Shown piece by piece: positions 1 to 64,000 of a DNA stretch of 64,000 nt. Source of the DNA: Microbacterium sp. KUDC0406 (GTDB lineage: Bacteria; Actinomycetota; Actinomycetes; Actinomycetales; Microbacteriaceae). Within the stretch, counting starts at the first letter, position 1, and each line of letters begins with the position of its first letter. The position numbers and the translations under genes were made by a program. The notes beneath the pieces are model-generated. The model was not told the origin of the DNA. It saw nothing but the letters and a program-made list of their open reading frames with translations, and searched no databases. The DNA lies in NCBI RefSeq assembly GCF_021582875.1, contig NZ_CP091138.1:2046001-2110000 (forward strand), given 5' to 3'.

Positions 1-376
1 CGGTGGTGACCAGCTCGACGCGCGGGGTGCCCGGCCAGCGGCTCATCAGCTCGCGCAGCAGGCGCGCGATCGTGGACTTGCCGACCGCGACCGATCCGGC
101 CACGCCGACGACGAACGGCGTCGTGGAGTCCGGTTCCTGCAGGAACGCACTGGTCGCCGCGCCCAGGCCCTTCGTCGAGGTGGCGTAGAGGCTGAGCAGG
201 CGGCTCAGCGGCAGATACACCTCGCTGACCTCGGTGAGGTCGAGGCGGTCGCCGATGCCGCGCAGTTCGACGACCTCGGTCTCGGTCAGCGGCTGATCCA
301 GACCGGCGGCCAGCCGCGCCCAGTCCGCGCGATCGATCGCGCGGTACGGAGACAGCGGCAGAGTCGGGTCGGTCAC
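1..376 (-). CDS. coaA: Type I pantothenate kinase (partial, runs off the left edge)
   Basis: Phosphorylates pantothenate with ATP, the first step of coenzyme A synthesis, in the cytoplasm. The 125 N-terminal residues visible here start at a GTG (376) and include the typical CoaA opening ([12 protein letters not shown] near residues 8-19), the [15 protein letters not shown] segment, the [10 protein letters not shown] segment and the Walker A loop [12 protein letters not shown] near residue 90, followed by the start of the [11 protein letters not shown] helix. The C-terminal part lies outside the window. It is divergent from lepB across a 77-base gap. The family assignment rests on the ordered conserved blocks and is firm. 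The GTG start is inferred from homologue-like length. Confidence 0.93.
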
Positions 377-441
377 CCGAACATCGTATCCGCGCCGCGG
401 CGAGGGCGGATGCCGGTGGGCGGCTGCTCGAGCCCCGGCAA

Positions 442-447
442 TAGGCT
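442..447 (+). promoter_or_regulatory. Candidate -10 element of lepB (leaderless transcript)
   Basis: TAGGCT fits the actinobacterial TANNNT -10 pattern and lies six bases before the lepB ATG, so transcription would begin at or next to the start codon. No clear -35 hexamer and no Shine-Dalgarno sequence are visible, which fits a leaderless mRNA. Inference from spacing only. Confidence 0.35.
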
Positions 448-453
448 GATCCC

Positions 454-1170
454 ATGTCCGAGCACGCCGGCGACGCGCCCCTGCCTCCGCTCTGGCGGCG
501 GATCACCGGCAGCACCTGGTTCCACCTGATCGCGGCGTTCGTGGTCGTCGGCGCGCTGCTGTCGTTCGTCGCGAAGCCGTACTGGGTGCCGTCGGGATCG
601 ATGGAGCAGACGCTGCAGGTCGGCGACCGTGTGCTGGTGAACCGCCTCGCCTACATCGGCGACGCGCATCCGGGTGACGGCGACGTCATCGTCTTCGATG
701 CCGACGAGACGTGGGGACCGCACGCATCCGACGACGAGAATCCGCTGAAGACGGTGCTGCGCCGGCTCGGCGAGGTCAGCGGCTTCGGTCCGTCGGGCGA
801 GCACACCCTGATCAAGCGGGTGATCGCCGGGCCGGGGCAGACGGTGTCCTGCTGCGACGCCGAGGGCAGGATGCTCGTCGACGGCGAGCCCGTCGACGAG
901 CCGTACGTCTTCGCGGACTTCCCGTTCGAGCCCGGCGCGCTGGACTGCGAAACGACGCCGAGTTCGATGCGCTGCCTGCCCGAGGTCACGGTGCCGGAGG
1001 GCGCGTATCTGGTGCTCGGCGATCATCGGGCGAACTCGGCCGACGGCGCGTATCCATGCCGTGGACGGGTGGATCCTGACCCCGGATGCTGGCGCTGGGC
1101 GCACGACGACGACGTCGTGGGCCGTGCCGTGGTGATCCTGTTCCCGTTCGACCGCTGGTCAGGCCTCTGA
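454..1170 (+). CDS. lepB: Signal peptidase I
   Basis: Membrane-bound serine protease that removes signal peptides from exported proteins. The 238-residue protein has a short cytoplasmic N-terminus, one transmembrane helix (about residues 23-40) and then the catalytic block PSGSMEQTL with the nucleophile Ser near residue 49. The general-base Lys is near residue 121 in [14 protein letters not shown], and the conserved [11 protein letters not shown] box is near residue 190. Length and box order match actinobacterial LepB. A cysteine-bearing insert (CCDAEG, DCETTP...MRCLPE, YPCRG) lies in the extracellular domain. The gene stands alone between coaA and the polysaccharide locus, which contains several secreted proteins it could process. 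Confidence 0.93.
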
Positions 1171-1480
1171 CAGCGCTTCCGGGTCGGCGACGTCTACGCG
1201 GGTAGATCGCCGGGAACACGGGCCGGAGAGTCGACGAGAAAAGTGCTTCCGAATCGGGCGCTGATGAGCTAGAGTCAACTCGTTCGCACCGTTGTCTGCG
1301 AGCCCCGCCGTGTGGGAACGGCGACGGTACTTCGTGATGTGGGATCACGTCGGCAGACGACACCGAGGGGTCGGTGGTGTGCGGCGAACCGTGTGCCGAT
1401 CAGCACACGGCTGGGGAACAACACTGGGGAACAATGATGCGCTGGGGACTGCGTTTCATGCTGGCTCGGGGAGCCCGGGC
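1171..1480. other. 310-base upstream region of the first polysaccharide locus
   Basis: No convincing gene apart from a possible 16-codon leader (separate entry). The stretch contains two close copies of CTGGGGAACA (around 1410-1433) and a third CTGGGGAC inside the leader. It presumably carries the promoter and 5' leader of the initiating sugar transferase, but no -35/-10 pair could be fixed with confidence. Confidence 0.4.
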
Positions 1481-1484
1481 ATGA
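1434..1484 (+). CDS. Possible 16-codon leader peptide overlapping the sugar transferase start
   Basis: ATG ATG at 1434 opens a 16-codon frame (MMRWGLRFMLARGARA) whose TGA (1482-1484) overlaps the ATG of the next gene in an ATGA arrangement. A GGGGA motif sits a few bases upstream. The overlap could couple translation of the large gene to that of the leader. A chance ORF cannot be excluded because it is very short; conservation is unknown. Confidence 0.25.
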   Translation: MMRWGLRFMLARGARA

Positions 1485-3090
1485 CCTCCGTCGAGGACGC
1501 GCTGAGCGTCGCTCGCTTCGGGACCGTACACGTGCCGCTGGCCGCGCCGCCCGGCATGAGTGCGCCCGCGAGGCCTGATCCGTTCACGGCTCCTCCGATC
1601 ACGTCGCCGACCGATGCGACGACATCGCACGGTGATGCTCCTCCCGTGCATGCGTCGACCGCTCCACGCGTCTCCGCGACGCTGGAGCACCGGTTGACGT
1701 GGGAACGGCGATACCACCGTCGGCTCGGTCTGACCGATGCCGCGGTGCTCGCCGCTGCCGCCGGCGCCGCCGCCATCAGCAGCACGCTGGGAGGCGGCCC
1801 CTCCGCCGCCGTCCTGGTGCACAGCGTGCTGCTGATGGCGATCTGGCATCTCTTCTGAGCGCCATGCACACCCGGCAGGCCGCACTCTTCCGCACCAGCG
1901 TCTCGGAGTACCGCAGCGTGGCGCACGCGACGGGTCTCGCGTTCGGCATCCTCGCGATCATCGCGGTCGTGCTGCGCCTGCCCGACATGCAGCTGACGAT
2001 CATCGTCGCGCTTCCCGTGGGACTCTTCGGCCTTCTGCTGACGCGCTGGACGTGGCGCCGGTGGATGGTGGGACAGCGCCACCTCGGCCGGTTCACCTCT
2101 CGCGCACTGGTGGTCGGCAACCGCGGCGATGTCGAGTACGTGCTGAACCGGCTGCACCCGGTCGGCTCCTCGGGCTATCAGGTGCTCGGTGCGACGCTGC
2201 TCGACGCGAACGCCCGTGACCTCGAGGTCGGCGGCACGCGCTTCCCCGTACTCGGCAACGTCAACACGGTGGCGGAGGTCGCCGCGCAGCTGCACGCCGA
2301 CACGATCGTCGTCGCGAGCCGCCCCGAGGGCGACCCGGACTTCGTCCGGCGCCTGAGCTGGCAGCTCGAGGGCACCGCCGCAGAGCTCGTGCTGTCGAAT
2401 CCGCTCACCGACGTCGCGGGCCCCCGCATGTCGTTCTCGCCCGTGGACGGCCTTCCGCTGATCCAGGTGGAGATCCCCACCTACGAGGGCGGACGCCACG
2501 CGCTCAAGCGGGCCCTCGACATCGTGGTCTCGAGCATCGCACTCATCCCGATCGCTCTGATCACGCCCGTCCTCGCTGTCCTGATCAAGGTCGACAACCC
2601 CGGTCCTGCCTTCTTCTTCCAGGAGCGCGTGGGCCGCGACGGCCGCACGTTCAAGATGATCAAGTTCCGCTCGATGCGCACCGACGCCGAGCAGCAGCTC
2701 GCGGCGCTGAAGGCGCAGAACGAGGGCTCGGGCCTGCTCTTCAAGATGAAGGACGACCCGCGCGTGACGCGCGTCGGCAAAGTGCTGCGAAAGCTGTCCT
2801 TGGATGAGCTGCCGCAGTTCTGGAACGTGCTCAGCGGTGACATGAGCGTCGTCGGCCCTCGTCCTCCGCTGCCCAGCGAGGTCACCGCCTACGACGGCAC
2901 GGTGTTCCGCCGCCTGTACATCAAGCCCGGGATCACCGGCCCCTGGCAGGTGTCGGGTCGCAGCGACCTCTCCTGGGAGGAGAGCGTCCGCCTCGACCTG
3001 CGCTACGTCGAGAACTGGTCGGTCATGAGCGACCTGCAGATCATGTGGCGCACCGCGAAGGTCATGGTCCAGCCGAGCGGCGCGTACTGA
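1481..3090 (+). CDS. Exopolysaccharide polyprenyl glycosylphosphotransferase (initiating sugar transferase), frameshifted
   Basis: Transfers a sugar-1-phosphate from a nucleotide sugar to undecaprenyl phosphate, starting repeat-unit assembly at the inner face of the membrane. A Pro/Thr-rich N-terminus is followed by several membrane helices, a CoA-binding-like domain (ALVVGNRGDVEYVL, ADTIVVASRPEGD) and the C-terminal bacterial sugar transferase domain. That domain shows ERVGRDGRTFKMIKFRSM, LRKLSLDELPQFWNVL, SVVGPRPP and the GITGPWQVSGRS block. The reading frame breaks near 1850: the first part runs into TGA at 1856 after ...LLMAIWHLF, and the rest continues in another frame as LLSAMHTRQAALFR. 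One missing base explains this. The start at 1481 has GGGGAG eight bases upstream. Whether the break is real or a sequencing error decides if the locus can initiate with this enzyme. Confidence 0.88.
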
Positions 3091-3126
3091 TGCGCTTGCT
3101 CGACGAGGACGGCGGCCCCTGAGACT

Positions 3127-3202
3127 GGATCCGCGGCCATGCCCCTCCCTCGCCGGGCCCCCTCCCCAGCAACCCGGCGAAAGCATGGCCGCGGGTCCTT
3201 TT
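3127..3202 (+). terminator. Nested-hairpin intrinsic terminator
   Basis: A 16-base arm at 3127-3142 (GGATCCGCGGCCATGC) pairs with 3183-3198 with one mismatch, and TTTT follows. The 40-base loop contains a second hairpin (CGCCGGG...CCCGGCG). It sits 36 bases after the sugar transferase stop and would separate it from the next transcription unit. Confidence 0.75.
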
Positions 3203-3298
3203 ACAAGACAGATCCGAGTCGAAGAGAAGTATGGTGAGAACAGGGAGCGATGTCCGCAGCGAGGAGGCGGCGGGGATCGGTGAGTTGGGGGATCAGTC

Positions 3299-4120
3299 GT
3301 GAGCACTGACGAAGCGGACGCGAGCATGCGCGTCTCCATGGCGGGGGGCCGGCTGTCGGGTGTGCCGACCGTGCGGATCGCAGGCACCGAGGTGCATCTC
3401 GTGCGCGAGGAGGAGGCGGTCGACATCATCGCCGCGTCCGCCGGTGGACCCGGCGCCGGGCAGCTCGCGGTGATCTCGATCAACCTCGATCACTTCCACC
3501 ATTTCCGCGCCGGCGACCGTTCCAGCGCCGGCGCACCCGAGCACTTCAACCTGATCGACGGAGCGCCGGTCGCGGCGCAGGCCGGGCGCATGACCGGTGC
3601 GAAGCACCCCCGCCTGGCGGGCAGCGACCTCATCGACGGCATCCTCGATCGGGCATCCGTCGAGCGTCTCTCGATCGGGGTCATCGGAGGGAGCGACGAG
3701 GTCACCGCGCCGCTGCGTGCGCGCCTCGCCGCCGACTGGCCCGGCATCCGTTTCGCGGGGCACTGGACTCCGTCGCGGGAGGATCTCACCGATCACGACG
3801 CGCAGCGCGCGCTCGCGGAGCGGATCCGCTCCGCGCACGTCGACGTGCTGCTGGTGTGCCTCGGCAAGCCGCGCCAGGAGCACTGGATCGACGAGTACGC
3901 GCAGTTCACCGGTGCACGTGTGCTGCTCGCGTTCGGCGCCGTGGTCGACTTCCTCGCCGGCCGCGTGAGTCGCGCCCCCGCGTGGATCGCCGGAGCGGGA
4001 TTCGAGTGGGCCTGGCGGCTGCTGCGTGAGCCGCGCCGCCTCGCCCGCCGCTATCTCGTGCAGGGCCCGCCGGCATACCTCGCCGTGCGCCGCTCGTCTC
4101 GGGGAGGACGACATGACTGA
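3299..4120 (+). CDS. WecG/TagA/CpsF-family glycosyltransferase (GT26)
   Basis: Members transfer N-acetylmannosaminuronic acid, N-acetylmannosamine or related sugars onto lipid-linked GlcNAc, the second step of many surface glycans. The 273-residue protein has the family core VIGGSDEV (about 140), the signature LLVCLGKPRQEHWI (about 180) and the VLLAFGAVVDFLAGRVSRAP block (about 205), followed by a basic amphipathic C-terminus (LLREPRRLARRYL) typical for membrane docking. It starts with GTG at 3299. Its TGA overlaps the ATG of the next gene (ATGACTGA), so the two are probably translationally coupled. The sugar specificity cannot be told from sequence. Confidence 0.88.
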   Translation: MSTDEADASMRVSMAGGRLSGVPTVRIAGTEVHLVREEEAVDIIAASAGGPGAGQLAVISINLDHFHHFRAGDRSSAGAPEHFNLIDGAPVAAQAGRMTGAKHPRLAGSDLIDGILDRASVERLSIGVIGGSDEVTAPLRARLAADWPGIRFAGHWTPSREDLTDHDAQRALAERIRSAHVDVLLVCLGKPRQEHWIDEYAQFTGARVLLAFGAVVDFLAGRVSRAPAWIAGAGFEWAWRLLREPRRLARRYLVQGPPAYLAVRRSSRGGRHD

Positions 4121-4808
4121 CGACCAGGAGATCGGCGTCCACCCCGCGCTCACGCGCGGCATGAAGATCGCCATCGCCGTCGTGGCCGTCGTGATCGCCG
4201 CAGCGGTGATCACGATCGTGCTGCTGTGGAGTCCGTGGGATGCACCGGATGCTTCGGCACCCGTGCATCCCGCGGCAGGGACCACCTCGAGTGCGACGCC
4301 GTCGCCGGGGGCGACGGGCGGAGCATCCGGCTCCTCGGGTGACGGGGCTACGGCTCCGAGCCCGGGGCCGTCGCCGGATGCCACACCGGGGACGGGTTCG
4401 GAGGTGCTTCCCCCGTCGGCGACACCGGGCACCGGGCTGCCGCCGCTGAAGAAGGCCGACCCGCTGGTCTCGGCGCCGCTGCCCGCCACCGGTTCGCAGA
4501 ACGGCGCGCTGGTGAAGGGCTTCCCGACGCGGATACTCGGCCCGATGAAGGGGTCCACCGTGATCTCCAGCTCGATCGCGACAGAGGGGAAGCGGATGCA
4601 GGTGACCTTGATCGCCGTCGCACCGAAGGCCGAGAAGGACATCGCCGCCCACTACGGCGAGCTGTGGGCCGGCCTGGGGCTGCAGCGCGGCACCACCGCC
4701 GACGGAACGGTGCAGTACACCGGCTCCTACGAGTCGGTCACCCTCGCGATCGAACCGTCCGGCACCGGCAACCGCTACACGCTCTTCGGCACATTCCGGG
4801 CGAAGTGA
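4113..4808 (+). CDS. Membrane-anchored Ser/Pro/Thr-rich protein of unknown function
   Basis: Not recognised as a known family. A short cytoplasmic N-terminus (MTDDQEIGVHPALTRG) is followed by one transmembrane helix (about residues 18-40). A low-complexity extracellular linker of about 85 residues rich in Gly, Ser, Pro and Thr comes next, then a folded-looking C-terminal domain of about 100 residues (from LPATGSQNG to the end). The start at 4113 was chosen because GGGGAGGA lies just upstream and the ATG overlaps the previous stop. It sits in a tight run with the WecG-like gene and an MFS transporter, so a role in handling the same polysaccharide at the cell surface is plausible but unproven. 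Confidence 0.7.
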   Translation: MTDDQEIGVHPALTRGMKIAIAVVAVVIAAAVITIVLLWSPWDAPDASAPVHPAAGTTSSATPSPGATGGASGSSGDGATAPSPGPSPDATPGTGSEVLPPSATPGTGLPPLKKADPLVSAPLPATGSQNGALVKGFPTRILGPMKGSTVISSSIATEGKRMQVTLIAVAPKAEKDIAAHYGELWAGLGLQRGTTADGTVQYTGSYESVTLAIEPSGTGNRYTLFGTFRAK

Positions 4809-4813
4809 CCGCG

Positions 4814-6112
4814 ATGTACATCTCGTTCTCGAACAAGCCCAAAGGCGCAGACACGCCCGACGAGGCGGATGCTCCGCCACGACGCGGGCGGCGCACCGTC
4901 TCATCGACGGTCGTGGCGTTCGGCATCGTGTCGATGCTCACCGACATCTCGTCGGAGTCGATCACCGCGGTGCTGCCGCTGTACGTGACCTCGTTCCTGG
5001 GCATGTCGATGATCGCGTTCGGCTTCCTGGACGGGCTCTACCAGGGCGTCAGCGCGCTGGTGCGCATCGCGGGCGGGTACACCTCCGACCGGCTGGATCA
5101 GCCGAAGTGGGTCGCGTTCGTCGGGTACGCGATCGCGGCGATCGCCCGCGTGGGATTGTTGTTCGTCTCGGGGCTCGGCTCGCTGACCGCGGTGATCACC
5201 GCCGACAGGATCGGCAAGGGCATCCGGACCGCGCCGAGGGACGCTGTGATCACGGCCTCATCGGACCCCGACAACCTGGGTGCTTCATTCGGTGTGCACC
5301 GCACGCTCGACAACATCGGGGCGGCTGTCGGACCGTTGCTGGCGTTCTTCATCCTGCTGCTCATTCCGGACGGGTACGGAGCGATCTTCGTCGCCTCGCT
5401 GGCCTTCGCGATGATCGGCGTGACGATCCTCGGCCTGTTCGTGCCGAACGTGCGCACCCGGCCCCGCGTCGAGGGATCGAAGGGCGAGACGATCGCCCGC
5501 CCGAAGTTCGACTGGAAGGTCGTGACCTCGGGCCCCATGCGGCGCGTGCTCGCGGCCGCCGGCATCCTGGGTCTGCTGACGATCGGCGACGGGTTCGTGT
5601 ACCTGATCCTGCAGGATCGCAGTGACTTTGCGGCGCAGTGGTTCCCGCTGCTGTATGTGGGCACGAACGTCGCCTTCCTGGCATTCGCGATCCCGCTCGG
5701 CCGGCTGTCGGACCGGATCGGCCGGGCGCGCGTGTTCGTGTTCGGGCATGTCGGGCTGCTCGGTGCGTATCTGATCGCCGCGTCGCCGATAGCCGACATC
5801 GCGGCCACGCTGCTGTGCCTGCTGTGTCTCGGGGCGTTCTACGCCGCCACGGACGGCGTGCTCGCGGCTCTCGCGGCTCAACTGACCACACCTGAGACGC
5901 ACGGCACAGGCATCGCTGCGGCGCAGACCGTCGTGGCTGTGAGCAGGTTCCTCTCGGCGGCGGGATTCGGCATCCTGTGGTTCGCGATCGGACGTGAGAC
6001 GTCGATGCTGATCGTGTCGGCACTGCTGCTGGTGGCGATCCCGCTGATCGCCTTGCTGCTGCGCCCGTATCTGTCCCGGCCGCGCCCTTCGATCCCGACG
6101 GCGGCCTCGTGA
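4814..6112 (+). CDS. MFS transporter
   Basis: A 432-residue integral membrane protein with about 12 predicted helices. After a polar N-terminus comes VAFGIVSMLTDISSESITAVLPLYV. The loop GGYTSDRLDQPKWVAF and the later PLGRLSDRIGRARVFVFG carry the MFS loop motif (GxxxDRxGR-like) in both halves. The RIGKGIRTAPRDAVIT segment resembles the subgroup annotated as drug or sugar efflux MFS permeases. The substrate is unknown. The start at 4814 lies 6 bases after the previous stop. The TGA overlaps the GTG start of the following propeller protein, so 3299-7137 reads as one operon. Confidence 0.85.
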   Translation: MYISFSNKPKGADTPDEADAPPRRGRRTVSSTVVAFGIVSMLTDISSESITAVLPLYVTSFLGMSMIAFGFLDGLYQGVSALVRIAGGYTSDRLDQPKWVAFVGYAIAAIARVGLLFVSGLGSLTAVITADRIGKGIRTAPRDAVITASSDPDNLGASFGVHRTLDNIGAAVGPLLAFFILLLIPDGYGAIFVASLAFAMIGVTILGLFVPNVRTRPRVEGSKGETIARPKFDWKVVTSGPMRRVLAAAGILGLLTIGDGFVYLILQDRSDFAAQWFPLLYVGTNVAFLAFAIPLGRLSDRIGRARVFVFGHVGLLGAYLIAASPIADIAATLLCLLCLGAFYAATDGVLAALAAQLTTPETHGTGIAAAQTVVAVSRFLSAAGFGILWFAIGRETSMLIVSALLLVAIPLIALLLRPYLSRPRPSIPTAAS

Positions 6113-7137
6113 GCTCGCGGATCAAGTGGCTGATCATCGCCGTCGTCTCGGTGCTCGCGCTGGGTGCGACGGCGATCGTCGCGCTGGTCGCCTGGTCGGA
6201 CTACCGGGCGCGGCAGGATGCCCCGTCGGCGGTGCAGACGTCGGACGGCGGCACCGCGACCGGCGACCGGATCGTGTTCCGCAACACCGCGTCCGGGCAG
6301 GGCTACGGCCTGGTGGCATCCGTGCCGCTCGACGACCCGGCCGGGAGTCGGTCCCTGACCGACATCGCCTGCGACCGGGTCGCGGCGAGCACTTCGCTGC
6401 TGTCGTGCCTGCTGTCCGAGCGCGGGATCGCCCCGACGTATACGGCGAAGGTGTACGAGGCTTCCGGCGAGGAGAGGTTCAACGGGCCGCTGCCGGGAGT
6501 GCCGAGCCGTACTCGTTTCTCACCGGACGGATCGCTGCTGGCCACGACGTCGTTCGTCAGCGGACACGCCTACGCGGCGATCGGGTTCTCCACGGAGACC
6601 AGGATCACGTCGATGAGCGACGGCAGCGACTTCGGCAATCTCGAGGACTGGACTCTGCTGATCGACGGGAAGAAGAGCGCCCCCGTCGACCGCAACTACT
6701 GGGGCGTGACCTTCATCGACGATGACTCGTTCTACGCGACGGTCGGGATGACGACGATCGGCAAGACGTACCTGGTGAAGGGTGACATCGCGAAAAGGAC
6801 GATGACCTCGGTGATCCCCGACGTCGAGTGCCCGTCGCTGTCACCCGACGGCACACGGATCGCGTTCAAGCGGGTGACGTCGGGCTCCGGGCCGACGGTG
6901 CACTGGACACCCGCCGTGTACGACCTCGCCTCGGGCAACGTCTCGGTGCTCGATGTCGAGACACGCAGCATCGATGATCAGATCGTGTGGCTCGACGACA
7001 AGACCCTGCTGTACGGGATGCCGGGCAAGGACGCCGGCGACACGGATGTGTGGAAACTGGCCGCGGACGGGTCGGGCAAGCCGTCGGTGTTCATCAAGCA
7101 CGCCTGGTCGCCGACCGTGGTGCGGGAGGCGGGATGA
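6109..7137 (+). CDS. Membrane-anchored TolB-like beta-propeller protein
   Basis: One N-terminal transmembrane helix (about residues 7-30) anchors a long extracellular domain. Recurrent SPDG motifs (RFSPDGSLLATTS, SLSPDGTRIAFKR) mark a WD40/TolB-type beta-propeller. The protein is 342 residues and begins with a GTG overlapping the MFS stop. Related proteins in actinobacteria are secreted or membrane-tethered sensors or scaffolds; no catalytic motif is visible. Its place at the end of the WecG-like/MFS operon suggests it acts outside the membrane on the same glycan or transporter. The function is inferred from context only. Confidence 0.75.
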   Translation: MSSRIKWLIIAVVSVLALGATAIVALVAWSDYRARQDAPSAVQTSDGGTATGDRIVFRNTASGQGYGLVASVPLDDPAGSRSLTDIACDRVAASTSLLSCLLSERGIAPTYTAKVYEASGEERFNGPLPGVPSRTRFSPDGSLLATTSFVSGHAYAAIGFSTETRITSMSDGSDFGNLEDWTLLIDGKKSAPVDRNYWGVTFIDDDSFYATVGMTTIGKTYLVKGDIAKRTMTSVIPDVECPSLSPDGTRIAFKRVTSGSGPTVHWTPAVYDLASGNVSVLDVETRSIDDQIVWLDDKTLLYGMPGKDAGDTDVWKLAADGSGKPSVFIKHAWSPTVVREAG

Positions 7138-7141
7138 CCGG

Positions 7142-7627
7142 TCAGCGAGTGGATGCCGCCGCGCGTGCCGCGGCTCGTGACCTCTTGTGGTCACGGCGCA
7201 GGAAGAGCAACCAAGCGAGGAACGCTCCGATCGCCGCGCCGAGCGTGTTCGCGACGATGTCGCGCAGGCTCGCCACCCGATCGGGGATGACGATCTGCGC
7301 GACCTCGACGCCGGCCGAGAGGACCAGGGCGAGCAGCGTGCCGTACCAGGGATGCCGGAACAGCAGCGTGAGCAGGAATCCGAGGGGCAGGAACATGAGG
7401 ACGTTGGCGGTGAACTCGACCCACCCGGCACCGAAGAAGGTGAGACCGAGGTCGGTGCGGATCCCGTTCCAGATGGCGGCGATGATCTCGGAGTACGAGA
7501 CGGGCAGCAGCACGATCAGTCCCACGGCGACCAGGTACGCGGCGAGCGCCCATCTCACCCAGATGCGCTTGTGCACGAAGATCTCCACAGAGGAACTCTC
7601 GCACGGCACGAGCGCAAGCGAGAACAC
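7142..7627 (-). CDS. VanZ-family membrane protein
   Basis: A small four-helix membrane protein (161 residues from the longest start). The VanZ signature appears as FTANVLMFLPLGFLLTLL with a later SAGVEVAQIVIPDRVASLRDIVANTLGAAIG block. VanZ proteins are linked to teicoplanin resistance in enterococci and are common in polysaccharide loci, where their role is unclear. The start is uncertain: GTG at 7627 or the internal GTG at 7588, which begins VEIFVHKRIW. It converges with the propeller gene (stops 5 bases apart) and diverges from the GT2 gene at 7628. Confidence 0.8.
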   Translation of the reverse strand: MFSLALVPCESSSVEIFVHKRIWVRWALAAYLVAVGLIVLLPVSYSEIIAAIWNGIRTDLGLTFFGAGWVEFTANVLMFLPLGFLLTLLFRHPWYGTLLALVLSAGVEVAQIVIPDRVASLRDIVANTLGAAIGAFLAWLLFLRRDHKRSRAAARAAASTR

Positions 7628-8560
7628 ATGACCGAGTTCACCGGCCCGGACGGCCCCGTCGACCTCGCCGTCGTCGTCGTCACCTATCGCAGCGCCGACG
7701 ACGTCCTCGGCCTGATCGCCTCGTTGCGCGCGGACGCCGGCGACCTGCGAGTTCGCGTGGTGGTCGCCGACAACTCACCGACCGATGAGACCCGGAGGGC
7801 GGTCGCGCAGCATCCTGATGTGATCTGCGTGGCCACTGGGGGCAATCTCGGCTACGCCGGCGGCATCAACGCGGCGATGGCGCACGTCGGAGAGGCGGAC
7901 GCGATCGTGGTGCTGAACCCCGACCTCGTCGTCGAGCCCGGCTGCCTGGCCGCATTGCGCGCGCGGCAGCTGCAGTCGGGTGCCGGGATCATCGTGCCCC
8001 GCATCATGGACGACGAGGGGCTGACGCCGTCGCTGCGATGGGAGCCGTCGCTGCTGCGGATGCTGGGCGATGCGCTGTTCGGCGGTCGGTTGCGGGGTCG
8101 TCCGCAGCGTCTGAGCGAGATCGTGTTCTCTCCCGCGGCGTATCGGACGGCGCACACCGCCGACTGGGCCACTGGCGCTGCGCTGCTGATCGACGCCGAG
8201 ACGGCGGCGATGGCCGGCCCGTGGGACGAGCGCTTCTTCCTGTACTCCGAGGAGACGGACTTCTTCCGGCGTGTACGCGAGAACGGCGGGACGGTGTGGT
8301 TCGAGCCGACCGCGACGGTGCATCATCGCCAGGGCGGCTCCGGGTCGTCGATCGACCTGGACCGACTGCTGGCCGTGAACCGGATCCGATACGCGCGCAA
8401 GCATCATCCCCGTGGAGTAGCGGCCTGCTACCGCGGCATGGTCGTGCTCCACGAGCTGCTGCGCATCGCGAGCCCGCGACACCGTGCGATTCTCGGCACC
8501 GTGCTGTCAGAGAGGTCCTGGGCGGGGCTGCCGCGGGCGCAACGATACGCGACTCGCTAG
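7628..8560 (+). CDS. GT2 glycosyltransferase, rhamnosyltransferase-like
   Basis: A 310-residue GT-A fold enzyme. It opens with LAVVVVTYRSADDVLGLIASL, then GGNLGYAGGINAAM and the metal-binding VVLNPDLVVEPG. Acceptor-side motifs follow: WATGAALLIDAETAAMAGPWDERFFLYSEETDFFRR and then TVHHRQGGS. This arrangement (NPD in place of DxD, FFLYxEExDFxxR) is typical of rhamnosyltransferases, which fits the complete dTDP-rhamnose pathway at 33.8-37.5 kb. The ATG at 7628 was chosen because the long upstream extension antisense to vanZ has no coding character. The exact acceptor is unknown. Confidence 0.85.
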   Translation: MTEFTGPDGPVDLAVVVVTYRSADDVLGLIASLRADAGDLRVRVVVADNSPTDETRRAVAQHPDVICVATGGNLGYAGGINAAMAHVGEADAIVVLNPDLVVEPGCLAALRARQLQSGAGIIVPRIMDDEGLTPSLRWEPSLLRMLGDALFGGRLRGRPQRLSEIVFSPAAYRTAHTADWATGAALLIDAETAAMAGPWDERFFLYSEETDFFRRVRENGGTVWFEPTATVHHRQGGSGSSIDLDRLLAVNRIRYARKHHPRGVAACYRGMVVLHELLRIASPRHRAILGTVLSERSWAGLPRAQRYATR

Positions 8561-8609
8561 ATCAGGGACCGGAAAGCGCGAATCGATGGTCAGGAAGTTC
8601 ATCGAATGT

Positions 8610-8615
8610 TATGGT
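8610..8615 (+). promoter_or_regulatory. Possible -10 box upstream of the secreted DUF4082 protein
   Basis: TATGGT 42 bases before the ATG at 8657, in a 96-base gap after the GT2 gene. No convincing -35. Weak, offered as the best candidate in the gap. Confidence 0.2.
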
Positions 8616-8656
8616 AAAGGCACCTCACCCGATTCGTTCTTCCCCCGGTTTGGATC

Positions 8657-10589
8657 ATGAGCGCTCCCCCTTCACCGACCCGCCGCGGTCAACGTCTGCT
8701 GAGCCGGACGCGACGTCGCCGATGCACCGCTGCCGCCATGCTGATCGGCGCCTTCGTGAGTGCGCTGCTCATCGTCGCTCCGCACGCGCCCTCTGCGCAA
8801 GCCATTGAGAGCGCCTTCTCCGAGCAGAGGACGCCGAGCATCGCGGTGGACCCAGACCGCCGGCCCGTCGAGCTCGGTGTCACGTTCTCAGTAAAGAGGG
8901 CAGGCACGATCATCGGCATCGAGTTCTACCGGACCTCGTCGAACCGTCGGCCCCCACGTCGGCACGTTGTGGGACGCCAAGGGCAAGAGACTCGCCACCG
9001 TCCGATTCCCGGCGGGGACCGCGCGGGGTTGGATATCCGCCGACTTCAGCTCCCCTGTGCCGGTGAAGCCCGGGCGCGCGTACATCGCCTCGTACTTCGC
9101 GCCGCACGGGGGCTACTCGGTCGATGAGGACTACTTCGAACACTCGATCACCCGCGGCTCGATCCGGTTCCCACACGGGGCGGGCGTCTATCGCTACGGA
9201 GCACATGGCGGATTCCCGACCGCGGAGTACCGCCATTCGAACTACCTGGTCGATGTGCGTTTTCGGGCCGCCAGCGTGGACCCCAGGCCGACCCGGACCA
9301 CGAACCCTGGAACGCCGAGGCCGACGGCCACGCCCAGTCCAAGGCCCACTGCCACTTCGGTCCCGACACCGACACCGATGCCGACGCCGACGCCGACCGC
9401 GAGCCCTACCCCGACGCCCGCACCCGGCAACGATGCCTCGCTCTCGCTCCCCAGGGTGCCTTGGTACGGCGGTCCGTCCTATTACGAGAAGTTCCCGAAA
9501 GCAGCCGCCGCCGGGTGGAGTGATCCGTCGTTCTTCCCGATCGCGGTCTTCATGGGCAAGCCTGAACATGCGGCAGAGTTGAAGGCCGTCGGCATCAACA
9601 CCTACACCGGCATTGAGCACAACGGCTTCCCGATCTCCATCCCGACCGACGCAGGCATCTCCGTCATACCGCAACAGGGCGAATGGAGCACCGCCGAGGT
9701 CGGCGACGACCCGGGTGTTGTCGGCTGGTTCCTCAGCGATGAGTGCGAGATGGGTCTGGGCGGATGTACTGAAGCCGACGACGAATACGCACGTCTCGCC
9801 GATCAGAAGGCGTTCGCCGATAGGTTCCGTGCCCTGAAGGACGGGCGCTTCCTACAGGCCAACTTCGGCAACGGAGTGATAGGCGACTACTGGGCGCCAC
9901 ACACCATGCCGGCTCAGACCGATCTGCTCGATGTGACCAGCGTCGACAAGTACGCCTACACCAGTCCGCATGTCAGACGGATTCTCGAAGGCGGACCATT
10001 CTGGCCGAAGGGCCTGAACCCCGACAGTTCAGCGACATACGGGTGGATGCAGCAGCGCATGGACGCGTTCTCGAAGAGCACCAAGCCGAACTGGGTGCTG
10101 GTCGAGACCGCCATGCCTTTCCTCGATGAAGCCGACGCGGAGAGCATCGACGCGGATCAGATCGAGGGAGCCGTCTGGAGCTCCCTCGTCAACGGTGCCG
10201 CTGGCGTCGCGTACTTCCAGCACAACAACAACGGCAGCTGCGGCATGTACTCCATCCTGCAGTGCGGTGATGGATTGAAGTCACGCATCACATCGCTCAA
10301 CCGCACCGTGAAATCGCTCGCCCCGGTGCTGAACACCCAGTCGTACCAGTGGACCTTCGGCAAGGAGCTGAACACGGCACTGAAAGTCTCGGGCAGCACT
10401 GCCTACGTCTTCGCCATGACCAACGGCGGGTCCGGCTCACGCACCTTCGCTCTGCCTCCGGACTTGGCGAAGGAGACGATCGTCACAGTGCTCGGCGAAG
10501 GACGTACGATTTCCGTCAGGAACGGCGTGTTCGTCGACACGTTCGCTCACGAGTTCACGCATCACATCTATACGGTCGCTATCGGCTGA
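8657..10589 (+). CDS. Secreted DUF4082 plus TIM-barrel protein (putative glycoside hydrolase), frameshifted
   Basis: An N-terminal signal peptide (basic run, then LIGAFVSALLIVAPHAPSAQA) is followed by one DUF4082 domain. Next is a linker of alternating Pro/Thr of about 55 residues (TPTPMPTPTPTASPTP) and a C-terminal domain of about 390 residues. The C-terminal domain resembles TIM-barrel glycosidases (VPWYGGPSYYEKFP, VGINTYTGIEHNG, GWFLSDECEMG with acidic residues, WVLVETAMPFLDE, GAAGVAYFQHNNNG). The frame breaks at 8945-8950: EFYRTSSNR continues in another frame as GPHVGTLWDAKG. Here one base appears extra, unlike the other breaks in the window. The tail overlaps the convergent O-antigen-ligase-like gene by 22 bases. 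It probably trims or binds the cell-surface glycan; the activity is inferred. Confidence 0.75.
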
Positions 10590-11938
10590 ACGAATCTCAA
10601 TTGCTCATCCGAAAGCGCGATTCGTCGGAGTGCGGCCGAGATTCCGATGAGAAGGAAGAGCAGTCCTGAGACAGCCGGGAACGACAGCCCGTCGAAGAAC
10701 AGGAAGAGCACGGCGACTGTGGCGGTTCCCGCGAAAACCCCGCCTGCCAGCAGCTTGGTCTCGGCGAACACGGTCCGGTGCGCGGCCTGCGCCACGCCCA
10801 CGAGTGCAGTGAGAATCATCACGGCGAAGACCGCCGTGCCGGCTACTCCGAGTTCGACCAGCAGCGCTGCCCACTGGTTGTCGAACACGTAGTAGCGCGA
10901 GAAGAAGGTGCCGAGTCCCACCCCGAGGATCGGCGACGCCATCACGAATTCGGGCAGACGTTCCAGTCCTCCCGTGCGCGAGAGGGCGCTCGGGTCGTCT
11001 GAGGCACCGATGAACAGACCCATCGTCTGCTGCCAGACCCCCGGCATCAGCACGATGAGCGCTCCCAGTCCCGCAAACGCGACGATGACGCCGCCCCAGC
11101 GGTACGCACGCGGCAGGAACGGTGCCACAAGCACACCGGCGACAACGACGCCGATGATCGCGGACCGCGAGATCGACACGAGGCAGATGCCGAGGATGAG
11201 CACCACGATCGTCCACCACAGCAGCCGCCGTGGCGGCTTCGCGTTGAACCCGCCACTCGCCCCAGCCGCTATGGCGATGGGCAGGCAGCCCAACACCGTC
11301 GCGACGAATTCCAGCGGATGCGTCGCAGTGCCGGCGGGGCGGATGTAGCCTCCGCGGAAGTCGATCCCGCCCCAGTCGAAAGTCATCCCGGGGATCGTCG
11401 CCATCCACTCGAGCAGACTCGCCCCCATGAAGAACTGAGCGAAGCCGAGTGCCGCCACCAGCCCCGCGCCGATGGCGAGCCCTCTTGCCAGACGTCCGAT
11501 GTCGTTCTGAGTGCGGACACCGTCCATCGCGACGAGCGCCACCCCCGTCCATGCCAGCACCCGGATGACCGAGGTCAGAGCGGGTGTGCCCTGGTCCTCG
11601 GGCTGGCCACGGAGCACCGCCATCGCGTAGCTGATCAGCACGACGACGACGAAGGTGAGCAGCGCCCAGCGCACCGGCTGGGAGACGCGCGTGAGGTCCT
11701 CGTCCCGAGCCTGGAGCCTGCCGAGCACCCACCACAGCAGGAGTACCAGCCCCCACAGCACCGACGGGCGGCCGAGGGCCCCCAGACCCGAGATCATCAG
11801 GTTCGATGGCACCGCGAAGAGCAGCACGACGTAGACCGTGAGCATCGTGGCTGCACCGAAGCGGCCGCGCCTCGCCGCACCACGATGCTCCTGTGCAGCG
11901 ATCGGTGCGAACGGTTGGTTGGACGACAACACACTCAC
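10568..11938 (-). CDS. O-antigen ligase/polymerase-like membrane protein (Wzy_C family)
   Basis: A 456-residue protein with about 10-12 membrane helices. The large periplasmic-type loop holds the family region (FMGASLLEWMATIPGM...GTATHPLEFVATVLG). The signature (S)RSAIIGVVVAGVLVAPFLPR and the ASPILGVGLGTFFSRYYVFDNQW block are found in O-antigen ligase/polymerase proteins. In Gram-positive bacteria such proteins polymerise lipid-linked repeat units or attach glycans at the outer face of the membrane. It is followed, in transcription order, by nothing, and preceded upstream by the two Wzz-like genes, which fits a Wzy-dependent pathway. It is the first of two polymerase candidates in the window. 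Confidence 0.85.
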   Translation of the reverse strand: MSVLSSNQPFAPIAAQEHRGAARRGRFGAATMLTVYVVLLFAVPSNLMISGLGALGRPSVLWGLVLLLWWVLGRLQARDEDLTRVSQPVRWALLTFVVVVLISYAMAVLRGQPEDQGTPALTSVIRVLAWTGVALVAMDGVRTQNDIGRLARGLAIGAGLVAALGFAQFFMGASLLEWMATIPGMTFDWGGIDFRGGYIRPAGTATHPLEFVATVLGCLPIAIAAGASGGFNAKPPRRLLWWTIVVLILGICLVSISRSAIIGVVVAGVLVAPFLPRAYRWGGVIVAFAGLGALIVLMPGVWQQTMGLFIGASDDPSALSRTGGLERLPEFVMASPILGVGLGTFFSRYYVFDNQWAALLVELGVAGTAVFAVMILTALVGVAQAAHRTVFAETKLLAGGVFAGTATVAVLFLFFDGLSFPAVSGLLFLLIGISAALRRIALSDEQLRFVQPIATV

Positions 11939-11948
11939 CCCGGTCGGA

Positions 11949-12683
11949 TCATGAACTGTGATCGGGGCCGGGCGGTGTGCGTTCGGGCAACTGCTCAGCC
12001 CTAACCGCTTCGTATCCGTCCAGATCGTCGAGCTCCAGCTCCGGTTCAGGCATCTCGGGCTGCGGGCGTTGATCGGCGGCCGCGACCCGGCGGCGCCGGG
12101 TGCTGAGCCCGTCCATCACGCTGGCCAGCACGATGGAGGCGAGCAACAGACCGAATCCGACGACGCCTGCCATCAGCAGGCGCGATCGATTGCTCACCGT
12201 GCCTTTGGTGTCGACGGCAATAGTCGACACGGTGACCCGGTCCACTTCGGCCACTTTCTGATCGGCCTGCAACTGGTCGAGGGTCGTCGCCGTCTCCTTC
12301 AGCAGTGCGTCAATGGCCTCTTCTGCGCTCGACGCGCTCCTGGCCGTGACCGTCAGCAGAATCACAGGACCGGTGGCTGCGGCGTCGCGTGTGATCACCG
12401 TCTCGATCCCCTCGGCCCGATAGGACTCGACGAGTTCGCCAGAACCCACCGCTCGGGTGAGGACATCGGCCACCGGCGCCAGCCCGCCCAGGTAGAGATA
12501 CTGGTTGGTGACACCGTCAGGCAGCACTCCTGCGCCGGGAAGCAGCAGCTGAGAAGCGCTCCGCTCGTACTCCGATGGCGTGACAGCCCACATCCCGACA
12601 GCGGCCACAATGGCGACAATCGCACCGGGCACCACGATGTACCAGCGTCGCAGCAGCCCTCTCAGCACATCCAGCACGTTCAT
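11949..12683 (-). CDS. Wzz-like chain-length determinant without kinase domain (copy 2)
   Basis: A 244-residue protein: N-terminal helix (WYIVVPGAIVAIVAAVGMW), an extracytoplasmic domain of about 140 residues ending in a coiled-coil-like LLKETATTLDQLQADQK, then a second helix (LLMAGVVGFGLLLASIVLASVM) and an acidic cytoplasmic tail. This is the topology of polysaccharide co-polymerases (Wzz domain) but without the Walker motifs of Wzc. The ATG at 12683 overlaps the TGA of the preceding gene, so the pair is coupled. It ends 10 bases before the start of the polymerase-like gene. Its likely role is to set glycan chain length with that polymerase. Confidence 0.75.
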   Translation of the reverse strand: MNVLDVLRGLLRRWYIVVPGAIVAIVAAVGMWAVTPSEYERSASQLLLPGAGVLPDGVTNQYLYLGGLAPVADVLTRAVGSGELVESYRAEGIETVITRDAAATGPVILLTVTARSASSAEEAIDALLKETATTLDQLQADQKVAEVDRVTVSTIAVDTKGTVSNRSRLLMAGVVGFGLLLASIVLASVMDGLSTRRRRVAAADQRPQPEMPEPELELDDLDGYEAVRAEQLPERTPPGPDHSS

Positions 12684-13393
12684 GCGTTCGCCACCTCCTT
12701 CGCTGACACCGGCGACCCAGCGATGGGCATCGACCGCTGGTATGTGCTTCGTTTCCGGGGGTGGCGATGCTCGAGCGTCCAGGCGGCGGCGCTTCCAACG
12801 ATGAGCGCAGCAGCGAGAAGCGCCATCGCCGCCTGCGCCTTGGTTCGGGTGTTCGGCTCGACGTAGGCGATTTCCTTGGTCAGAGGTTCGACGGTCGCGA
12901 CGATCCGCTGATTGATGGGAATGCCCCTTTGCTCTTGCTCGGATGCACCGATTCCGATGACCTCGTCCAGCAGCTCCTGCTGACGGGTCCTGACCCATTC
13001 CTCGGTGCGTCCGACGACCTGCACTTCGATCACTGCCGACTCGACGACCGACACCCACTGGCTGCCCTGATCCTGCACGGTGACGAAACTGCCCTCGCGC
13101 AGTCCGGCGCCGTACAGAGGTGCGCCGATCTGGGAGTAGTAGCGGGTGTGCGTCTGACCACCGTTGACGAGGGTCGCGACCGTCGTCGCGAAAGTGATCA
13201 CTCCCCAGGTCTCGCTGCCGTTGTACCGAGAGATCGGAGCGCTTCCCGGCTGTGTGAAGGTCACGAGCGTACGGGACGTGTACGTCCCGCCATCCCGCAC
13301 CAGCAGGATCGTTCCTGTGGCCGCGACGATGACTGCGAGCGCCAGGACATACCATCGCCGAAGCAGCATCCGTGCGAAATCGCGCAACGACAT
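12680..13393 (-). CDS. Wzz-like membrane protein without kinase domain (copy 1)
   Basis: A 237-residue protein with the same topology as its neighbour: N-terminal MSLRDFARMLLRRWYVLAL with a transmembrane helix, an extracytoplasmic domain rich in beta-type sequence, and a second helix (AAMALLAAALIVGSAAAWTL) followed by a short basic tail. The N-termini of the two proteins align (LRR-WY followed by a hydrophobic helix), suggesting an old duplication. It shows no kinase motifs. It is first in a three-gene minus-strand operon (12680-13393, 11949-12683, 10568-11938) and diverges from a glycosyltransferase. Confidence 0.72.
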   Translation of the reverse strand: MSLRDFARMLLRRWYVLALAVIVAATGTILLVRDGGTYTSRTLVTFTQPGSAPISRYNGSETWGVITFATTVATLVNGGQTHTRYYSQIGAPLYGAGLREGSFVTVQDQGSQWVSVVESAVIEVQVVGRTEEWVRTRQQELLDEVIGIGASEQEQRGIPINQRIVATVEPLTKEIAYVEPNTRTKAQAAMALLAAALIVGSAAAWTLEHRHPRKRSTYQRSMPIAGSPVSAKEVANA

Positions 13394-13542
13394 CCTGCCA
13401 CCTCCCCTGACGGCCCCTGCCCTCCAGATTAGCGATTATCTCTGGACCCGTGCTGAGCGAAGGCCACACTATAGGCTGATTGTTGGGAAGATGCGAACGG
13501 CCTGCCCGTTCTGCTCACTGTCGAGGGAAAGGCGATATCCGG
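13394..13542. promoter_or_regulatory. Divergent promoter region between the Wzz-like operon and a glycosyltransferase
   Basis: 149 bases without a gene. On the + strand CACTATAGGCTGATTG contains a TATAGG -10-like box resembling the AATAGGCTGATC seen in front of lepB. An AGGGAAAGG stretch may serve as ribosome binding site for the ATG at 13543. A minus-strand promoter must also lie here but was not pinned down. Confidence 0.35.
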
Positions 13543-14583
13543 ATGCCGGTACCCGGGCGCCAGTTGCTCCGCGCGGCTCTCAGAAACTATTCGACCAGGG
13601 CTGATCTGCGCTGGCGGAAGATCCCGTCCTTCGAGGTGCTGCCGGCCACGAGCGAGCGCGCCGTCTACTACCTGACTCCCCATTCCGACGGACCGCATGG
13701 TGGGATCAGAGTGGCGTTCCGCCATGTCGACCTGCTCAACGCGATCGGCATCAGATCCGCGGTGCTGTACCCGAAGGGCACGCGCCGACCGGCTTGGTTC
13801 GAGAGCTCCACCCCCATGGTGACCGCCGATACCGTCGAGTTCCACGCCGACGACATCCTCGTCGTGCCAGAGGTCTACGGCCCGATGCTCACCGCGCTTC
13901 GCGATGACATCCGAGTGCTGATCTTCAACCAGGGCGCCTACATCACCTTCAACCACGTCGACCTGACGACGTCTCATCCTGGCGCGCCCTACTCGACGCT
14001 GTCACGCTTCGAGGGAATCATGACGGTCTCCGAGGACAGCGCCGAATTGCTCGGTCTCGCTTTTCCCGAGGCACAGATCGACATCGCCCGCCCCGTCGTC
14101 GATTCATCGATCTTCTACGCCGACGAACGTCCTCGCTCCAAGACGATCGCCTATGTTCCGACGCGGCGAGCCGATGAATTGCATCAGGTCCTGCACATCC
14201 TGCGAGCAAGAGGGACCACCTGGGAGTTGCGGGCGTTGCAGGGTCTGACCGAGAAGGCTGTCGGGGAGGCGCTGCGTTCAACGTCCATATTCCTGAGCCT
14301 GAGCGAACGCGACGGCTTCGGCTTGCCCCCTGCCGAAGCCATGGCGTGCGGCAATTACGTCGTGGGGTATCACGGCGGAGGGGGCCGAGAGTTCTTCGAC
14401 CCCGCCTTCAGTAGGACGACCACATCGACCATCGACCTGATCAGCGCCCTCGAACAGGCGATGTCCGCACCCCTCGATCTGCTCGCACGCAAGGGACGCG
14501 CTGCATCCGACAGCGTGCTCAACGCCTACTCGGAAGACGGCCTGCGTGACGATCTCGCACGCATCTACTCCCGATTGATCTGA
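13543..14583 (+). CDS. Glycosyltransferase (GT4-like, atypical N-terminus)
   Basis: A 346-residue protein. The N-terminal half (VYYLTPHSDGPHGGIRVAFRHVDLLNAIGI, VLYPKGTRRPAWF, DILVVPEVYGPM) and the C-terminal half (LSLSERDGFGLPPAEAMACGNYVVGYHGGGGREFF) form a GT-B fold. The E-x7-E sugar-nucleotide motif appears as ERDGFGLPPAE. The GGIR near the start matches glycosyltransferases that bind the acceptor at a Gly-rich loop. An upstream ATG at 13480 would add 21 residues, but the ATG at 13543 gives the family-like start (MPVPGRQLL). Donor and acceptor are unknown. It is followed after 41 bases by another glycosyltransferase on the same strand. Confidence 0.72.
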   Translation: MPVPGRQLLRAALRNYSTRADLRWRKIPSFEVLPATSERAVYYLTPHSDGPHGGIRVAFRHVDLLNAIGIRSAVLYPKGTRRPAWFESSTPMVTADTVEFHADDILVVPEVYGPMLTALRDDIRVLIFNQGAYITFNHVDLTTSHPGAPYSTLSRFEGIMTVSEDSAELLGLAFPEAQIDIARPVVDSSIFYADERPRSKTIAYVPTRRADELHQVLHILRARGTTWELRALQGLTEKAVGEALRSTSIFLSLSERDGFGLPPAEAMACGNYVVGYHGGGGREFFDPAFSRTTTSTIDLISALEQAMSAPLDLLARKGRAASDSVLNAYSEDGLRDDLARIYSRLI

Positions 14584-14624
14584 CCGCTTCTGCGGGTTGG
14601 CGCCCGCCCTTCACTAGGGGATGA

Positions 14625-16028
14625 ATGTCCACGTTGACCTCGAAGCTCTCCATGACCCTCCGACGTATCGGCGCACGCATGCCGGAGTGGGCGAAACGAC
14701 TCGTCCGACGTCTTGCACCGGCGCCGACCTCGATCGAGGGCATCGAGGGCTGGGATCTCACTCTGCTCGGAGACGACGTGCCGCTCGATCTGAATCTGCT
14801 GCGTCCTCTCACTGCGGGCACCGATGCGGAAGCACAATCGCTGCTGAAGGCACCGATCCCCGTGATGCACACGACTCGGCCGTTGCGGTGCTTGCTCGTC
14901 GCCGACTCGCTGGATCAGGGCGGCGTGGACGAGTTCGTGCCGTTCCTCGCCCGTGGTCTGCGCAGAAGGGGCGCTCACGTCGAGGTGCTCGTCGCCAATC
15001 CGAGTCCCGACGTCGGCATCGGCAGGCTCGGACGCGAACTTCGGGCAGACGGCATCGAAACGCGGCACCTCGACGAAGATGAGGGCGGTCGCTGGATCCG
15101 CGAGTGGCAGCCCGACGTCGTCAGCTGCCACGGCGCGTTCCTCTGGCCCCTTGCGGTTGCACGTGGCATCGGTGCACGAACGGCCGTGACCCTGCACGGC
15201 GTGCACAACGTGATGGGGCTGAGCGCCGACGAACTCCTGGTCCGCAGCCACGATGTCGATGCGTACATCACGGTGAGCGCTCTCGTCCGAGAGGACTATC
15301 TCGCGAGGAACGCGCAGTTCCCGCCGGAACGCATCCATGTCATCGCCAACCCGGTGGACCCCGCGCGTGCCCTCCCGTACGATCGACGGGCTTGTCGCGA
15401 GGCCCTGGGGCTGAAGGATGAGTTCCTCTTCCTGTCGCTCGCTCGTCATTCTCTTCAGAAGAACAGCTATGCCCTTGTCGATGCGTTCGGCGATGTCGCG
15501 AAGGAGGTCCCCGGTGCACACCTGCTTGTCTGCGGCAGGGTGGACGACCCCTCGTACGCTCAGCAGATCGTCGCACTCCGAGACCGCCTCGGCCTACGCG
15601 ACCGTGTTCACCTCCGTGATGGCACTCCGCATTCCACTGCCCTGCTCTGGGCCGCCGATGCCCTCGTGCTCGACTCGTTCTTCGAGGGCTGGTCCCTGGC
15701 GTCTTCGGAGGCCCTCGGAACGGGTCTTCCCGTCATCCTGAGCGACGTCGGCGGGGCGCGCGAGCAGCTGGACGGAGGCCCCTCCCGTGGCCTGCTCGTC
15801 AGCAACCCCCTCGGGGATCCGCGCGGGATCACCTGGAGCGAGATCGCTCAGGCTCGGTTCCGAAAGCAGATCAATCGCACCGAACTGGTCGAGGCGATGC
15901 GCTCGGTGGCGTCAGGCGACGTGGTCTTCGCGGACCGTCCCGAGATCGCGACGTACGCGCACGAGCAGTTCAGTGCGGCCGCGTGCATCGATGAGTACAT
16001 CGCACTGCTCACGGAACTGCGCGAATAG
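14625..16028 (+). CDS. GT4 glycosyltransferase
   Basis: A 467-residue GT-B enzyme with an N-terminal extension of about 85 residues before the Rossmann start (LRCLLVADSLDQGGVDEFVPFLARGL). Further blocks are VTLHGVHNV, the linker HVIANPVDP, the donor-domain LFLSLARHSLQKNSYALVDAF and HLLVCGRVDDPS. The E-x7-E motif appears as DSFFEGWSLASSEALGTGLPVILSDVGGAREQ. The start at 14625 is preceded by AGGGG. Closest by pattern to retaining GT4 enzymes acting on lipid-linked oligosaccharide; the sugar is unknown. It converges with the flippase gene. Confidence 0.85.
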   Translation: MSTLTSKLSMTLRRIGARMPEWAKRLVRRLAPAPTSIEGIEGWDLTLLGDDVPLDLNLLRPLTAGTDAEAQSLLKAPIPVMHTTRPLRCLLVADSLDQGGVDEFVPFLARGLRRRGAHVEVLVANPSPDVGIGRLGRELRADGIETRHLDEDEGGRWIREWQPDVVSCHGAFLWPLAVARGIGARTAVTLHGVHNVMGLSADELLVRSHDVDAYITVSALVREDYLARNAQFPPERIHVIANPVDPARALPYDRRACREALGLKDEFLFLSLARHSLQKNSYALVDAFGDVAKEVPGAHLLVCGRVDDPSYAQQIVALRDRLGLRDRVHLRDGTPHSTALLWAADALVLDSFFEGWSLASSEALGTGLPVILSDVGGAREQLDGGPSRGLLVSNPLGDPRGITWSEIAQARFRKQINRTELVEAMRSVASGDVVFADRPEIATYAHEQFSAAACIDEYIALLTELRE

Positions 16029-16048
16029 GAGCGTCCGCGCAGGATGCG

Positions 16049-17532
16049 TCACGCCTTGGCGTGACGCCGAAGAAGCCGAGTGACCTGGCTCCGGATATCA
16101 TTCAGCACGCTTCGCGCGGTCACACGCAGCACCAGGACCTGCATTCCGATCATCACGATCCCGACGAAGACGATGCAGAGCAGCGGCGTGAAGGGCTCGA
16201 GCAGTGCCATGGTTCCCAACCCGGCTGCGCCCACGACGATGACGGAGGTCAGCAGCATCGGTATCGGACGGAGCGTCTCCCTCACGCGGACGCCGAGCAG
16301 CCTCGCCACCAGGAACTGCCGGACCATCGTCGCGCCGACCGCGACTCCGAGGAAGCCCAGCACGACAGCGGGCAGGCCATGCGGGACCATCACGAGAGTG
16401 GTTCCAACGGTGGCCGCGTCGACTATCACCGCATAGATCAGCCAGACCCCCGGTTTCCCGACTCCATAGAACAGGCCCAGATCCAGACTCGCTCCCATGA
16501 CCGCTATGCCCGCCAGAGCGAGAATCTGAGTCGGGAAGAAGCTCTGCTCCCACCCTGGTCCGAAGACGATAGGTACGATCAGCGGCGCCGCTACTGCGAG
16601 AAGGAGCAGTGTCGGCGTCATCATCGCGTAGATGACGCCGAGGGCACGGACGTACGATCTGGTGAGTCGTTCGGAGTCAGCGCGCCACTTCGCGAATGCA
16701 ACGGTGGTCACCGGTGCCAGCGCGGACCCGGTGAGTTCCTGAACCGCCTGAACGAGACGCTGCGCCACCGTCAGATAACCATACGCAGTCAGACCGAGAC
16801 CGTGAGAGATGATCGCCGCCTCCGCAGCAGCTCGCACCAGGGCCACGAGTTCGACGGCGAGCACCTGCGTGCCGAATCGGAACATCCTGCCGAACTCCGA
16901 CCAGGAGAATGTCCAGTTCGGCGCCATCTCGCCACCCACAGTGCGGCAGCGGCGACGACGATCTGATTGCAGAGCGTCTGCCCCACCAGCGCCCAGACAC
17001 CGAATCCGGCGAAGGCCATGACCACCGCGACGACTTGGGCGATCACCGCGGCGGCAGCGCCCTGTGCAGCCAGCGCCTTGAACTGCATCCGCCGCCGGAG
17101 AAGGGCGGTCGGAACCGATGCGAGCGCCACCAGCGGGATGACGATCGCCAGAGCCCGGACCACCGGTACGACGTCGTCCGAACCGAACATGACCCCCGCC
17201 ACCGGCGCGGACAGCGCCAGAAGCCCCGACAGAACGACTCCCACGACGATCGAGAACCAGAATCCGGTGCTGGTCGTGCGTCGAGTCACATTGCCGGCCT
17301 GCACGATGTATGTTGCGAAGCCGAAGTCGCTGAGCAGATAGAAGAAGGGCAGCAGCGTCGATGCGGCCGCAACGGTTCCGAACTCTGCGGGCGCGATCAG
17401 GCGAGTGAGGATCGCGATGGTCGCGAAACCCGAGAGCCTGGTGATCCACTTCTGCACGGTCAGCCAGATCACCCCGGCCGCGGTGCGCTGCCCGACAGAC
17501 GCGGTGTGCTCCACTGCCTCCTCGTCACTCAC
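16049..17532 (-). CDS. Lipid-linked oligosaccharide flippase (Wzx-like, MATE/polysaccharide transporter), frameshifted
   Basis: About 495 residues and 12-14 membrane helices when joined. The N-terminus carries the family signature: AGVIWLTVQKWITRLSGFAT, LTRLIAPAEFGTVAAAS, LLSDFGFATYIVQ. The C-terminal half holds the matching helices and a basic C-terminal tail. The frame breaks near 16922: ...ALWVARWRR should continue as PNWTFSWSEFGRMFRFG, and one missing base accounts for it. It flips undecaprenyl-linked repeat units to the outer face. It lies 30 bases downstream of the glycosyltransferase at 17563-18837 in transcription order, and ends the minus-strand nucleotide-sugar operon that begins at 23.8 kb. 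Confidence 0.85.
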
Positions 17533-17562
17533 CCGGACACCGCCACCGGGTCGATCGCGGCA

Positions 17563-18837
17563 TCACGGCGCTCCGTTCTCTGCCGCTCGAGCGCGAAGAC
17601 GGGGAACCGCAGCGGCCGGAAAGCGGTACTCGCCCGCGCCCTCACGCGGAGGTCGGTGCAGAATGGATGTCCGCACGATCTCGCGGATCGCGTAGATCTC
17701 CAGGTCCACGTCCACCATCCACCCGCGCATTCCGTAGGCTCGACCGGCATCGCGGTAGACATCTGCGAGCCGCTCGGTCATTCGTGGAAGGCTGAGGTGG
17801 TCGAGTGCGAACTCCCGCCCGAACACTGCCCGGCGGGCCCGCGTGGAGGGATCGTCCACGAGCAGACGCAGGTGAGAAGCGAGCAGCGCGACCGGGTTCG
17901 AGACCAGCTCGTCGCTCCAGAAGCTGTTGCGGAAGATCGCATCGGCTCCGGTTTCCGTGAACGGCGCGGACCAGCCGCGTTCCCCGACCGCGACCAGGGG
18001 TGTGGCGTGCGCCAGGGCGCGGCCCGCTGACGAGCCCATACCGACCGAGACGTCGGCCCCGGCATACGCCTCGTGCGGGTCCGATACGGGCCCCAGGAAC
18101 CGGATGATACGTCGTGCGTGCCGCGTGTCGACTTCTGCCCCCAGTGAACGGAGGTCCGTTTCGGCATCGCCGGTGCCGACGATGGCGAGCACCACGTCTC
18201 TGCCCTCGCTGGCGAGTACGTCGACTGCCGCGATCAAGGCGCGCAGCGCCGGCGACTTCATCCCCTCGTCGAGCCGGCCGACCCACCCGATGACCACCGT
18301 GTCCTCCGTGAACTCCACCGACGCGCGGAAGCGATGTCTCGCCGCGACGTCGGGCCGATCCCGCGCCGTGTCGATCGGCGGACTGATCAAAGTCGTCCGC
18401 CCCGCGCGTGCCGCGTGATCCTCCTCGAGATACCGCGTGCCTACGATGAGCGGCGCCCCCGCAAGTGTGGTCGGATTGACCGCCATCTCGTATGCAGTGA
18501 TGACAAGGGGCCGGCGCCCGAATGCGCAGGGGCCCAGATACGCTCCCCGAACGGCATCCTGGCCGTAGACATGCACGATATCGGCCGACACCTCGCGCGC
18601 AAGGTCATTCATGGTGCGCGCCGCGGCGACAGCGGTCGACGGCCGCTCGAAGGTCTTGATCTCAATGCCGTACTCTCGCGCGACATCGATGGCTGACGGC
18701 CCATCTGGAACGGTGTCAGATGGGCCGTACAGGTGCGATTCGTAACCGAACTCACGCACGCCCGCGGCGAATTGGATCGCGTTGATCTCAGTGCCACCCA
18801 GTCCGAGGCGATTCATCTGCACGAGCACACTGGTCAT
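17563..18837 (-). CDS. GT4-type glycosyltransferase
   Basis: A 424-residue GT-B protein. Its N-terminus has VLVQMNRLGLGGTEINAIQFAAGV, the Gly-Gly-Thr-Glu loop often seen in GT4. The middle has ADIVHVYGQDAVRG and the linker TTLISPPID. The donor domain has VVIGWVGRLDEGMKSPAL, VLAIVGTGDAETDL and a weakly conserved nucleotide-binding stretch (AGADVSVGMGSSAGRALAHATPLVAVGERG). The classical E-x7-E is replaced by a Gly-Ser-Ser-Ala region, so catalytic competence should be regarded with some caution. It follows the DegT aminotransferase by 9 bases and is probably the transferase for the amino sugar made by that operon. Confidence 0.78.
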   Translation of the reverse strand: MTSVLVQMNRLGLGGTEINAIQFAAGVREFGYESHLYGPSDTVPDGPSAIDVAREYGIEIKTFERPSTAVAAARTMNDLAREVSADIVHVYGQDAVRGAYLGPCAFGRRPLVITAYEMAVNPTTLAGAPLIVGTRYLEEDHAARAGRTTLISPPIDTARDRPDVAARHRFRASVEFTEDTVVIGWVGRLDEGMKSPALRALIAAVDVLASEGRDVVLAIVGTGDAETDLRSLGAEVDTRHARRIIRFLGPVSDPHEAYAGADVSVGMGSSAGRALAHATPLVAVGERGWSAPFTETGADAIFRNSFWSDELVSNPVALLASHLRLLVDDPSTRARRAVFGREFALDHLSLPRMTERLADVYRDAGRAYGMRGWMVDVDLEIYAIREIVRTSILHRPPREGAGEYRFPAAAVPRLRARAAENGAP

Positions 18838-18846
18838 CGACTGCCC

Positions 18847-19959
18847 CTATTCCGCGCGCCGGACCGCAGCGCGCAGCGCCGCGGTCACCCTCATCTGCTG
18901 CTCCTCCACCAGGTGCGGGAACATCGGCAGCGACAGGATGCGCCCGGCCGCGGCTTCGGCGACCGGGAACTCGCCCGGTCGGTGTCCGAGCCCGGCGTAT
19001 GCCTCTGTACGGGGCACGATCGTCGGATAGTGGATGCCCACGCCGATCCCCGCGGAGGCCATCTCGCCCAGCACCCGGTCGCGGTCGTCCACCCGCACGA
19101 CATAGAGGTGCCAGACGTCTTCGTTTCCGGGCCGCACGGTCGGCAGCCGCACGCCCTCGATCCCGCCCAGCAGGTCGGCGTAGCGATCAGCCGCAGCGCG
19201 GCGAGCGGCGTTCCAGCCGTCCAGACGGCGCAGCTTCGCGCGCAGCACGGTGGCCTGCACGGCATCGAGCCTGGCGTTCATGCCGATGTGGTCGTGCACG
19301 TACTTGATCGAGCTGCCATGCGCGGAGAGGTTGCGGATCAGCGCGGCAGCGTCGGCATCGTCGGTCATCACGGCACCCGCATCGCCGGCGGCACCGAGGT
19401 TCTTGCCCGGGTAGAAGCTCGTCGCCGCGATGCGACCGATCGCTCCGGCGCGGCCGACCGTCGACGACGCACCCTGCGCCTGCGCGGCATCCTCGATCAG
19501 GACGAGGTCGTGCTTCTGCGCGATCGGAACGATGCGCTCGAGCGGCGCGGTCTGGCCGAACAGGTGGACGGGCACGATCGCACGCGTGCGCGGCGTGATC
19601 GCGGCTTCCACGGCATCGGGATCCATCAGCAGATACTCGTCGTCGACATCGACGAAGACCGGAACGGCGCCGATGCGCGAGACCGCTTCGGCAGTCGCAA
19701 TGAACGTGTTCGCGGGCATGACGACCTCGTCGCCGGCGGTGACTCCCGCGGCGCGGTAGGCGAGTTCGAGGGCATCGGTGCCGTTCGAGACGCCGATGAC
19801 GTGGTCGACGCCGATGTACGCGGCATACTCCCGCTCGAACGCCTCGACCTGCGGGCCACCGATGAAGCCGGCGGTGGAGAGCTGCTGCTGCCAGACGGGC
19901 AGGACCTCATCGATGATCTCCGCCTGCTGTGCGGCCAGATCCAGGAACGGCACGGTCAT
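18847..19959 (-). CDS. DegT/DnrJ/EryC1/StrS aminotransferase
   Basis: A PLP enzyme that transaminates a keto-sugar nucleotide. The 370-residue protein shows the family order: GGPQVEAFEREYAAYIGVDHVIGVSNGTDALELAYRAAGV, then VVMPANTFIATAEAV. The VEDA-type aspartate is in DLVLIEDAAQAQGA, and the Schiff-base lysine is in TSFYPGKNLGAAGDAG (Lys near residue 185). The pattern is closest to 3-keto aminotransferases such as WlbC/FdtB/QdtB (TSFYPGKNLGA), while 4-keto enzymes usually carry SFHPxKxxTTGEGG. The ATG overlaps the stop of the acetyltransferase gene. A ribosome binding site (GGGGAGA) lies inside that gene. Confidence 0.88.
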   Translation of the reverse strand: MTVPFLDLAAQQAEIIDEVLPVWQQQLSTAGFIGGPQVEAFEREYAAYIGVDHVIGVSNGTDALELAYRAAGVTAGDEVVMPANTFIATAEAVSRIGAVPVFVDVDDEYLLMDPDAVEAAITPRTRAIVPVHLFGQTAPLERIVPIAQKHDLVLIEDAAQAQGASSTVGRAGAIGRIAATSFYPGKNLGAAGDAGAVMTDDADAAALIRNLSAHGSSIKYVHDHIGMNARLDAVQATVLRAKLRRLDGWNAARRAAADRYADLLGGIEGVRLPTVRPGNEDVWHLYVVRVDDRDRVLGEMASAGIGVGIHYPTIVPRTEAYAGLGHRPGEFPVAEAAAGRILSLPMFPHLVEEQQMRVTAALRAAVRRAE

Positions 19960-20582
19960 CGGTTCTCCCCAAGGAATCGTGCGGGCACGCCGGCCCAGGT
20001 CTCGTGTTCCGGCACGTCAGTGAGCACGGCGGCTCCCATACCGATCGTGGCATCTGCCCCTACGGCCACCCCTTGCCGGACCGAAGCGTTCATGCCGATG
20101 TATGCCGCCTCACGTATGCGCACGGAACCACCGAGCGATACCCCGGCCGCCAGGGTGCTGAAGTCCTCCAGCACGTCGTCGTGGGTGATGGTGCTGTTCG
20201 GCATCACCACGACATGGCGGCCGATCTTCGCATCAGCCGTGACGACGACGGAATCGAGCAGAATGCTTCCAGGGCCGACTTCACTCGTCGCGCCGATCCG
20301 GGCCGACCGAGCGACGAAGACACCGTAGCGGTCGTCACCGATGCCGGCCTCGGCCAGCCGTCGCACGATCTGGCGCCGTGCTGCGCTGGGTCCGACGCAC
20401 ACGAGAAGCTGTTCGTCGCGCTTCGCAGCGAGCTCCAGCCCGCCCAGCACAGGCACGCCGGCGACGTCGTTGCCGTGCCGCGCTGTGTCGTCGTCGAGGA
20501 TGCCGGTCACGCCCGCGATACCGGCGGCAAGCACCTCGCGAGCCAGGCCGCTCGCACCGAGCAGCAGCAGTCCCTCACTCAT
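19956..20582 (-). CDS. PglD/NeuD-family sugar O- or N-acetyltransferase
   Basis: A 208-residue protein: N-terminal Rossmann-like part (LLLLGASGLAREVLAA, ITGILDDD-type) that binds the nucleotide sugar, then a left-handed beta-helix made of hexapeptide repeats (VGPGSILLDSVVVTADAKIGRHVVVMPNSTITHD...). The catalytic histidine is probably in NSTITHDDVLEDFS (His near residue 140). The end GVPARFL is typical. It acetylates the amino group of a UDP- or dTDP-amino sugar, or a hydroxyl of a sialic acid relative. It lies between two aminotransferases with ATGA overlaps on both sides, which supports an N-acetyl amino-sugar product. Confidence 0.85.
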   Translation of the reverse strand: MSEGLLLLGASGLAREVLAAGIAGVTGILDDDTARHGNDVAGVPVLGGLELAAKRDEQLLVCVGPSAARRQIVRRLAEAGIGDDRYGVFVARSARIGATSEVGPGSILLDSVVVTADAKIGRHVVVMPNSTITHDDVLEDFSTLAAGVSLGGSVRIREAAYIGMNASVRQGVAVGADATIGMGAAVLTDVPEHETWAGVPARFLGENR

Positions 20583-21723
20583 GCTCCGCTCCCGGAAGGC
20601 TCCCTCAACACCGCGATCACGCGGTCCTGGTCGGCATCCGACAACGTGTGGTACAGCGGCAGGATGAGCGTGCGGTCGGTGAGTCGCTCGGTGACAGGCA
20701 GGCCCGCCGGCGGAGTCAGATCGCGATACGGCGGCTGCCGGTGCGAAGCCATGATGCCCCGGCGAGCCGAGATGTCGGCGTGAGCGAGTGCTTCGAGCAG
20801 CCCCTCGCGACCGGTTGGGTACTCCTCCCCACCTCGACCCAGAACGACTGGAAGTTGCCCGTACCGTGCTCCGGATCCTGCACGGGTCGCAGTCCCGCGA
20901 TGTCGGCGATCCCCGCACGGTACCGGTCCGCGAGCTCGCGGCGCCGGGCCACGATCTCGGGCAGACGGCCGAGCTGCACCAGCCCGACCGCCGCCTGCAG
21001 ATCGGTCATCCGGAAGTTGAACCCGACCTCGGTGTACTCCTCGGCCGGCGGCAGCACCGACTGATGACGGTCCGCCGCGGACACGCTCATGGCGTGCTCG
21101 CGCAGGCGCCGGGCGCGCATCGCCCAGTCCTCCCGGACCGTCGTGATCATGCCGCCCTCACCCGTGGTGAGCAGCTTGCGCGGGTGGAACGACCAGGCCG
21201 CAATGTCGGCGCCCGCGCCGACCGGGCGGCCCTTGTAGGTGGACCCAGCGCCGCAGGCGGCATCCTCGATCACGACGATCCCGAGCGGATCGGTGACCGC
21301 GCGCACGTCATCGAGATCGAGCGGCACGCCACCCTGGTCCACGCCGATCACGGCACGGGTCGCGGGAGTGAGAGCGGCCCGCACCGTCTCACCGGTGATG
21401 TTCCCCGTCACGGGGTCGACATCGGCGAACACCGGGTTCGCACCCACATAGCGGACGGCGTTGGTCGTGGCGATGAACGAGAACGACGGGATCACGACGT
21501 CGTCACCGGGCCCGATGCCCGCCACGACGAGGGCGAGGTGCAGCGCCGTCGTGCAACTGCTTGTGGCCACCGCGTACGGTGCCTGCATCCCCGCCGCGAA
21601 CTCCTGCTCGAAGCGCGCCACTCGCGGCCCCTGGGCAACCCAGCCGCTGGCGATCGCCTGGGCGACCGCATCGGCCTCTTCCTGGCCCAGCCAGGGGATC
21701 ATCACGTTGATGCGGTCGCTCAC
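20579..21723 (-). CDS. DegT/DnrJ/EryC1/StrS aminotransferase (4-keto type), frameshifted, fused in frame to the upstream epimerase ORF
   Basis: A PLP aminotransferase of about 381 residues. The opening is INVMIPWLGQEEADAVAQAI and SGWVAQGPRVARFEQEFAAG. The cofactor aspartate is in GIVVIEDAACGAGSTY, and the lysine is in the SFHPRKLLTTGEGG block that characterises 4-keto sugar aminotransferases (PseC/ArnB/DesI type). The frame breaks at about 20825 beside a run of four C: VEVG should continue as EEYPTGREGLLEALAHADIS and on to an end overlapping the acetyltransferase start. One missing base explains this. A GTG at 21723 is the likely true start. No stop separates it from the epimerase, which may itself reflect an indel. 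Confidence 0.83.
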
Positions 21724-22716
21724 GACGCCACCGCCGGTCCGGCCGGCGGCGATCTCCTCGCGCAGCGGACGCCACCACTCGACGAGCTGACGCAGTCCGT
21801 CCTCGACGCCGATCGTCGCCTGGAAACCGAGATCCTCGCGGGCTGCTGTGATGTCGGCGAGGCGTCGCGCCACGTTGTTCACCGTGCGCGCAGGACCGAA
21901 CTCGACCCCCAGGTCGGAGTCCATCACCCGAAGGAGCGCCTCGGCCAGCTGCAGCAGACTGGTCTCCGTGCCGCTGGCGATGTTGTAAGTTCCCTCGACG
22001 ACGTCGCTCTGCGCAGCGAGCACGTTCGCACGGGCGATGTCGGGCACGCAGACGAAGTCCATGGTCTGCTGCCCGTCGCCGAAGATGAGCGGCGGCTTGC
22101 CGTCGGCGATGCGTTCCATCCACCGCACCAGCACCTCGGTGTAGAGGCCGTGCACGTCCATCCGCGGGCCGTACACGTTGAAGTACCGCAGCAGCACGTA
22201 GTCGATGCCGTTCATCGCGCGGAAGCTGCGGATCAGGCCCTCGTTGAATGTCTTCGCCGCGCCGTAGAGAGTGTCGTTGTTCTCGTGGTGGTGCCGCTCG
22301 GTGGTCGGAAACTCCTCGGCCATGCCGTACACCGACGCGCTCGAGGCGGCGACGAGCTTCTTCACCCTGTGCGCAGCCGCCGCCTCCACCACATTGAACG
22401 TGCCGTCCACCAGCACCTCGAGTGCGAGCCGCGGCTCCTCGGCGCACTGCGTGATGCGGATCGCTGCCTGGTGGAACACGATGTCCTTGCCCGCCGTGAC
22501 CTCGTCGACCGTCTTCCGGTCGCGGATGTCGCCGTCGATCAGCGTCGCCCGTCCCGTGGCGATCGCGTCGTCGAGGTTCGCGAGGCGGCCGCGGACCAGG
22601 TTGTCGAGCACGTCGACATGCGCCGCTCCGGCGTCCAGCAGCTGGTCGACGAGGGTCGAGCCGATGGTGCCGGCGCCGCCGGTGACGAGGATGTTCGCGC
22701 CTTCGATCTGAGTCAT
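21724..22716 (-). CDS. NAD-dependent nucleotide-sugar epimerase/dehydratase (extended SDR)
   Basis: About 330 residues. The Rossmann motif GGAGTIGS is near residue 13, followed by VFHQAAIRITQCAEEP and the SSASVYG active-site strand. The catalytic pair YGAAK is near residue 150, and the block LRYFNVYGPRMDVHGLYTEV follows. SDR members with this sequence pattern act as UDP-glucose/GlcNAc 4-epimerases or 4,6-dehydratases. With the neighbouring oxidoreductase and aminotransferases it would supply the keto sugar or adjust C4. The reading frame continues without a stop into the aminotransferase (see the fusion finding). The boundary at 21724 is placed at the GTG of the next gene. Confidence 0.82.
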
Positions 22717-23777
22717 GACAGGACCATTTCGTGAGTGATGTCTACAGGGTAGGGGGCGCCGGCGTTCTGCAGGCTGCCGCGGGCGGCTTCGAGGATCGAC
22801 AGCACCCTGAGCCCGGATGCTCCATCGGTGCGCGCCTGACGCTTCTCGCGGATCGCGGACGCGAACTCGGCGGTCATGTTCGACAGCGCCTCCTTCTCGG
22901 GCAGCGCCGGCGACCAGGTGTCGCCGAGCCGGTAGGAGATGTTCGCGGCGCGGGCGTCGCTGGTGGTGGCCTTCGACTGCTCGGCGAGGTCGACGCCGCG
23001 GTCGTACACGCTCAGACGCTGCTGCGGGTTCAGGTCATCCCAGACCAGAGTGCGCTTGGTGCCGCCGATCACCATCTGGCGGATCTTGGTGGGGCTCAGC
23101 CAGTTCACGTGGATGTGCGCGATCGCGCCACCGGCGAGAGGCAGCGTCAGGTAGCCGACGCACGACTTGCCCGTGTGCAACGGATCGGCACCGTGCGCAG
23201 CAACGGTCGCGGCGTCCAGCCCGCCCGGAAGGATGAAGTCGATGATCGACAGATCGTGCGGAGCGAGATCCCAGAACACGTCGACGTCGGGCTGGATGAG
23301 CCCCAGGTTGATACGCACGCTGTCGACGAACAGGATGTCACCGAGCTCACCCGCGGCGATCAGCTCACGGATCTTCAGCACGGCCGGCGTGTAGCAATAG
23401 GTGTGATCGGCCATCAGCACCAGGCCGTTCGCCCTGGCGGTATCGACCATCTCCGCGCCGCGCCCGCCCTCGTCGGCGAGCGGCTTCTCGACCGTGACGT
23501 GCTTGCCCGCGGCAAGCGCCGCCATCACGACCGGATGATGCGTCCGCGCCGGGGTCGCCACTGCAATGGCATCGATCGTCGGATCGGCGAGCACCTCGTC
23601 GAGGCTCGTCGAGATCGGTACCCCGCCGACGCGATCGGCGACGCTCTGCGCCCGTTCTGCGTCGAGATCGCAGATGACCGCGAGTTCCCAGTCCGGGCTG
23701 ATGGCGAAGTTCCTCGCCAGATTCGGTCCCCAGTAACCTGCGCCGACAACGCCGACGCGCATGCGTGATTGCACCAC
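22713..23777 (-). CDS. Gfo/Idh/MocA-family sugar-nucleotide dehydrogenase (WlbA-like)
   Basis: An NAD(P)-dependent oxidoreductase of 354 residues. The N-terminal Rossmann motif is MRVGVVGAGYWGPNLARNF, and the EKPLADE motif holds the conserved Lys near residue 97. The C-terminal part carries the HDLSIIDFILPG block with the catalytic-type histidine. The family oxidises C3 of UDP-N-acetyl-glucuronic acid (WlbA/WbpB) or related sugars, which would feed a 3-aminotransferase. The start is uncertain: GTG at 23777 (after CTGGGGAGGAAGC) or the ATG at 23762 that directly begins MRVGVVGAG. It is first of a minus-strand operon reaching 16049. Its stop overlaps the ATG of the epimerase. Confidence 0.83.
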   Translation of the reverse strand: MVQSRMRVGVVGAGYWGPNLARNFAISPDWELAVICDLDAERAQSVADRVGGVPISTSLDEVLADPTIDAIAVATPARTHHPVVMAALAAGKHVTVEKPLADEGGRGAEMVDTARANGLVLMADHTYCYTPAVLKIRELIAAGELGDILFVDSVRINLGLIQPDVDVFWDLAPHDLSIIDFILPGGLDAATVAAHGADPLHTGKSCVGYLTLPLAGGAIAHIHVNWLSPTKIRQMVIGGTKRTLVWDDLNPQQRLSVYDRGVDLAEQSKATTSDARAANISYRLGDTWSPALPEKEALSNMTAEFASAIREKRQARTDGASGLRVLSILEAARGSLQNAGAPYPVDITHEMVLS

Positions 23778-23855
23778 GCTTCCTCCCCAGTTTTCTCTTT
23801 CTGTTGTCAGGACCGCCCTCCCCGGCAGCCCGTCCGATCCCGGTGACCGACGGTG
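23778..23855. promoter_or_regulatory. 78-base gap in front of the nucleotide-sugar operon
   Basis: Lies between the stop of the giant DUF4082 gene and the WlbA-like start, both on the minus strand. Read on that strand it ends with AACTGGGGAGGAAGC directly before the GTG, which is a strong purine-rich ribosome binding site. No clear terminator hairpin or -10/-35 pair was found, so read-through from the upstream gene is possible. Confidence 0.35.
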
Positions 23856-26800
23856 TCAGTCATCGGGATCGAAGATCACGTCCACCCAGTACTTGTTCTT
23901 GGACGTCGCGCTCGGATACGACTTGCTGTTGACGGATGCCCCGCCTGTTGCGATCGTCGTGATCGGCCCATTGGCGACGGCGTTCGTCAGCCCGCTGGCC
24001 GTCTGCGCGTAGTACAGAGACGTGCTGTACATCCCGACTCGGTATTCTGCACCGACGGTGAGGCGCACCGGTGTCGTCAGTGCGGCGGCCTGCCAACCAG
24101 AGGCGCTCTCTCCCGTGAACGTCACGGTCGCGACCGACTTCCCGGTCGAGTCCCAGAGGTATCCGGTATGCGTACCCGTGTTCAGCGTTCCCTTGTAGAA
24201 CTTGATCGCTCGTACGACCCCCGCTTGTGTGGCCTTGAACCGAGTCGCGACCTGCGTCGCCTGAGTGGTCAGGGTGTTCGTGCTTGTCGGAGTCCCCGTC
24301 GGGAACAGGCTCACCTGATCCGGCTTGACCTTGGTCGTGAAGGTCCACGTGCCACCGGCGACCGCGGCGCCGTTCGCAGTCACCGCCGCCGTGTACGTCG
24401 TGCCCCAGGCGAGCGCGCTGCTCGGCTGGAAGGTCACGGTGCCGCTCGACGCGGCGAAGCTGGACGTTCCTTCGACGGCATTCGATCCCGCCTTGAGCGT
24501 GATCGCGGCGTTGGCCGAGTTCGTGACGGTGGCGGACACCGTGATTGTCGTCGGGTCGAGACCGGTCGCGCCCGCCGCGGGTGTCGTCGTCGACAACGCC
24601 GGCGCCGGCGCCGGCGCGGGTGCGGGTGCCACCTCGGGTGCCGTCGCGTCGCCGAAAACCACCTCTGCATCCACGAAGTACGCCGATGCCCCGAATGTCC
24701 CGGTCGGGAAGCCACCTCCGGTGCCGTACCTGTACCGGCCGTTGAGCTGGGCGAGCCCGATCACCTTGCCGTTCTGGCGCTCGGCCGAGAAGTACCCGGG
24801 TTCGGAGGCATAGTTGCCCGCCGGGGCATAGTACGACACCACATACGTGTCTCCAGGCGTGAGCGACACGGGCGTCGGAAGCGCCGCGCGCTGCCATCCG
24901 GTCGCCGTCTCCGCCGTGAAGGTGACTTGACCGAGCTTCTCCCCGCTGCCGCTCCAGAGCGTCCCGACGTGCGTTCCGGTGTTTCCCGTGCCCTTGTAGA
25001 AGCGAATCGCTGTGACCTGGCCGGCTTCGCTCACGCGGAATGCCGTTCCGACCTCGACCGAGTCAGGATCAGCGGTCGCAGCGGTCGACGGAACCCCCTC
25101 GCCGAACAGATTGCCAATCGTTCCCTGAGGCGGTTGCGCAGCCGCGCTGAAGTTCCAGGTCACCTTCACCGCACCGGCCAGCAGCACCGATGCCTGATAG
25201 GTCGCCCCTTCACTGAAATCGGATGCCGGGTCGAAGGTGACCCTGCTCGTGGCCGCGTCGTAACTGCTGGTACCCGGGACGTTCGCGCCTTCGTCCGTCT
25301 TGAGGACGAGCGTCGGCGAACTGCCGGTCACGTCACGATCGAACACGGCACTCACGTTCGCGTCTCGTGCGACGCCTTGTGCGTCATCGGCAGGACTGGT
25401 CCCGACTACGGACGGCGCCGTCGCCGCAGCGACGAACTCCACGTCGACGAAGTAGTTCGTGTTGTTCCAACTGTCGGTCGGAACCACTCCACCTGCCCCG
25501 TAGCGGTAGCGACCGTTCCGGTCCGTCACCGAGCTCAGCGGATCATTCGCGATGGTGGTCGCGAGCCCTGCGGACGAGTACGAGTAGCCGCCGTTCGGCG
25601 CCAGGTACGAGACGGTGTAGACGGTACCCGGCGTGAGCTGGACCGGCGTCGCCAGCGATGCACGCTGCCAGCCCGAAGCCGACTCCCCTGCGAATACGAC
25701 CTTGCCGAGCAACTCGCCGGCGGGTCCCCACAGCGAACCTGTGTGGGTTCCCGTGTTCGCCGTGCTCTTGTAGAAGCGGATGCCGGTGACCTTGCCCGGA
25801 CTCGATGTCGTGAAAGCCATGCCCAGCTCGACCGAAGCGGTGTCGATGTCGGCGTCCACCTGTGGCACGCGATCGCCCAGCAGCGTCATCACCGGTACAC
25901 CGTCATCCGTACGAACCGTGAAAGACCATGTCGCATCGGCGACGACTGTCCCTCCGGTGCCTGTGACACCGGTGAGCGTCACCTGCACGGACGATCCCTT
26001 CGGCAGCGCGCCGGTCGGGGCGAAGCGCAGCGAGCGGTTGTCGGATGTCCGAGCCCAGGTCCCGCCGACAACAGCCCCATTCGCTCGGACCGATCCGCTG
26101 AAGGTCGCCGTGACTGGAGAACTGAAAGTGGCCACGATCGGCGCATCGGTGGCAACATCGACGGCGCCGGAGGCCGGTGACGTCGCGACGAGCGTCGGCA
26201 CCTGCACGGTCGGGTTGAACACCACGTCGACGAGATACCCCGCACTCGACGCAGCCGTCGGGAAGCCGCCCTGGTACGTGAACACGGATCCGCCCGATGC
26301 GACGGAGAGCGGGCCTCGTGCATAGGCCGCCGCGAACTGGCCAGGAGAGGCGGAGTACCCGCCACTTGGGGCCACGTAGGAGACCACGAACTTCTGACCT
26401 GCACTGGCCGCGACCGGCGTCGACAGCTTCGCCGTCTGCCACCCGTAGCCCCCGGTGGCGTCGAAGCTCACCGTCGCGAGCTTCTGACCAGTGGCGGTCC
26501 ACAGGTCACCCGTGTGAGGTCCGTTGTTCTTCGTGCCCTTGAAGAACTTCAGCGCGGAGATCGTGCCGTCAACGGCGACGCTGAACGTGACACCGAGGGT
26601 GACCGAAGCCGTATCCGTATCCGCGTCGATCGTGGGACGAAGGCTCTCCGGGAACAACGAACAGGGGCAGGTTCCGTCCGGGAGGTCGGCGGTCTGGGTC
26701 CTGAACGTCCAGGCAGACCCCGCCTGGAGCTGCCCTCCGGCGGAGTCCTTCGCCGTCGGGGTTGCCGTGTACGTCGTGCCAGGCGAAAGCTGGAGATTCG

Positions 26801-29395
26801 GGTCGAACGTGACGGTCTTCGTCGTCGCGTCGTACGACACCGTTCCACCGACGGCGGCGCCATCGGCATCCTTCACCGACATTCCCACCGTGGCCGTGTC
26901 GACCGCCCTGCTGAAGCGTGCGGTGATGGCGGCGTCAAGCGATGCGCTGGTCTCACCGGCAGATGGCGTGCGGGCGACGATCGCCAACGGCGAGGTGTCG
27001 GTCGTGGTGAACGCGACATCCACGTAGTAGTTCGTCTCGCGGAACGCCGCGGTGGGGAACTCACCGGGCACCCCGTAAACTCCGGGACTCGCGCTGCCGA
27101 CGCCCGGTGTGACGCTCAACGGTGATGTCGGAGTGGCTCGATACGGCCAGTAGTCCTCAGAGTACGCGTACCTGCCGTTGGGCGCCGTGTAAGACACCAC
27201 GTACTGTGTTCCGGCCACGACGTTGACGGGACTCGCGAACTGCGCGGTCTGCCATCCGCCGGCCGTTTCATTCGTGAACTGCACGGAGGCGAGCACCTGT
27301 CCCGTGCTCGACCAGAGCGTGCCCGTGTGCGTTCCTGAATTTCCTGTGCCCTTGAAGAAGCGGACGCCGTTCACGTAGCCGTCCACCTCCGGGGTGAATC
27401 GGAGACCGAGCTCGACGGCGCTGGTGTCGTCCGCAGCGGTCTGCTTCGGTACATCCGCGCCCATGACGGAGAAGGGCCCCGTGACGTCGACCGAAACAGC
27501 CGTGCCGGCCGACGCGAAGTTGCCGCTGTCATCCGCGGCTCTCGCGAGCAGTTTCGTGGGCCCGTTGCCCTGCTGCACGTACGAGTAGGACCAGCTCGTC
27601 GTGCCCTGGGCGGGATGCCACGTCTTACCGCTGTCGACCGAGACCTCCACACCGGCGACCCGCCCGCCGACATCCGAAGCCGTACCGGTGATCGTCCTCG
27701 CCGTACCGTGCGCGATCTTCTGTCCCGCTGTCGGAGTGGTGATCGTGGTCACTGGCGCGGTCGTGTCGGTGCTCTTCGTCGCGGCCGTGAGTCCGCTCAT
27801 CAACGAGCCCGGCTGCGCACCCATGTCTGCGAGCAGATTGATCTGCGCCTGCTGCATCCGCGCATCGGCGGGTGCTCCGTCGCCATCGTGCTCCGCGTCG
27901 AGTCCCCACCCCCACTGGATGGTGCCCGCCCCGAAGACGAGTGCGCCGCTGGCCGCGCGATACATGGTCAGGTGATGCTCTGTGGTTCCAGGCACCACGA
28001 CGTTGCCATAGTCGGTGAGGTACTGCGGGGTCGGGCCGACAGTCGTGGAAAGCCGGATCAGACCGGCCGGCCGGAAGCCGTTGTCGGGATCCTCATCGGA
28101 TTCGTAGCCGATCGTGTGGGGCGCGAGCGCGGCCTTCGTGCCTGCGGCCAGCCCCGTCAGTGACGTGTTGCGCCAGAGCCGCAGTTTGCCCTCCTCCGAA
28201 CTCACTGTCACCGCGAGATCGTCGTCATTGACGAAGTACATGGTCCCGGTGAGCGCGTTCTCCGGGAGCGTCCCGCCGTCGGCGGCCGTCGCGAACCGCG
28301 GGTCGCGCCAGGTACCCGTCCACTGCGATGTCGGATCGATCTTGGCGTTCGACCAGGTCTCCTTGTACGACACGAGGGTGCGGTAGGGCGTCTTCGACGT
28401 GTCAGCCGAGGGCTCGTAGCGGGTGCGCCAGTAGATCTCGTTGCCGGACAGGAACTGCAGGTTCACGCCGGCGTCACGCGCCGCCTCGACGTTCTTGCGC
28501 TGCGCTCCCGACCAGTACTCGTCGTGTCCGACCGACAGGAACACCTTGTGGTTCAGCAGCTGCGCGCCGTACCGGTCGGTGTCGACGCCTGCCATGTACG
28601 TCATGTCGTAGCCGTTGCGCTCGAGGAACCGCACTGTGGCGTACTCCGAGGAGAAGTAGAAGTCCCGTCCATCCGCCAGATCGCGGGTCGCGAACGGTCG
28701 GTTGTAGCTGATCTTGTACGACCGGCCGTTGGCCGCGCCCTGATAGAAGTCGGACCCCCGTAGGTGTTGTACGCCTGCCAGGTGGGGTCGGAGGTCTGGA
28801 ACACGACATCCGAGTGGCTGCCGTCGTTGCGGACGATGAAGATGATGTGGCTGGCGCCGCCCGTGTCGGTGCGGGTGAGCTTGGCGACGTACACGCCCGA
28901 GACCGCTGTGCTGGGCACGTTCCACGATGCCGACACCTTCCAGTTGCCGCAGTCGTAGAGCTCTGTCGCGACATCGGTGATGCACTGCTGCTGTGTCTGC
29001 GGCAGTGCCGCTGTCACGGGCACGGACTGGATGAACCGGGCGCCCTTCCCCTGGTACCAGCCGGTGCGGTAGATGTCGATGGTGTACGCGCGGGCGTTCG
29101 TGTCGACCTTGAAGTCGATCTTGCTGCCGGCGTTCACGCTGATGTCGGTCGCGAAGCCCTGGATGCTGCCGTCGCCGGCGCCGCTGATGTTCCACTCGTC
29201 GGGATCGGTGCCCGGCTTGGAGTTCTCGCAGACGATCGGGTTGATCGTCGGTCCGCAGGAGCTGCCCGCGGCCTGAGCCGGCTCCGATGCCGAGCCTGCG
29301 ATGAAGGCGCCCATGACGACCGCGAAGGCGGCGACTAGCGCGACCATGCGCCGCGTACGGCTGATGCGTACGCTCGCTTCCCCAGTGTTCTGCAT
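23856..29395 (-). CDS. Giant secreted DMFase-like/Ig/DUF4082-repeat protein, frameshifted
   Basis: About 1846 residues when joined. Order: signal peptide (VALVAAFAVVMGAFIAGSASEPAQAAG), then a head of about 490 residues like the N,N-dimethylformamidase beta-subunit domain (YRTGWYQGKGARF, FLERNGYDMTYMAGVDTDRY, SVGHDEYWSGAQRKNVEAARD, SGNEIYWRTRY). An Ig-like domain (TTPTAGQKIAHGTARTITG) follows. Then come five DUF4082 domains (FYKGT-NTGTHxGxLW cores), separated by four SbsA Ig-like Big_5 domains (PSAGE-type openings, FSRAVD, VTFDPNLQLSPGTTYTA). The frame breaks at 28755 in a run of five C: YNTYGG should continue as SDFYQGAANGRSYK. No sorting signal is seen at the C-terminus, so it is probably released or bound non-covalently to the cell-wall glycan. 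The ATG at 29395 was preferred over the upstream GTG. Confidence 0.8.
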
Positions 29396-29521
29396 TCCCC
29401 AAGTCCCCACTCGAGCGGGTCGCTCACATCGTCGCGAACGGTTCCCAGATAAAGAACCCCGAACTCGCCCTGTGATACCGGGTATGCGAGATTCGAAGTC
29501 GTCCCGCTCGAATACTAGCCC
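29396..29521. promoter_or_regulatory. 126-base gap upstream of the giant DUF4082 gene
   Basis: No ORF. On the minus strand it ends with GGGGACTTGGGGA directly before the ATG at 29395, a purine-rich ribosome binding site in the CTGGGGA/TTGGGGA style seen before several genes of the locus. A promoter is expected here but not identified. Confidence 0.35.
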
Positions 29522-31177
29522 CTACCGGGCTGCCGCAACACCCTTGTGACCGCTGAGGTGATCCGCGAGCCGCGCGGCGAGCACCGCGGCGAAGAACGTC
29601 GGGTTCGCCTCGGCCGAGGTGGGGAACACGCTGCTCGACGCGATGAACAGGTTCGGAGTGCCGTGCACGCGAAGATCGGCGTCCACGACTCCCTCCCCCG
29701 GTTCCCTGCTCATCCGTGTGGTGCCGATGCTGTGGAACCCGTCCGTCGTCTGCTCCCAGGCGAAGCGCCGCACCGCGTCGGCATCCTCGCCGAGGTACTC
29801 GATCCGGCCGATCCCCGCTGCTCGCAGCTCGGCATCGAGCAGCTCGTGGCAGGCCAGCAGCGAATCGACGTCCTCCTCGAGGAACCGGTAGTCGACGTCG
29901 AGCACCTCATCGCCGTTCGCGTCGACCGACAGCATGAGCCGGCTCTCGGGGTTCGGTAGCTGCTCGCCGTGGTAGTGGATCGCGTATCGGCCGCCCTCAT
30001 TGCGAAGGATGAACCCGGGTTTACGCACTCTCGAGGCGTACCGGCGGCGGAAGATGTCGATGACATCGGCGGCGGCGCGGAACGGACGACGCACGATGTT
30101 CCCGATGTGCTTGCCCACGTGGTACGGACGAGGGCCGACGTGCCGCTGCCTGATCCCCTCGGCGAGGATGAGCCGTCCGATCGGGCGGATCGCCAGCCCC
30201 AGGAAGACCGCCGAGAGCGTCGCGTTGCGGTGCTCGTACTCGTAGAACGGCGGGTTGTCCACGTAGAAGCTCGTATTCAGCACCCGGTGCCGGCGCTGTG
30301 CCTCCTCGGTGAGCGTGAACCGGCGTCGGATGTAGGTTCCGGTGTCGTCCTGCACGAAGTCCAGTTCCGCGACATCCGCTGGATCGTCGAGCACGATGTC
30401 GGCGATGCTGCCGGTGGTGTGCCCCATGTAGTACCGACCCAGCGGGCCGTCTGGCCCGCCGAAGAGTTCGGGCCGGCGACGCTGGATGCTCAGCAGCAGC
30501 CTGGTGATCTCCAGCCCGCCCATCGCAAGCGCATAGGCCCGGGCGCTGAGGCGGACCGTTGCATCCGCATGGCGCACCACGAGTCCGGTCACGGTGCCGC
30601 CCGCGCCGAAGTCGATGTCGGTCAGCCGCGCGTCGAAGAGCGTGTCGATCAGCGGATGCTCCGCTGCGCGACGTCCCAGCCCGCCGGCCAGCTTGGGCTG
30701 CTGCGCCCAGCGCTCGAGATTCGACATGGTGAACTCGGAGAGCCCCGGCAGGTCGGGGCGGTCCGAACGGAACACCGCCGTGCCCGCGTCGAGGTGCCGG
30801 GCGGTCGGCTCGTACCACCGCTGCACGTCGTCGATGCGGATCGGCCAGTCACTGTCGGGTACGTAGTCACGCGGTTCGAAGTCGATCGGTTCGAACGCGA
30901 CGCAGCGTCCGCCCCACATCGCCGAGGTGCCGCCGAGTCCGCGGCGCGTGGTGAGCACCAGCGGCGCGTGACGCGCGTCGTCGACGATGTGCGTGCGCTG
31001 CCCCGGAGCGTCCTCGATGTCGTGCTTCCACGACTCCGCATCCCCGGCATCCACGAGCAGCACCCGGCTGCCCGCATCCGCGGCCTCGATCGCCAGCACC
31101 AACCCCACCGGACCGGCGCCGACCACGCAGATGTCGTAGTCGTTCCCCGGAACCGAATCTGCTTCTCCCACGGTCAC
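29522..31177 (-). CDS. GMC-family FAD-dependent oxidoreductase
   Basis: A 551-residue cytoplasmic flavoenzyme. The FAD-binding motif YDICVVGAGPVGLVLAIEAADAG is near residue 13, and the flavin-attachment-type region GLGGTSAMWGGRCVAF is near residue 80. The C-terminal GMC block is SIGTTRMSREPGEGVVDADLRVHGTPNLFIASSSVFPTSAEANPT, with the His near residue 485 and the Asn in the SAEANPT motif in the expected places. GMC enzymes oxidise alcohol groups of sugars, cholesterol or choline. The GTG start overlaps the stop of the GT2 gene. It is last in a cassette lhgO-GT2-GMC, suggesting oxidation of a glycan or lipid acceptor, not primary metabolism. Confidence 0.87.
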   Translation of the reverse strand: MTVGEADSVPGNDYDICVVGAGPVGLVLAIEAADAGSRVLLVDAGDAESWKHDIEDAPGQRTHIVDDARHAPLVLTTRRGLGGTSAMWGGRCVAFEPIDFEPRDYVPDSDWPIRIDDVQRWYEPTARHLDAGTAVFRSDRPDLPGLSEFTMSNLERWAQQPKLAGGLGRRAAEHPLIDTLFDARLTDIDFGAGGTVTGLVVRHADATVRLSARAYALAMGGLEITRLLLSIQRRRPELFGGPDGPLGRYYMGHTTGSIADIVLDDPADVAELDFVQDDTGTYIRRRFTLTEEAQRRHRVLNTSFYVDNPPFYEYEHRNATLSAVFLGLAIRPIGRLILAEGIRQRHVGPRPYHVGKHIGNIVRRPFRAAADVIDIFRRRYASRVRKPGFILRNEGGRYAIHYHGEQLPNPESRLMLSVDANGDEVLDVDYRFLEEDVDSLLACHELLDAELRAAGIGRIEYLGEDADAVRRFAWEQTTDGFHSIGTTRMSREPGEGVVDADLRVHGTPNLFIASSSVFPTSAEANPTFFAAVLAARLADHLSGHKGVAAAR

Positions 31178-32106
31178 AGAACCCCCTCGCCGCTCTCGCG
31201 GCTCGATCCGTCGCGCTCCCAGTCGCGCGTTCCCCGCATGCGCATCGCCCGTTCTGCCCGGCGACGCGACATGACGGTGAGAAGCGTATACCAGCCGACA
31301 TCGAGCGCGCTCCGCGGACCGCGGATGGATGCCAGCAGCGATCTGCCGCGGGAACCGGCATGCGACGAGATGCCGAGCTCGAGGTAGCCGCGTCGCTGCC
31401 GTGCCAGCACGGCGAGCAGGCCGGCGACGTCGCGAGGCGTGCGCACACGCATCGGCGAGGTGCGCACGACCGTCTTCTCGTCGTCGCTGAACTGCGCGTC
31501 GAACCAGGAGTCGTCGGCCGTGACGGTGGCGAACTGCCCGAACCGCGCGTGCCCGCGCTCGCCGGTCGCGTAACCGCCCGCGCCCCAGAGCCGGCGGGGC
31601 GGTGCGGGGATGCGGCTGCGCGCCCGATAGTAGGAGCGCACCGGGATGCTCGCGCCGATCGCGTCGTAGACGAACGACGGCCGGGCGGCGATGACGTGGC
31701 CTGCTGCGATCGCGTCGAACACCGCGACGATGCTCGCCGGGTCCACCTCGATGTCTGCGTCGAGGTAGATCCGCGGCCAGGTCGTGGCGATCTCATCACC
31801 GTGGTTCAGCGCGGCGATCTTCGACGCCTGCGCGATCTCGTCGACGCGCACGCCGTCGAATCCGCGTGCGACCCGGGCCGTGTCGTCAGTGCACCCGTTG
31901 CACACCACGATCACCTCCACGCCCGGCGTCGCCCGGAGCCGCTCCAGCGATCGCAGCGTCCGTGCGATCACCCCCGCCTCATCGTGGGCCGGGATGATCA
32001 CCGCGCCGACCGCCGCCGACAGATCGGTTCCGGAGGGCGCGGGGATGCTGTCCGCGCGGAAGACGACCGCGCCGTCCTCCGGCAGCTGCGCGGGATGCCT
32101 GGTCAT
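31174..32106 (-). CDS. GT2 glycosyltransferase with C-terminal membrane-proximal region
   Basis: A 310-residue GT-A enzyme: VGAVIIPAHDEAGVIARTLRSLERL near residue 33, VIVVCNGCTDDTARVA, and the DxD-type metal site in PRIYLDADIEVDPAS. The acceptor-side motif (DEKTVVRTSP) follows later. Overall pattern resembles glycosyltransferases of the dolichol-phosphate-mannose/Succinoglycan type but shorter. The ATG overlaps the lhgO stop, and its own stop overlaps the GMC start, so the three genes are coupled. The donor sugar is unknown. Confidence 0.82.
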   Translation of the reverse strand: MTRHPAQLPEDGAVVFRADSIPAPSGTDLSAAVGAVIIPAHDEAGVIARTLRSLERLRATPGVEVIVVCNGCTDDTARVARGFDGVRVDEIAQASKIAALNHGDEIATTWPRIYLDADIEVDPASIVAVFDAIAAGHVIAARPSFVYDAIGASIPVRSYYRARSRIPAPPRRLWGAGGYATGERGHARFGQFATVTADDSWFDAQFSDDEKTVVRTSPMRVRTPRDVAGLLAVLARQRRGYLELGISSHAGSRGRSLLASIRGPRSALDVGWYTLLTVMSRRRAERAMRMRGTRDWERDGSSRESGEGVL

Positions 32107-33301
32107 GCCGCCTCCTCGGCGAGATGGTGCGCGATCACGTACTGCGCGATCGCGATCGAACTGGTCGCGGCCGGCGAGGGCGCGTTGCGCAGCACCGTGA
32201 CGGGACCGACCCGGTCGACGGCGAAGTCGTCGAGCAGCTCACCGCCCCTCCCCCAGGCCTGCGCACGCACCCCGGCCGCCGTCTTGCGCTCGAGATCCGC
32301 CATCGTCAGTTCGGGCACGAAGCGGCGCGCCTTGCGGAAGTACAGCGGCTTGATGAGCGATCCGCTGATCTCGTCCACACCCATACGCCAGTGCTGTTTG
32401 GCGAGCGGCCAGGCACCGGGCCAGCGCAGCGACTCCCAGGTGTCCTTGGGCGAGATCTTCAGCCATCCGTACCCCTCGCGCGCCAAGGCCGGGACGGCGT
32501 TCGGGCCGACGTGCACATCGCCGTAGACCCCGCGGGTGAAGTGCACGCCCAGGAACGGGAAGCGCGGGTCGGGCACCGGGTAGATCATGCCGTTCACGAG
32601 GTGCGCGCGGTCGTGCCGCAGCTGCCAGTACTCGCCGCGGAACGGCAGGATCTTCGGGGACTTATCCGCACCGATGAACTGCGCCACGACGTCGGAGTGC
32701 AGGCCGGCCGCGACGATCACACGATCGAACAGATGCTCCGAGACCGGCGTCGTCACGCGCACCCCTCCGGGCTCGCGACGGATGCCGGTGACCTCGCTCT
32801 GCAGTCGGATGCTGCCGCCTGCGGCCCGCACGTCCTGCGCCATGGCGTCGGTGATGGCCGCGTAGTCCACGACGGCGGTGTGGGGGAGTGGACCGCCGCG
32901 ACACCCGTGGCGTGCGGTTCGATCTCACGCAGCCGCTCGATACCGTCGATGCGCGCGAGGTCGGGTACGCCGTTCGCGATCGATCGGCGCTCGATCTCGG
33001 CGAGTGCCGGCAGCTCGGACTCGTCGACCGCGACCACCAGCTTGCCGACCTCGTGGTAGGGAAGCCCCTTCTCGGCGCAGTAGTCGCGGATCAGGGTGCG
33101 CCCCTGCGCGCACAGTTCGGCCTTCAGCGACCCGGGCGCGTAGTACAGTCCGGCGTGCACGACGCCGGAGTTGCGGCCGGTCTGATGTCGAGCGAGGCGC
33201 GACTCCTTCTCGAGCACGACGACGTCGTCGCCTCGCTGCGCGAGCTCGCGCGCCAGCGCCACTCCGACGATCCCTCCGCCGATGATCCCCATCTTCGCCA
33301 A
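32103..33301 (-). CDS. lhgO: L-2-hydroxyglutarate oxidase-family FAD enzyme, frameshifted
   Basis: About 399 residues. The FAD-binding N-terminus GIIGGGIVGVALARELAQRG is followed by the LhgO/YgaF signature HQTGRNSGVVHAGLYY and the GLPYHEVGKLVVAVDE block. The C-terminal part (ILPFRGEYWQL, VPDPRFPFLGVHFTR) matches the family. The enzyme oxidises L-2-hydroxyglutarate to 2-oxoglutarate with electrons passed to quinones. In this setting the substrate could be another 2-hydroxy acid. The frame breaks at 32882-32886, a run of five G: HSP should continue as HTAVVDYAAITDAMA. One base is missing. The TTG start at 33301 is chosen because GGGGAGGT lies 5 bases upstream; ATG at 33292 is the alternative. 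It is first in the cassette. Confidence 0.85.
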
Positions 33302-33774
33302 GTCAGACCTCCCCAGATCTCCCCGGCTCCCATTGTGGCGTGGTTCGGGACGGACATGCCACTCCCGCCGCCACCCTCCACCAGGTCGTTGAGCGAGGGA
33401 GCGCCAGCGACCTTCACCGGGTCGTTGAGCGAGGGAGCGCCAGCGACCGAGACGAAACGGAGCAACCCCTCCGCAGGAAGGCGTTTCGTCTCGCTCCGCT
33501 CGCTCAACGAGCGAGGGGCCACCCCTCCACCAGGTCGTTGAGCGAGGGAGCGCCAGCGACCGAGACGAAACGCAGCAACCCCTCCGCAGAAGATGAAGGC
33601 GTTTCGTCTCGCTCCGCTCGCTCAACGAGCGAGGAGGCCACCCTCCACCAGGTCGTTGAGCGAGGGAGCGCCAGCGACCGAGACGAAACGGAGCAACCCC
33701 TCCGCAGAAGGTGAAGGCGTTTCGTCTCGCTCCGCTCGCTCAACGACCCGGGAAATCGGGGCGTTTCGGCTCGC
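33302..33774. other. 473-base intergenic region, mostly repeat array
   Basis: Contains the first tandem array of the CGTTGAGCGAG repeat (separate entry) from about 33379, and about 77 bases of ordinary sequence upstream of lhgO (33302-33378) that presumably carries its promoter. No gene is supported here; apparent ORFs on both strands are translations of the repeat. Confidence 0.8.
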
Positions 33775-33785
33775 TCAACGAGCGG
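33379..33785. repeat. Tandem array 1 of palindromic GTCGTTGAGCGAG repeats
   Basis: About three units starting at CCAGGTCGTTGAG near 33380, 33528 and 33644, the last two about 116 bases apart. Each unit has a left arm GGTCGTTGAGCGAGGGAGCG followed by CCAGCGACCGAGACGAAACG. A short spacer (GGAGCAACCCCTCCGCAG) follows. The right arm is CGTTTCGTCTCGCTCCGCTC then GCTCAACGA, an inverted copy, so each unit can fold into a long hairpin. The array closes with a degenerate copy whose TCAACG carries the stop codon of the rmlCD gene on the minus strand. This is a dispersed genomic repeat, not a CRISPR: there are no unique spacers of fixed length. Confidence 0.92.
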
Positions 33786-35160
33786 GCGCGGACAGATACT
33801 CCGCCAGCGACCGGCGCCAGTCGGAGAGGACCAAGCCGGTCGCTTCGATCTTCGACAGGTCGAGCACGCTGCTCCGCGGTCGCGGAGCGATCGGTCCCTC
33901 GGCGTCGGCGTAGTACTCGGCAGTGCTGACCGGGGTCACGCGCACCGGGTCATGCCCGACCGCCGAGAACACCAGCCGCGCGACATCCGACCAGGCCGCC
34001 GGCTCGCCGGTGCCGGTGAGGTCGTACGCACCGTAGGGCGCGTCCGTCGCGAGCAGATGACGGATGCCCCGGGCGAGATCGCCCGTGAACGTGAGACGCC
34101 CGCGCTGATCGTCGACGACGCGGGGCGAGACGCCGCGTTCGGCGAGCGACGCCATGGTCCGCACGAAGTTGTGCCCCTCGCCGATGACCCAGCTGGTGCG
34201 GACGATGTAATGCCGCGGTGCGGTCTGAACGGCCAGATCGCCGGCGGCCTTGGACTGCCCGTACACTCCGAGCGGGCTCAGCGGCGACTCCTCGTCGTAG
34301 AGCTCGGCTGCGCCGTCGAAGACGTAGTCGCTCGAGATATGCACCAGAGTGATCCCGTGGGCTGCCGCGATGCGGGCCAGCGCCGCGGGGCCGGAGGCGT
34401 TCGCCGCCCACGCATCCGTCCGGCCTTCCGGAGTCTCGGCGGCGTCGACGGCGGTGAAGGCGGCGGCATTGATGACCGTGCCGTAGTCGCGCCAGTGCCG
34501 GGCATCCGGGGCGGTGAGGTCGAAGTCGGCGCGGCTCGCGTACTCGAGATGCGGGGCGTCGCCGAGTTCGGCGCGCAGCGCGCGGCCAAGCTGGCCGTCG
34601 GCGCCGAGCACGAGGGTCTTGCGCGGCGGCACCGGCATGACGTCGGCGAGACGTGGATGCGCCCTGTCCTTGTCGGAGAGCACGGCATGCGACAGGGGGA
34701 TCGGCCAGTCCACCGCGGCGGTCTCGTCGGCGAGGTTGAGGAACGAGTACTCGGCGTCGGGTGACCAGTGGTCGTTCACCAGGTAGGCGTAGACGGTGTC
34801 TGGTTCGAGCGTCTGATACGAGTTGCCGACGCCCCGGGGCACGAACACGGCGCGGTCGGGGCCGAGTTCGATCGTGAAGACCTCGCCGAACGACGGGCCG
34901 TCGCGCAGGTCGACCCACGCGCCGAAGATGCGCCCGGATGCCACGGACACGAACTTGTCCCACGGTTCGGCATGGAATCCTCGCGTCGTGCCGGCGGCGG
35001 CGTTGTAGGCGATGCTGTTCTGCACGGGGCCGAAGTCGGGCAGGCCTGCGGCGAGCATCTTCTCGCGCTGCCAGTTCTCCTTGAACCAGCCGCGATTGTC
35101 GCCGTGCACGGGCAGGTCCACGACGAGCAGGCCAGGGATGCGGGTTGGGGTGACGACCAC
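33775..35160 (-). CDS. rmlCD: Fused dTDP-4-dehydrorhamnose 3,5-epimerase and dTDP-4-dehydrorhamnose reductase
   Basis: A bifunctional protein of about 461 residues for the last two steps of dTDP-L-rhamnose synthesis. Residues 1-175 form the RmlC cupin (VHGDNRGWFKENW, QNSIAYNAAAGTTRGFHAEPWDKFVSV with the catalytic His, FVPRGVGNSYQTLEPDTVYAYLVN). From about 185 comes RmlD with the Rossmann motif TLVLGADGQLGRALRAELG. The active-site pattern YGQSKAAGD and the end SDWRRSLAEYLS follow. The GTG at 35160 is the preferred start because everything upstream is repeat. The TGA at 33775 lies inside a repeat copy (CGT TGA). Actinobacterial RmlC-RmlD fusions are known. The neighbours rmlB and rmlA complete the pathway. 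Confidence 0.9.
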   Translation of the reverse strand: MVVTPTRIPGLLVVDLPVHGDNRGWFKENWQREKMLAAGLPDFGPVQNSIAYNAAAGTTRGFHAEPWDKFVSVASGRIFGAWVDLRDGPSFGEVFTIELGPDRAVFVPRGVGNSYQTLEPDTVYAYLVNDHWSPDAEYSFLNLADETAAVDWPIPLSHAVLSDKDRAHPRLADVMPVPPRKTLVLGADGQLGRALRAELGDAPHLEYASRADFDLTAPDARHWRDYGTVINAAAFTAVDAAETPEGRTDAWAANASGPAALARIAAAHGITLVHISSDYVFDGAAELYDEESPLSPLGVYGQSKAAGDLAVQTAPRHYIVRTSWVIGEGHNFVRTMASLAERGVSPRVVDDQRGRLTFTGDLARGIRHLLATDAPYGAYDLTGTGEPAAWSDVARLVFSAVGHDPVRVTPVSTAEYYADAEGPIAPRPRSSVLDLSKIEATGLVLSDWRRSLAEYLSAPAR

Positions 35161-37451
<2,291 letters not shown>

Positions 37452-37500
37452 ACCGCCTATCTTGGCATCCGCCCAGACACTGCACAGGTAGTCTCGTGCC

Positions 37501-38523
37501 GTGCGCATTCTTCTGACCGGCGGTGCCGGCTACATCGGATCCCACGTCGCTCTCGTGCTGCTGCAGGCGGGTCACGATGTGCTGCTGGTCGACGACTTCT
37601 CGAACAGCAGCCGCGAATCCATCGACCGGGTGCAGGACCTCGCGTCGCGCACGATCGACGTCGTCGAATGCGATCTCGCGAACGCGGATGCCGCCCGTGC
37701 GGCGCTCAAGGGCCAGCAGTTCGACGCGGTCATCCACTTCGCCGGGCTGAAGGCCGTCGGCGAGTCGGTCGCGCTGCCCGCGAAGTACTACCGCACCAAC
37801 CTCAACTCCACCCTCAACGTGCTCGACATCATGCGCGAGAAGGGGGTGCGCAAGCTCGTGTTCAGCTCGTCGGCGACCGTGTACGGCACGCCTGCGGAGG
37901 GTGTCGAGCAGCTCGACGAGTCGCAGCCGGTCGGCCAGGGAATCACCAACCCGTATGGCTGGACGAAGGCGTTCAACGAGCAGATCATCCGCGACGTGCA
38001 GGTGGCCTGGCCCGAGTTCGAGGCCGTGCTGCTGCGCTACTTCAACCCGGTCGGGGCGCACCCGTCGGGCCGCATCGGCGAGGATCCGTCGGGCATCCCG
38101 AACAATCTCATGCCGTTCGTCGCGCAGGTGGCTGTGGGCCGCCGCGACCACCTGAACGTGTTCGGCGATCAGTACCCCACGCATGACGGCACCGGCGTGC
38201 GTGACTACATCCACGTGATGGATCTCGCCGAGGGCCACGTCGCCGCCCTCGAGCATCTGAAGGCCGGCGTCGAGACCTACAACCTCGGCTCGGGCGAGGG
38301 GCAGAGCGTGCTCGACGTGGTGAAGGCGTTCCGCGAGGCATCCGGTCGCGAGATCCCCTACGAGGTCGTCGCGCCGCGCGCGGGCGACCTGCCCACCACG
38401 ATCGCCGATCCGACGAAGGCGAACCGCGACCTGCAGTGGCGCACCACCCGCTCGCTCGCGGACGCCTGCCGCGACACCTGGAACTGGCAGTCGCAGAACC
38501 CGAACGGCTTCGCCGGGGAATGA
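37501..38523 (+). CDS. galE: UDP-glucose 4-epimerase
   Basis: Interconverts UDP-glucose and UDP-galactose (possibly also the GlcNAc forms). A 340-residue extended [46 protein letters not shown] and the catalytic Tyr-Lys in [30 protein letters not shown] and [22 protein letters not shown] blocks, diagnostic for GalE, follow. It starts with GTG. The TGA overlaps the ATG of the following VanZ gene. It supplies galactose donor for the surface glycan. Confidence 0.94.
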
Positions 38524-38939
38524 CGCGCATCGCCCGCATCCTGCTGGCGCCGTACCTCGTGTTCGTGCTGCTGCTGACGTGGCTGCCCGCCGAGGATGCG
38601 GGACAGGTGACGGGCATCGTGGCGACGGTCGCGCACCTGCTCGAGCCGGCCGTCCCGTTCGCGGTCGGGTATCCGGTCCTGGAGTTCCTGGCGAACGTCG
38701 CGATGTTCGCCCCGCTCGGCGTGCTGACCGCGCTGGCCTGGCCGCGGATCAGCGCCGGCTGGATCGTCGGGGCGGGCGCGATCCTCAGTGCGGTGATCGA
38801 GCTGGTGCAGCTCGCGATGCCGACGCGGTACTCCACGATCTCCGACGTGATCGCGAACACGCTGGGCATGGCTTCGGGCTGGGTTCTCGTCGCGCTCTGG
38901 CAGCGGCGCTCAGGCGCACGTCGTACGGTGGGGGAATGA
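38520..38939 (+). CDS. VanZ-family membrane protein
   Basis: A 139-residue protein with four predicted helices and the VanZ pattern VLEFLANVAMFAPLGVLTAL near residue 57. ILSAVIELVQLAMPTRYSTISDVIANTLGMASG follows near residue 88. This is the second VanZ protein of the window (the first is at 7142-7627); the two share the same core but differ in flanks. Its start overlaps the galE stop and its stop overlaps the phosphatase start (GGAATGACC), so galE-vanZ-phosphatase reads as one operon. Role in the locus unknown. Confidence 0.85.
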   Translation: MTRIARILLAPYLVFVLLLTWLPAEDAGQVTGIVATVAHLLEPAVPFAVGYPVLEFLANVAMFAPLGVLTALAWPRISAGWIVGAGAILSAVIELVQLAMPTRYSTISDVIANTLGMASGWVLVALWQRRSGARRTVGE

Positions 38940-39628
38940 CCGAGCCCGCTTCGTCCGCGCCCCGCCTCTCCCGACGAGAGCTGCGTCGCCTGCGCGAAGA
39001 GAGCCAGGCGGCATCCGCTGCTCCGGCCGTCCGGCCGACCATCCTGACGGTGTGCACGGGCAACATCTGCCGGTCACCCCTCGCCGAGGTGCTGCTGCGA
39101 GCGCATCTGCCCGAGACGGTGCGGGTACACAGCGCCGGCACCCAGGCCCTGGTCGGACACGGGATGCCCGCGGAAGCCCGCGAACTCGCGGTGCAGCGCG
39201 GTGTGCCCGCCGAGATCGCCGATGCGCACAGCGCCCGGTACCTGGTCGAGCCGATCCTCGCCGAGTCGGATCTGGTGCTGACGATGACGCGCGAGCACCG
39301 CACGCACGTGGTGCAGATGATGCCGTCGCTGATCCGCCGCGCGTTCACGCTGCGCGAGTTCGCGCGGCTGGCGGCGGATGTTCCGGACGAAGAGCTCGCC
39401 GCTGCCGCCGATGAGGCAGGGACGGATGCCGCGCAGCGGCTGCAGGCGCTCGCGCGCGTTGTCGGGGCCCGGCGTGGTCTGGTCGCGGCGTCCGCCGAGG
39501 AGGACGATGTGATCGACCCGTACCGGCGATCGCGCGAGACCTACGAGCTCTCGGCGTCGCAGATCGACCCCGCTCTGGCCGAGGTGGAGCGGGTCACCGC
39601 CCTCGCGCTCGCCCTCCCCGTTCGTTGA
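38936..39628 (+). CDS. Low-molecular-weight protein-tyrosine phosphatase (Wzb-like)
   Basis: Dephosphorylates the tyrosine-rich tail of the Wzc-like kinase encoded just downstream, the usual control loop of capsule chain length. The 230-residue protein has a basic N-terminal extension of about 35 residues (SRRELRRLREESQ). The phosphatase loop CTGNICRSPLAEVLL follows, with the nucleophilic Cys, Arg and Ser, then HSAGTQALVGHGMPAEA. The general-acid Asp is in DVIDPYRRSRETY near residue 192. Its TGA (39626-39628) is formed by the first repeat copy (CGT TGA GCGAG), so the repeat has landed exactly at the 3' end. An insertion of about 30 residues (EELAAAADEAGTDAAQRLQ) precedes the DPYR motif. Confidence 0.9.
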   Translation: MTEPASSAPRLSRRELRRLREESQAASAAPAVRPTILTVCTGNICRSPLAEVLLRAHLPETVRVHSAGTQALVGHGMPAEARELAVQRGVPAEIADAHSARYLVEPILAESDLVLTMTREHRTHVVQMMPSLIRRAFTLREFARLAADVPDEELAAAADEAGTDAAQRLQALARVVGARRGLVAASAEEDDVIDPYRRSRETYELSASQIDPALAEVERVTALALALPVR

Positions 39629-39893
39629 GCGAGGGAGCGCCAGCGACCGAGACGAAACGCTCTCACCTCCCCGGGTCGTTGAGCGAGGGAGCGCCAGCGA
39701 CCGAGACGAAACGCCTTCAGCTGACCTGAACCGTTTCGTCTCGCTCCGCTCGCTCAACGACCACGGGGCATCGCTCCTTCGTCGCTCGCTCAACCACCGG
39801 GAGGGTGAAACCGTTTCGTCTCGCTCCTTCGTCGCTCGCTCAACGACCACGGGGCATCGCTCCTCCTCCGCTCGCTCAACGACCACGGAGGGC
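39620..39893. repeat. Repeat cluster 3 (GTCGTTGAGCGAG), mixed orientations
   Basis: Two copies of CGTTGAGCGAGGGAGCGCCA(GCGACCGAGACGAAACG) at about 39622 and 39675 are followed by inverted copies (CGTTTCGTCTCGCTC...GCTCAACGACCACGGGGCATCGCTCC) at about 39731, 39813 and 39861. CACGGGGCATCGCTCC recurs twice. The cluster fills most of the 298 bases between the phosphatase stop and the Wzc-like start; hairpins formed between direct and inverted copies may act as terminator or mRNA stabiliser. Confidence 0.9.
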
Positions 39894-39898
39894 TCGCG

Positions 39899-39904
39899 TA
39901 AGCT
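39899..39904 (+). promoter_or_regulatory. Possible -10 box of the Wzc-like kinase gene
   Basis: TAAGCT matches TANNNT and lies just after the repeat cluster; GGGAAGGA at 39911-39918 is a good ribosome binding site for the GTG at 39927. The -35 region would fall inside the last repeat. Weak evidence. Confidence 0.25.
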
Positions 39905-39926
39905 CGGGCGGGGAAGGACATCACGA

Positions 39927-41317
39927 GTGGAGCTTCGCGACTACCTGCGCATCCTGCGTGCGCACTGGATCGTCGTCGTCGTCGCGACGGTGCTCGGCGC
40001 CGCCATCGGCTTCGGCTGGAGCATGCTGCAGCCGAAGGTCTACACGGCCGACGCCACGGGCATCGTCTCCGTCAGGTCCGCCGATGACAGCGCGGGCAGC
40101 GCGATGATCGGCAACCAGCTCGCCCAGAGCCGTGTGAAGTCGTACCTGAACCTCGGCACCTGGCGTTCCGTCGCCGAGCATGCCGCAGAGGAACTCGGTC
40201 TCGACGACTCCCCCGAGTCGCTCGTCGCGCGCGTCACAGTGACCAACCCGCTCGACACGGTGGCGCTGAAGGTCACGGCCGACGGCTCCACCCCGAAGAG
40301 GCCCAGAAGCTCGCCGAGGCGTGGCTGCGGGGCATGTCCGTCGAGATCAACAAGGTCGAGGGCGGCACGGCCGACAAGCCTGCGAACGTCTCGCTGACGG
40401 TCGGCGATTCGGCCCGGCTCCCGACGTCGCCCTCGTCGCCGAACACGAGGCTCAACACCCTCATCGGCGCTCTGATCGGCTTCGCGCTGGGCATCGGCTA
40501 TGCGTTCATCCGCAACACGCTCGACCGCCGCGTGCGGCATCCTCGTGACGTCGAGCGCGAGACCGGTATCGCCGTGATCGGCACGCTGCCGCTGGAGAAG
40601 ACGCTCGACGGCGAGCGCCGGGTGATCGACTTCTCGTCCGACGGCGGAGTCGGGATCTCGCACCACACCGTCGAGTCGATGCGCGAGCTGCGCACGAACC
40701 TGCAGTTCATCGACGTGGACAACCCGCCGCGCGTGATCGTCGTCACCAGTTCGACGCCGGGCGACGGCAAGTCGACGGTCGCGGTGAATCTGGCATCCAG
40801 CCTGGCGGCCGCCGGGCAGCGGGCCATCCTCATCGACTGCGATCTGCGCCGGCCGGTCGTGGCGGACATCTTCGGGCTCTCGGCAGACGCGGGCCTGACC
40901 GACATCCTCGCCGGCAGGGCGGAACTGCAGGATGTCGCGGTTCGACCTCATGCCGAGTCGCCCCTCGCGGTCGTGCCGGCCGGCCGCATCCCGCCGAACC
41001 CGAGCGAGCTGCTGGGTTCGCAGCGGATGCGGGAATTCGTGCGCTCGCTCAGCGAGTCGGCGATCGTCATCCTCGATTCCCCGCCGGTGCTGCCGGTGAC
41101 GGATGCCGCCGTGCTGGCGACCGCAGCGGATGGCGTGGTGATCGTGGCGTCGTCGGGCAGGACGACGTTCGACATGCTGCAGCGCGCGATCGACAACATC
41201 ACCCGCACGAAGGGCCGGGTGCTCGGCATCGTGCTGAACCGCGTGCCGCGCAAGGGCGCCGATGCCGCGTACTACGGCCGCGAGTACTACAGCGCGGCGG
41301 GGCCCTCGGGCCGCTGA
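39927..41317 (+). CDS. Wzc-like polysaccharide co-polymerase and tyrosine autokinase, frameshifted
   Basis: About 464 residues. The Wzz-type N-terminus is MELRDYLRILRAHWIVVVVATVLGAAIGFGW, then an extracytoplasmic part, and the second helix (LIGALIGFALGIGYAFI). A cytoplasmic BY-kinase domain follows: Walker A TSSTPGDGKSTVAVNLASS, Walker A' AILIDCDLRRPVVADIF, and Walker B IVILDSPPVLPVTDA. The C-terminal tyrosine cluster is AAYYGREYYSAAG. It controls chain length by cycles of autophosphorylation and dephosphorylation by the phosphatase upstream. The frame breaks at 40291, a run of four C: VTADGSTP should continue as EEAQKLAEAWLRGMSVEIN. One base is missing. Starts with GTG behind GGGAAGGA. Confidence 0.88.
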
Positions 41318-41319
41318 GG

Positions 41320-41398
41320 GCGTTTCGTCTCGCTCCGCTCGCTCAACGACCACGGGGTCGTTGAGCGAGGGAGCGCCAGCGACCGAGACGAAACGCTC
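41320..41398. terminator. Repeat pair forming a bidirectional terminator-like hairpin
   Basis: One inverted copy (CGTTTCGTCTCGCTCCGCTC then GCTCAACGACC), a 4-base loop region (ACGG) and one direct copy (GGTCGTTGAGCGAGGGAGCG then CCAGCGACCGAGACGAAACG) lie back to back between the convergent Wzc-like and HprK/PqqD-like genes. The arms pair over about 30 bases with an insertion in one arm. There is no U-run, so it may work by structure only. This is a fourth cluster of the dispersed repeat. Confidence 0.6.
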
Positions 41399-41403
41399 TC
41401 ACC

Positions 41404-42782
41404 TCAGCAGTAGTCGACCACGCGCTTCTCCCGCAGCCCCTCGAGCAGCGCGACGACGTCGGCCTCGATGCCGTCGGGCTGCACGTCGTATCCGTCGGCG
41501 ACCTCGCGCAGCAGCTGCCCCTGCGCCACCGCCCCGTGCTCCGCGAGCACCTGCCACACCGCGTTCGCCGATCCCTCCAGCGCCAGAGGCTGCGCCTGCA
41601 GGTCGGCCAGTCCCAGCACGACGGTCCGGCCCGCGCCTCCCGTCCAGGCCGTGCGCGGGTCGATCCGCCATCCCGGTTCGTCGGCCAGCATCCCGCCGGC
41701 GCGCAGCTCGTCGACTGCGGCGCCGACCAGCTGCGCAGCATCCGCGCCGTCGGGCGGTTCGCCCAGCTCGGTCGTGACGACTGACACGAGGTCGTCGAGG
41801 GTCGTCCCGTTCGCCGCCCGCCAGATGGCGGGCCCGATGCCGTCGAGCACGTTCAGCCGTCCGCCCGAGGCGGAGCGCTGCAGCACGGCGATGCGCCCGT
41901 CGTCGGGCAGCTCCATCGCGTCGATCGCGGCTCCGCGGTACAGCCGCTCCCCGGGCCGGTCGCGCGCTCCGGCGCCTGGTCCGACACGAGAGGCACGACG
42001 AGATCGAACGGTGGCTCCCGATCCAGCAGCGCCGCGACGGCATCGTCGAGTGAGGATGCCTCGCGGTAGCGGATGCGCACAGCGCCGCCGGTCGCGCGCA
42101 GCAGCGCCTCGACCAGGTGCAGGCCGTCGCGCAGGTCGCAAAGGTAGCTCGACTGCGGGCCCAGCGCCTCCAGCGCCTCGGCCGTCGACAGCGGCGTGAC
42201 CTCGGGCACCTCGGGCGCGGCCTCGTCGCGTGCGAGCACGGCGAGCGCCGACAGCCGCAGCGGCCGTGCCGGCCACTCCCCGCTCTCGAACTGCGACGGC
42301 GGGATCTGCTGCTTGTGCACGCGATCCGGCTGAATCATCGACAGCGGCTTGCGGTAGGCGGCGATGCCGCCCTGCGAGTCGACGCCGACGGTCTCGTCGC
42401 TGACGTACGCGTAGCGGGCGGAGAGGTGCCGCGCCGCGGTGGTCTTGCCGGCGCCCGAGGGCGCCGCGAGCGCGACGACGTGCCCGCGTTCGTCGGCGAG
42501 GCCTGCCGCGTGCAGCATCCACAGGTCGCCCCTGCGATGCTCGAGCGCGGCGAGCGTGACGTCGGTACTGACGCGCGCCAGCATCCGCTCGGCGTCGTCG
42601 GATGCTGCGGCGCGAACAGACACGTCGACATGGCGCGCGTCCGGCAGCCGGGCGTCGCGCCAGGCGTCGGCGACGACGGCGCGATCGGCCTCCGCGAGGT
42701 CGGTCATGTCTACTTCGACGGCCGCCCCGACGGCACTGACGACGATGCGTTCCCCCATGTCGACAGCGTATCGATCCGACAT
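41404..42782 (-). CDS. HprK-like P-loop kinase fused to a PqqD-like domain, frameshifted
   Basis: About 459 residues. The N-terminal half resembles the small HPr kinase-related group: LWMLHAAGLADERGHVVALAAPSGAGKTTAARHLSARYAYVSDETVGVD (P-loop near residue 95) and AAYRKPLSMIQPD. The C-terminal half has two stretches of PqqD-like winged-helix type (VLDGIGPAIWRAANGTTLDDLVSVV and ALEGSANAVWQVLAEHGAVAQGQLL). The frame breaks near 41963: SDQAPER should continue as ARDRPGERLYRGAAIDAMEL, again by one missing base. Such kinase-like and PqqD-like proteins occur with an uncharacterised nucleotidyltransferase in polysaccharide loci (NCBI calls them HPr-rel-A), and one such nucleotidyltransferase lies at 47436-48560. 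The function is unknown. The start is supported by AGGGAGA. Confidence 0.75.
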
Positions 42783-42809
42783 GTTCTCCCTGTTCTCGCT
42801 CGACGTCGG

Positions 42810-43076
42810 TCACAGATCCTGATAAGCGGCGAGAAACTGCTCAGCGGAAATCATCACATCCGCCCGCAGTTGCTCTGGGTCGGCATCGTCACCGGCAACG
42901 ACGAGTTGCTCGGTCGTGCCCATGTGCGGGTTAGGAGCGTACGGCGCTAGGAAGTCCGGGTTGAGTCCGCCGATCACGACGAAGTCGGTGGAATGTCCTT
43001 CGGCGAGCAATGCGAACCGGACGAGCGCTTCCTCTGCTCTGGCCCGCGTGTCTCGGTTGCGCGATTCAGAATCCAA
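42810..43076 (-). pseudogene. Truncated AbiEii-like nucleotidyltransferase (toxin remnant)
   Basis: Only 88 residues. The segment FVVIGGLNPDFLAPYAPNPHMGTT matches the start of nucleotidyltransferase toxins of the AbiEii type, where the family continues with DVDL and a domain of about 200 further residues. Here the sequence turns to EQLVVAGDDADPEQLRADVM and stops. The metal-binding acidic residues after GTT are lost, so it should be inactive. It overlaps the end of the AbiEi-like gene by 11 bases, the usual order (antitoxin first). An intact short protein with a new role cannot be excluded. Confidence 0.55.
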
Positions 43077-44125
43077 TGGCTACCTCCCGCAAGTGCTCCG
43101 CTGCGTCAGCACCCCTGTTGTCGGCGCTGACGAGGTCGCCGTAGATGCGCACAGGCGACACGATCGGCTGCCCGTGGGCCTCCGACACGAATGCGAAGAC
43201 GTGGCGGGGAGCGGTTCGCAATCGGATGCGTCCGCCTCTGTCGACCTGCGTGACTTCGGAGCGCGACGTGAGCAGCTCGAGCGATCGAATGAAGCCATCC
43301 TCCGGAACGTACACGATCGTATTCGGGACAGACGTGCTGAACGGAGCGACGGCATCGGCACCGACCCAGCCGGACATCGCCCACTCTTCCCCGTCAAGCG
43401 CCTGGGAGACGATCTCACTCCAGACCCGTCGGGTCCCGGGACAGGACGTGCAGTTCAGCCTTCTGACGCCGCCCGGTGCCTCGCTTGTAGTGCCCCGCCC
43501 AGTCGCTGAGCAACGAACTCTTCCCCCGCAGCTCCCGCGTGGAGCTCGGGCCTCGTTCCGGGCCGAACTTCGCGGTGTAACCGGCTTCGTCGAAGGTCAC
43601 CAAGACCTTTGCCACCTGTCCGGCCGAGATCCCCGTGGCGTGAGCGATCTGGGCAACACGGTCGACGCCGTTCCAGAAGTCGACCTGACCTGCAGGCGAT
43701 TGCACCCGCCTGGAGAGGATGTACTCGGCGATCACATCTGCACTCGGAGACCAAGTCAGCAGCGTGGTCTTGTTGCGAGGCAGCGGGCGCGGCTTCAGCC
43801 GCGCGATATACAGCCCCTCGGGCATGGCGATGTCGGCCTGTCCGTCAGCATCCGCCCAGGAGATGCCCCGGTCTGCGAGAAGGTCGATCGCGCCTGGACT
43901 CATTCGACGCGCTGTCACGACCGCGCGCGCGAAGCTCTCTTCGTCGCCTCGCTCAAGGATCCTTCGGATGTCCGATGGGAATCCTTGACCTGCCCAGACT
44001 GAACGCAGACGGAGGACGCGACCGTTGTGGATCACTTTGGCTCCATCATCGGTCGCTTCGGCGTGCAGCGCGGGAGGGAGAGCGTTGAGCAACACGGCAC
44101 GGCTTGGGTTGTCTCCTCTAGGCAT
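43066..44125 (-). CDS. AbiEi-like type IV antitoxin/transcriptional regulator, frameshifted
   Basis: About 353 residues. The C-terminal part VRIYGDLVSADNRGADAAEHLREVAIGF is the typical end of AbiEi-type antitoxins, and the middle contains a winged-helix-like stretch (VDRVAQIAHATGISAGQVAKVLVTFDEAGY). The frame breaks near 43427: SRDPTG should continue as VWSEIVSQALDGEEW, by one missing base. AbiEi proteins repress their own promoter by binding inverted repeats, and such repeats are found here (separate entry). The ATG at 44125 follows the -10 box by 7 bases (leaderless); an ATG at 44134 overlaps the -10 and is less likely. Its partner toxin is truncated. Confidence 0.72.
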
Positions 44126-44200
44126 GGTTGTCATTATACGAGGAAACAACCCAATTGTCTCGCAACAACTGCGTTCTCAGTGACCCAGGAAACAACCTGG
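44106..44200. promoter_or_regulatory. Operator-like repeats around the AbiEi promoter
   Basis: AGGAAACAACCC at 44141-44152 and AGGAAACAACCTG at 44188-44200 are direct copies 47 bases apart. GGGTTGTCTCCT at 44106-44117, inside the first codons, is an inverted copy with one mismatch. They bracket the promoter. AbiEi proteins are known to bind inverted repeats in their own promoter, so these are good candidates for the binding sites. Direct observation of the repeats, inferred role. Confidence 0.55.
44133..44161 (-). promoter_or_regulatory. Promoter of the AbiEi-like gene
   Basis: On the minus strand GAGACA (44161-44156), 17 bases, then a perfect TATAAT (44138-44133). The ATG at 44125 is 7 bases further, fitting a leaderless transcript. 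This is the clearest sigma-70-type promoter in the window and it is AT-richer than its surroundings. Confidence 0.6.
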
Positions 44201-44229
44201 CCCGCCACGACCCATCCCATGCGGACGCA

Positions 44230-44235
44230 TAGAAT
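44230..44235 (+). promoter_or_regulatory. Candidate -10 box upstream of the HNH gene
   Basis: TAGAAT, close to the actinobacterial consensus, about 120 bases before the ATG at 44356. No clear -35 could be assigned. The intervening leader contains no other gene. Confidence 0.3.
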
Positions 44236-44355
44236 CAGAGCATCCGTCCGAGGGGGACGGAGCGGGGAATCCGACCCGACGGATGCCCGATGGCTCGCGC
44301 TCATGCGCGCATGCGTGCCTGCGCCTTCGCGCGCCGGCGGAACGGTGGACGAGTG

Positions 44356-45785
44356 ATGACGAGCGCGCCCGCAGGCTGGTACCCCGATCCTTCGCGGCCT
44401 GAGCAGCACCGCTGGTGGGATGGTGCCGCATGGACCGAATACGTGCAGCCGGTCGCCGGCCCCGGGCTGCTGCCTCCGCCAGCGACGCCTGCAGCCGCGA
44501 AGACCAGGCGCCGCCGCCTGCCGGTGTGGGCGTGGGTGCTGATCGGCATCGCGGTGGTGGTGCTGGGCATCCTGCTCTCGCCCGTGTTCGCCCCGCTGTG
44601 GCTGGTGGTGCTGATCACCGGGATCGTCGCGCTGGCGAAGAACACGCGCACCTGGCTGCGCTTCCGCAGCCGCAGGACGGCGACGGTCGTGACCGTGGTC
44701 TCGGCGGTGGGGTTCCTGATCACGGGCAGCCTCAGTTCGGTCGTGCTCGGCCAGCCGTCGGATGCTCCCGTCGTCGCTGCGACACCCGTCGCGACGCTGT
44801 CGCCGACTGCCGACGCCACCCCGGATGTCGCCGAGGAGGATGCCGATGCTGTCGCGTTCGCCGGGAGGCATCCGCGCCGGCGGACGGCTCCGCGACGGCC
44901 GGGCGCACCGCGCTGGAGGTGCTGGAGTCGCTGCCGGTGAAGGGCCGGGCGGCGAAGACCGGCTACGACCGGGAGCAGTTCGGTCAGCGCTGGCTGGACA
45001 TCGATCACAACGGATGCGACACCCGCAACGACATCCTCGCCGGGCAGCTGATCGGCGTCGAGAAGCAGGGCACGTGCAAGGTCATGTCGGGAGTGCTCAC
45101 CGACCCGTACACCGGCGACCTGATCGCCTTCCAACGTGGCCAGGGCACATCGGAGCTCGTGCAGATCGATCACGTCGTCGCACTCAGCGACGCCTGGCAG
45201 AAGGGCGCTCAGGCGCTCACGCCCGACCAGCGCGCCACGTTCGCCAACGACCCGCTGAACCTGCTCGCCGTCGACGGCCACGCCAACGCGCAGAAACGCG
45301 ACGGCGACGCCGCCACCTGGCTGCCCGCCAACAAGGCGTTCCGCTGCGAGTATGTGGCCCGGCAGGTCGCCGTGAAGGCGACCTACGGCCTGTGGGTCAC
45401 GCAGGCCGAGCACGACGCGATCGCGCGCGTGCTGACCGGATGCCCCGATGAGCCCGCACCGGTCTCGGAGTACGCAACGGTCGCGCCGGAACCGGTGCGG
45501 ACCGAGGATGCTGCGGATGCGGCGACACCGGCGCCGCAGCCTGTGCCGTCGGAGACGGCGTCGGCGAAGCCCGTACCGGTGGCGCCGGCGCCTGCCCCGT
45601 CGAAGCCGGCCCCGGCGAAGCCCGCGCCGGCGAAGCCCGCACCCGCGAAGCCTGCGCCTCCATCAAACGTGTTCTACCAGAACTGCACCGCCGTCCGCGC
45701 TGCGGGCGCGGCGCCTCTCTACGCCGGCGAGCCGGGATACACCCGCAAGCTCGACCGAGACGGCGACGGCGTCGCCTGCGAGTGA
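44356..45785 (+). CDS. Membrane-anchored HNH-type nuclease with DUF2510 and excalibur domains, frameshifted
   Basis: About 477 residues. N-terminal DUF2510 motif (APAGWYPDPSRPEQHRWWDGAAWTE), two adjacent membrane segments (about residues 53-90 and 105-125) and a Pro/Thr linker come first. Then comes an HNH/DUF1524-type nuclease domain: YDREQFGQRWLDIDHNGCDTRNDIL, VQIDHVVALSDAWQKGAQ with the catalytic Asp-His, and DPLNLLAVDGHANAQKRDGDAATWLP with the Asn and His. A PAPAKPAPAKP repeat linker leads to an excalibur calcium-binding domain (FYQNCTAVRAAGAAPLYAGEPGYTRKLDRDGDGVACE). The frame breaks at 44863 (GGG): FAG should continue as EASAPADGSATAGR. It is probably an extracytoplasmic nuclease. Function in competition or DNA turnover is a guess. 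Confidence 0.82.
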
Positions 45786-45828
45786 GTGGGCGGCCGGGTC
45801 CCCGCAGCCCTGCTGTTCAGGGGTGCGC

Positions 45829-46122
45829 TCACACGTGACGAGTGGGGTCCATCCGCTGGTGCAGGATGCGGATCACGTCCACGCCGCCGCCGGGGCGCTC
45901 GACGAAGAAGATCAGGTGGCTGCCGATCGAGTAGCGCCAGTAGCCCCCACGGATCTCGTCGACCGGGCGGCCACGCTCAGGCTGCGCGGCGATGCGCTCG
46001 ATGGCGGCCCTGATCTCCAGCACATCGGTCTCTGCCTGGCTCTCGTCCCAGCGCTCGAGCGTGTAGTCCCAGATCGAGGACAGATCCCGCTGCGCCGCCG
46101 GGGAGAGCCTGTAGTCGATCAC
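45829..46122 (-). CDS. parE: ParE-family toxin
   Basis: A 97-residue RelE/ParE-superfamily toxin: YRLSPAAQRDLSSIWDYTLERWDESQAETDVLEI at the N-terminus, then IAAQPERGRPVDEIRGGYWRYSIGSHLIFFVERPGGGVDVIRILHQRMDPTRHV with the family ending (Arg-Ile-Leu-His-x-Arg-Met). ParE poisons DNA gyrase. The start overlaps the antitoxin stop, standard for the operon. Length is normal and the gene appears intact. Confidence 0.9.
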   Translation of the reverse strand: MIDYRLSPAAQRDLSSIWDYTLERWDESQAETDVLEIRAAIERIAAQPERGRPVDEIRGGYWRYSIGSHLIFFVERPGGGVDVIRILHQRMDPTRHV

Positions 46123-46352
46123 GCGCGCTTCGATGCGATGAACGCGTCGAAGTCGAAGGCCTCGGGCTCACCGCTCTCTTCTCCGGCGGCGAGAGATGCA
46201 CGGAGCACGGACATCTGCGATTCGTGATCCTCCAGCAGCCGCAACCCTGCGCGCACGACCTCGCTGGCGGAGCGGTACCGCCCGGTCGCGACCTCTTGGG
46301 CGAGGAAGTCCGTGAAGTGCTCGTCGAGGCTGATCGAGGTGTTGGACGCCAT
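46119..46352 (-). CDS. parD: ParD-family antitoxin
   Basis: A 77-residue ribbon-helix-helix protein: MASNTSISLDEHFTDFLAQEVATGRYRSASEVVRAGLRLLEDHE, followed by an acidic tail that masks ParE. The start ATG at 46352 gives the family-like MASNTS; an ATG at 46361 (MCPMASN) is the alternative. It overlaps parE by 4 bases. It is likely autoregulated through the small inverted repeat just upstream (46362-46380). Confidence 0.9.
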   Translation of the reverse strand: MASNTSISLDEHFTDFLAQEVATGRYRSASEVVRAGLRLLEDHESQMSVLRASLAAGEESGEPEAFDFDAFIASKRA

Positions 46353-46361
46353 GGGACACAT

Positions 46362-46380
46362 GGTACCAAGAATTGGTAAA
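46362..46380. promoter_or_regulatory. Candidate ParD operator
   Basis: GGTACCAA, three bases (GAA), TTGGTAAA: an imperfect inverted repeat matching in 6 of 8 positions, located directly upstream of the antitoxin start, where ParD proteins usually bind. Inferred from position. Confidence 0.35.
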
Positions 46381-46412
46381 CCTCATGCCTGCAGACCGAT
46401 TCCTCGCCACGG

Positions 46413-46655
46413 TTATTGCCCGGGTCGCGCGGACTGAGACGCCGAAGTGCACGGTGGACTCGACGTCGCAGATGCGGGCGGGATCGAACTGTGCAGATCC
46501 TCAGGGATACGCCCGAAGTCGTTCAGCTCCCAGGGGTCGGCATCCATCACGAGGAAGCCGGCATCGGTGAGCTCGCGGCGCAGCTGGTCGACGTCCCGGG
46601 TCGTCGGTGCCCACACGAGCGTCTCGCGGGGTGCGGTTGTGATCTCGAGTTCCAT
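46413..46655 (-). CDS. Short unrecognised ORF, probably a gene fragment
   Basis: 80 codons. The first 55 residues (MELEITTAPRETLVWAPTTR and the following DVDQLRRELTDAGFLVMDAD) look like ordinary coding sequence. The last 25 are Ser/Pro-rich and look like out-of-frame reading. An alternative frame there reads FDPARICDVESTVHFGVSV and continues toward parD. It may be the 5' part of a gene cut by the events that placed parDE and the IS remnant here. No family recognised. Confidence 0.35.
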   Translation of the reverse strand: MELEITTAPRETLVWAPTTRDVDQLRRELTDAGFLVMDADPWELNDFGRIPEDLHSSIPPASATSSPPCTSASQSARPGQ

Positions 46656-46785
46656 GAGAGCCGTCAGATTAGACCCGCGCCTGCGCGAGGTAGCCCTCTA
46701 CATCGAACCGCACGAGCGGTGTGTCAGCTCGCACGTAGAGCGGGCACAGCAAAATCCTTCCAGGCCTCCCCTCGGGCAAGGCGGA

Positions 46786-47379
46786 TCAGATGTCACCTAC
46801 TCGTGCAGTCCCATCAGTCGACGCCTGCCCTCGGCGAGGAACGCGGCGTTCGCGGTATGACACGACACCCCACGCCTGCTGCGGCGCGGAAACGGTGAGA
46901 TGGTCGACCACGATCGCGGTCAGCGCCCACCCGATCCCGCCGCGAGAGACCTTCGTCCGCGGCGCCGCCGCCTTCGTCGTGTGCTGCCGCCACGTCCGGC
47001 GGCAGGACACACGCCGGTACCGGCGCACCCGCACCAGCAGCGTCGTCGGCAGATGCCCGAACGGCTCGTGCGCGAGCGGCCGCGTCACGGTGTCCTGCGG
47101 CACGCCCTCGGCGCCGCACTTCCGGCACCACCGGTCGTCGTCGTCGACGACGTGGCACTCCAACACCGCCCGATCAGGCTCGAGACGCTGGCCGACGACT
47201 TCGAGGCCAAGCTCGTCGAGACCGCAGAACGTGGTGAGATCAGGGGTCGCAAACGTAGGATGGTGCACGTCGAGGCCCTCCGGCAGATGGGCAGTGTGAG
47301 AACTTCCATCCTGGAAGACCTCGACATCTATCCGCGAACAGCCGACGCCGCTCGACTACACCCTCAACTGCGAAGAGCC
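46786..47379 (-). mobile_element. ISL3-family transposase remnant with one element end
   Basis: The first about 125 residues match the N-terminus of ISL3 transposases: TTFCGLDELGLEVVGQRLEP, the zinc-finger-like WCRKCGAEGVPQDTV, then LAHEPFGHLPTTLLVRVRRY and RGGIGWALTAIVVDHLTV. The second Cys pair of the finger is partly lost (RRVSCRRTW). After VSAPQQAWGV the frame decays. A shifted frame gives ANAAFLAEGRRRLMGLHE, a degenerate relic of the region that normally reads NxAxLAEGRRLL. The catalytic DDE part is missing. GGCTCTTCGCAGTTGAGGGT reading leftwards from 47379 looks like the ISL3 end (GGCTCTTC...). No second end was found, so the element is dead. Confidence 0.75.
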
Positions 47380-47435
47380 AGATAAGCCGTAACGACATCC
47401 TCGCCGCGCAGTTGGTCGGTACCTCCAGGAGCCGC

Positions 47436-48560
47436 TCATTTTCCCCGGAGAAACCTACAAGCGCCTATTCTGAGTCGACGCAAACGGGCACGGGTCTCAT
47501 GACCGAACTCTTCGTCCTTCACCAGTTGGCTGTTGTGCACCATATCCTTGCTCGGCCAAATGAGACGGAAGAGTACCCGCACGCGATCCCTAGCACGTAT
47601 CCGTCCAACCGCTCTCAGATATTTACGCGGCCCCATTGGCATCTCTCGCAGATCCCAATGGGGCGGTTTTCCTGTCCTCGAAAGCTCGATGCGCGCATCA
47701 GGAAACACGTCCTGCAACACAGGGTTGAGCACGTAACCCGCTCCAAGAAGACCGGACGCTGCGATGGCGTCGGCACCTGCTGCACGAAGCGTCGAGACAG
47801 CGCTCGCCACCTTGGCCACGCTCGGAGGTAGACCGTCAGCGGGTCGCATCTCATGCAGCGCGAAAATCACAGCCCCAACTGGCCGGGACGGCGTGCGCAA
47901 ATCGTTTCCCGCAAAGGTCCGCCGTTCCGACGTAGCAAGCACTTGCTCGAATGCGATAACCGGGTCCAGGTTCATACCCGGGAACCGGGTATGAACGTCG
48001 ACAGCACATCCCCAGCCACCAGCGAACAGCGACAAGGAATGCGGAATATCGGTTCCCGTGAATGCCGAGTAGAACGGCCTCCACCCCCACGCCCGCATTG
48101 CCTCTGCGAGACGGATATCCTGCCCCGGCCGCACCCAACAGTCAACATCACCCGAATGCTCCCGGGACCTGAGGCCCTGCGCGTGCAGGATAGGCCCTTT
48201 GATGAACACGATGTCGATGTCGAGTCGGGCGGCCACGCGCGATAATAGGGCATAGACGAGCTCATGCTGTGGAGAACTCAGCCATGGGGCCGATGCAATG
48301 GCCGGCGCGATGCCTACTTCGGCTCTGCGGGCGAGCCCCATGTCTACAAGCCTCCCAAGATGATCCTGCTCTTCTTGGTTCAGGTCCGACCTGCTGCACG
48401 GCTCAACGGACAACCTTCGCCACAACCTTGCGCCGTCGCCCCAAAGCATCGAGGGGATGCCCGGCCGAATCGGGGTCGCAATCAGCTCATACCCATCGGC
48501 TGCGAGCCTGTGCTGTCTAAGGTCAAGCGCACCAAACGCGGCCGCAACCCAGAGCGTCAT
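47436..48560 (-). CDS. Uncharacterised nucleotidyltransferase (NTP_transf_5-like) with PqqD-like N-terminus
   Basis: A 374-residue protein. An N-terminal part of about 90 residues is PqqD/winged-helix-like (LIATPIRPGIPSMLWGDGARLWRRL). A nucleotidyltransferase-like core follows: IDIVFIKGPILHAQGLRSREHSGDVDCWVRPGQ near residue 120, with the Asp-x-Asp metal site in GDVDCW, and later AGGWGCAVDVHTRFPG. The C-terminus is basic. Proteins of this type occur in capsule and exopolysaccharide loci, often with HprK-like and PqqD-like partners, here at 41404-42782 on the other side of the accessory island. The biochemical reaction is unknown. It lies 7 bases after the polymerase gene and begins the tail end of that operon. 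Confidence 0.75.
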   Translation of the reverse strand: MTLWVAAAFGALDLRQHRLAADGYELIATPIRPGIPSMLWGDGARLWRRLSVEPCSRSDLNQEEQDHLGRLVDMGLARRAEVGIAPAIASAPWLSSPQHELVYALLSRVAARLDIDIVFIKGPILHAQGLRSREHSGDVDCWVRPGQDIRLAEAMRAWGWRPFYSAFTGTDIPHSLSLFAGGWGCAVDVHTRFPGMNLDPVIAFEQVLATSERRTFAGNDLRTPSRPVGAVIFALHEMRPADGLPPSVAKVASAVSTLRAAGADAIAASGLLGAGYVLNPVLQDVFPDARIELSRTGKPPHWDLREMPMGPRKYLRAVGRIRARDRVRVLFRLIWPSKDMVHNSQLVKDEEFGHETRARLRRLRIGACRFLRGK

Positions 48561-48567
48561 TTCAACT

Positions 48568-50049
48568 TCACGAATCAGATCGATTTTGCCGGGGCCTCAT
48601 CCGCGCGCCCCCCCGAACTCGCTTCTGTGGCCGTGACGATTCTAAGCGCGTGGATCGACGCGGACTCCACCCCCGTTTTGGCGCCAGCATTAGGAGTACG
48701 GCCATCGCTACGAGACCGTGAGAGAACATGGACGTCAGGATCGAGGTATTCGACAGCGCCACGGCCGGCATGACGACGACCAGCGAGGCAACCATTGATG
48801 GCAGCCCGTGCGCTGCGCGATCTAGGACACGAAGGAAGATCAACAGAATAACACCCGCCCCGAATACGCCAAACCATCCGAAATGCGCATACCCGTCGGC
48901 AAAGAGATTCGCATTCGCCGAGAGTTCGGAAGACCCCGAGACCCACAGCCCAATCATCCGCGCCGGACCGCGCGGATACGGGGGATTTTGAAAGAACGGC
49001 GCAAGAACGGAGTGAGACAACATCTCGAATGGCCCGTCACCATAGAAGGACACATATTGCTGCGAAAGTCGGGCAGGTGTAATCAGGAAGCGTCTCGCAA
49101 AAAGCGAGGACCACAATATCCCACCGCTCAGTTTATCCAGCGCTGCGGCGAAAAGAATCAGCCCCGACGCCCCCCACACAAGAGTCAGCGCACGCGGTCG
49201 AGGATTCATGCGAAACAACAATGCCATGATAAGCAAGGTCGGAATGCTAAACAAGACCGTCTTGAATCCCGTTCCCGAGTATATAACGAGCTGCCCGAGA
49301 ACCCCAATTGCAACGACGGACCAACGTTGAGAAATCAAACCTCTGCTAATGATGAGCGGATTGACGACATAAGCCTGCGTCGAAACAAGGTAACCTAGCA
49401 GACCTGCACCTGCGAGAATCTCCGCATAGTCTTCTCTTACATCGTAGACATCAAAGATCGACAGCAGAGTTAAATTCAGGCCCGCAACAAGTGCAAGATA
49501 TCCGTAAACAAGAGTCGAGAATGCAATAATAACAAGCCAGAATGTCGTGCCGCTCGGCCGCGCCATCAATGGACGCCGACCACCTCTTGCGCGCACGCCG
49601 AAACACGCGATCGCGAAGGCTGCAGCGAAGCCTGTTGACATTGCGACAGCGTCCCAAGCGTCAAGTATCCCTGCATAGGTGCTCATAAGGATGGTCGGCG
49701 CGATTGTGACCACGTAGAGCACCCAGAGAACCGTGCTAGAAGGCCGCGTAAGACGATGCGGCAGTACCCACGCAGTCAGTATCGCCAGAATAACCGTTAG
49801 CACAACCAACGAAAGAGGCGCTGGCACGTACCGCTGTCCGGCATATGCAAACGCTGGCTGAATTATTGATCGATAAGTCCAATGCAACGCTACTGCGTAC
49901 AAGACAACTGCAGCAGGGACCGTTACGACATTGCGAAAGAATAGCGAGACAAAGCGCTTCTCTCGCTCTACTCTATGAGATCGGAGTAAACGGCCGGGCA
50001 TGACACGAAGTTGAGGTGGCTGCGCTGCCCGATGATCAAGTGAGCTCAT
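48568..50049 (-). CDS. Wzy-like polysaccharide polymerase, base composition lower in GC
   Basis: A 493-residue protein with about 12 predicted helices and a large loop in the second half, the usual shape of Wzy/O-antigen polymerases, which are poorly conserved in sequence. No fixed motif can be claimed. Supporting blocks are VYDVREDYAEILAGAGLL, FKTVLFSIPTLLIM and SSELSANANLFADGYAHFGWFGVFGAG near residue 400. The last resembles the polymerase-loop motif seen in other Wzy proteins. The ATG at 50049 overlaps the stop of the flippase gene. The coding sequence is visibly richer in A/T (codons such as AAA, ATA, AAT) than its neighbours, a sign of acquisition from elsewhere. Confidence 0.7.
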   Translation of the reverse strand: MSSLDHRAAQPPQLRVMPGRLLRSHRVEREKRFVSLFFRNVVTVPAAVVLYAVALHWTYRSIIQPAFAYAGQRYVPAPLSLVVLTVILAILTAWVLPHRLTRPSSTVLWVLYVVTIAPTILMSTYAGILDAWDAVAMSTGFAAAFAIACFGVRARGGRRPLMARPSGTTFWLVIIAFSTLVYGYLALVAGLNLTLLSIFDVYDVREDYAEILAGAGLLGYLVSTQAYVVNPLIISRGLISQRWSVVAIGVLGQLVIYSGTGFKTVLFSIPTLLIMALLFRMNPRPRALTLVWGASGLILFAAALDKLSGGILWSSLFARRFLITPARLSQQYVSFYGDGPFEMLSHSVLAPFFQNPPYPRGPARMIGLWVSGSSELSANANLFADGYAHFGWFGVFGAGVILLIFLRVLDRAAHGLPSMVASLVVVMPAVALSNTSILTSMFSHGLVAMAVLLMLAPKRGWSPRRSTRLESSRPQKRVRGGARMRPRQNRSDS

Positions 50050-51320
50050 CTGCCTCCCCCTCGTCCTACATTCCTCTGATCCCGTGCTGTGGCCGCACGC
50101 AACACCAGAAGTAGCATGATCGCATAGCTGAGAACTTGGACCGTGGCCCAGCCAGCGAGTGCCCACCCCATGTCGAGATCCACGAGGCCCGCCCCCATGA
50201 TCGCACAGGCAGCTCCGACTGCCCTACTCACGTCCCACCAAAGTTGCTGCGCCTGCTGTTCAAGCAGAACGAGCCCTCTAGAGACGGGTACGACGATGAA
50301 CTGTGCCAGATAGGCCACGACCACGAGCTGCGCAAATACCCCAGAACCGGCCCACTGACTTCCGAACACCATCGAGAAGAGCCATGGTCCACAGATCATC
50401 ACTATGAGAGCAGGACCGACGCCGAGGAGCGTTTGTCGACTCACCAGGATGAGCACCATCTGCCGGAGTCCTGGCTGACGTTCCCGTAATCGGTGTGCGA
50501 AGGTGCTCTCGAAATGTTTGCTGACAGCGTCAACGATCATCCCCACCGGTGCCGCCAGCACACGCATCGTCAACGCGAAGAGTCCGGCCTCTGCTGCACC
50601 GTAAACCGCTATGAGCAGGAGCGACGGCAGTTGGAGCCCTATGGAGTTGACCATGCTTGACCAGGTGTTGATCAGAGGGAAGCGACGGTACCTGCGGGCG
50701 ACCTCACGCATTGACACCGCTTCGACCCTCGAGTCCGGCGGCGGGTCGGAGCGACGCGACCTGAGGCCGAGCCCAAACAATCCGGCAAATCGCCCGGCCG
50801 CCAGACTGGAGACGAGGCCGAACGGCGCCAGGCCGATCCATCCGAGGCCGACGCTCCACGCCGCTTGCGCAATCCCTTGCGCCGCGTTGCGCACCGCCAA
50901 GCCCGAGTAGTCCTGCCTACGTACAATCCACGCCGATACCAGTGCGTTTAGGCTCATCGCCACGAGGCTTACTGGAATCACCCACCAGAAGCTCTCTAAG
51001 ATCACCACGCCTGAGATTTCTGCGAGGATGTTGCGGCCGAAGTACATCACGACGGTGACAACTGAGATGACCACGACCATCGTCACGAGACCGAGCTTGA
51101 TGAGGACTCGCGCCTCCGCATCTTCCCGTGGAAGGACGACGGCCCTCTCCCAACTGAAGGTCGCGAGAGAGCTCAGCACCGCGCATACCGCTGTCACCAT
51201 CGCGAAGGCACCGAAGTCCGCTGGGGTGTACAGCCGGGACAGCACCGGGGAGACGAGTAGGACCGCGCCCTGACCGATCAGCGTCCCCAGCAGGATCTTC
51301 GAGACGGCGCCACGGAACAT
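50046..51320 (-). CDS. Oligosaccharide flippase (Wzx-like)
   Basis: A 424-residue protein with about 12 helices in the polysaccharide-transporter family. N-terminal signature SKILLGTLIGQGAVLLVSPVLSRLYTPADFGAFAMVTAV, then FSWERAVVLPREDAEA and MSLNALVSAWIVRRQDYSGL. A long helical C-terminal half follows. It moves lipid-linked repeat units of the second locus outward. The ATG at 51320 overlaps the TGA of the glycosyltransferase gene (TGATG); a start nine codons upstream is possible but lies in the other gene. This is the second flippase of the window and shares little with the one at 16049. Confidence 0.85.
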   Translation of the reverse strand: MFRGAVSKILLGTLIGQGAVLLVSPVLSRLYTPADFGAFAMVTAVCAVLSSLATFSWERAVVLPREDAEARVLIKLGLVTMVVVISVVTVVMYFGRNILAEISGVVILESFWWVIPVSLVAMSLNALVSAWIVRRQDYSGLAVRNAAQGIAQAAWSVGLGWIGLAPFGLVSSLAAGRFAGLFGLGLRSRRSDPPPDSRVEAVSMREVARRYRRFPLINTWSSMVNSIGLQLPSLLLIAVYGAAEAGLFALTMRVLAAPVGMIVDAVSKHFESTFAHRLRERQPGLRQMVLILVSRQTLLGVGPALIVMICGPWLFSMVFGSQWAGSGVFAQLVVVAYLAQFIVVPVSRGLVLLEQQAQQLWWDVSRAVGAACAIMGAGLVDLDMGWALAGWATVQVLSYAIMLLLVLRAATARDQRNVGRGGGR

Positions 51321-52437
51321 CACGATCGCCGCACTCCCCGATCGCACACCGCGTCGTAGGCCAGGACCAACTGCTGAGCCTCGCTCGCCCAGTTCAGCGA
51401 CTCAACGGCGGCGTGCCGCGCGTTGATGCTGTGCTCGGCGAGAAGGGCTGGGTCGTCCGCATAGCGCCGCACCGCCCGTGCGACGGCGGCCGGATCCCGC
51501 TCGTCCACCAGCTGCCCGCAACGGTGTCCATCCACGATACTCCGCCACAGAGTGAAGTCCGAGGCAATCACGGGTACACCCGCGGCGAAGTACTCGAACA
51601 TCTTCGTAGGGAGCGCGTCGACGTACGCCGGCGTCGCCTGCAAGACCGACAGTCCCACACGAGCGCGGAGCAGGAGCTCGCGTGCCGCCTGCGGAGGGAT
51701 CACTCCGAGGTACTCGACGCGCTCCCAACCGGGCTTCCTCTCCAGCCGCGCGAGGAGCGGCGGCGGCACGGCGCCCGCGAGCCGCAGCGTCCACCCCTCC
51801 GGCATGTCCGGATGCGCCATAGCCTCGACCATCACGTCGACGCCCCGCGCGGCACCGATCGCGCCGATGTACACCAGGTGCGGATCCCGGCGGCCGACGG
51901 GGACCGCCTCCGCCTCCTCTTCACGCAGCGGGGGAAGTTCCGCACGACGGTGGTCTTCGTGTCCGGGAACCTGGTCGCCACCTGCTCGGTCGCCGCGATG
52001 ACTGCCGTGCTGGTGCCCGCCACCGCGCACAGTGCCCTGGCCACCGCGGCCAGAACCGGCCGCGTTACGGCGTTCGCGTATGGCTTGTCCAGCACCTGCA
52101 CCGGCAGATCTTCATGGGCGTCGTATATCACGGCGCGGCCGACGGCGCGCAGCAACGGAATGGCCCAAATCAGTTCCGGGTCGTGCAGATGGAAGATCTG
52201 CGCACCGGTTTTCAGCGCCGCGACGATCGCCCGCGGCCCAGAGACCAGCACCCGCCACGCCCTTCGGAGCCGCGGGACGGTAATCACGCGCACCTGGCCA
52301 GACGGTGGCGCTTCCGCAGTGGCGACTGCGACGAGGGTAACATCGTAGCCAGCGCGTGCCAGGCTCACCGCCTCGCGGTAGTGGATGCGGTTGTCGCTCC
52401 ACGGGTGGGCCGACGAGACATGAACCACCCTGGTCAT
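51320..52437 (-). CDS. GT4 glycosyltransferase, frameshifted
   Basis: About 372 residues in GT-B fold. The N-terminal half starts MTRVVHVSSAHPWSDNRIHYREAVSLARAGYDVTLVAVA and has HLHDPELIWAIPLLRAVGR. The C-terminal half has PHLVYIGAIGAARGVDVMVEAM, RVEYLGVIPPQAARELLLRARVGLSVLQ, and a family E/K block ALPTKMFEYFAAGVPVIASDF. The frame breaks at 51930-51934, a run of five G: VVRNFP should continue as PLREEEAEAVPVG. One base is missing. The ATG overlaps the stop of the following fusion gene. The sugar is unknown. Confidence 0.84.
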
Positions 52438-54320
52438 GAGGCGATCAGCCGATCGAGCGACGCGGCGAGCTTCGACGCGAGGGTCTCATAGGAGTACTCC
52501 TCCAGTACATGCGCACGGGCGCGGCTGCCCATTTCCTCACGTTCCTCATCAGAGAGACGGGCGACATCGGCCATGGCTGCTGCAAGGGCCTCGATGTCGT
52601 CGGCGGGTACGGTGACACCTGCTCCAGCCTCGGTGACCGGATCGTTGAAAGCGCTGCTTCCTAGGATGACAGGCCGCGCGGCGAGCATGTAGTCGAACAA
52701 CTTGTTGAGGCTGATCCCGTAGCGGTAGATCGGCCGGTCGCGGAGGTTGGCAACGAGGCAGTCGGCATGTCGCGCGCGGTGGACGACTTCTGCCCGCGGG
52801 ATACGTTCCTCGAACTGGATACGCTCGCCGTGCGGCAGCTCCTGCGCCCATCGAATAAGCGACTCGCGCAGCGGCCCGCTCCCCACCAGGCGGAATCGGA
52901 GGTCAATCTCTGGCGCGATCTCGCAGGCACGGTCGAACGCCGCCAGCAACGAGTCGAGGGCATTCGCTCGCCCGTGCGCCCCCAGATACATGAACGTGAA
53001 TCGATCGGCGTCGGGACGCGCCGTTTCCGCGGTCCGGTCCGCCAGTGACGCGTCAGTACCGTTGGCGATCCAGAGGAACGGCGTCTCAACGCCGTTATCC
53101 GAGAGATAGCGGCCGACGCCCGGCAGCGGTGAGATCACCAGGGATGCTCGGCGCGCCAGCGAGAGGGACAGCGCCTTGATCGCTCGTGCCGACTGGCTGT
53201 CCTCGCGCAGCGCTCCCAGGTCTACCAGCGTCTCCGGCCAGATGTCCCTGATCTCGTAGATGAACGGCACCCGGTGGCGCCGTGCGAGCCGAGCGCCCGC
53301 CCAGGCGGCGAGCAGATGCACTGTGCTGCCCATGACGGCATCCGGCGCGTCGAGACCACGGGTAGCGCGAGGGAGCAGCAGATTGACGGTGAACGTGGCC
53401 ATCCCCGCTAAACGCGTCGCCCCGGAGCGATAGGAGTTCGACCACATCCAGAGGCGGTCGACGCCGTCGTCTTTGTCGCGCCGCAACCGCGCGGGGCGCG
53501 GGAAGATCTGCCGCCCGGACGGGTGCTGGGTCGACGCCGCGAGGATGGCGGTCCTCCAGCCGTGATCGACCAGGTGCCTGCCGAGCGCATGGTGACGGCC
53601 GCTGTTCCCGCTCGAAGACGGTGCCGAGGCATAGTGGTTCACAATCCACAGTCGGTGCGAGCCGGAGGCCTCAGGGGCGGTGCTGAAGTAGTGGTCGGGT
53701 AGGCCGCGCGTCACGCCAACATCGTCGATCTGCCGGAGGTCGTTGCCCATCGTCACATCGGAGGAGCGGAACAGCGCGACGACCGTCCGCCAAACGATGA
53801 TGAGGTCGAGGCGGAGCGAGACGTTCTCCACGTATTCGATGTCGAGGTCGAAGCGTCTACTGAAGGGCAGGCGGTTCCGCCCCGCAACCTGGGCGAGCCC
53901 GGTCACCCCCGGCCTAACGTCGTGCCTGCGGGCGTGATAAGGCGAGTAGTGCGGCAAGTACTCGGGGACGAGCGGACGAGGGCCGATCAGGCTCATCTCG
54001 CCGCGCACGATGTTCAACAGTTGCGGGAGCTCGTCGATCGACAGCTTGCGGATGGTCCTGCCGAGCGGGGTCAACCGGTCCTTGTCTACGAGCAGCCGAC
54101 CGTCGGGATGCCTCGCATTCGTCATCGTGCGGAACTTGAAGACGCGAAAGAGAACGCCGTCTTTTCCTGCCCTGGCATGGGTGAAGAACGGGTTGCCTCG
54201 GTTCTGGATCGCGAGAGCCACGGCTACGACGATGACGAGCGGTGACAGGAAGATGAGCGCGATCGTGGCGATCGCGCGGTCGGCGAACGGCTTCACCGCA
54301 TCCGAGTAGAAGGACATCAC
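52434..54320 (-). CDS. Phosphoglycosyltransferase fused to a GT4 glycosyltransferase
   Basis: A single 628-residue ORF. Residues 1-205 are a monotopic phosphoglycosyltransferase of the PglC type: re-entrant helix (ATIALIFLSPLVIVVAVALAI), ARAGKDGVLFRVFKFRTMTNA, IRKLSIDELPQLLNIVRGEMSLIGPRPLVPEYL and PGVTGLAQVAGRN. From about residue 225 a GT4 enzyme of the WbuB type follows: LWIVNHYASAPSSSGNSGRH, FIYEIRDIWPETLVDLG, FLWIANGTD and FTFMYLGAHGRANALDSLL, then YGISLNKLFDYMLAARPVI. The protein could place the first sugar-phosphate and then add the second sugar without releasing the intermediate. The ORF is continuous, with the junction in DHYFSTAPEASGSH. Start at 54320 (ATG ATG). Confidence 0.88.
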   Translation of the reverse strand: MMSFYSDAVKPFADRAIATIALIFLSPLVIVVAVALAIQNRGNPFFTHARAGKDGVLFRVFKFRTMTNARHPDGRLLVDKDRLTPLGRTIRKLSIDELPQLLNIVRGEMSLIGPRPLVPEYLPHYSPYHARRHDVRPGVTGLAQVAGRNRLPFSRRFDLDIEYVENVSLRLDLIIVWRTVVALFRSSDVTMGNDLRQIDDVGVTRGLPDHYFSTAPEASGSHRLWIVNHYASAPSSSGNSGRHHALGRHLVDHGWRTAILAASTQHPSGRQIFPRPARLRRDKDDGVDRLWMWSNSYRSGATRLAGMATFTVNLLLPRATRGLDAPDAVMGSTVHLLAAWAGARLARRHRVPFIYEIRDIWPETLVDLGALREDSQSARAIKALSLSLARRASLVISPLPGVGRYLSDNGVETPFLWIANGTDASLADRTAETARPDADRFTFMYLGAHGRANALDSLLAAFDRACEIAPEIDLRFRLVGSGPLRESLIRWAQELPHGERIQFEERIPRAEVVHRARHADCLVANLRDRPIYRYGISLNKLFDYMLAARPVILGSSAFNDPVTEAGAGVTVPADDIEALAAAMADVARLSDEEREEMGSRARAHVLEEYSYETLASKLAASLDRLIAS

Positions 54321-55402
54321 AGCACCGCCGCAAGTTCGTCGAAAGTCCGGTCGAGGGTAGCGACCATGAAGTCCCTGTAAGCGCGCAAGGCGGAAGGGTC
54401 ATCGCGCTCGACCATCAGCCTGTTCAGCACCGAGGGGATCGCGTCCACCGAACGGGCGAACATCTCGGTGCGCATCTGTAGCCCAAGCAGGTCTTGGAAC
54501 TTCGTCCCCGGCCACTTGTTGAAGATCGCCGCAGGGATTCCGTACGCCAGCGCTGTGATGGCCACGTGCAGGCTCGACGACATCACGATCGTCGCCCCGG
54601 CGACGATCCGGGTGATCTCGAGAGGCTCCAACTTCTCAGCGGGCATGGTGATCTCGCCGGCCGCGGCATCGACGATGGGTTGCATCGACGCGCGGTCATT
54701 CCAGAGATGTATGACGGGGAGCAGGATCACGTTCAGTCCCGTCATGCGGCGGAAGGTCCGCAGCATCTCCGCGATCCGCGCGCCCTCTTCCACGGTGATG
54801 TTGTGGAACTGGAAGACCGCATAGGGCGCTTCCTGCTCAGGCGCAGCTTCATCATTGAGCAAACGCGGGAACAGCCAGCCGAGATCCGGACTGACCCGAA
54901 TGCGGTCATCCATCTCGACGTACTCCCCGCCCTCCAAGATCTTCCGCGAAAGGATTCCCCGTACCGAAACGAAGTCCAGGCGGTCGAGCGTCGCAGCGAC
55001 TCGGGCGGGGTCGGTCTGGTCCTCGAACGGACGGACGCCGACCGAGAGCCACGCTTTGGTGCGCGCCGGAAGGTCGGACCAGTCCCACACGACATCGGAC
55101 GCCCGCCCCGAGGGCACCTCGACGCCGAGACGCTCATATATCGGCTGCCAGCTGCGGCGGTCGAAGAAGTGGACCACTTCCCCGCCGGCGAGGATGAGCG
55201 CGTCGTACCGGGCAGCGATCGCGTCCCGGTCGTAGTGGTGGTACAGATCCTCGCCGATTCGCGTGCTCGTCGGCGAGATGAAGTCCACGACCAAATCGTC
55301 GCGGCGCCGAAGGAGCTCACGGCGTACGACGTGCGAGAAGAGGATATCGCCATAGTTGTCGATATCCGCGAACGAGAAGACAGCGACGCGCGTCATCGTC
55401 AC
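54317..55402 (-). CDS. Polysaccharide pyruvyl transferase-family protein
   Basis: Adds a ketal-linked pyruvate from phosphoenolpyruvate to a sugar of the glycan, giving it negative charge. The 361-residue protein has VAVFSFADIDNYGDILFSHVVRRELLRR (Asn-Tyr-Gly-Asp family start), LILAGGEVVHFFD, DFVSVRGILSRKILEGG and PDLGWLFPRLLN. The C-terminal SSSLHVAITALAYGIPAAIFNK carries the conserved Ser-Ser-Leu-His-x-Ala. It starts with GTG, which overlaps the stop of the ATP-grasp gene. Typical CsaB/PssK-like length and order. The acceptor sugar is unknown. Confidence 0.87.
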   Translation of the reverse strand: MTMTRVAVFSFADIDNYGDILFSHVVRRELLRRRDDLVVDFISPTSTRIGEDLYHHYDRDAIAARYDALILAGGEVVHFFDRRSWQPIYERLGVEVPSGRASDVVWDWSDLPARTKAWLSVGVRPFEDQTDPARVAATLDRLDFVSVRGILSRKILEGGEYVEMDDRIRVSPDLGWLFPRLLNDEAAPEQEAPYAVFQFHNITVEEGARIAEMLRTFRRMTGLNVILLPVIHLWNDRASMQPIVDAAAGEITMPAEKLEPLEITRIVAGATIVMSSSLHVAITALAYGIPAAIFNKWPGTKFQDLLGLQMRTEMFARSVDAIPSVLNRLMVERDDPSALRAYRDFMVATLDRTFDELAAVL

Positions 55403-56703
55403 AGGGAATGCACCAGTCCTTCAACCGCATCTACGTCGAAGGTCGGAATGCCGGTGGCCTCGGCGACCTCGCGACGCTCTAGATACCAATTATCGATGAA
55501 AATCGAGTCCACCTCGGTGATGTAGTTCGACTTCTTCTCGTCCGCATCGAGGTGGACGATCTCGTCGAATAGCGCCGGATCCAGGTGGTGATCTCGCAGG
55601 ACGCCACGCGGGTCGACAACCGATTTCGTAATGAGTACCAGGCGCTTGCCGCGTGCCGCGGCGAGGTAAAGGAAGCGGACGAGATCCGCATTGACCGCGC
55701 CGCGCACGATCAGAGTGTCGTCCAGGTCGACGTACACGTGGTCGTACGTGAACGAGTAGCGGTAGTGATTGGTCGTCGATCGGAACATCTCGACCTGGAA
55801 CGGCGCAGGACGGATCTCCACCGGTCGGTCGAGCAGGTCGAAGATCGTCAGCAACGGGAGGTTTACGCCCAGGTGGCGGAAGAACCCGCCGGTGCCCGGA
55901 GCCCTGGTCGAGACCTCCAGCAGCTTCATCTTCCCGTCCGCGGCCTCCTTAATCTGGAACCACCACAGACCGCGCAGCGCCATCCGCTCATTGATTCGGT
56001 CGGCGATGGCCTGGATCTCCGTCGTCGTGGCCGTCTCCCGACTGCGGAACGAGATGCCCATTCGGATCTCCACGCGTTCGCGAGTCCCGGTGAACACCAG
56101 TCGGCCTCTCCGGTCGGTGAAGCACTCGACCGTGTACTCCTTTCCTGGGAGATACTCGAGCACGAGCATCCCCGGCTCCTTGCGCACCTCGTCAAGGTCG
56201 TGGCGATCCCGCACAACCCGTGTGCCCTTGCTGCCCTGGCCGACATCGGGCTTCGCGAAAAGCGGGAAGACCGGGGCCTGCTCTCCGGCATGGTGAACCT
56301 CGGGGCAGAATGGGTCATCGCGGAACAACTCGTAGGTGCGGGCCTTGTACCGGCAGATGAGATTCGTCCGCAGGTCGGCGTTCGGAACGCTCGCCGGAAT
56401 CTCGTCAGCGTGCTCGGCGAGGAACAGGGCGGCGGAGTCGTGCGTCGGGAAGACCACGTCGATGTCGTTCCGTCGGATCAGCTCGTCCAGCTGTTCTAGG
56501 AAGTCGGGTGCTTCCATCTCAGGGAGGGGCAGGATGGGCTGATCGTAGATCAGGGAGCTAATGTCGTCCCGGCTCGAAGCGGCCAGCGCATTGACGTGTA
56601 TCGAGTTGCGAATGGCGCGGTAGATCTCGAGTGCATTCTCCGCTCCCGCGGGGAAGATCAGGACGTTGATCCGCTTCCGATCGACAGCAGCATCAGTCGA
56701 CAT
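55399..56703 (-). CDS. ATP-grasp ligase fused to a HAD-like domain
   Basis: A 434-residue protein. Residues 1-300 carry an ATP-grasp fold with a carbamoyl-phosphate-synthase-like pattern: INVLIFPAGAENALEIYRAI, VVFPTHDSAALFLAEH, PLFAKPDVGQGSKGTRVV, MLVLEYLPGKEYTVECFTDRRG, and metal site LWWFQIKEAADGKMKLLEVSTRAPGTG (Glu, Asn replaced by Ser). From about residue 330 a HAD-like domain starts, HVYVDLDDTLIVRG with the catalytic Asp-x-Asp, then VLITKS and DSIFIDNWYLERREV. ATP-grasp enzymes activate a carboxylate as acyl phosphate and join it to an amine or thiol. In this cluster a modification of the glycan or of a lipid intermediate is likely. It sits between the pyruvyltransferase and a FemAB-like gene. 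Confidence 0.82.
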   Translation of the reverse strand: MSTDAAVDRKRINVLIFPAGAENALEIYRAIRNSIHVNALAASSRDDISSLIYDQPILPLPEMEAPDFLEQLDELIRRNDIDVVFPTHDSAALFLAEHADEIPASVPNADLRTNLICRYKARTYELFRDDPFCPEVHHAGEQAPVFPLFAKPDVGQGSKGTRVVRDRHDLDEVRKEPGMLVLEYLPGKEYTVECFTDRRGRLVFTGTRERVEIRMGISFRSRETATTTEIQAIADRINERMALRGLWWFQIKEAADGKMKLLEVSTRAPGTGGFFRHLGVNLPLLTIFDLLDRPVEIRPAPFQVEMFRSTTNHYRYSFTYDHVYVDLDDTLIVRGAVNADLVRFLYLAAARGKRLVLITKSVVDPRGVLRDHHLDPALFDEIVHLDADEKKSNYITEVDSIFIDNWYLERREVAEATGIPTFDVDAVEGLVHSL

Positions 56704-56749
56704 GTCGTGTGTTCCGCACCTTTCAATTCGTGGAGCCGTTCGGCTCACC
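56704..56749. other. 46-base gap between the FemAB-like and ATP-grasp genes
   Basis: The only gap in the 54317-59921 run. Contains GAAAGGTGCGGAACACACGAC before the ATG at 56703 on the minus strand, with GAAAGG as possible ribosome binding site. Nothing else is seen. Confidence 0.4.
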
Positions 56750-57763
56750 TCAGACGGTAGCCCGGTACGCGGGGAAAAAAGCCCCGCGCTCCAGTTCCGC
56801 CGGGTCCGCTCCGATCTCCGCAGCGTGCCGGTAGGTGAGCTCTCGATAGCGGTCGGCGTGGAGCACAGCCTTGCCCACGTGGAAGGGCGTCTCCATGCCT
56901 CCGAAGGACGCCTTGAAGCGGTGCAGCGAGTCCCCGGGGGCCAGGCCACCGCCGAGGTGGAGACTACTTATCCCGTGGTCGGCCGCCCACTCCATCGTCG
57001 CCCAGATCATGAGGTTGTTCGCACCGGACTCGGTGCCAGTAGACCCGGACAGGTGGTAGTGCGCGTGCTGGTCGTCCCGGAGGATGAAGCTCGCCGCGAC
57101 CACCCGCCCGCTGGCATCCCGGACTCGCGCGACGACGATGCGGTCGCCGAGCTGCTGGAGCTTTGCGTAGTACCCGTCGGGGAAGAAGTAGCGGTCAGCC
57201 GCACCGACCCGGCGCATCGTCTGCTCATACAGCTCGCGCGTCCCGTGCAGAACCTGCTCGTCGATGGTGACGATCTCCGCCCGGCATCCGTTCCGCTCCG
57301 CCGCACGAACGGCGGTGCGGCCCCGCTTATGCAGCGCGGCCCACATGGATTCAGCATCGCCGAGGGGGACCACGAAGGTGTACGAGGCTTCGGAGATCTC
57401 GAGGCCCGGCAGCCCGAAGAGCCGCTCCGCCTGCTCCGGGAGGAACGGCGGGAACCGCAGGAACAATGACACGAACCCCGCTTCCGACAGCGTCGCGCGC
57501 GTCTGTTCCCAGAGGCCGGCCACCGACTGGAAGTCGAGGTTGTCGGCGATCTCGAGGCCGCCGTAGCCGTACGGCGTCGACGCGTCCCGCAGCTCCGCGC
57601 CAGGGATCTCGCGCGCGATGAGCGGGAGGGACCAAACACCGCCGTCGGCCCGCACCTCGAACCACGCGCCGCCATCCGCAGTAGCGACGGCCTGCCCGTA
57701 TTCCTCGGATGCATACATCCGAGCTGCGGGCACGGTCTGAGCCGTCTCGAGACGGACCGTCAT
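56750..57763 (-). CDS. FemAB/GNAT-type aminoacyl- or acyltransferase
   Basis: A 337-residue double-GNAT-fold protein of the FemAB/BioF-like group: SLFLRFPPFLPEQAERLFGL, YTFVVPLGDAESMWAALHKRGRTAVRAAERNGCRAEIV with the family Arg/Lys-rich helix near residue 145. YEQTMRRVGAADRYFFPDGYYAKLQQL and GRVVAASFILRDDQHAHYHLSGSTGTESGANNLMIWATMEWA follow, then LHLGGGLAPGDSLHRFKASFGG. Known members move amino acids from aminoacyl-tRNA to peptidoglycan, or transfer acyl groups to sugars or lipids. Next to an ATP-grasp ligase, a transfer step on an activated small molecule is plausible. The ATG overlaps the stop of the DegT-like gene. Confidence 0.8.
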   Translation of the reverse strand: MTVRLETAQTVPAARMYASEEYGQAVATADGGAWFEVRADGGVWSLPLIAREIPGAELRDASTPYGYGGLEIADNLDFQSVAGLWEQTRATLSEAGFVSLFLRFPPFLPEQAERLFGLPGLEISEASYTFVVPLGDAESMWAALHKRGRTAVRAAERNGCRAEIVTIDEQVLHGTRELYEQTMRRVGAADRYFFPDGYYAKLQQLGDRIVVARVRDASGRVVAASFILRDDQHAHYHLSGSTGTESGANNLMIWATMEWAADHGISSLHLGGGLAPGDSLHRFKASFGGMETPFHVGKAVLHADRYRELTYRHAAEIGADPAELERGAFFPAYRATV

Positions 57764-58791
57764 GCGAGCACCTCCGTCAGGGCAGCGCCGACGCGCTCCA
57801 TGTCGGCCGTGTCGTACCGATGATCCACCGGCACCGATAGCAATTCCCGCGGCCACGGCACGTCGCGCATACGCTCCGGCCTCGGCCAGTGCATCGGGCA
57901 GAAGATCTCTTGTCTCGCGAGCTCCGACTGTACGTACCGGGCGTCCTCCACGTGGATTACAACGTGCGAGGGCAGATCCGCTGTGGAGACGATCCGTAGT
58001 CGATCGTTTCGGGACAAAACGCTCCGTAGCACCTGCGCATTGTCCCGGCGTCGTGACCGCAGGCGCTCGTAGTCGAGCACTGCGATCGTCTGCATCGTGC
58101 GTCCGCTCGCGCGCACCGGCGCCAGACCGTCCGTCGCCTCGAGCACCTCTTCCGCCTCCGAAAACACCGACCGCGCCTCCGTGAAGGAGCCGACCCGCTT
58201 CAGATCCATTGCCTCCCAACCACGATGGGCGCGGTAGCCGAGCTCGATCTCCCGCGGCAGGCCTCGAAGGTAGGCACCGTCCGCTACTGGTAACACCTTG
58301 CGCAGACTGGCCATGGCATAGTCGCCCAGCGGTCGCAGCGCGCCGAGGACCCGGTGCGTCTCATCCTCGATCACGCGGATACCGCGCGCCTGCAGTCCGC
58401 GTACCGCGGCGACATGCGTCACATCGGGCTCGGCTCCGAAGTAGGCGATCGTCAGCGCCGCCGTGCGAGCGGGATCGACGGCGTCCGCGACCCGCAGCAG
58501 GTCGTTGGCCGCGATTTCGAGGGGCTCCGCGACGTCGTAGGTGCGCAGAGTCCACCGGTTGGCAGGGAACGCGGCGATCATGCTCTCACACAGGAACGCG
58601 GGCACAAGGAGCGTGTCCCGCCTTTCGTGCTCCAAGACCGCGGCCAGCGCGGCGAGTGCCTGCCTCCCGGTCTGGACGTACTGAATAGGCCCGGCATGCG
58701 CCCAGGGCGGCGGCGACGTCGTGTCGCGCAGCAGTTCCGGCGCGCTCTCGAAGAACGAGCCGATGGGACGGCAGGATCCGGTGGCCCTCAT
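57760..58791 (-). CDS. DegT-fold PLP-dependent protein, divergent
   Basis: A 343-residue protein with the aminotransferase fold but few usual family blocks. FFESAPELLRDTTSPPPWAHAGPIQYVQTGRQALAALAAVLEHERRDTLLVPAFLCESMIAAF takes the place of the GT-G-xxA motif. TAALTIAYFGAEPDVTHVAAV is followed by GIRVIEDETHRVLGAL with the cofactor Asp (IEDE), and YAMASLRKVLPVADGAYL has the probable lysine (SLRK). The C-terminal domain is present (CPMHWPRPERMRDVPWPREL). The lack of several substrate-contact residues leaves the substrate open: an amino-sugar nucleotide or a different amine. Both ends overlap neighbouring genes (ATGA). Confidence 0.72.
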   Translation of the reverse strand: MRATGSCRPIGSFFESAPELLRDTTSPPPWAHAGPIQYVQTGRQALAALAAVLEHERRDTLLVPAFLCESMIAAFPANRWTLRTYDVAEPLEIAANDLLRVADAVDPARTAALTIAYFGAEPDVTHVAAVRGLQARGIRVIEDETHRVLGALRPLGDYAMASLRKVLPVADGAYLRGLPREIELGYRAHRGWEAMDLKRVGSFTEARSVFSEAEEVLEATDGLAPVRASGRTMQTIAVLDYERLRSRRRDNAQVLRSVLSRNDRLRIVSTADLPSHVVIHVEDARYVQSELARQEIFCPMHWPRPERMRDVPWPRELLSVPVDHRYDTADMERVGAALTEVLA

Positions 58792-59921
58792 CGCCCCGCC
58801 AAGAACGCCGCGATCGCGTCCACCACACGCTCCCGCTGCTCCGCAGTCAACGCCGACCCGCTTGGCAGCGTCAGCCCCCGCTCGAACAGCGTCTCCGACG
58901 CCCCCGATATCTCGCCCCGGTACCCGGCAAACACCGGCTGCAGGTGCATCGGCTTCCACACCGGGCGACTCTCGATGTTGTCCTCCGCCAGCGCCGCGGC
59001 CAGCTGCGAAGGCTCCCACCCGGTCACCGACGAGTCGACCAGGATCGACGTCAGCCACACGTTGTCGTGCTCGTCGCCCTCGGCGCCGAACACCTCGACA
59101 CCGTCGACATCGGCGAACAGCTGCTTGTACAGCTCGCGCATCTCGCGGCGACGCGCGATCATCTCGTCGAGCCTGGCCAGCTGAGCACGACCCAGCGCCG
59201 CGAGCAGGTTGCTCATGCGGTAGTTGTAACCGACGTCCGCGTGCTCGTAGTGCACCACCGGCTGACGGGCCTGCGTCGCCAGATACCGCACGCGCTGCGC
59301 GAGGTCGGCATCATCCGTCAACAGCATCCCGCCGCCCGACGTGGTCATCACCTTGTTGCCGTTGAACGACACGACCGACGCACGGCCGAAGCTGCCGGCG
59401 GCGCGGCCGGCATGCGTCGCGCCCAGCGACTCCGCAGCATCCGCCAGCACCGGCACGTCGAACTCGTCGGCGATCTCGAGAATGCGGGTGTAGTCGACGG
59501 TCTTGCCGAGCAGATCGACCGGCACGATCGCACCGACGTGCTCACCGAGGTCGCGCAGCACCTCCAGTGCCTCACGCAGCAGCATCGGATCCATGTTGCC
59601 GGTCACCGGATCGGCGTCGATGAAGAACGGCTCGGCACCGGTGTACATGATCGCGTTCGTCGTCGCGGCGAACGTCATGGTCGACGTGACCACCACGTCT
59701 CCGGGCTTCACACCCAGCACCAGCAGACCGAGGTGCAGCGCCGCGGTGCCGGAGCTCAGCGCGACACCATGCGCGACGCCCACCCGCTCGGCGAGCTCGC
59801 TCTCGAACGCGTCGACATCCGGTCCCAGCGGGGCGATCCACCCCGAGCGCATCGCTGCGACCACGGCGTCCTCTTCGGCCTGCGTGACGTCGGGCGAGGA
59901 CATGTAGATGCGCTCAGCCAT
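58788..59921 (-). CDS. DegT/DnrJ/EryC1/StrS aminotransferase (PglE-like)
   Basis: Transaminates a UDP-4-keto-6-deoxy-N-acetylhexosamine. A 377-residue protein: RIYMSSPDVTQAEEDAVVAAMRSGWIAPLGPDVDAFESELAE, ALSSGTAALHLGLLVLGVKPGDVVVTSTMTFAATTNAI and PVLADAAESLGATHAG with the Asp. SVVSFNGNKVMTTSGGGMLL has the Lys (near residue 185). SFNGNK with TTSGGGM is the PglE/LegC/PseC-like 4-aminotransferase pattern. Together with the CapD/PglF-type dehydratase it would make UDP-2-acetamido-4-amino-2,4,6-trideoxyhexose, the donor for a PglC-type phosphoglycosyltransferase such as 52434-54320. Its ATG overlaps the dehydratase stop. Confidence 0.88.
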   Translation of the reverse strand: MAERIYMSSPDVTQAEEDAVVAAMRSGWIAPLGPDVDAFESELAERVGVAHGVALSSGTAALHLGLLVLGVKPGDVVVTSTMTFAATTNAIMYTGAEPFFIDADPVTGNMDPMLLREALEVLRDLGEHVGAIVPVDLLGKTVDYTRILEIADEFDVPVLADAAESLGATHAGRAAGSFGRASVVSFNGNKVMTTSGGGMLLTDDADLAQRVRYLATQARQPVVHYEHADVGYNYRMSNLLAALGRAQLARLDEMIARRREMRELYKQLFADVDGVEVFGAEGDEHDNVWLTSILVDSSVTGWEPSQLAAALAEDNIESRPVWKPMHLQPVFAGYRGEISGASETLFERGLTLPSGSALTAEQRERVVDAIAAFLAGR

Positions 59922-61791
59922 TCGTCCGCGGCTCCAGGTTCAGCGGTTCGATCAACGTCGTGTCATTGTTGCGAGGCGATTGTTCCATCCTCGCCTTCCA
60001 GCCCGCCTTGTCCAGCCGCTCGGGCGTGATCACATCGGCCCGGGTGTGCGCGATCTTCGGGTGGAACGGCCGCTCCAGGTTCTCCCGCGAGCCGACGAGC
60101 TCTTCATGCAGCTTCTCGCCGTGCCGCAGGCCGGTGAACACGATGTCGATGTTCTTGCCCGACATCGAGATCATGCGCTTGGCCACCTCGAGAATCGACA
60201 CCGGCTCGCCCATGTCGAGGATCAGCACCTCGCCGGGCCGCCCGATGCCGCCGGCCTGGATCACCAGCTGGCACGCCTCGGGGATCGTCATGAAGTATCG
60301 GGTCGCTTCCGGGTGCGTCACCGTGATCGGCCGCTCCTCGGCGATCAGCCGCTGGAACGTCGGCAGCATCGAACCGCGGCTGCCGATCACGTTGCCGAAG
60401 CGCACCGAGACGAAGTTCATGCCGGTCTGCTCACCCGCCCACGCGGTGAGCTTCTCGGCCACCCGCTTCGAGTGGCCCAGCACACTGGTGGGGTTCGCAG
60501 CCTTGTCGGTCGAGATGTTCACGAAGTGGGTCACGCCCACGTGCATCGCCGCGCGGATCACGTTCAGCGACCCCAGCACGTTCGTCTTCCACGCCTCGTC
60601 GGGGTACTGCTCCAGCATCGGCAGGTGCTTGAGCGCCGCGGCGTGGAACACCACCTCGGGGCGGCGCTGCTCGAAGAGGCGGGTCAGCGTCTCGGGCTCG
60701 CGGATGTTGGCCAGCACGACGTCGTTCGTGTCGAGCAGGCCGTGGCCGGCCGTGCCCAGCTGCGCGATCTGCAGCCCGGTCTCATCACGGTCGAGCATGA
60801 TCAGCTCGGCGGGCCCGAACTTCGACAGCTGACGGCACAGCTCCGAGCCGATCGATCCGCCCGCGCCGGTGACCAGCACGCGCTTGCCGGTGACGTACCC
60901 GGCGATCAGCTCGACGTTGGTGTCGACAGGATGCCGGCCGATGAGATCTTCGATCTCGATGTCGCGCACGTCGACCTTGGCCTTCTCGCCCGTCATGAAC
61001 TCCGTCAGCGACGGCGTCACCGCCACGCGGAGTCCCGCCCGCGCGGCCTCGTCGCTGAGCCGGCGCAGCAGCACGCTGTCGGCGTTGCCGATCGCGATGA
61101 TCAGCAGAGACGCGCGCGTCCTGCGCGCCGCATCCTGGATCTGGCCGGTGCTCCCCACGACCGGCACCCCGCGCAGGCGCAGATGCTTCTTCGCCGGGTC
61201 GTCATCGAGCAGGCCCACCGGCTTGATCGGCGATGTCGGGTCGGTGATCACGGTGTGCAGCAGCCGGTCGCCCAGGTAGCCGGCGCCCACGATCAGCGCG
61301 GGCTCCGCTTCTGCAGCGGGCTTGCGCGAGTTCTCCAGCGCGAGACGCGCGATGTAGCGCACCCCGAACATCACGATCAGCACGAACGGCGCCGCGAGCA
61401 GCACGGTGCCGCGTGGGATGTCCATGGCGATGCCGAGGGGGATGACAACCAGCGAGAGCAGCAGAGTCTCCACGAGCACGATCAGCCCGAGCGCACGCAC
61501 CTCTTCGAACGAGCCGTACGGGTACCGCCCGCGATACAGAGCGAGGAACACGCCGACGCCCACCTGGATCGCCCCGGCCGCGACGCCCAGCACGATCATC
61601 CACAGCCACGTGGTCGGCGTGGGCGTGAACTCGAAGCGCAGCGCGACGGCGAACACGATGCCGAACAGCCACGCCAGCCCGTCGATCAGCGCCACCGCAA
61701 CGCGACGCCGCTGCTGCTGCACGGGGATGCCCCAGGGCAGCCCTTCTTCCGAGGCGTCTGCTTGCGCGCGCGCACGACTGTTTGAGTTCAT
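59914..61791 (-). CDS. Membrane-bound UDP-GlcNAc 4,6-dehydratase (PglF/CapD/WbpM-type)
   Basis: A 625-residue protein. Four membrane helices at the N-terminus (about residues 30-140) precede a first Rossmann-like domain (ALIVGAGYLGDRLLHTV, GVPVVGSTGQIQDA). The SDR catalytic domain follows: KRVLVTGAGGSIGSELCRQL near residue 310, HAAALKHLPMLEQYP, FVNISTDKAANPTSVLGHSKRVAEKL (the TDK/SK active site of this group replacing Tyr), RFGNVIGSRGSMLPTF and LHEELVG. It removes water from UDP-N-acetylglucosamine to give the 4-keto-6-deoxy sugar. Its stop overlaps the ATG of the PglE-like gene. Length and architecture match PglF. Confidence 0.92.
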   Translation of the reverse strand: MNSNSRARAQADASEEGLPWGIPVQQQRRRVAVALIDGLAWLFGIVFAVALRFEFTPTPTTWLWMIVLGVAAGAIQVGVGVFLALYRGRYPYGSFEEVRALGLIVLVETLLLSLVVIPLGIAMDIPRGTVLLAAPFVLIVMFGVRYIARLALENSRKPAAEAEPALIVGAGYLGDRLLHTVITDPTSPIKPVGLLDDDPAKKHLRLRGVPVVGSTGQIQDAARRTRASLLIIAIGNADSVLLRRLSDEAARAGLRVAVTPSLTEFMTGEKAKVDVRDIEIEDLIGRHPVDTNVELIAGYVTGKRVLVTGAGGSIGSELCRQLSKFGPAELIMLDRDETGLQIAQLGTAGHGLLDTNDVVLANIREPETLTRLFEQRRPEVVFHAAALKHLPMLEQYPDEAWKTNVLGSLNVIRAAMHVGVTHFVNISTDKAANPTSVLGHSKRVAEKLTAWAGEQTGMNFVSVRFGNVIGSRGSMLPTFQRLIAEERPITVTHPEATRYFMTIPEACQLVIQAGGIGRPGEVLILDMGEPVSILEVAKRMISMSGKNIDIVFTGLRHGEKLHEELVGSRENLERPFHPKIAHTRADVITPERLDKAGWKARMEQSPRNNDTTLIEPLNLEPRTNG

Positions 61792-61905
61792 CGATTCCCT
61801 CGACAGAAAGTTCTCCCGGCATCCGCCGACGTCCCCCGACGACGATCGATGCTTCTCCGCAACGATTCTCTCACACCCAATGCACAGGAATACACTTTCC
61901 GAACC

Positions 61906-63091
61906 TCAGCCCTCATCATCGCCCGTGACGGGCGAGGACGTCTTCGAGGACATCTCCGAGGAGGTGTCCGACGGAGGCTCCGTCTCATCCGGGCCGGGCG
62001 TCGGCGTGGACTCCGGCTGGGACGGCGGCGGATTCCGGCGTCGGCGCTCCTCCTCCTGCCGGCGGCGCTCCTCCTCTTCCGCCCGGAGCTGCTCCACCCG
62101 CGCCTGATCCACGATCAGGGCGAGGTAGGCCGAGCGGTACGCGGTGAGGACCTTCGCCGCGTCCGCACCGTGCAGCTTCGACGCCACGACGGCAGCGCCG
62201 GCATCCGTCATCGCCGCGCGGACCTCGTCATCGGCATCCGGATTGCGCTCGACCGCTTGGGCGGCCGCCTTCGCGAATGTCGCCGCGTACGCGGCGCGCT
62301 TCGCATCGAACGTCGATGCCAGCTCATCCAGCTGCTCCTTGTCCGAGCGCAGCTCGGCGCCGACCGCGTCGAGCTCGTCGAGCTGCTGCTGGGCGGCATC
62401 GATCGCCTTGCCGACCGACGAGAGCGAATCGGTGTCGACATCCGCGCGCTGATACGGCTCCGGCAGCGCGGGCACCTCCACCGCGTCGACCGCCGCGAGG
62501 TATGCGTCGAGCTCGCCGAGCGCAGCATCCAGCGCCTTGCCGTCGACGATCGCGATCGTCGACTCCTCTTCGTCCGCGCGCGGATCCGGTGCCTCGCGCA
62601 CCCCCTCCAGCGCGGCGCGCAGTGCCTCGGCGTGCGAGATCGCGGCCGCCTTCTGCTCGGTCACCCGCTGCGACTCGGCCTGCACCGGCGGTCTCGAGGT
62701 TCGCGATCGTCTGCTCGTCGGCCTTCAGCACCGCGACCGCGTCTTGAGCAGGGCTCGACGTCGCCGCCTGCACCACGCCGACCGTGCCCGCGGTCATCAG
62801 TGCGAGCACAGCCACGGCCACAGCTGCCAGGCTGAGCAGATCGCGCGGCCGCCTCCGGCGGCGCATCTCAGACGGCGGCAGCTGCTCGCCGGCCCTCATC
62901 GGTGCGGCGTCTCGCCTGGCGGCATCCACCATCGCCACCAGCTGCGGCACATCGGCCGACACCGGCTCGGTGCGCGGCGCGCGCGGAGCACCGAGCATCC
63001 CATCCAGACGCCGGGCCGTCTGCCGGTCGTCGAGCACCGCGGCCGTCTGTCCGCGAGGACCGCCGGGGAAGATCTCATCGAGCGATGTCAT
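61906..63091 (-). CDS. Membrane protein with long coiled-coil region, frameshifted
   Basis: About 395 residues. The N-terminus (MTSLDEIFPGGPRGQTAAVL) is cytoplasmic with a basic stretch MRRRRRPRD, then a single helix (LLSLAAVAVAVLALMTAGTVGVV). A long extracytoplasmic helical region rich in Ala, Asp and Glu follows. The last about 55 residues hold an EEEERRRQEEERRRR stretch and a Pro/Ser/Thr tail. The frame breaks near 62686: IANLETA should continue as VQAESQRVTEQKAAAI, again by one missing base. No family recognised. It is divergent from the Wzc-like gene at 63214, and the gap of 122 bases holds both promoters; a role in organising polysaccharide export at the wall is possible. Confidence 0.7.
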
Positions 63092-63213
63092 CGCGATGCG
63101 GCGCCTTCCACAGCGGGCTCCTTCCGCACCGCACGCGGCAGGGCGGGCGGAACGCTGAGTCTCAGGGGGAACACGGCGCGCCCCCTGCCGCCATTCTGCC
63201 AGCCAGGAGCCTG

Positions 63214-64000
63214 ATGAACTTCCCCGATGTGCTACGGATGCTGCGCCGGCAGTTCGTGCTCATCATCGCGGCGACCCTGATCGGCCTCTCGGCCGGCGCC
63301 ATCACCGCCATGCTGACCCCGGCGCGATACCAGGCGTCCACCGACGTGTTCCTCTCGGTCGAGGTGTCGCCCGACGCCACCCCCGGCGAGCGCCTGGCCG
63401 CCGCCGGGTACATCACGCAGGTGATCGACAGCTACCGCGCCGTCATCAACACCTCGCTGGTGCTGCAGCCGGTCGTCGACGCCCTCGGGCTCGAGGTGAG
63501 CGCTCAGCAGCTGTCGGGCTCGGTGCAGACCACGGCGACGCTGCGCAGCGCGGTGATCACGATCACCGCCTCCAGCCCGAACGCGGGTCAGGCCGCCCGC
63601 ATCGCGAACGCCGTCGCCGACAGCTTCGCCGACGCCGTCCCCAACACCCTCGAGAAGCGCGGCGAGAACGCCCCCTACGGCGTGCGCGTGGTGCAGGTGC
63701 AGAGCGCCCAGGTGCCGACCGCGCCCGTCGCACCGAACCTGCGGCTGTCGCTGGTGCTCGGCGGCCTGGCCGGCCTCGCCGTCGGCATCGGCGTCGCCCT
63801 GCTGCGGGCGACCCTCGACACCCGCATCCGCACCGCGGAAGAACTCGAGCACGCCGTCGACAAGCCGGTGCTCGGCCGGTTCGCGCTCTCGTCGGATGCC
63901 GCCGGACAAGCCGCTGATCGTCGCCACGAGCCCCGCGGATCAGCGCGCCGAGTCGTACCGCACCCTGCGCACCAACATGCAGTTCCTGCACCCCGACGGC
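63214..64000 (+). CDS. Wzc-like polysaccharide co-polymerase/tyrosine kinase (partial, cut by the window end), frameshifted
   Basis: The visible 262 residues begin MNFPDVLRMLRRQFVLIIAATLIGLSAGAITAML (Wzz-type membrane entry). An extracytoplasmic domain follows, then the second helix (LRLSLVLGGLAGLAVGIGVALL) and the start of the cytoplasmic BY-kinase region. After LGRFALSSDA the frame shifts near 63900; the correct frame reads PDKPLIVATSPADQRAESYR and then TLRTNMQFLHPDG up to the window end. The Walker motifs lie beyond the window. One missing base explains the break. The ATG follows AGGAG at a good distance. It is the second Wzc-like gene, linked to the second locus. Confidence 0.85.
   Translation, partial: MNFPDVLRMLRRQFVLIIAATLIGLSAGAITAMLTPARYQASTDVFLSVEVSPDATPGERLAAAGYITQVIDSYRAVINTSLVLQPVVDALGLEVSAQQLSGSVQTTATLRSAVITITASSPNAGQAARIANAVADSFADAVPNTLEKRGENAPYGVRVVQVQSAQVPTAPVAPNLRLSLVLGGLAGLAVGIGVALLRATLDTRIRTAEELEHAVDKPVLGRFALSSDAAGQAADRRHEPRGSARRVVPHPAHQHAVPAPRR

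What the first reader, a model, noticed from the sequence alone, without database searches (positions are those of the whole stretch)
54317..58791. Four-gene decoration module: pyruvyltransferase, ATP-grasp/HAD, FemAB-like and divergent DegT
The genes are almost contiguous with 4-base overlaps (one gap of 46 bases). A pyruvyltransferase is an established glycan decorator. An ATP-grasp ligase next to a FemAB-type transferase suggests that a carboxylate (for instance an amino acid) is activated and placed on a sugar or lipid carrier. The divergent DegT-like protein could make the amine acceptor or the small-molecule donor. I know of no described system with this exact set. This is the strongest candidate for a previously undescribed activity in the window.
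Basis: inference. Interest (0 to 1): 0.75.

Follow-up and report, generated by a model that had tools for sequence, protein, structure and literature searches.

The report
Amino-acid-on-sugar operon for surface glycan
The four genes lie inside a surface-sugar operon and most likely put amino acids, one of them taken from a charged transfer RNA, onto an amino sugar; relatives of two of the genes sit side by side in very different bacteria.

Summary
They are the middle of a longer overlapping operon with a UDP-GlcNAc 4,6-dehydratase and LegC/PglE-like aminotransferase upstream and a priming sugar transferase downstream. They form two conserved pairs. (1) A divergent DegT (no Pfam match, aminotransferase fold) with FemAB: in 59 of 79 readable DegT loci a FemAB gene lies within two genes. 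The FemAB model's best Foldseek match is an aminoacyl-tRNA-dependent enzyme solved with an amino-sugar compound; in Z it ties with FemX, whose reactive lysine is conserved in 40 of 40 aligned sequences. (2) ATP-grasp/HAD with the pyruvyltransferase: 23 of 61 pyruvyltransferase relatives share an exact contig length with an ATP-grasp/HAD relative. Best explanation: a sugar amine is aminoacylated from tRNA by FemAB and extended with a second acid by the ATP-grasp. The closest described system is the Clostridium difficile type B flagellin locus (FemAB, ATP-grasp, FdtB-like DegT), whose product is a peptidylamido sugar. New variant of a known kind; the divergent DegT's substrate is unknown and no chemistry is shown.

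The parts
59914..61791 (-). PglF/CapD-like UDP-GlcNAc 4,6-dehydratase, first gene of the sugar part of the operon
   Evidence: Polysacc_synt_2 E 5.4e-103; PseB model 166 bits, below its cut-off; overlaps the next gene by 8 bases
58788..59921 (-). DegT1: canonical PglE/LegC-like sugar aminotransferase
   Evidence: DegT_DnrJ_EryC1 E 7.9e-101; LegC family 358 bits, cut-off 420
57760..58791 (-). DegT2: divergent PLP aminotransferase-fold protein, no Pfam or NCBIfam match
56750..57763 (-). FemAB-like double-GNAT protein, predicted aminoacyl-tRNA-dependent aminoacyltransferase
55399..56703 (-). ATP-grasp carboxylate-amine ligase fused to a C-terminal HAD phosphatase-like domain
   Evidence: ATPgrasp_Ter 67.7 bits, cut-off 29.1; PylC-like; HAD motif residues
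54317..55402 (-). Polysaccharide pyruvyltransferase family protein, partner of ATP-grasp/HAD
   Evidence: PS_pyruv_trans E 1.3e-18; contig co-location inferred from lengths
52434..54320 (-). PglC-type priming sugar-phosphate transferase fused to a GT4 glycosyltransferase
   Evidence: Bac_transf E 3e-55 and Glycos_transf_1; 4-base overlap with the pyruvyltransferase gene
50046..51347 (-). Wzx-type flippase
   Evidence: Polysacc_synt_3 E 9.5e-22
48568..50166 (-). Wzy-like membrane protein (assigned by position and by eye, no Pfam match)
   Evidence: open frame; no family at E 0.001

Best explanation
The operon builds a surface polysaccharide repeat that carries an amino sugar with an amide-linked amino-acid (peptidylamido) substituent. 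Steps and their standing: (a) the dehydratase and DegT1 make a UDP-linked 4-amino-6-deoxy sugar (inferred from the named families PglF and PglE/LegC); (b) DegT2, a divergent PLP enzyme, makes or processes a sugar amine in the same pathway (inferred from fold, conserved residues and linkage to DegT1); (c) the FemAB-like protein transfers an amino acid from aminoacyl-tRNA to a sugar amine (inferred from fold, conserved lysine and solved relatives that bind an amino-sugar compound); (d) the ATP-grasp/HAD protein ligates a second carboxylic acid, most likely onto that aminoacyl group, with the HAD domain removing a phosphate from the acid or the product (inferred); (e) the pyruvyltransferase-family protein finishes the same residue or a neighbouring one (inferred, weakest); (f) PglC-GT4, flippase and Wzy-like proteins prime, export and polymerise (inferred from families and position). 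Shown by computation here: the gene order, the two recurring pairs, folds and motif conservation. No step has been shown chemically.
Against: 20 of 79 DegT2 loci have no FemAB within two genes. DegT2 distances track DegT1 (rho 0.68) more than FemAB (0.53, the same as DegT1 with FemAB) in the 33 loci that have DegT2, FemAB, DegT1 and PglC, so DegT2 may serve DegT1 rather than FemAB. No gene for a second ketone for DegT2 was recognised in the operon. The profile comparison of DegT2 with DegT1 is weak (probability 1.5, E 0.033). In the C. difficile locus the aminotransferase is described as FdtB-like; whether a DegT2 exists there was not examined. P0002's best Pfam match is an acetyltransferase domain. 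Nothing tells which amino acid is used.
Confidence: 0.5

Rival explanations
1. The ATP-grasp/HAD enzyme takes the place of the PglD/PseH-type N-acetyltransferase and acylates the 4-amine made by DegT1; FemAB and DegT2 act on a different amine or sugar.
For: In 64 loci where the stretch between PglC or DegT1 and DegT2 could be read, it holds an ATP-grasp only in 15, a GNAT or hexapeptide acetyltransferase only in 17, both in 1, neither in 31 (one-sided Fisher p 0.021). Among the operon genes scanned no hexapeptide or small GNAT acetyltransferase was found besides P0002's Acetyltransf_6 match.
Against: Loci are related, so the p-value is optimistic. The same mutual exclusion is expected if both enzymes cap the aminoacyl group that FemAB places. 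In the window the ATP-grasp gene follows FemAB, not PglC.
Confidence: 0.35
2. The four genes are two unrelated pairs brought together: DegT2-FemAB modifies one sugar, and ATP-grasp/HAD with the pyruvyltransferase makes a separate substituent.
For: 23 pyruvyltransferase relatives are inferred to share a contig with an ATP-grasp/HAD relative, and 22 of those 23 contig lengths do not occur in the listed DegT2 relatives (lists are capped). In the 80 fetched DegT2-type loci the pyruvyltransferase profile found only three distant ORFs, the best at 8.5e-9 in L056.
Against: ATP-grasp/HAD also occurs directly before DegT2-FemAB in L036, L042, L060 and L065, where that profile found no pyruvyltransferase, and near a DegT2-like ORF in Cupriavidus (L106). 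In the window the genes are in one overlapping operon.
Confidence: 0.3
3. P0002 is an ordinary acyl-CoA-dependent GNAT that acetylates an amino sugar; the DegT2-FemAB pair is a normal aminotransferase-acetyltransferase pair.
For: The best Pfam match is Acetyltransf_6 (40 of 40 relatives); many sugar aminotransferase genes sit beside CoA-dependent acyltransferases (general knowledge).
Against: Fold and profile matches are to aminoacyl-tRNA-dependent enzymes, well above CoA-type GNATs; the FemX lysine is conserved; many of the loci also carry a separate GNAT.
Confidence: 0.12
4. P0002 builds a peptidoglycan interpeptide bridge, as FemA and FemX do.
For: By Z the closest folds include FemX and FemA; 35 of 40 aligned relatives match the NCBIfam FemX model at E 0.001; a search with these rows found no second copy in the host genome.
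Against: P0002 itself is not hit by the FemX model at E 0.1; its DegT2 partner is rare among relatives (4 of 396 genomes of the order at E 1e-15, own included) while peptidoglycan genes are core; PglC is within six genes in 57 of 79 loci.
Confidence: 0.05

Closest known systems
Clostridium difficile type B flagellin peptidylamido-glycan locus (CDR20291_0244-0247)
   Same: FemAB-superfamily protein, ATP-grasp ligase and DegT-type (FdtB-like) aminotransferase together in one glycan locus; product an amino sugar acylated by a short peptide (PMC5207246 passages; PMC5207245 abstract, passages and Discussion)
   Different: There an FdtB-like aminotransferase, an ornithine cyclodeaminase-type gene and flagellin as target; here a divergent DegT2 beside a LegC/PglE-like DegT1, a HAD domain, a pyruvyltransferase-family gene and a Wzx/Wzy-type operon
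Sba18/Sbb17 and Orf11 (BD-12) aminoacyl-tRNA-dependent aminoacyltransferases
   Same: Best Foldseek matches of the P0002 model are Sba18/Sbb17; double GNAT; Orf11 aminoacylates streptothrisamine (review PMC12945691, passages)
   Different: 18-20% identity in the structural alignments; antibiotic pathways, not surface polysaccharide
FemX/FemA peptidoglycan aminoacyltransferases
   Different: P0002 not hit by the NCBIfam FemX model; neighbours are sugar-nucleotide and polysaccharide genes
PglF-PglE-PglC bacillosamine pathway and the LegB-LegC legionaminic acid pathway
   Same: First steps and primer enzyme in the window; DegT2-FemAB also lies inside a cluster with LegC, NeuB and NeuC (L077)
   Different: No PglD/PseH-type acetyltransferase recognised in the window operon; DegT2 and FemAB added
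CsaB-type polysaccharide pyruvyltransferases
   Same: PF04230 family membership
   Different: Far below the CsaB equivalog cut-off (36.6 against 213.1 bits); its close relatives are inferred to travel with ATP-grasp/HAD

Membership tests
FemABX aminoacyl-tRNA-dependent transferases | Double-GNAT FemX fold | tested here: met
FemABX aminoacyl-tRNA-dependent transferases | Reactive lysine (FemX K305) | tested here: met
   K284, 40 of 40 aligned sequences; column matched to K305 by counting on the alignment
FemABX aminoacyl-tRNA-dependent transferases | Use of aminoacyl-tRNA as donor | not testable with these tools
   needs assay
Peptidoglycan FemX (NCBIfam NF047883) | Match to the curated model | tested here: not met
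   P0002 not listed at E 0.1; 35 of 40 aligned relatives match it at E 0.001, cut-off not shown there
XrtA/PEP-CTERM FemAB (TIGR03019) | Score above the equivalog cut-off | tested here: not met
   42.5 against 260.35 bits
DegT/DnrJ/EryC1/StrS aminotransferases | Pfam PF01041 match | tested here: not met
   P0001 no family at E 0.1; 4 of 35 aligned sequences match at E 0.01
DegT/DnrJ/EryC1/StrS aminotransferases | Fold of sugar aminotransferases | tested here: met
DegT/DnrJ/EryC1/StrS aminotransferases | PLP lysine and aspartate | tested here: inconclusive
   K165 and D143 in 35 of 35, but their match to the DegT1 motif rests on the weak alignment
ATP-grasp carboxylate-amine ligases | Pfam ATP-grasp domain above cut-off | tested here: met
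   ATPgrasp_Ter 67.7 against 29.1 bits
HAD phosphatases | DxD(x)T, T/S, K, D motifs | tested here: met
   D326, D328, T330, K391, D404 in 33 of 33 aligned sequences, T359 in 32 of 33; no Pfam HAD call for P0003
Polysaccharide pyruvyltransferases | PF04230 above cut-off | tested here: met
   68.3 against 25.3 bits
Polysaccharide pyruvyltransferases | Pyruvyl ketal formation | not testable with these tools
   needs assay or glycan NMR
C. difficile type B peptidylamido-glycan system | FemAB, ATP-grasp and DegT-type aminotransferase together | tested here: met
   families of the C. difficile genes from PMC5207246
C. difficile type B peptidylamido-glycan system | Ornithine cyclodeaminase-type gene in the locus | tested here: not met
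   none among the operon genes scanned, 48568-61791
PglF-PglE-PglD-PglC pathway | PglD-type acetyltransferase in the operon | tested here: not met
   no hexapeptide or small GNAT gene among the operon genes scanned

The most novel reading that the evidence does not exclude
DegT2 and its FemAB partner are a widespread, undescribed cassette for tRNA-dependent aminoacylation of sugars in surface polysaccharides and nonulosonic acids, in Actinomycetota, Bacillota, Bacteroidota and others; a variable neighbouring slot (GNAT, ATP-grasp with opine or transporter genes, deacetylase, sulfotransferase) then caps the amino acid. DegT2 would be a new aminotransferase clade with its own substrate.
Probability: 0.45. 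Interest if true: 0.75.

Novelty: new variant of a known kind. Interest (0 to 1): 0.56.

Why it matters
If right, charged tRNAs feed the chemistry of many bacterial surface glycans, and annotation now hides it: on the Priestia plasmid the pair is called 'hypothetical protein' and 'GNAT family N-acetyltransferase'. It would let peptidylamido sugars, defined chemically in a C. difficile flagellin glycan, be predicted from sequence across phyla, and would give a function to a PLP-enzyme clade whose window member has no Pfam or NCBIfam match.

Tried and rejected
Rejected: peptidoglycan bridge enzyme. Rejected as the main reading: simple CoA acetyltransferase. Rejected: a stand-alone four-gene module.

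Led nowhere or inconclusive: hhalign of DegT2 against DegT1. The mirror-distance test did not single out FemAB as DegT2's partner; DegT2 with PglC gave rho 0.35 and DegT1 with PglC 0.44. The fold search does not separate possible DegT2 substrates (rows tied). Pyruvyltransferase relatives: none on plasmids at E 1e-20, no viral contig with one exact DNA pattern, 1 of 247 genomes of the genus at E 1e-40, the own one, though the protein list holds one from a named Microbacterium strain (P0187). The PF02388 search of the own genome found nothing although P0002 matches that family, so that search is insensitive. Phylum draw: 14 of 396 matched, 5 of them over nearly the whole profile including the own genome. 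Order draw: 4 of 396 at E 1e-15, own included. In these draws only 5 to 7 first-look candidates per genome were scored, so misses are possible. Class of G318: 5 of 36 at E 1e-15. ATP-grasp/HAD in a phylum draw: 2 of 296 at E 1e-60, own included. Paper searches with all terms required: FemAB, ATP-grasp, pyruvyltransferase and polysaccharide; legionaminic acid, FemAB and aminotransferase; ATP-grasp and bacillosamine; pyruvyl transferase, ATP-grasp, gene cluster and polysaccharide biosynthesis; FemAB, ATP-grasp, aminotransferase and glycan: no paper each. Other searches were seen as listings. Only open-licence PMC text is held, and the C. difficile paper was missed, so these absences are weak. 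tRNA and Rfam scans of the window were empty. Dropped before the count: L004 (DegT1 and DegT2 in one frame), leaving 79 of 80 loci; 237 loci encoded a relative and the tool kept the best 80. In one search, 118 of the 120 listed ATP-grasp/HAD rows were used (self and one without contig length left out), and that list was cut at 120 of 1661. Papers: PMC5207245 outline with abstract, passages and Discussion; PMC5207246, PMC12945691, PMC2674064 and PMC11339370 passages only.
Full report
Observation. The finding's four genes exist as described, at 54317-58791 on the minus strand, with junctions of 4 bases overlap, 46 bases gap and 4 bases overlap. They belong to a longer run: dehydratase (59914-61791), DegT1 (58788-59921), DegT2 (57760-58791), FemAB (56750-57763), ATP-grasp/HAD (55399-56703), pyruvyltransferase (54317-55402), PglC-GT4 (52434-54320), then a glycosyltransferase split by a frame break, a flippase and a Wzy-like gene.

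DegT2 and FemAB travel together. A genome-collection scan found 237 loci with a DegT2 relative; the best 80 were kept, by record title mostly Actinomycetota, Bacillota and Bacteroidota. In 79 of these (L004 dropped) FemAB is adjacent in 51 and within two genes in 59; PglC is within six genes in 57 and DegT1 in 53; 62 of 69 FemAB-family ORFs are within two genes of a DegT2. Where FemAB is missing (20), an ATP-grasp gene is adjacent in 8. In a draw of 396 genomes of the phylum the four near-full-length matches other than the own one (L089 to L092, all from one unnamed family) all show DegT2-FemAB, and so does a Priestia megaterium plasmid. At L089 (wider stretch L113) the ATP-grasp is fused to PglC, and a HAD protein is a separate gene before DegT2.

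A variable slot. In 64 loci the stretch between PglC or DegT1 and DegT2 could be read: ATP-grasp only 15, acetyltransferase only 17, both 1, neither 31, of which 20 are empty (one-sided Fisher p 0.021; loci are related, so this is indicative). Single loci carry beside the ATP-grasp an octopine dehydrogenase-type gene (L043, L059), an ornithine cyclodeaminase-type gene (L063), or glutamate, citrate or solute symporters (L047, L033, L079); others have a hexapeptide transferase with PIG-L deacetylase (L068; by profile also L066, L069) or a sulfotransferase (L019). Four Bacillota loci (L036, L042, L060, L065) carry ATP-grasp/HAD in this slot. L077 holds the pair in a cluster with a dehydratase, LegC, NeuB and NeuC; L057 has a methyltransferase-like gene between DegT2 and FemAB.

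Second pair. Among 61 relatives of the pyruvyltransferase, 23 have exactly the contig length of one of 118 listed ATP-grasp/HAD relatives; ten small shifts of the lengths give 0 or 1. A shared 2,914-base contig would leave about 520 bases beside two genes for proteins of 428 and 367 residues. Named sources on shared lengths include a Sphingobacterium and Rufibacter immobilis. One 26,322-base contig carries relatives of DegT2, ATP-grasp/HAD and pyruvyltransferase; a 17,762-base one DegT2 and ATP-grasp/HAD, a 13,840-base one DegT2 and pyruvyltransferase. This is co-location inferred from lengths; the contigs themselves could not be read. In the 80 fetched DegT2-type loci the pyruvyltransferase profile finds only three distant ORFs (L056 8.5e-9, L031 3e-4, L009 1.2e-3).

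Comparison. The Clostridium difficile type B flagellin locus has a FemAB-superfamily protein, an ATP-grasp protein, an ornithine cyclodeaminase-type protein and an FdtB-like aminotransferase; mutants of the second and third lose the terminal peptidylamido sugar, while mutants of the FemAB and FdtB-like genes could not be made (PMC5207246, passages). The product is Fuc3N acylated by glycine, then alanine and taurine; the authors propose the FemAB gene product as acylator of the amine and the ATP-grasp and cyclodeaminase-type products for the peptidyl part (PMC5207245). The tRNA donor and the transfer of this scheme to the window are my inference. Locus L063 (ATP-grasp, cyclodeaminase-type gene, DegT2, FemAB) resembles it in composition. 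So the kind is known; DegT2, the HAD domain, the pyruvyltransferase partner and the polysaccharide setting make it a variant.

Weak points. The ketone or substrate for DegT2 is unknown; DegT2 distances follow DegT1 more than FemAB (rho 0.68 against 0.53); a quarter of its loci lack a nearby FemAB; all function is inferred. The cassette is rare near the window's strain (DegT2 over the whole profile in 2 of 299 genomes of the family, own included; pyruvyltransferase in 1 of 247 of the genus, the own one), which fits an accessory, transferable surface-glycan locus; few candidates per genome were scored, so misses are possible.

Noticed in passing
window 51320-52437 (-): A glycosyltransferase of the operon is split over two overlapping frames (51832-52437 and 51320-52030), each with half of a GT4-type enzyme: a frame break, real or from sequencing.
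   Followed up: partly
L124-L141 (viral contigs): IMG/VR contigs encode ATP-grasp/HAD relatives of P0003; in L130, L135 and L137 a short protein with only the N-terminal part of a DegT aminotransferase lies just upstream, and methyltransferase genes are next to or near it in L130, L137 and L124.
   Followed up: partly
L106 about 7604-13272: Cupriavidus metallidurans megaplasmid carries a DegT1-like gene, a DegT2-like ORF without Pfam match, PhyH and methyltransferase genes and ATP-grasp/HAD, with no FemAB found by profile.
   Followed up: partly
window 47436-48560 and 41853-42782 (-): A protein weakly like NTP_transf_5 (below cut-off) and a protein with a weak AAA match (below cut-off) lie near the operon; the second looks HPr-kinase-like to me from memory.
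   Followed up: partly
window 33775-38523: dTDP-rhamnose-type genes (RmlC/D-like fusion, RmlB-like, RmlA-like) and a GalE-like gene by eye; a possible source of dTDP-4-keto-6-deoxyglucose for DegT2 (family searches not run).
   Followed up: no
L120 about 7996-11193: A DegT2 relative sits between an Acetyltransf_6 protein and a YdjC-like protein, another arrangement of the same theme.
   Followed up: no
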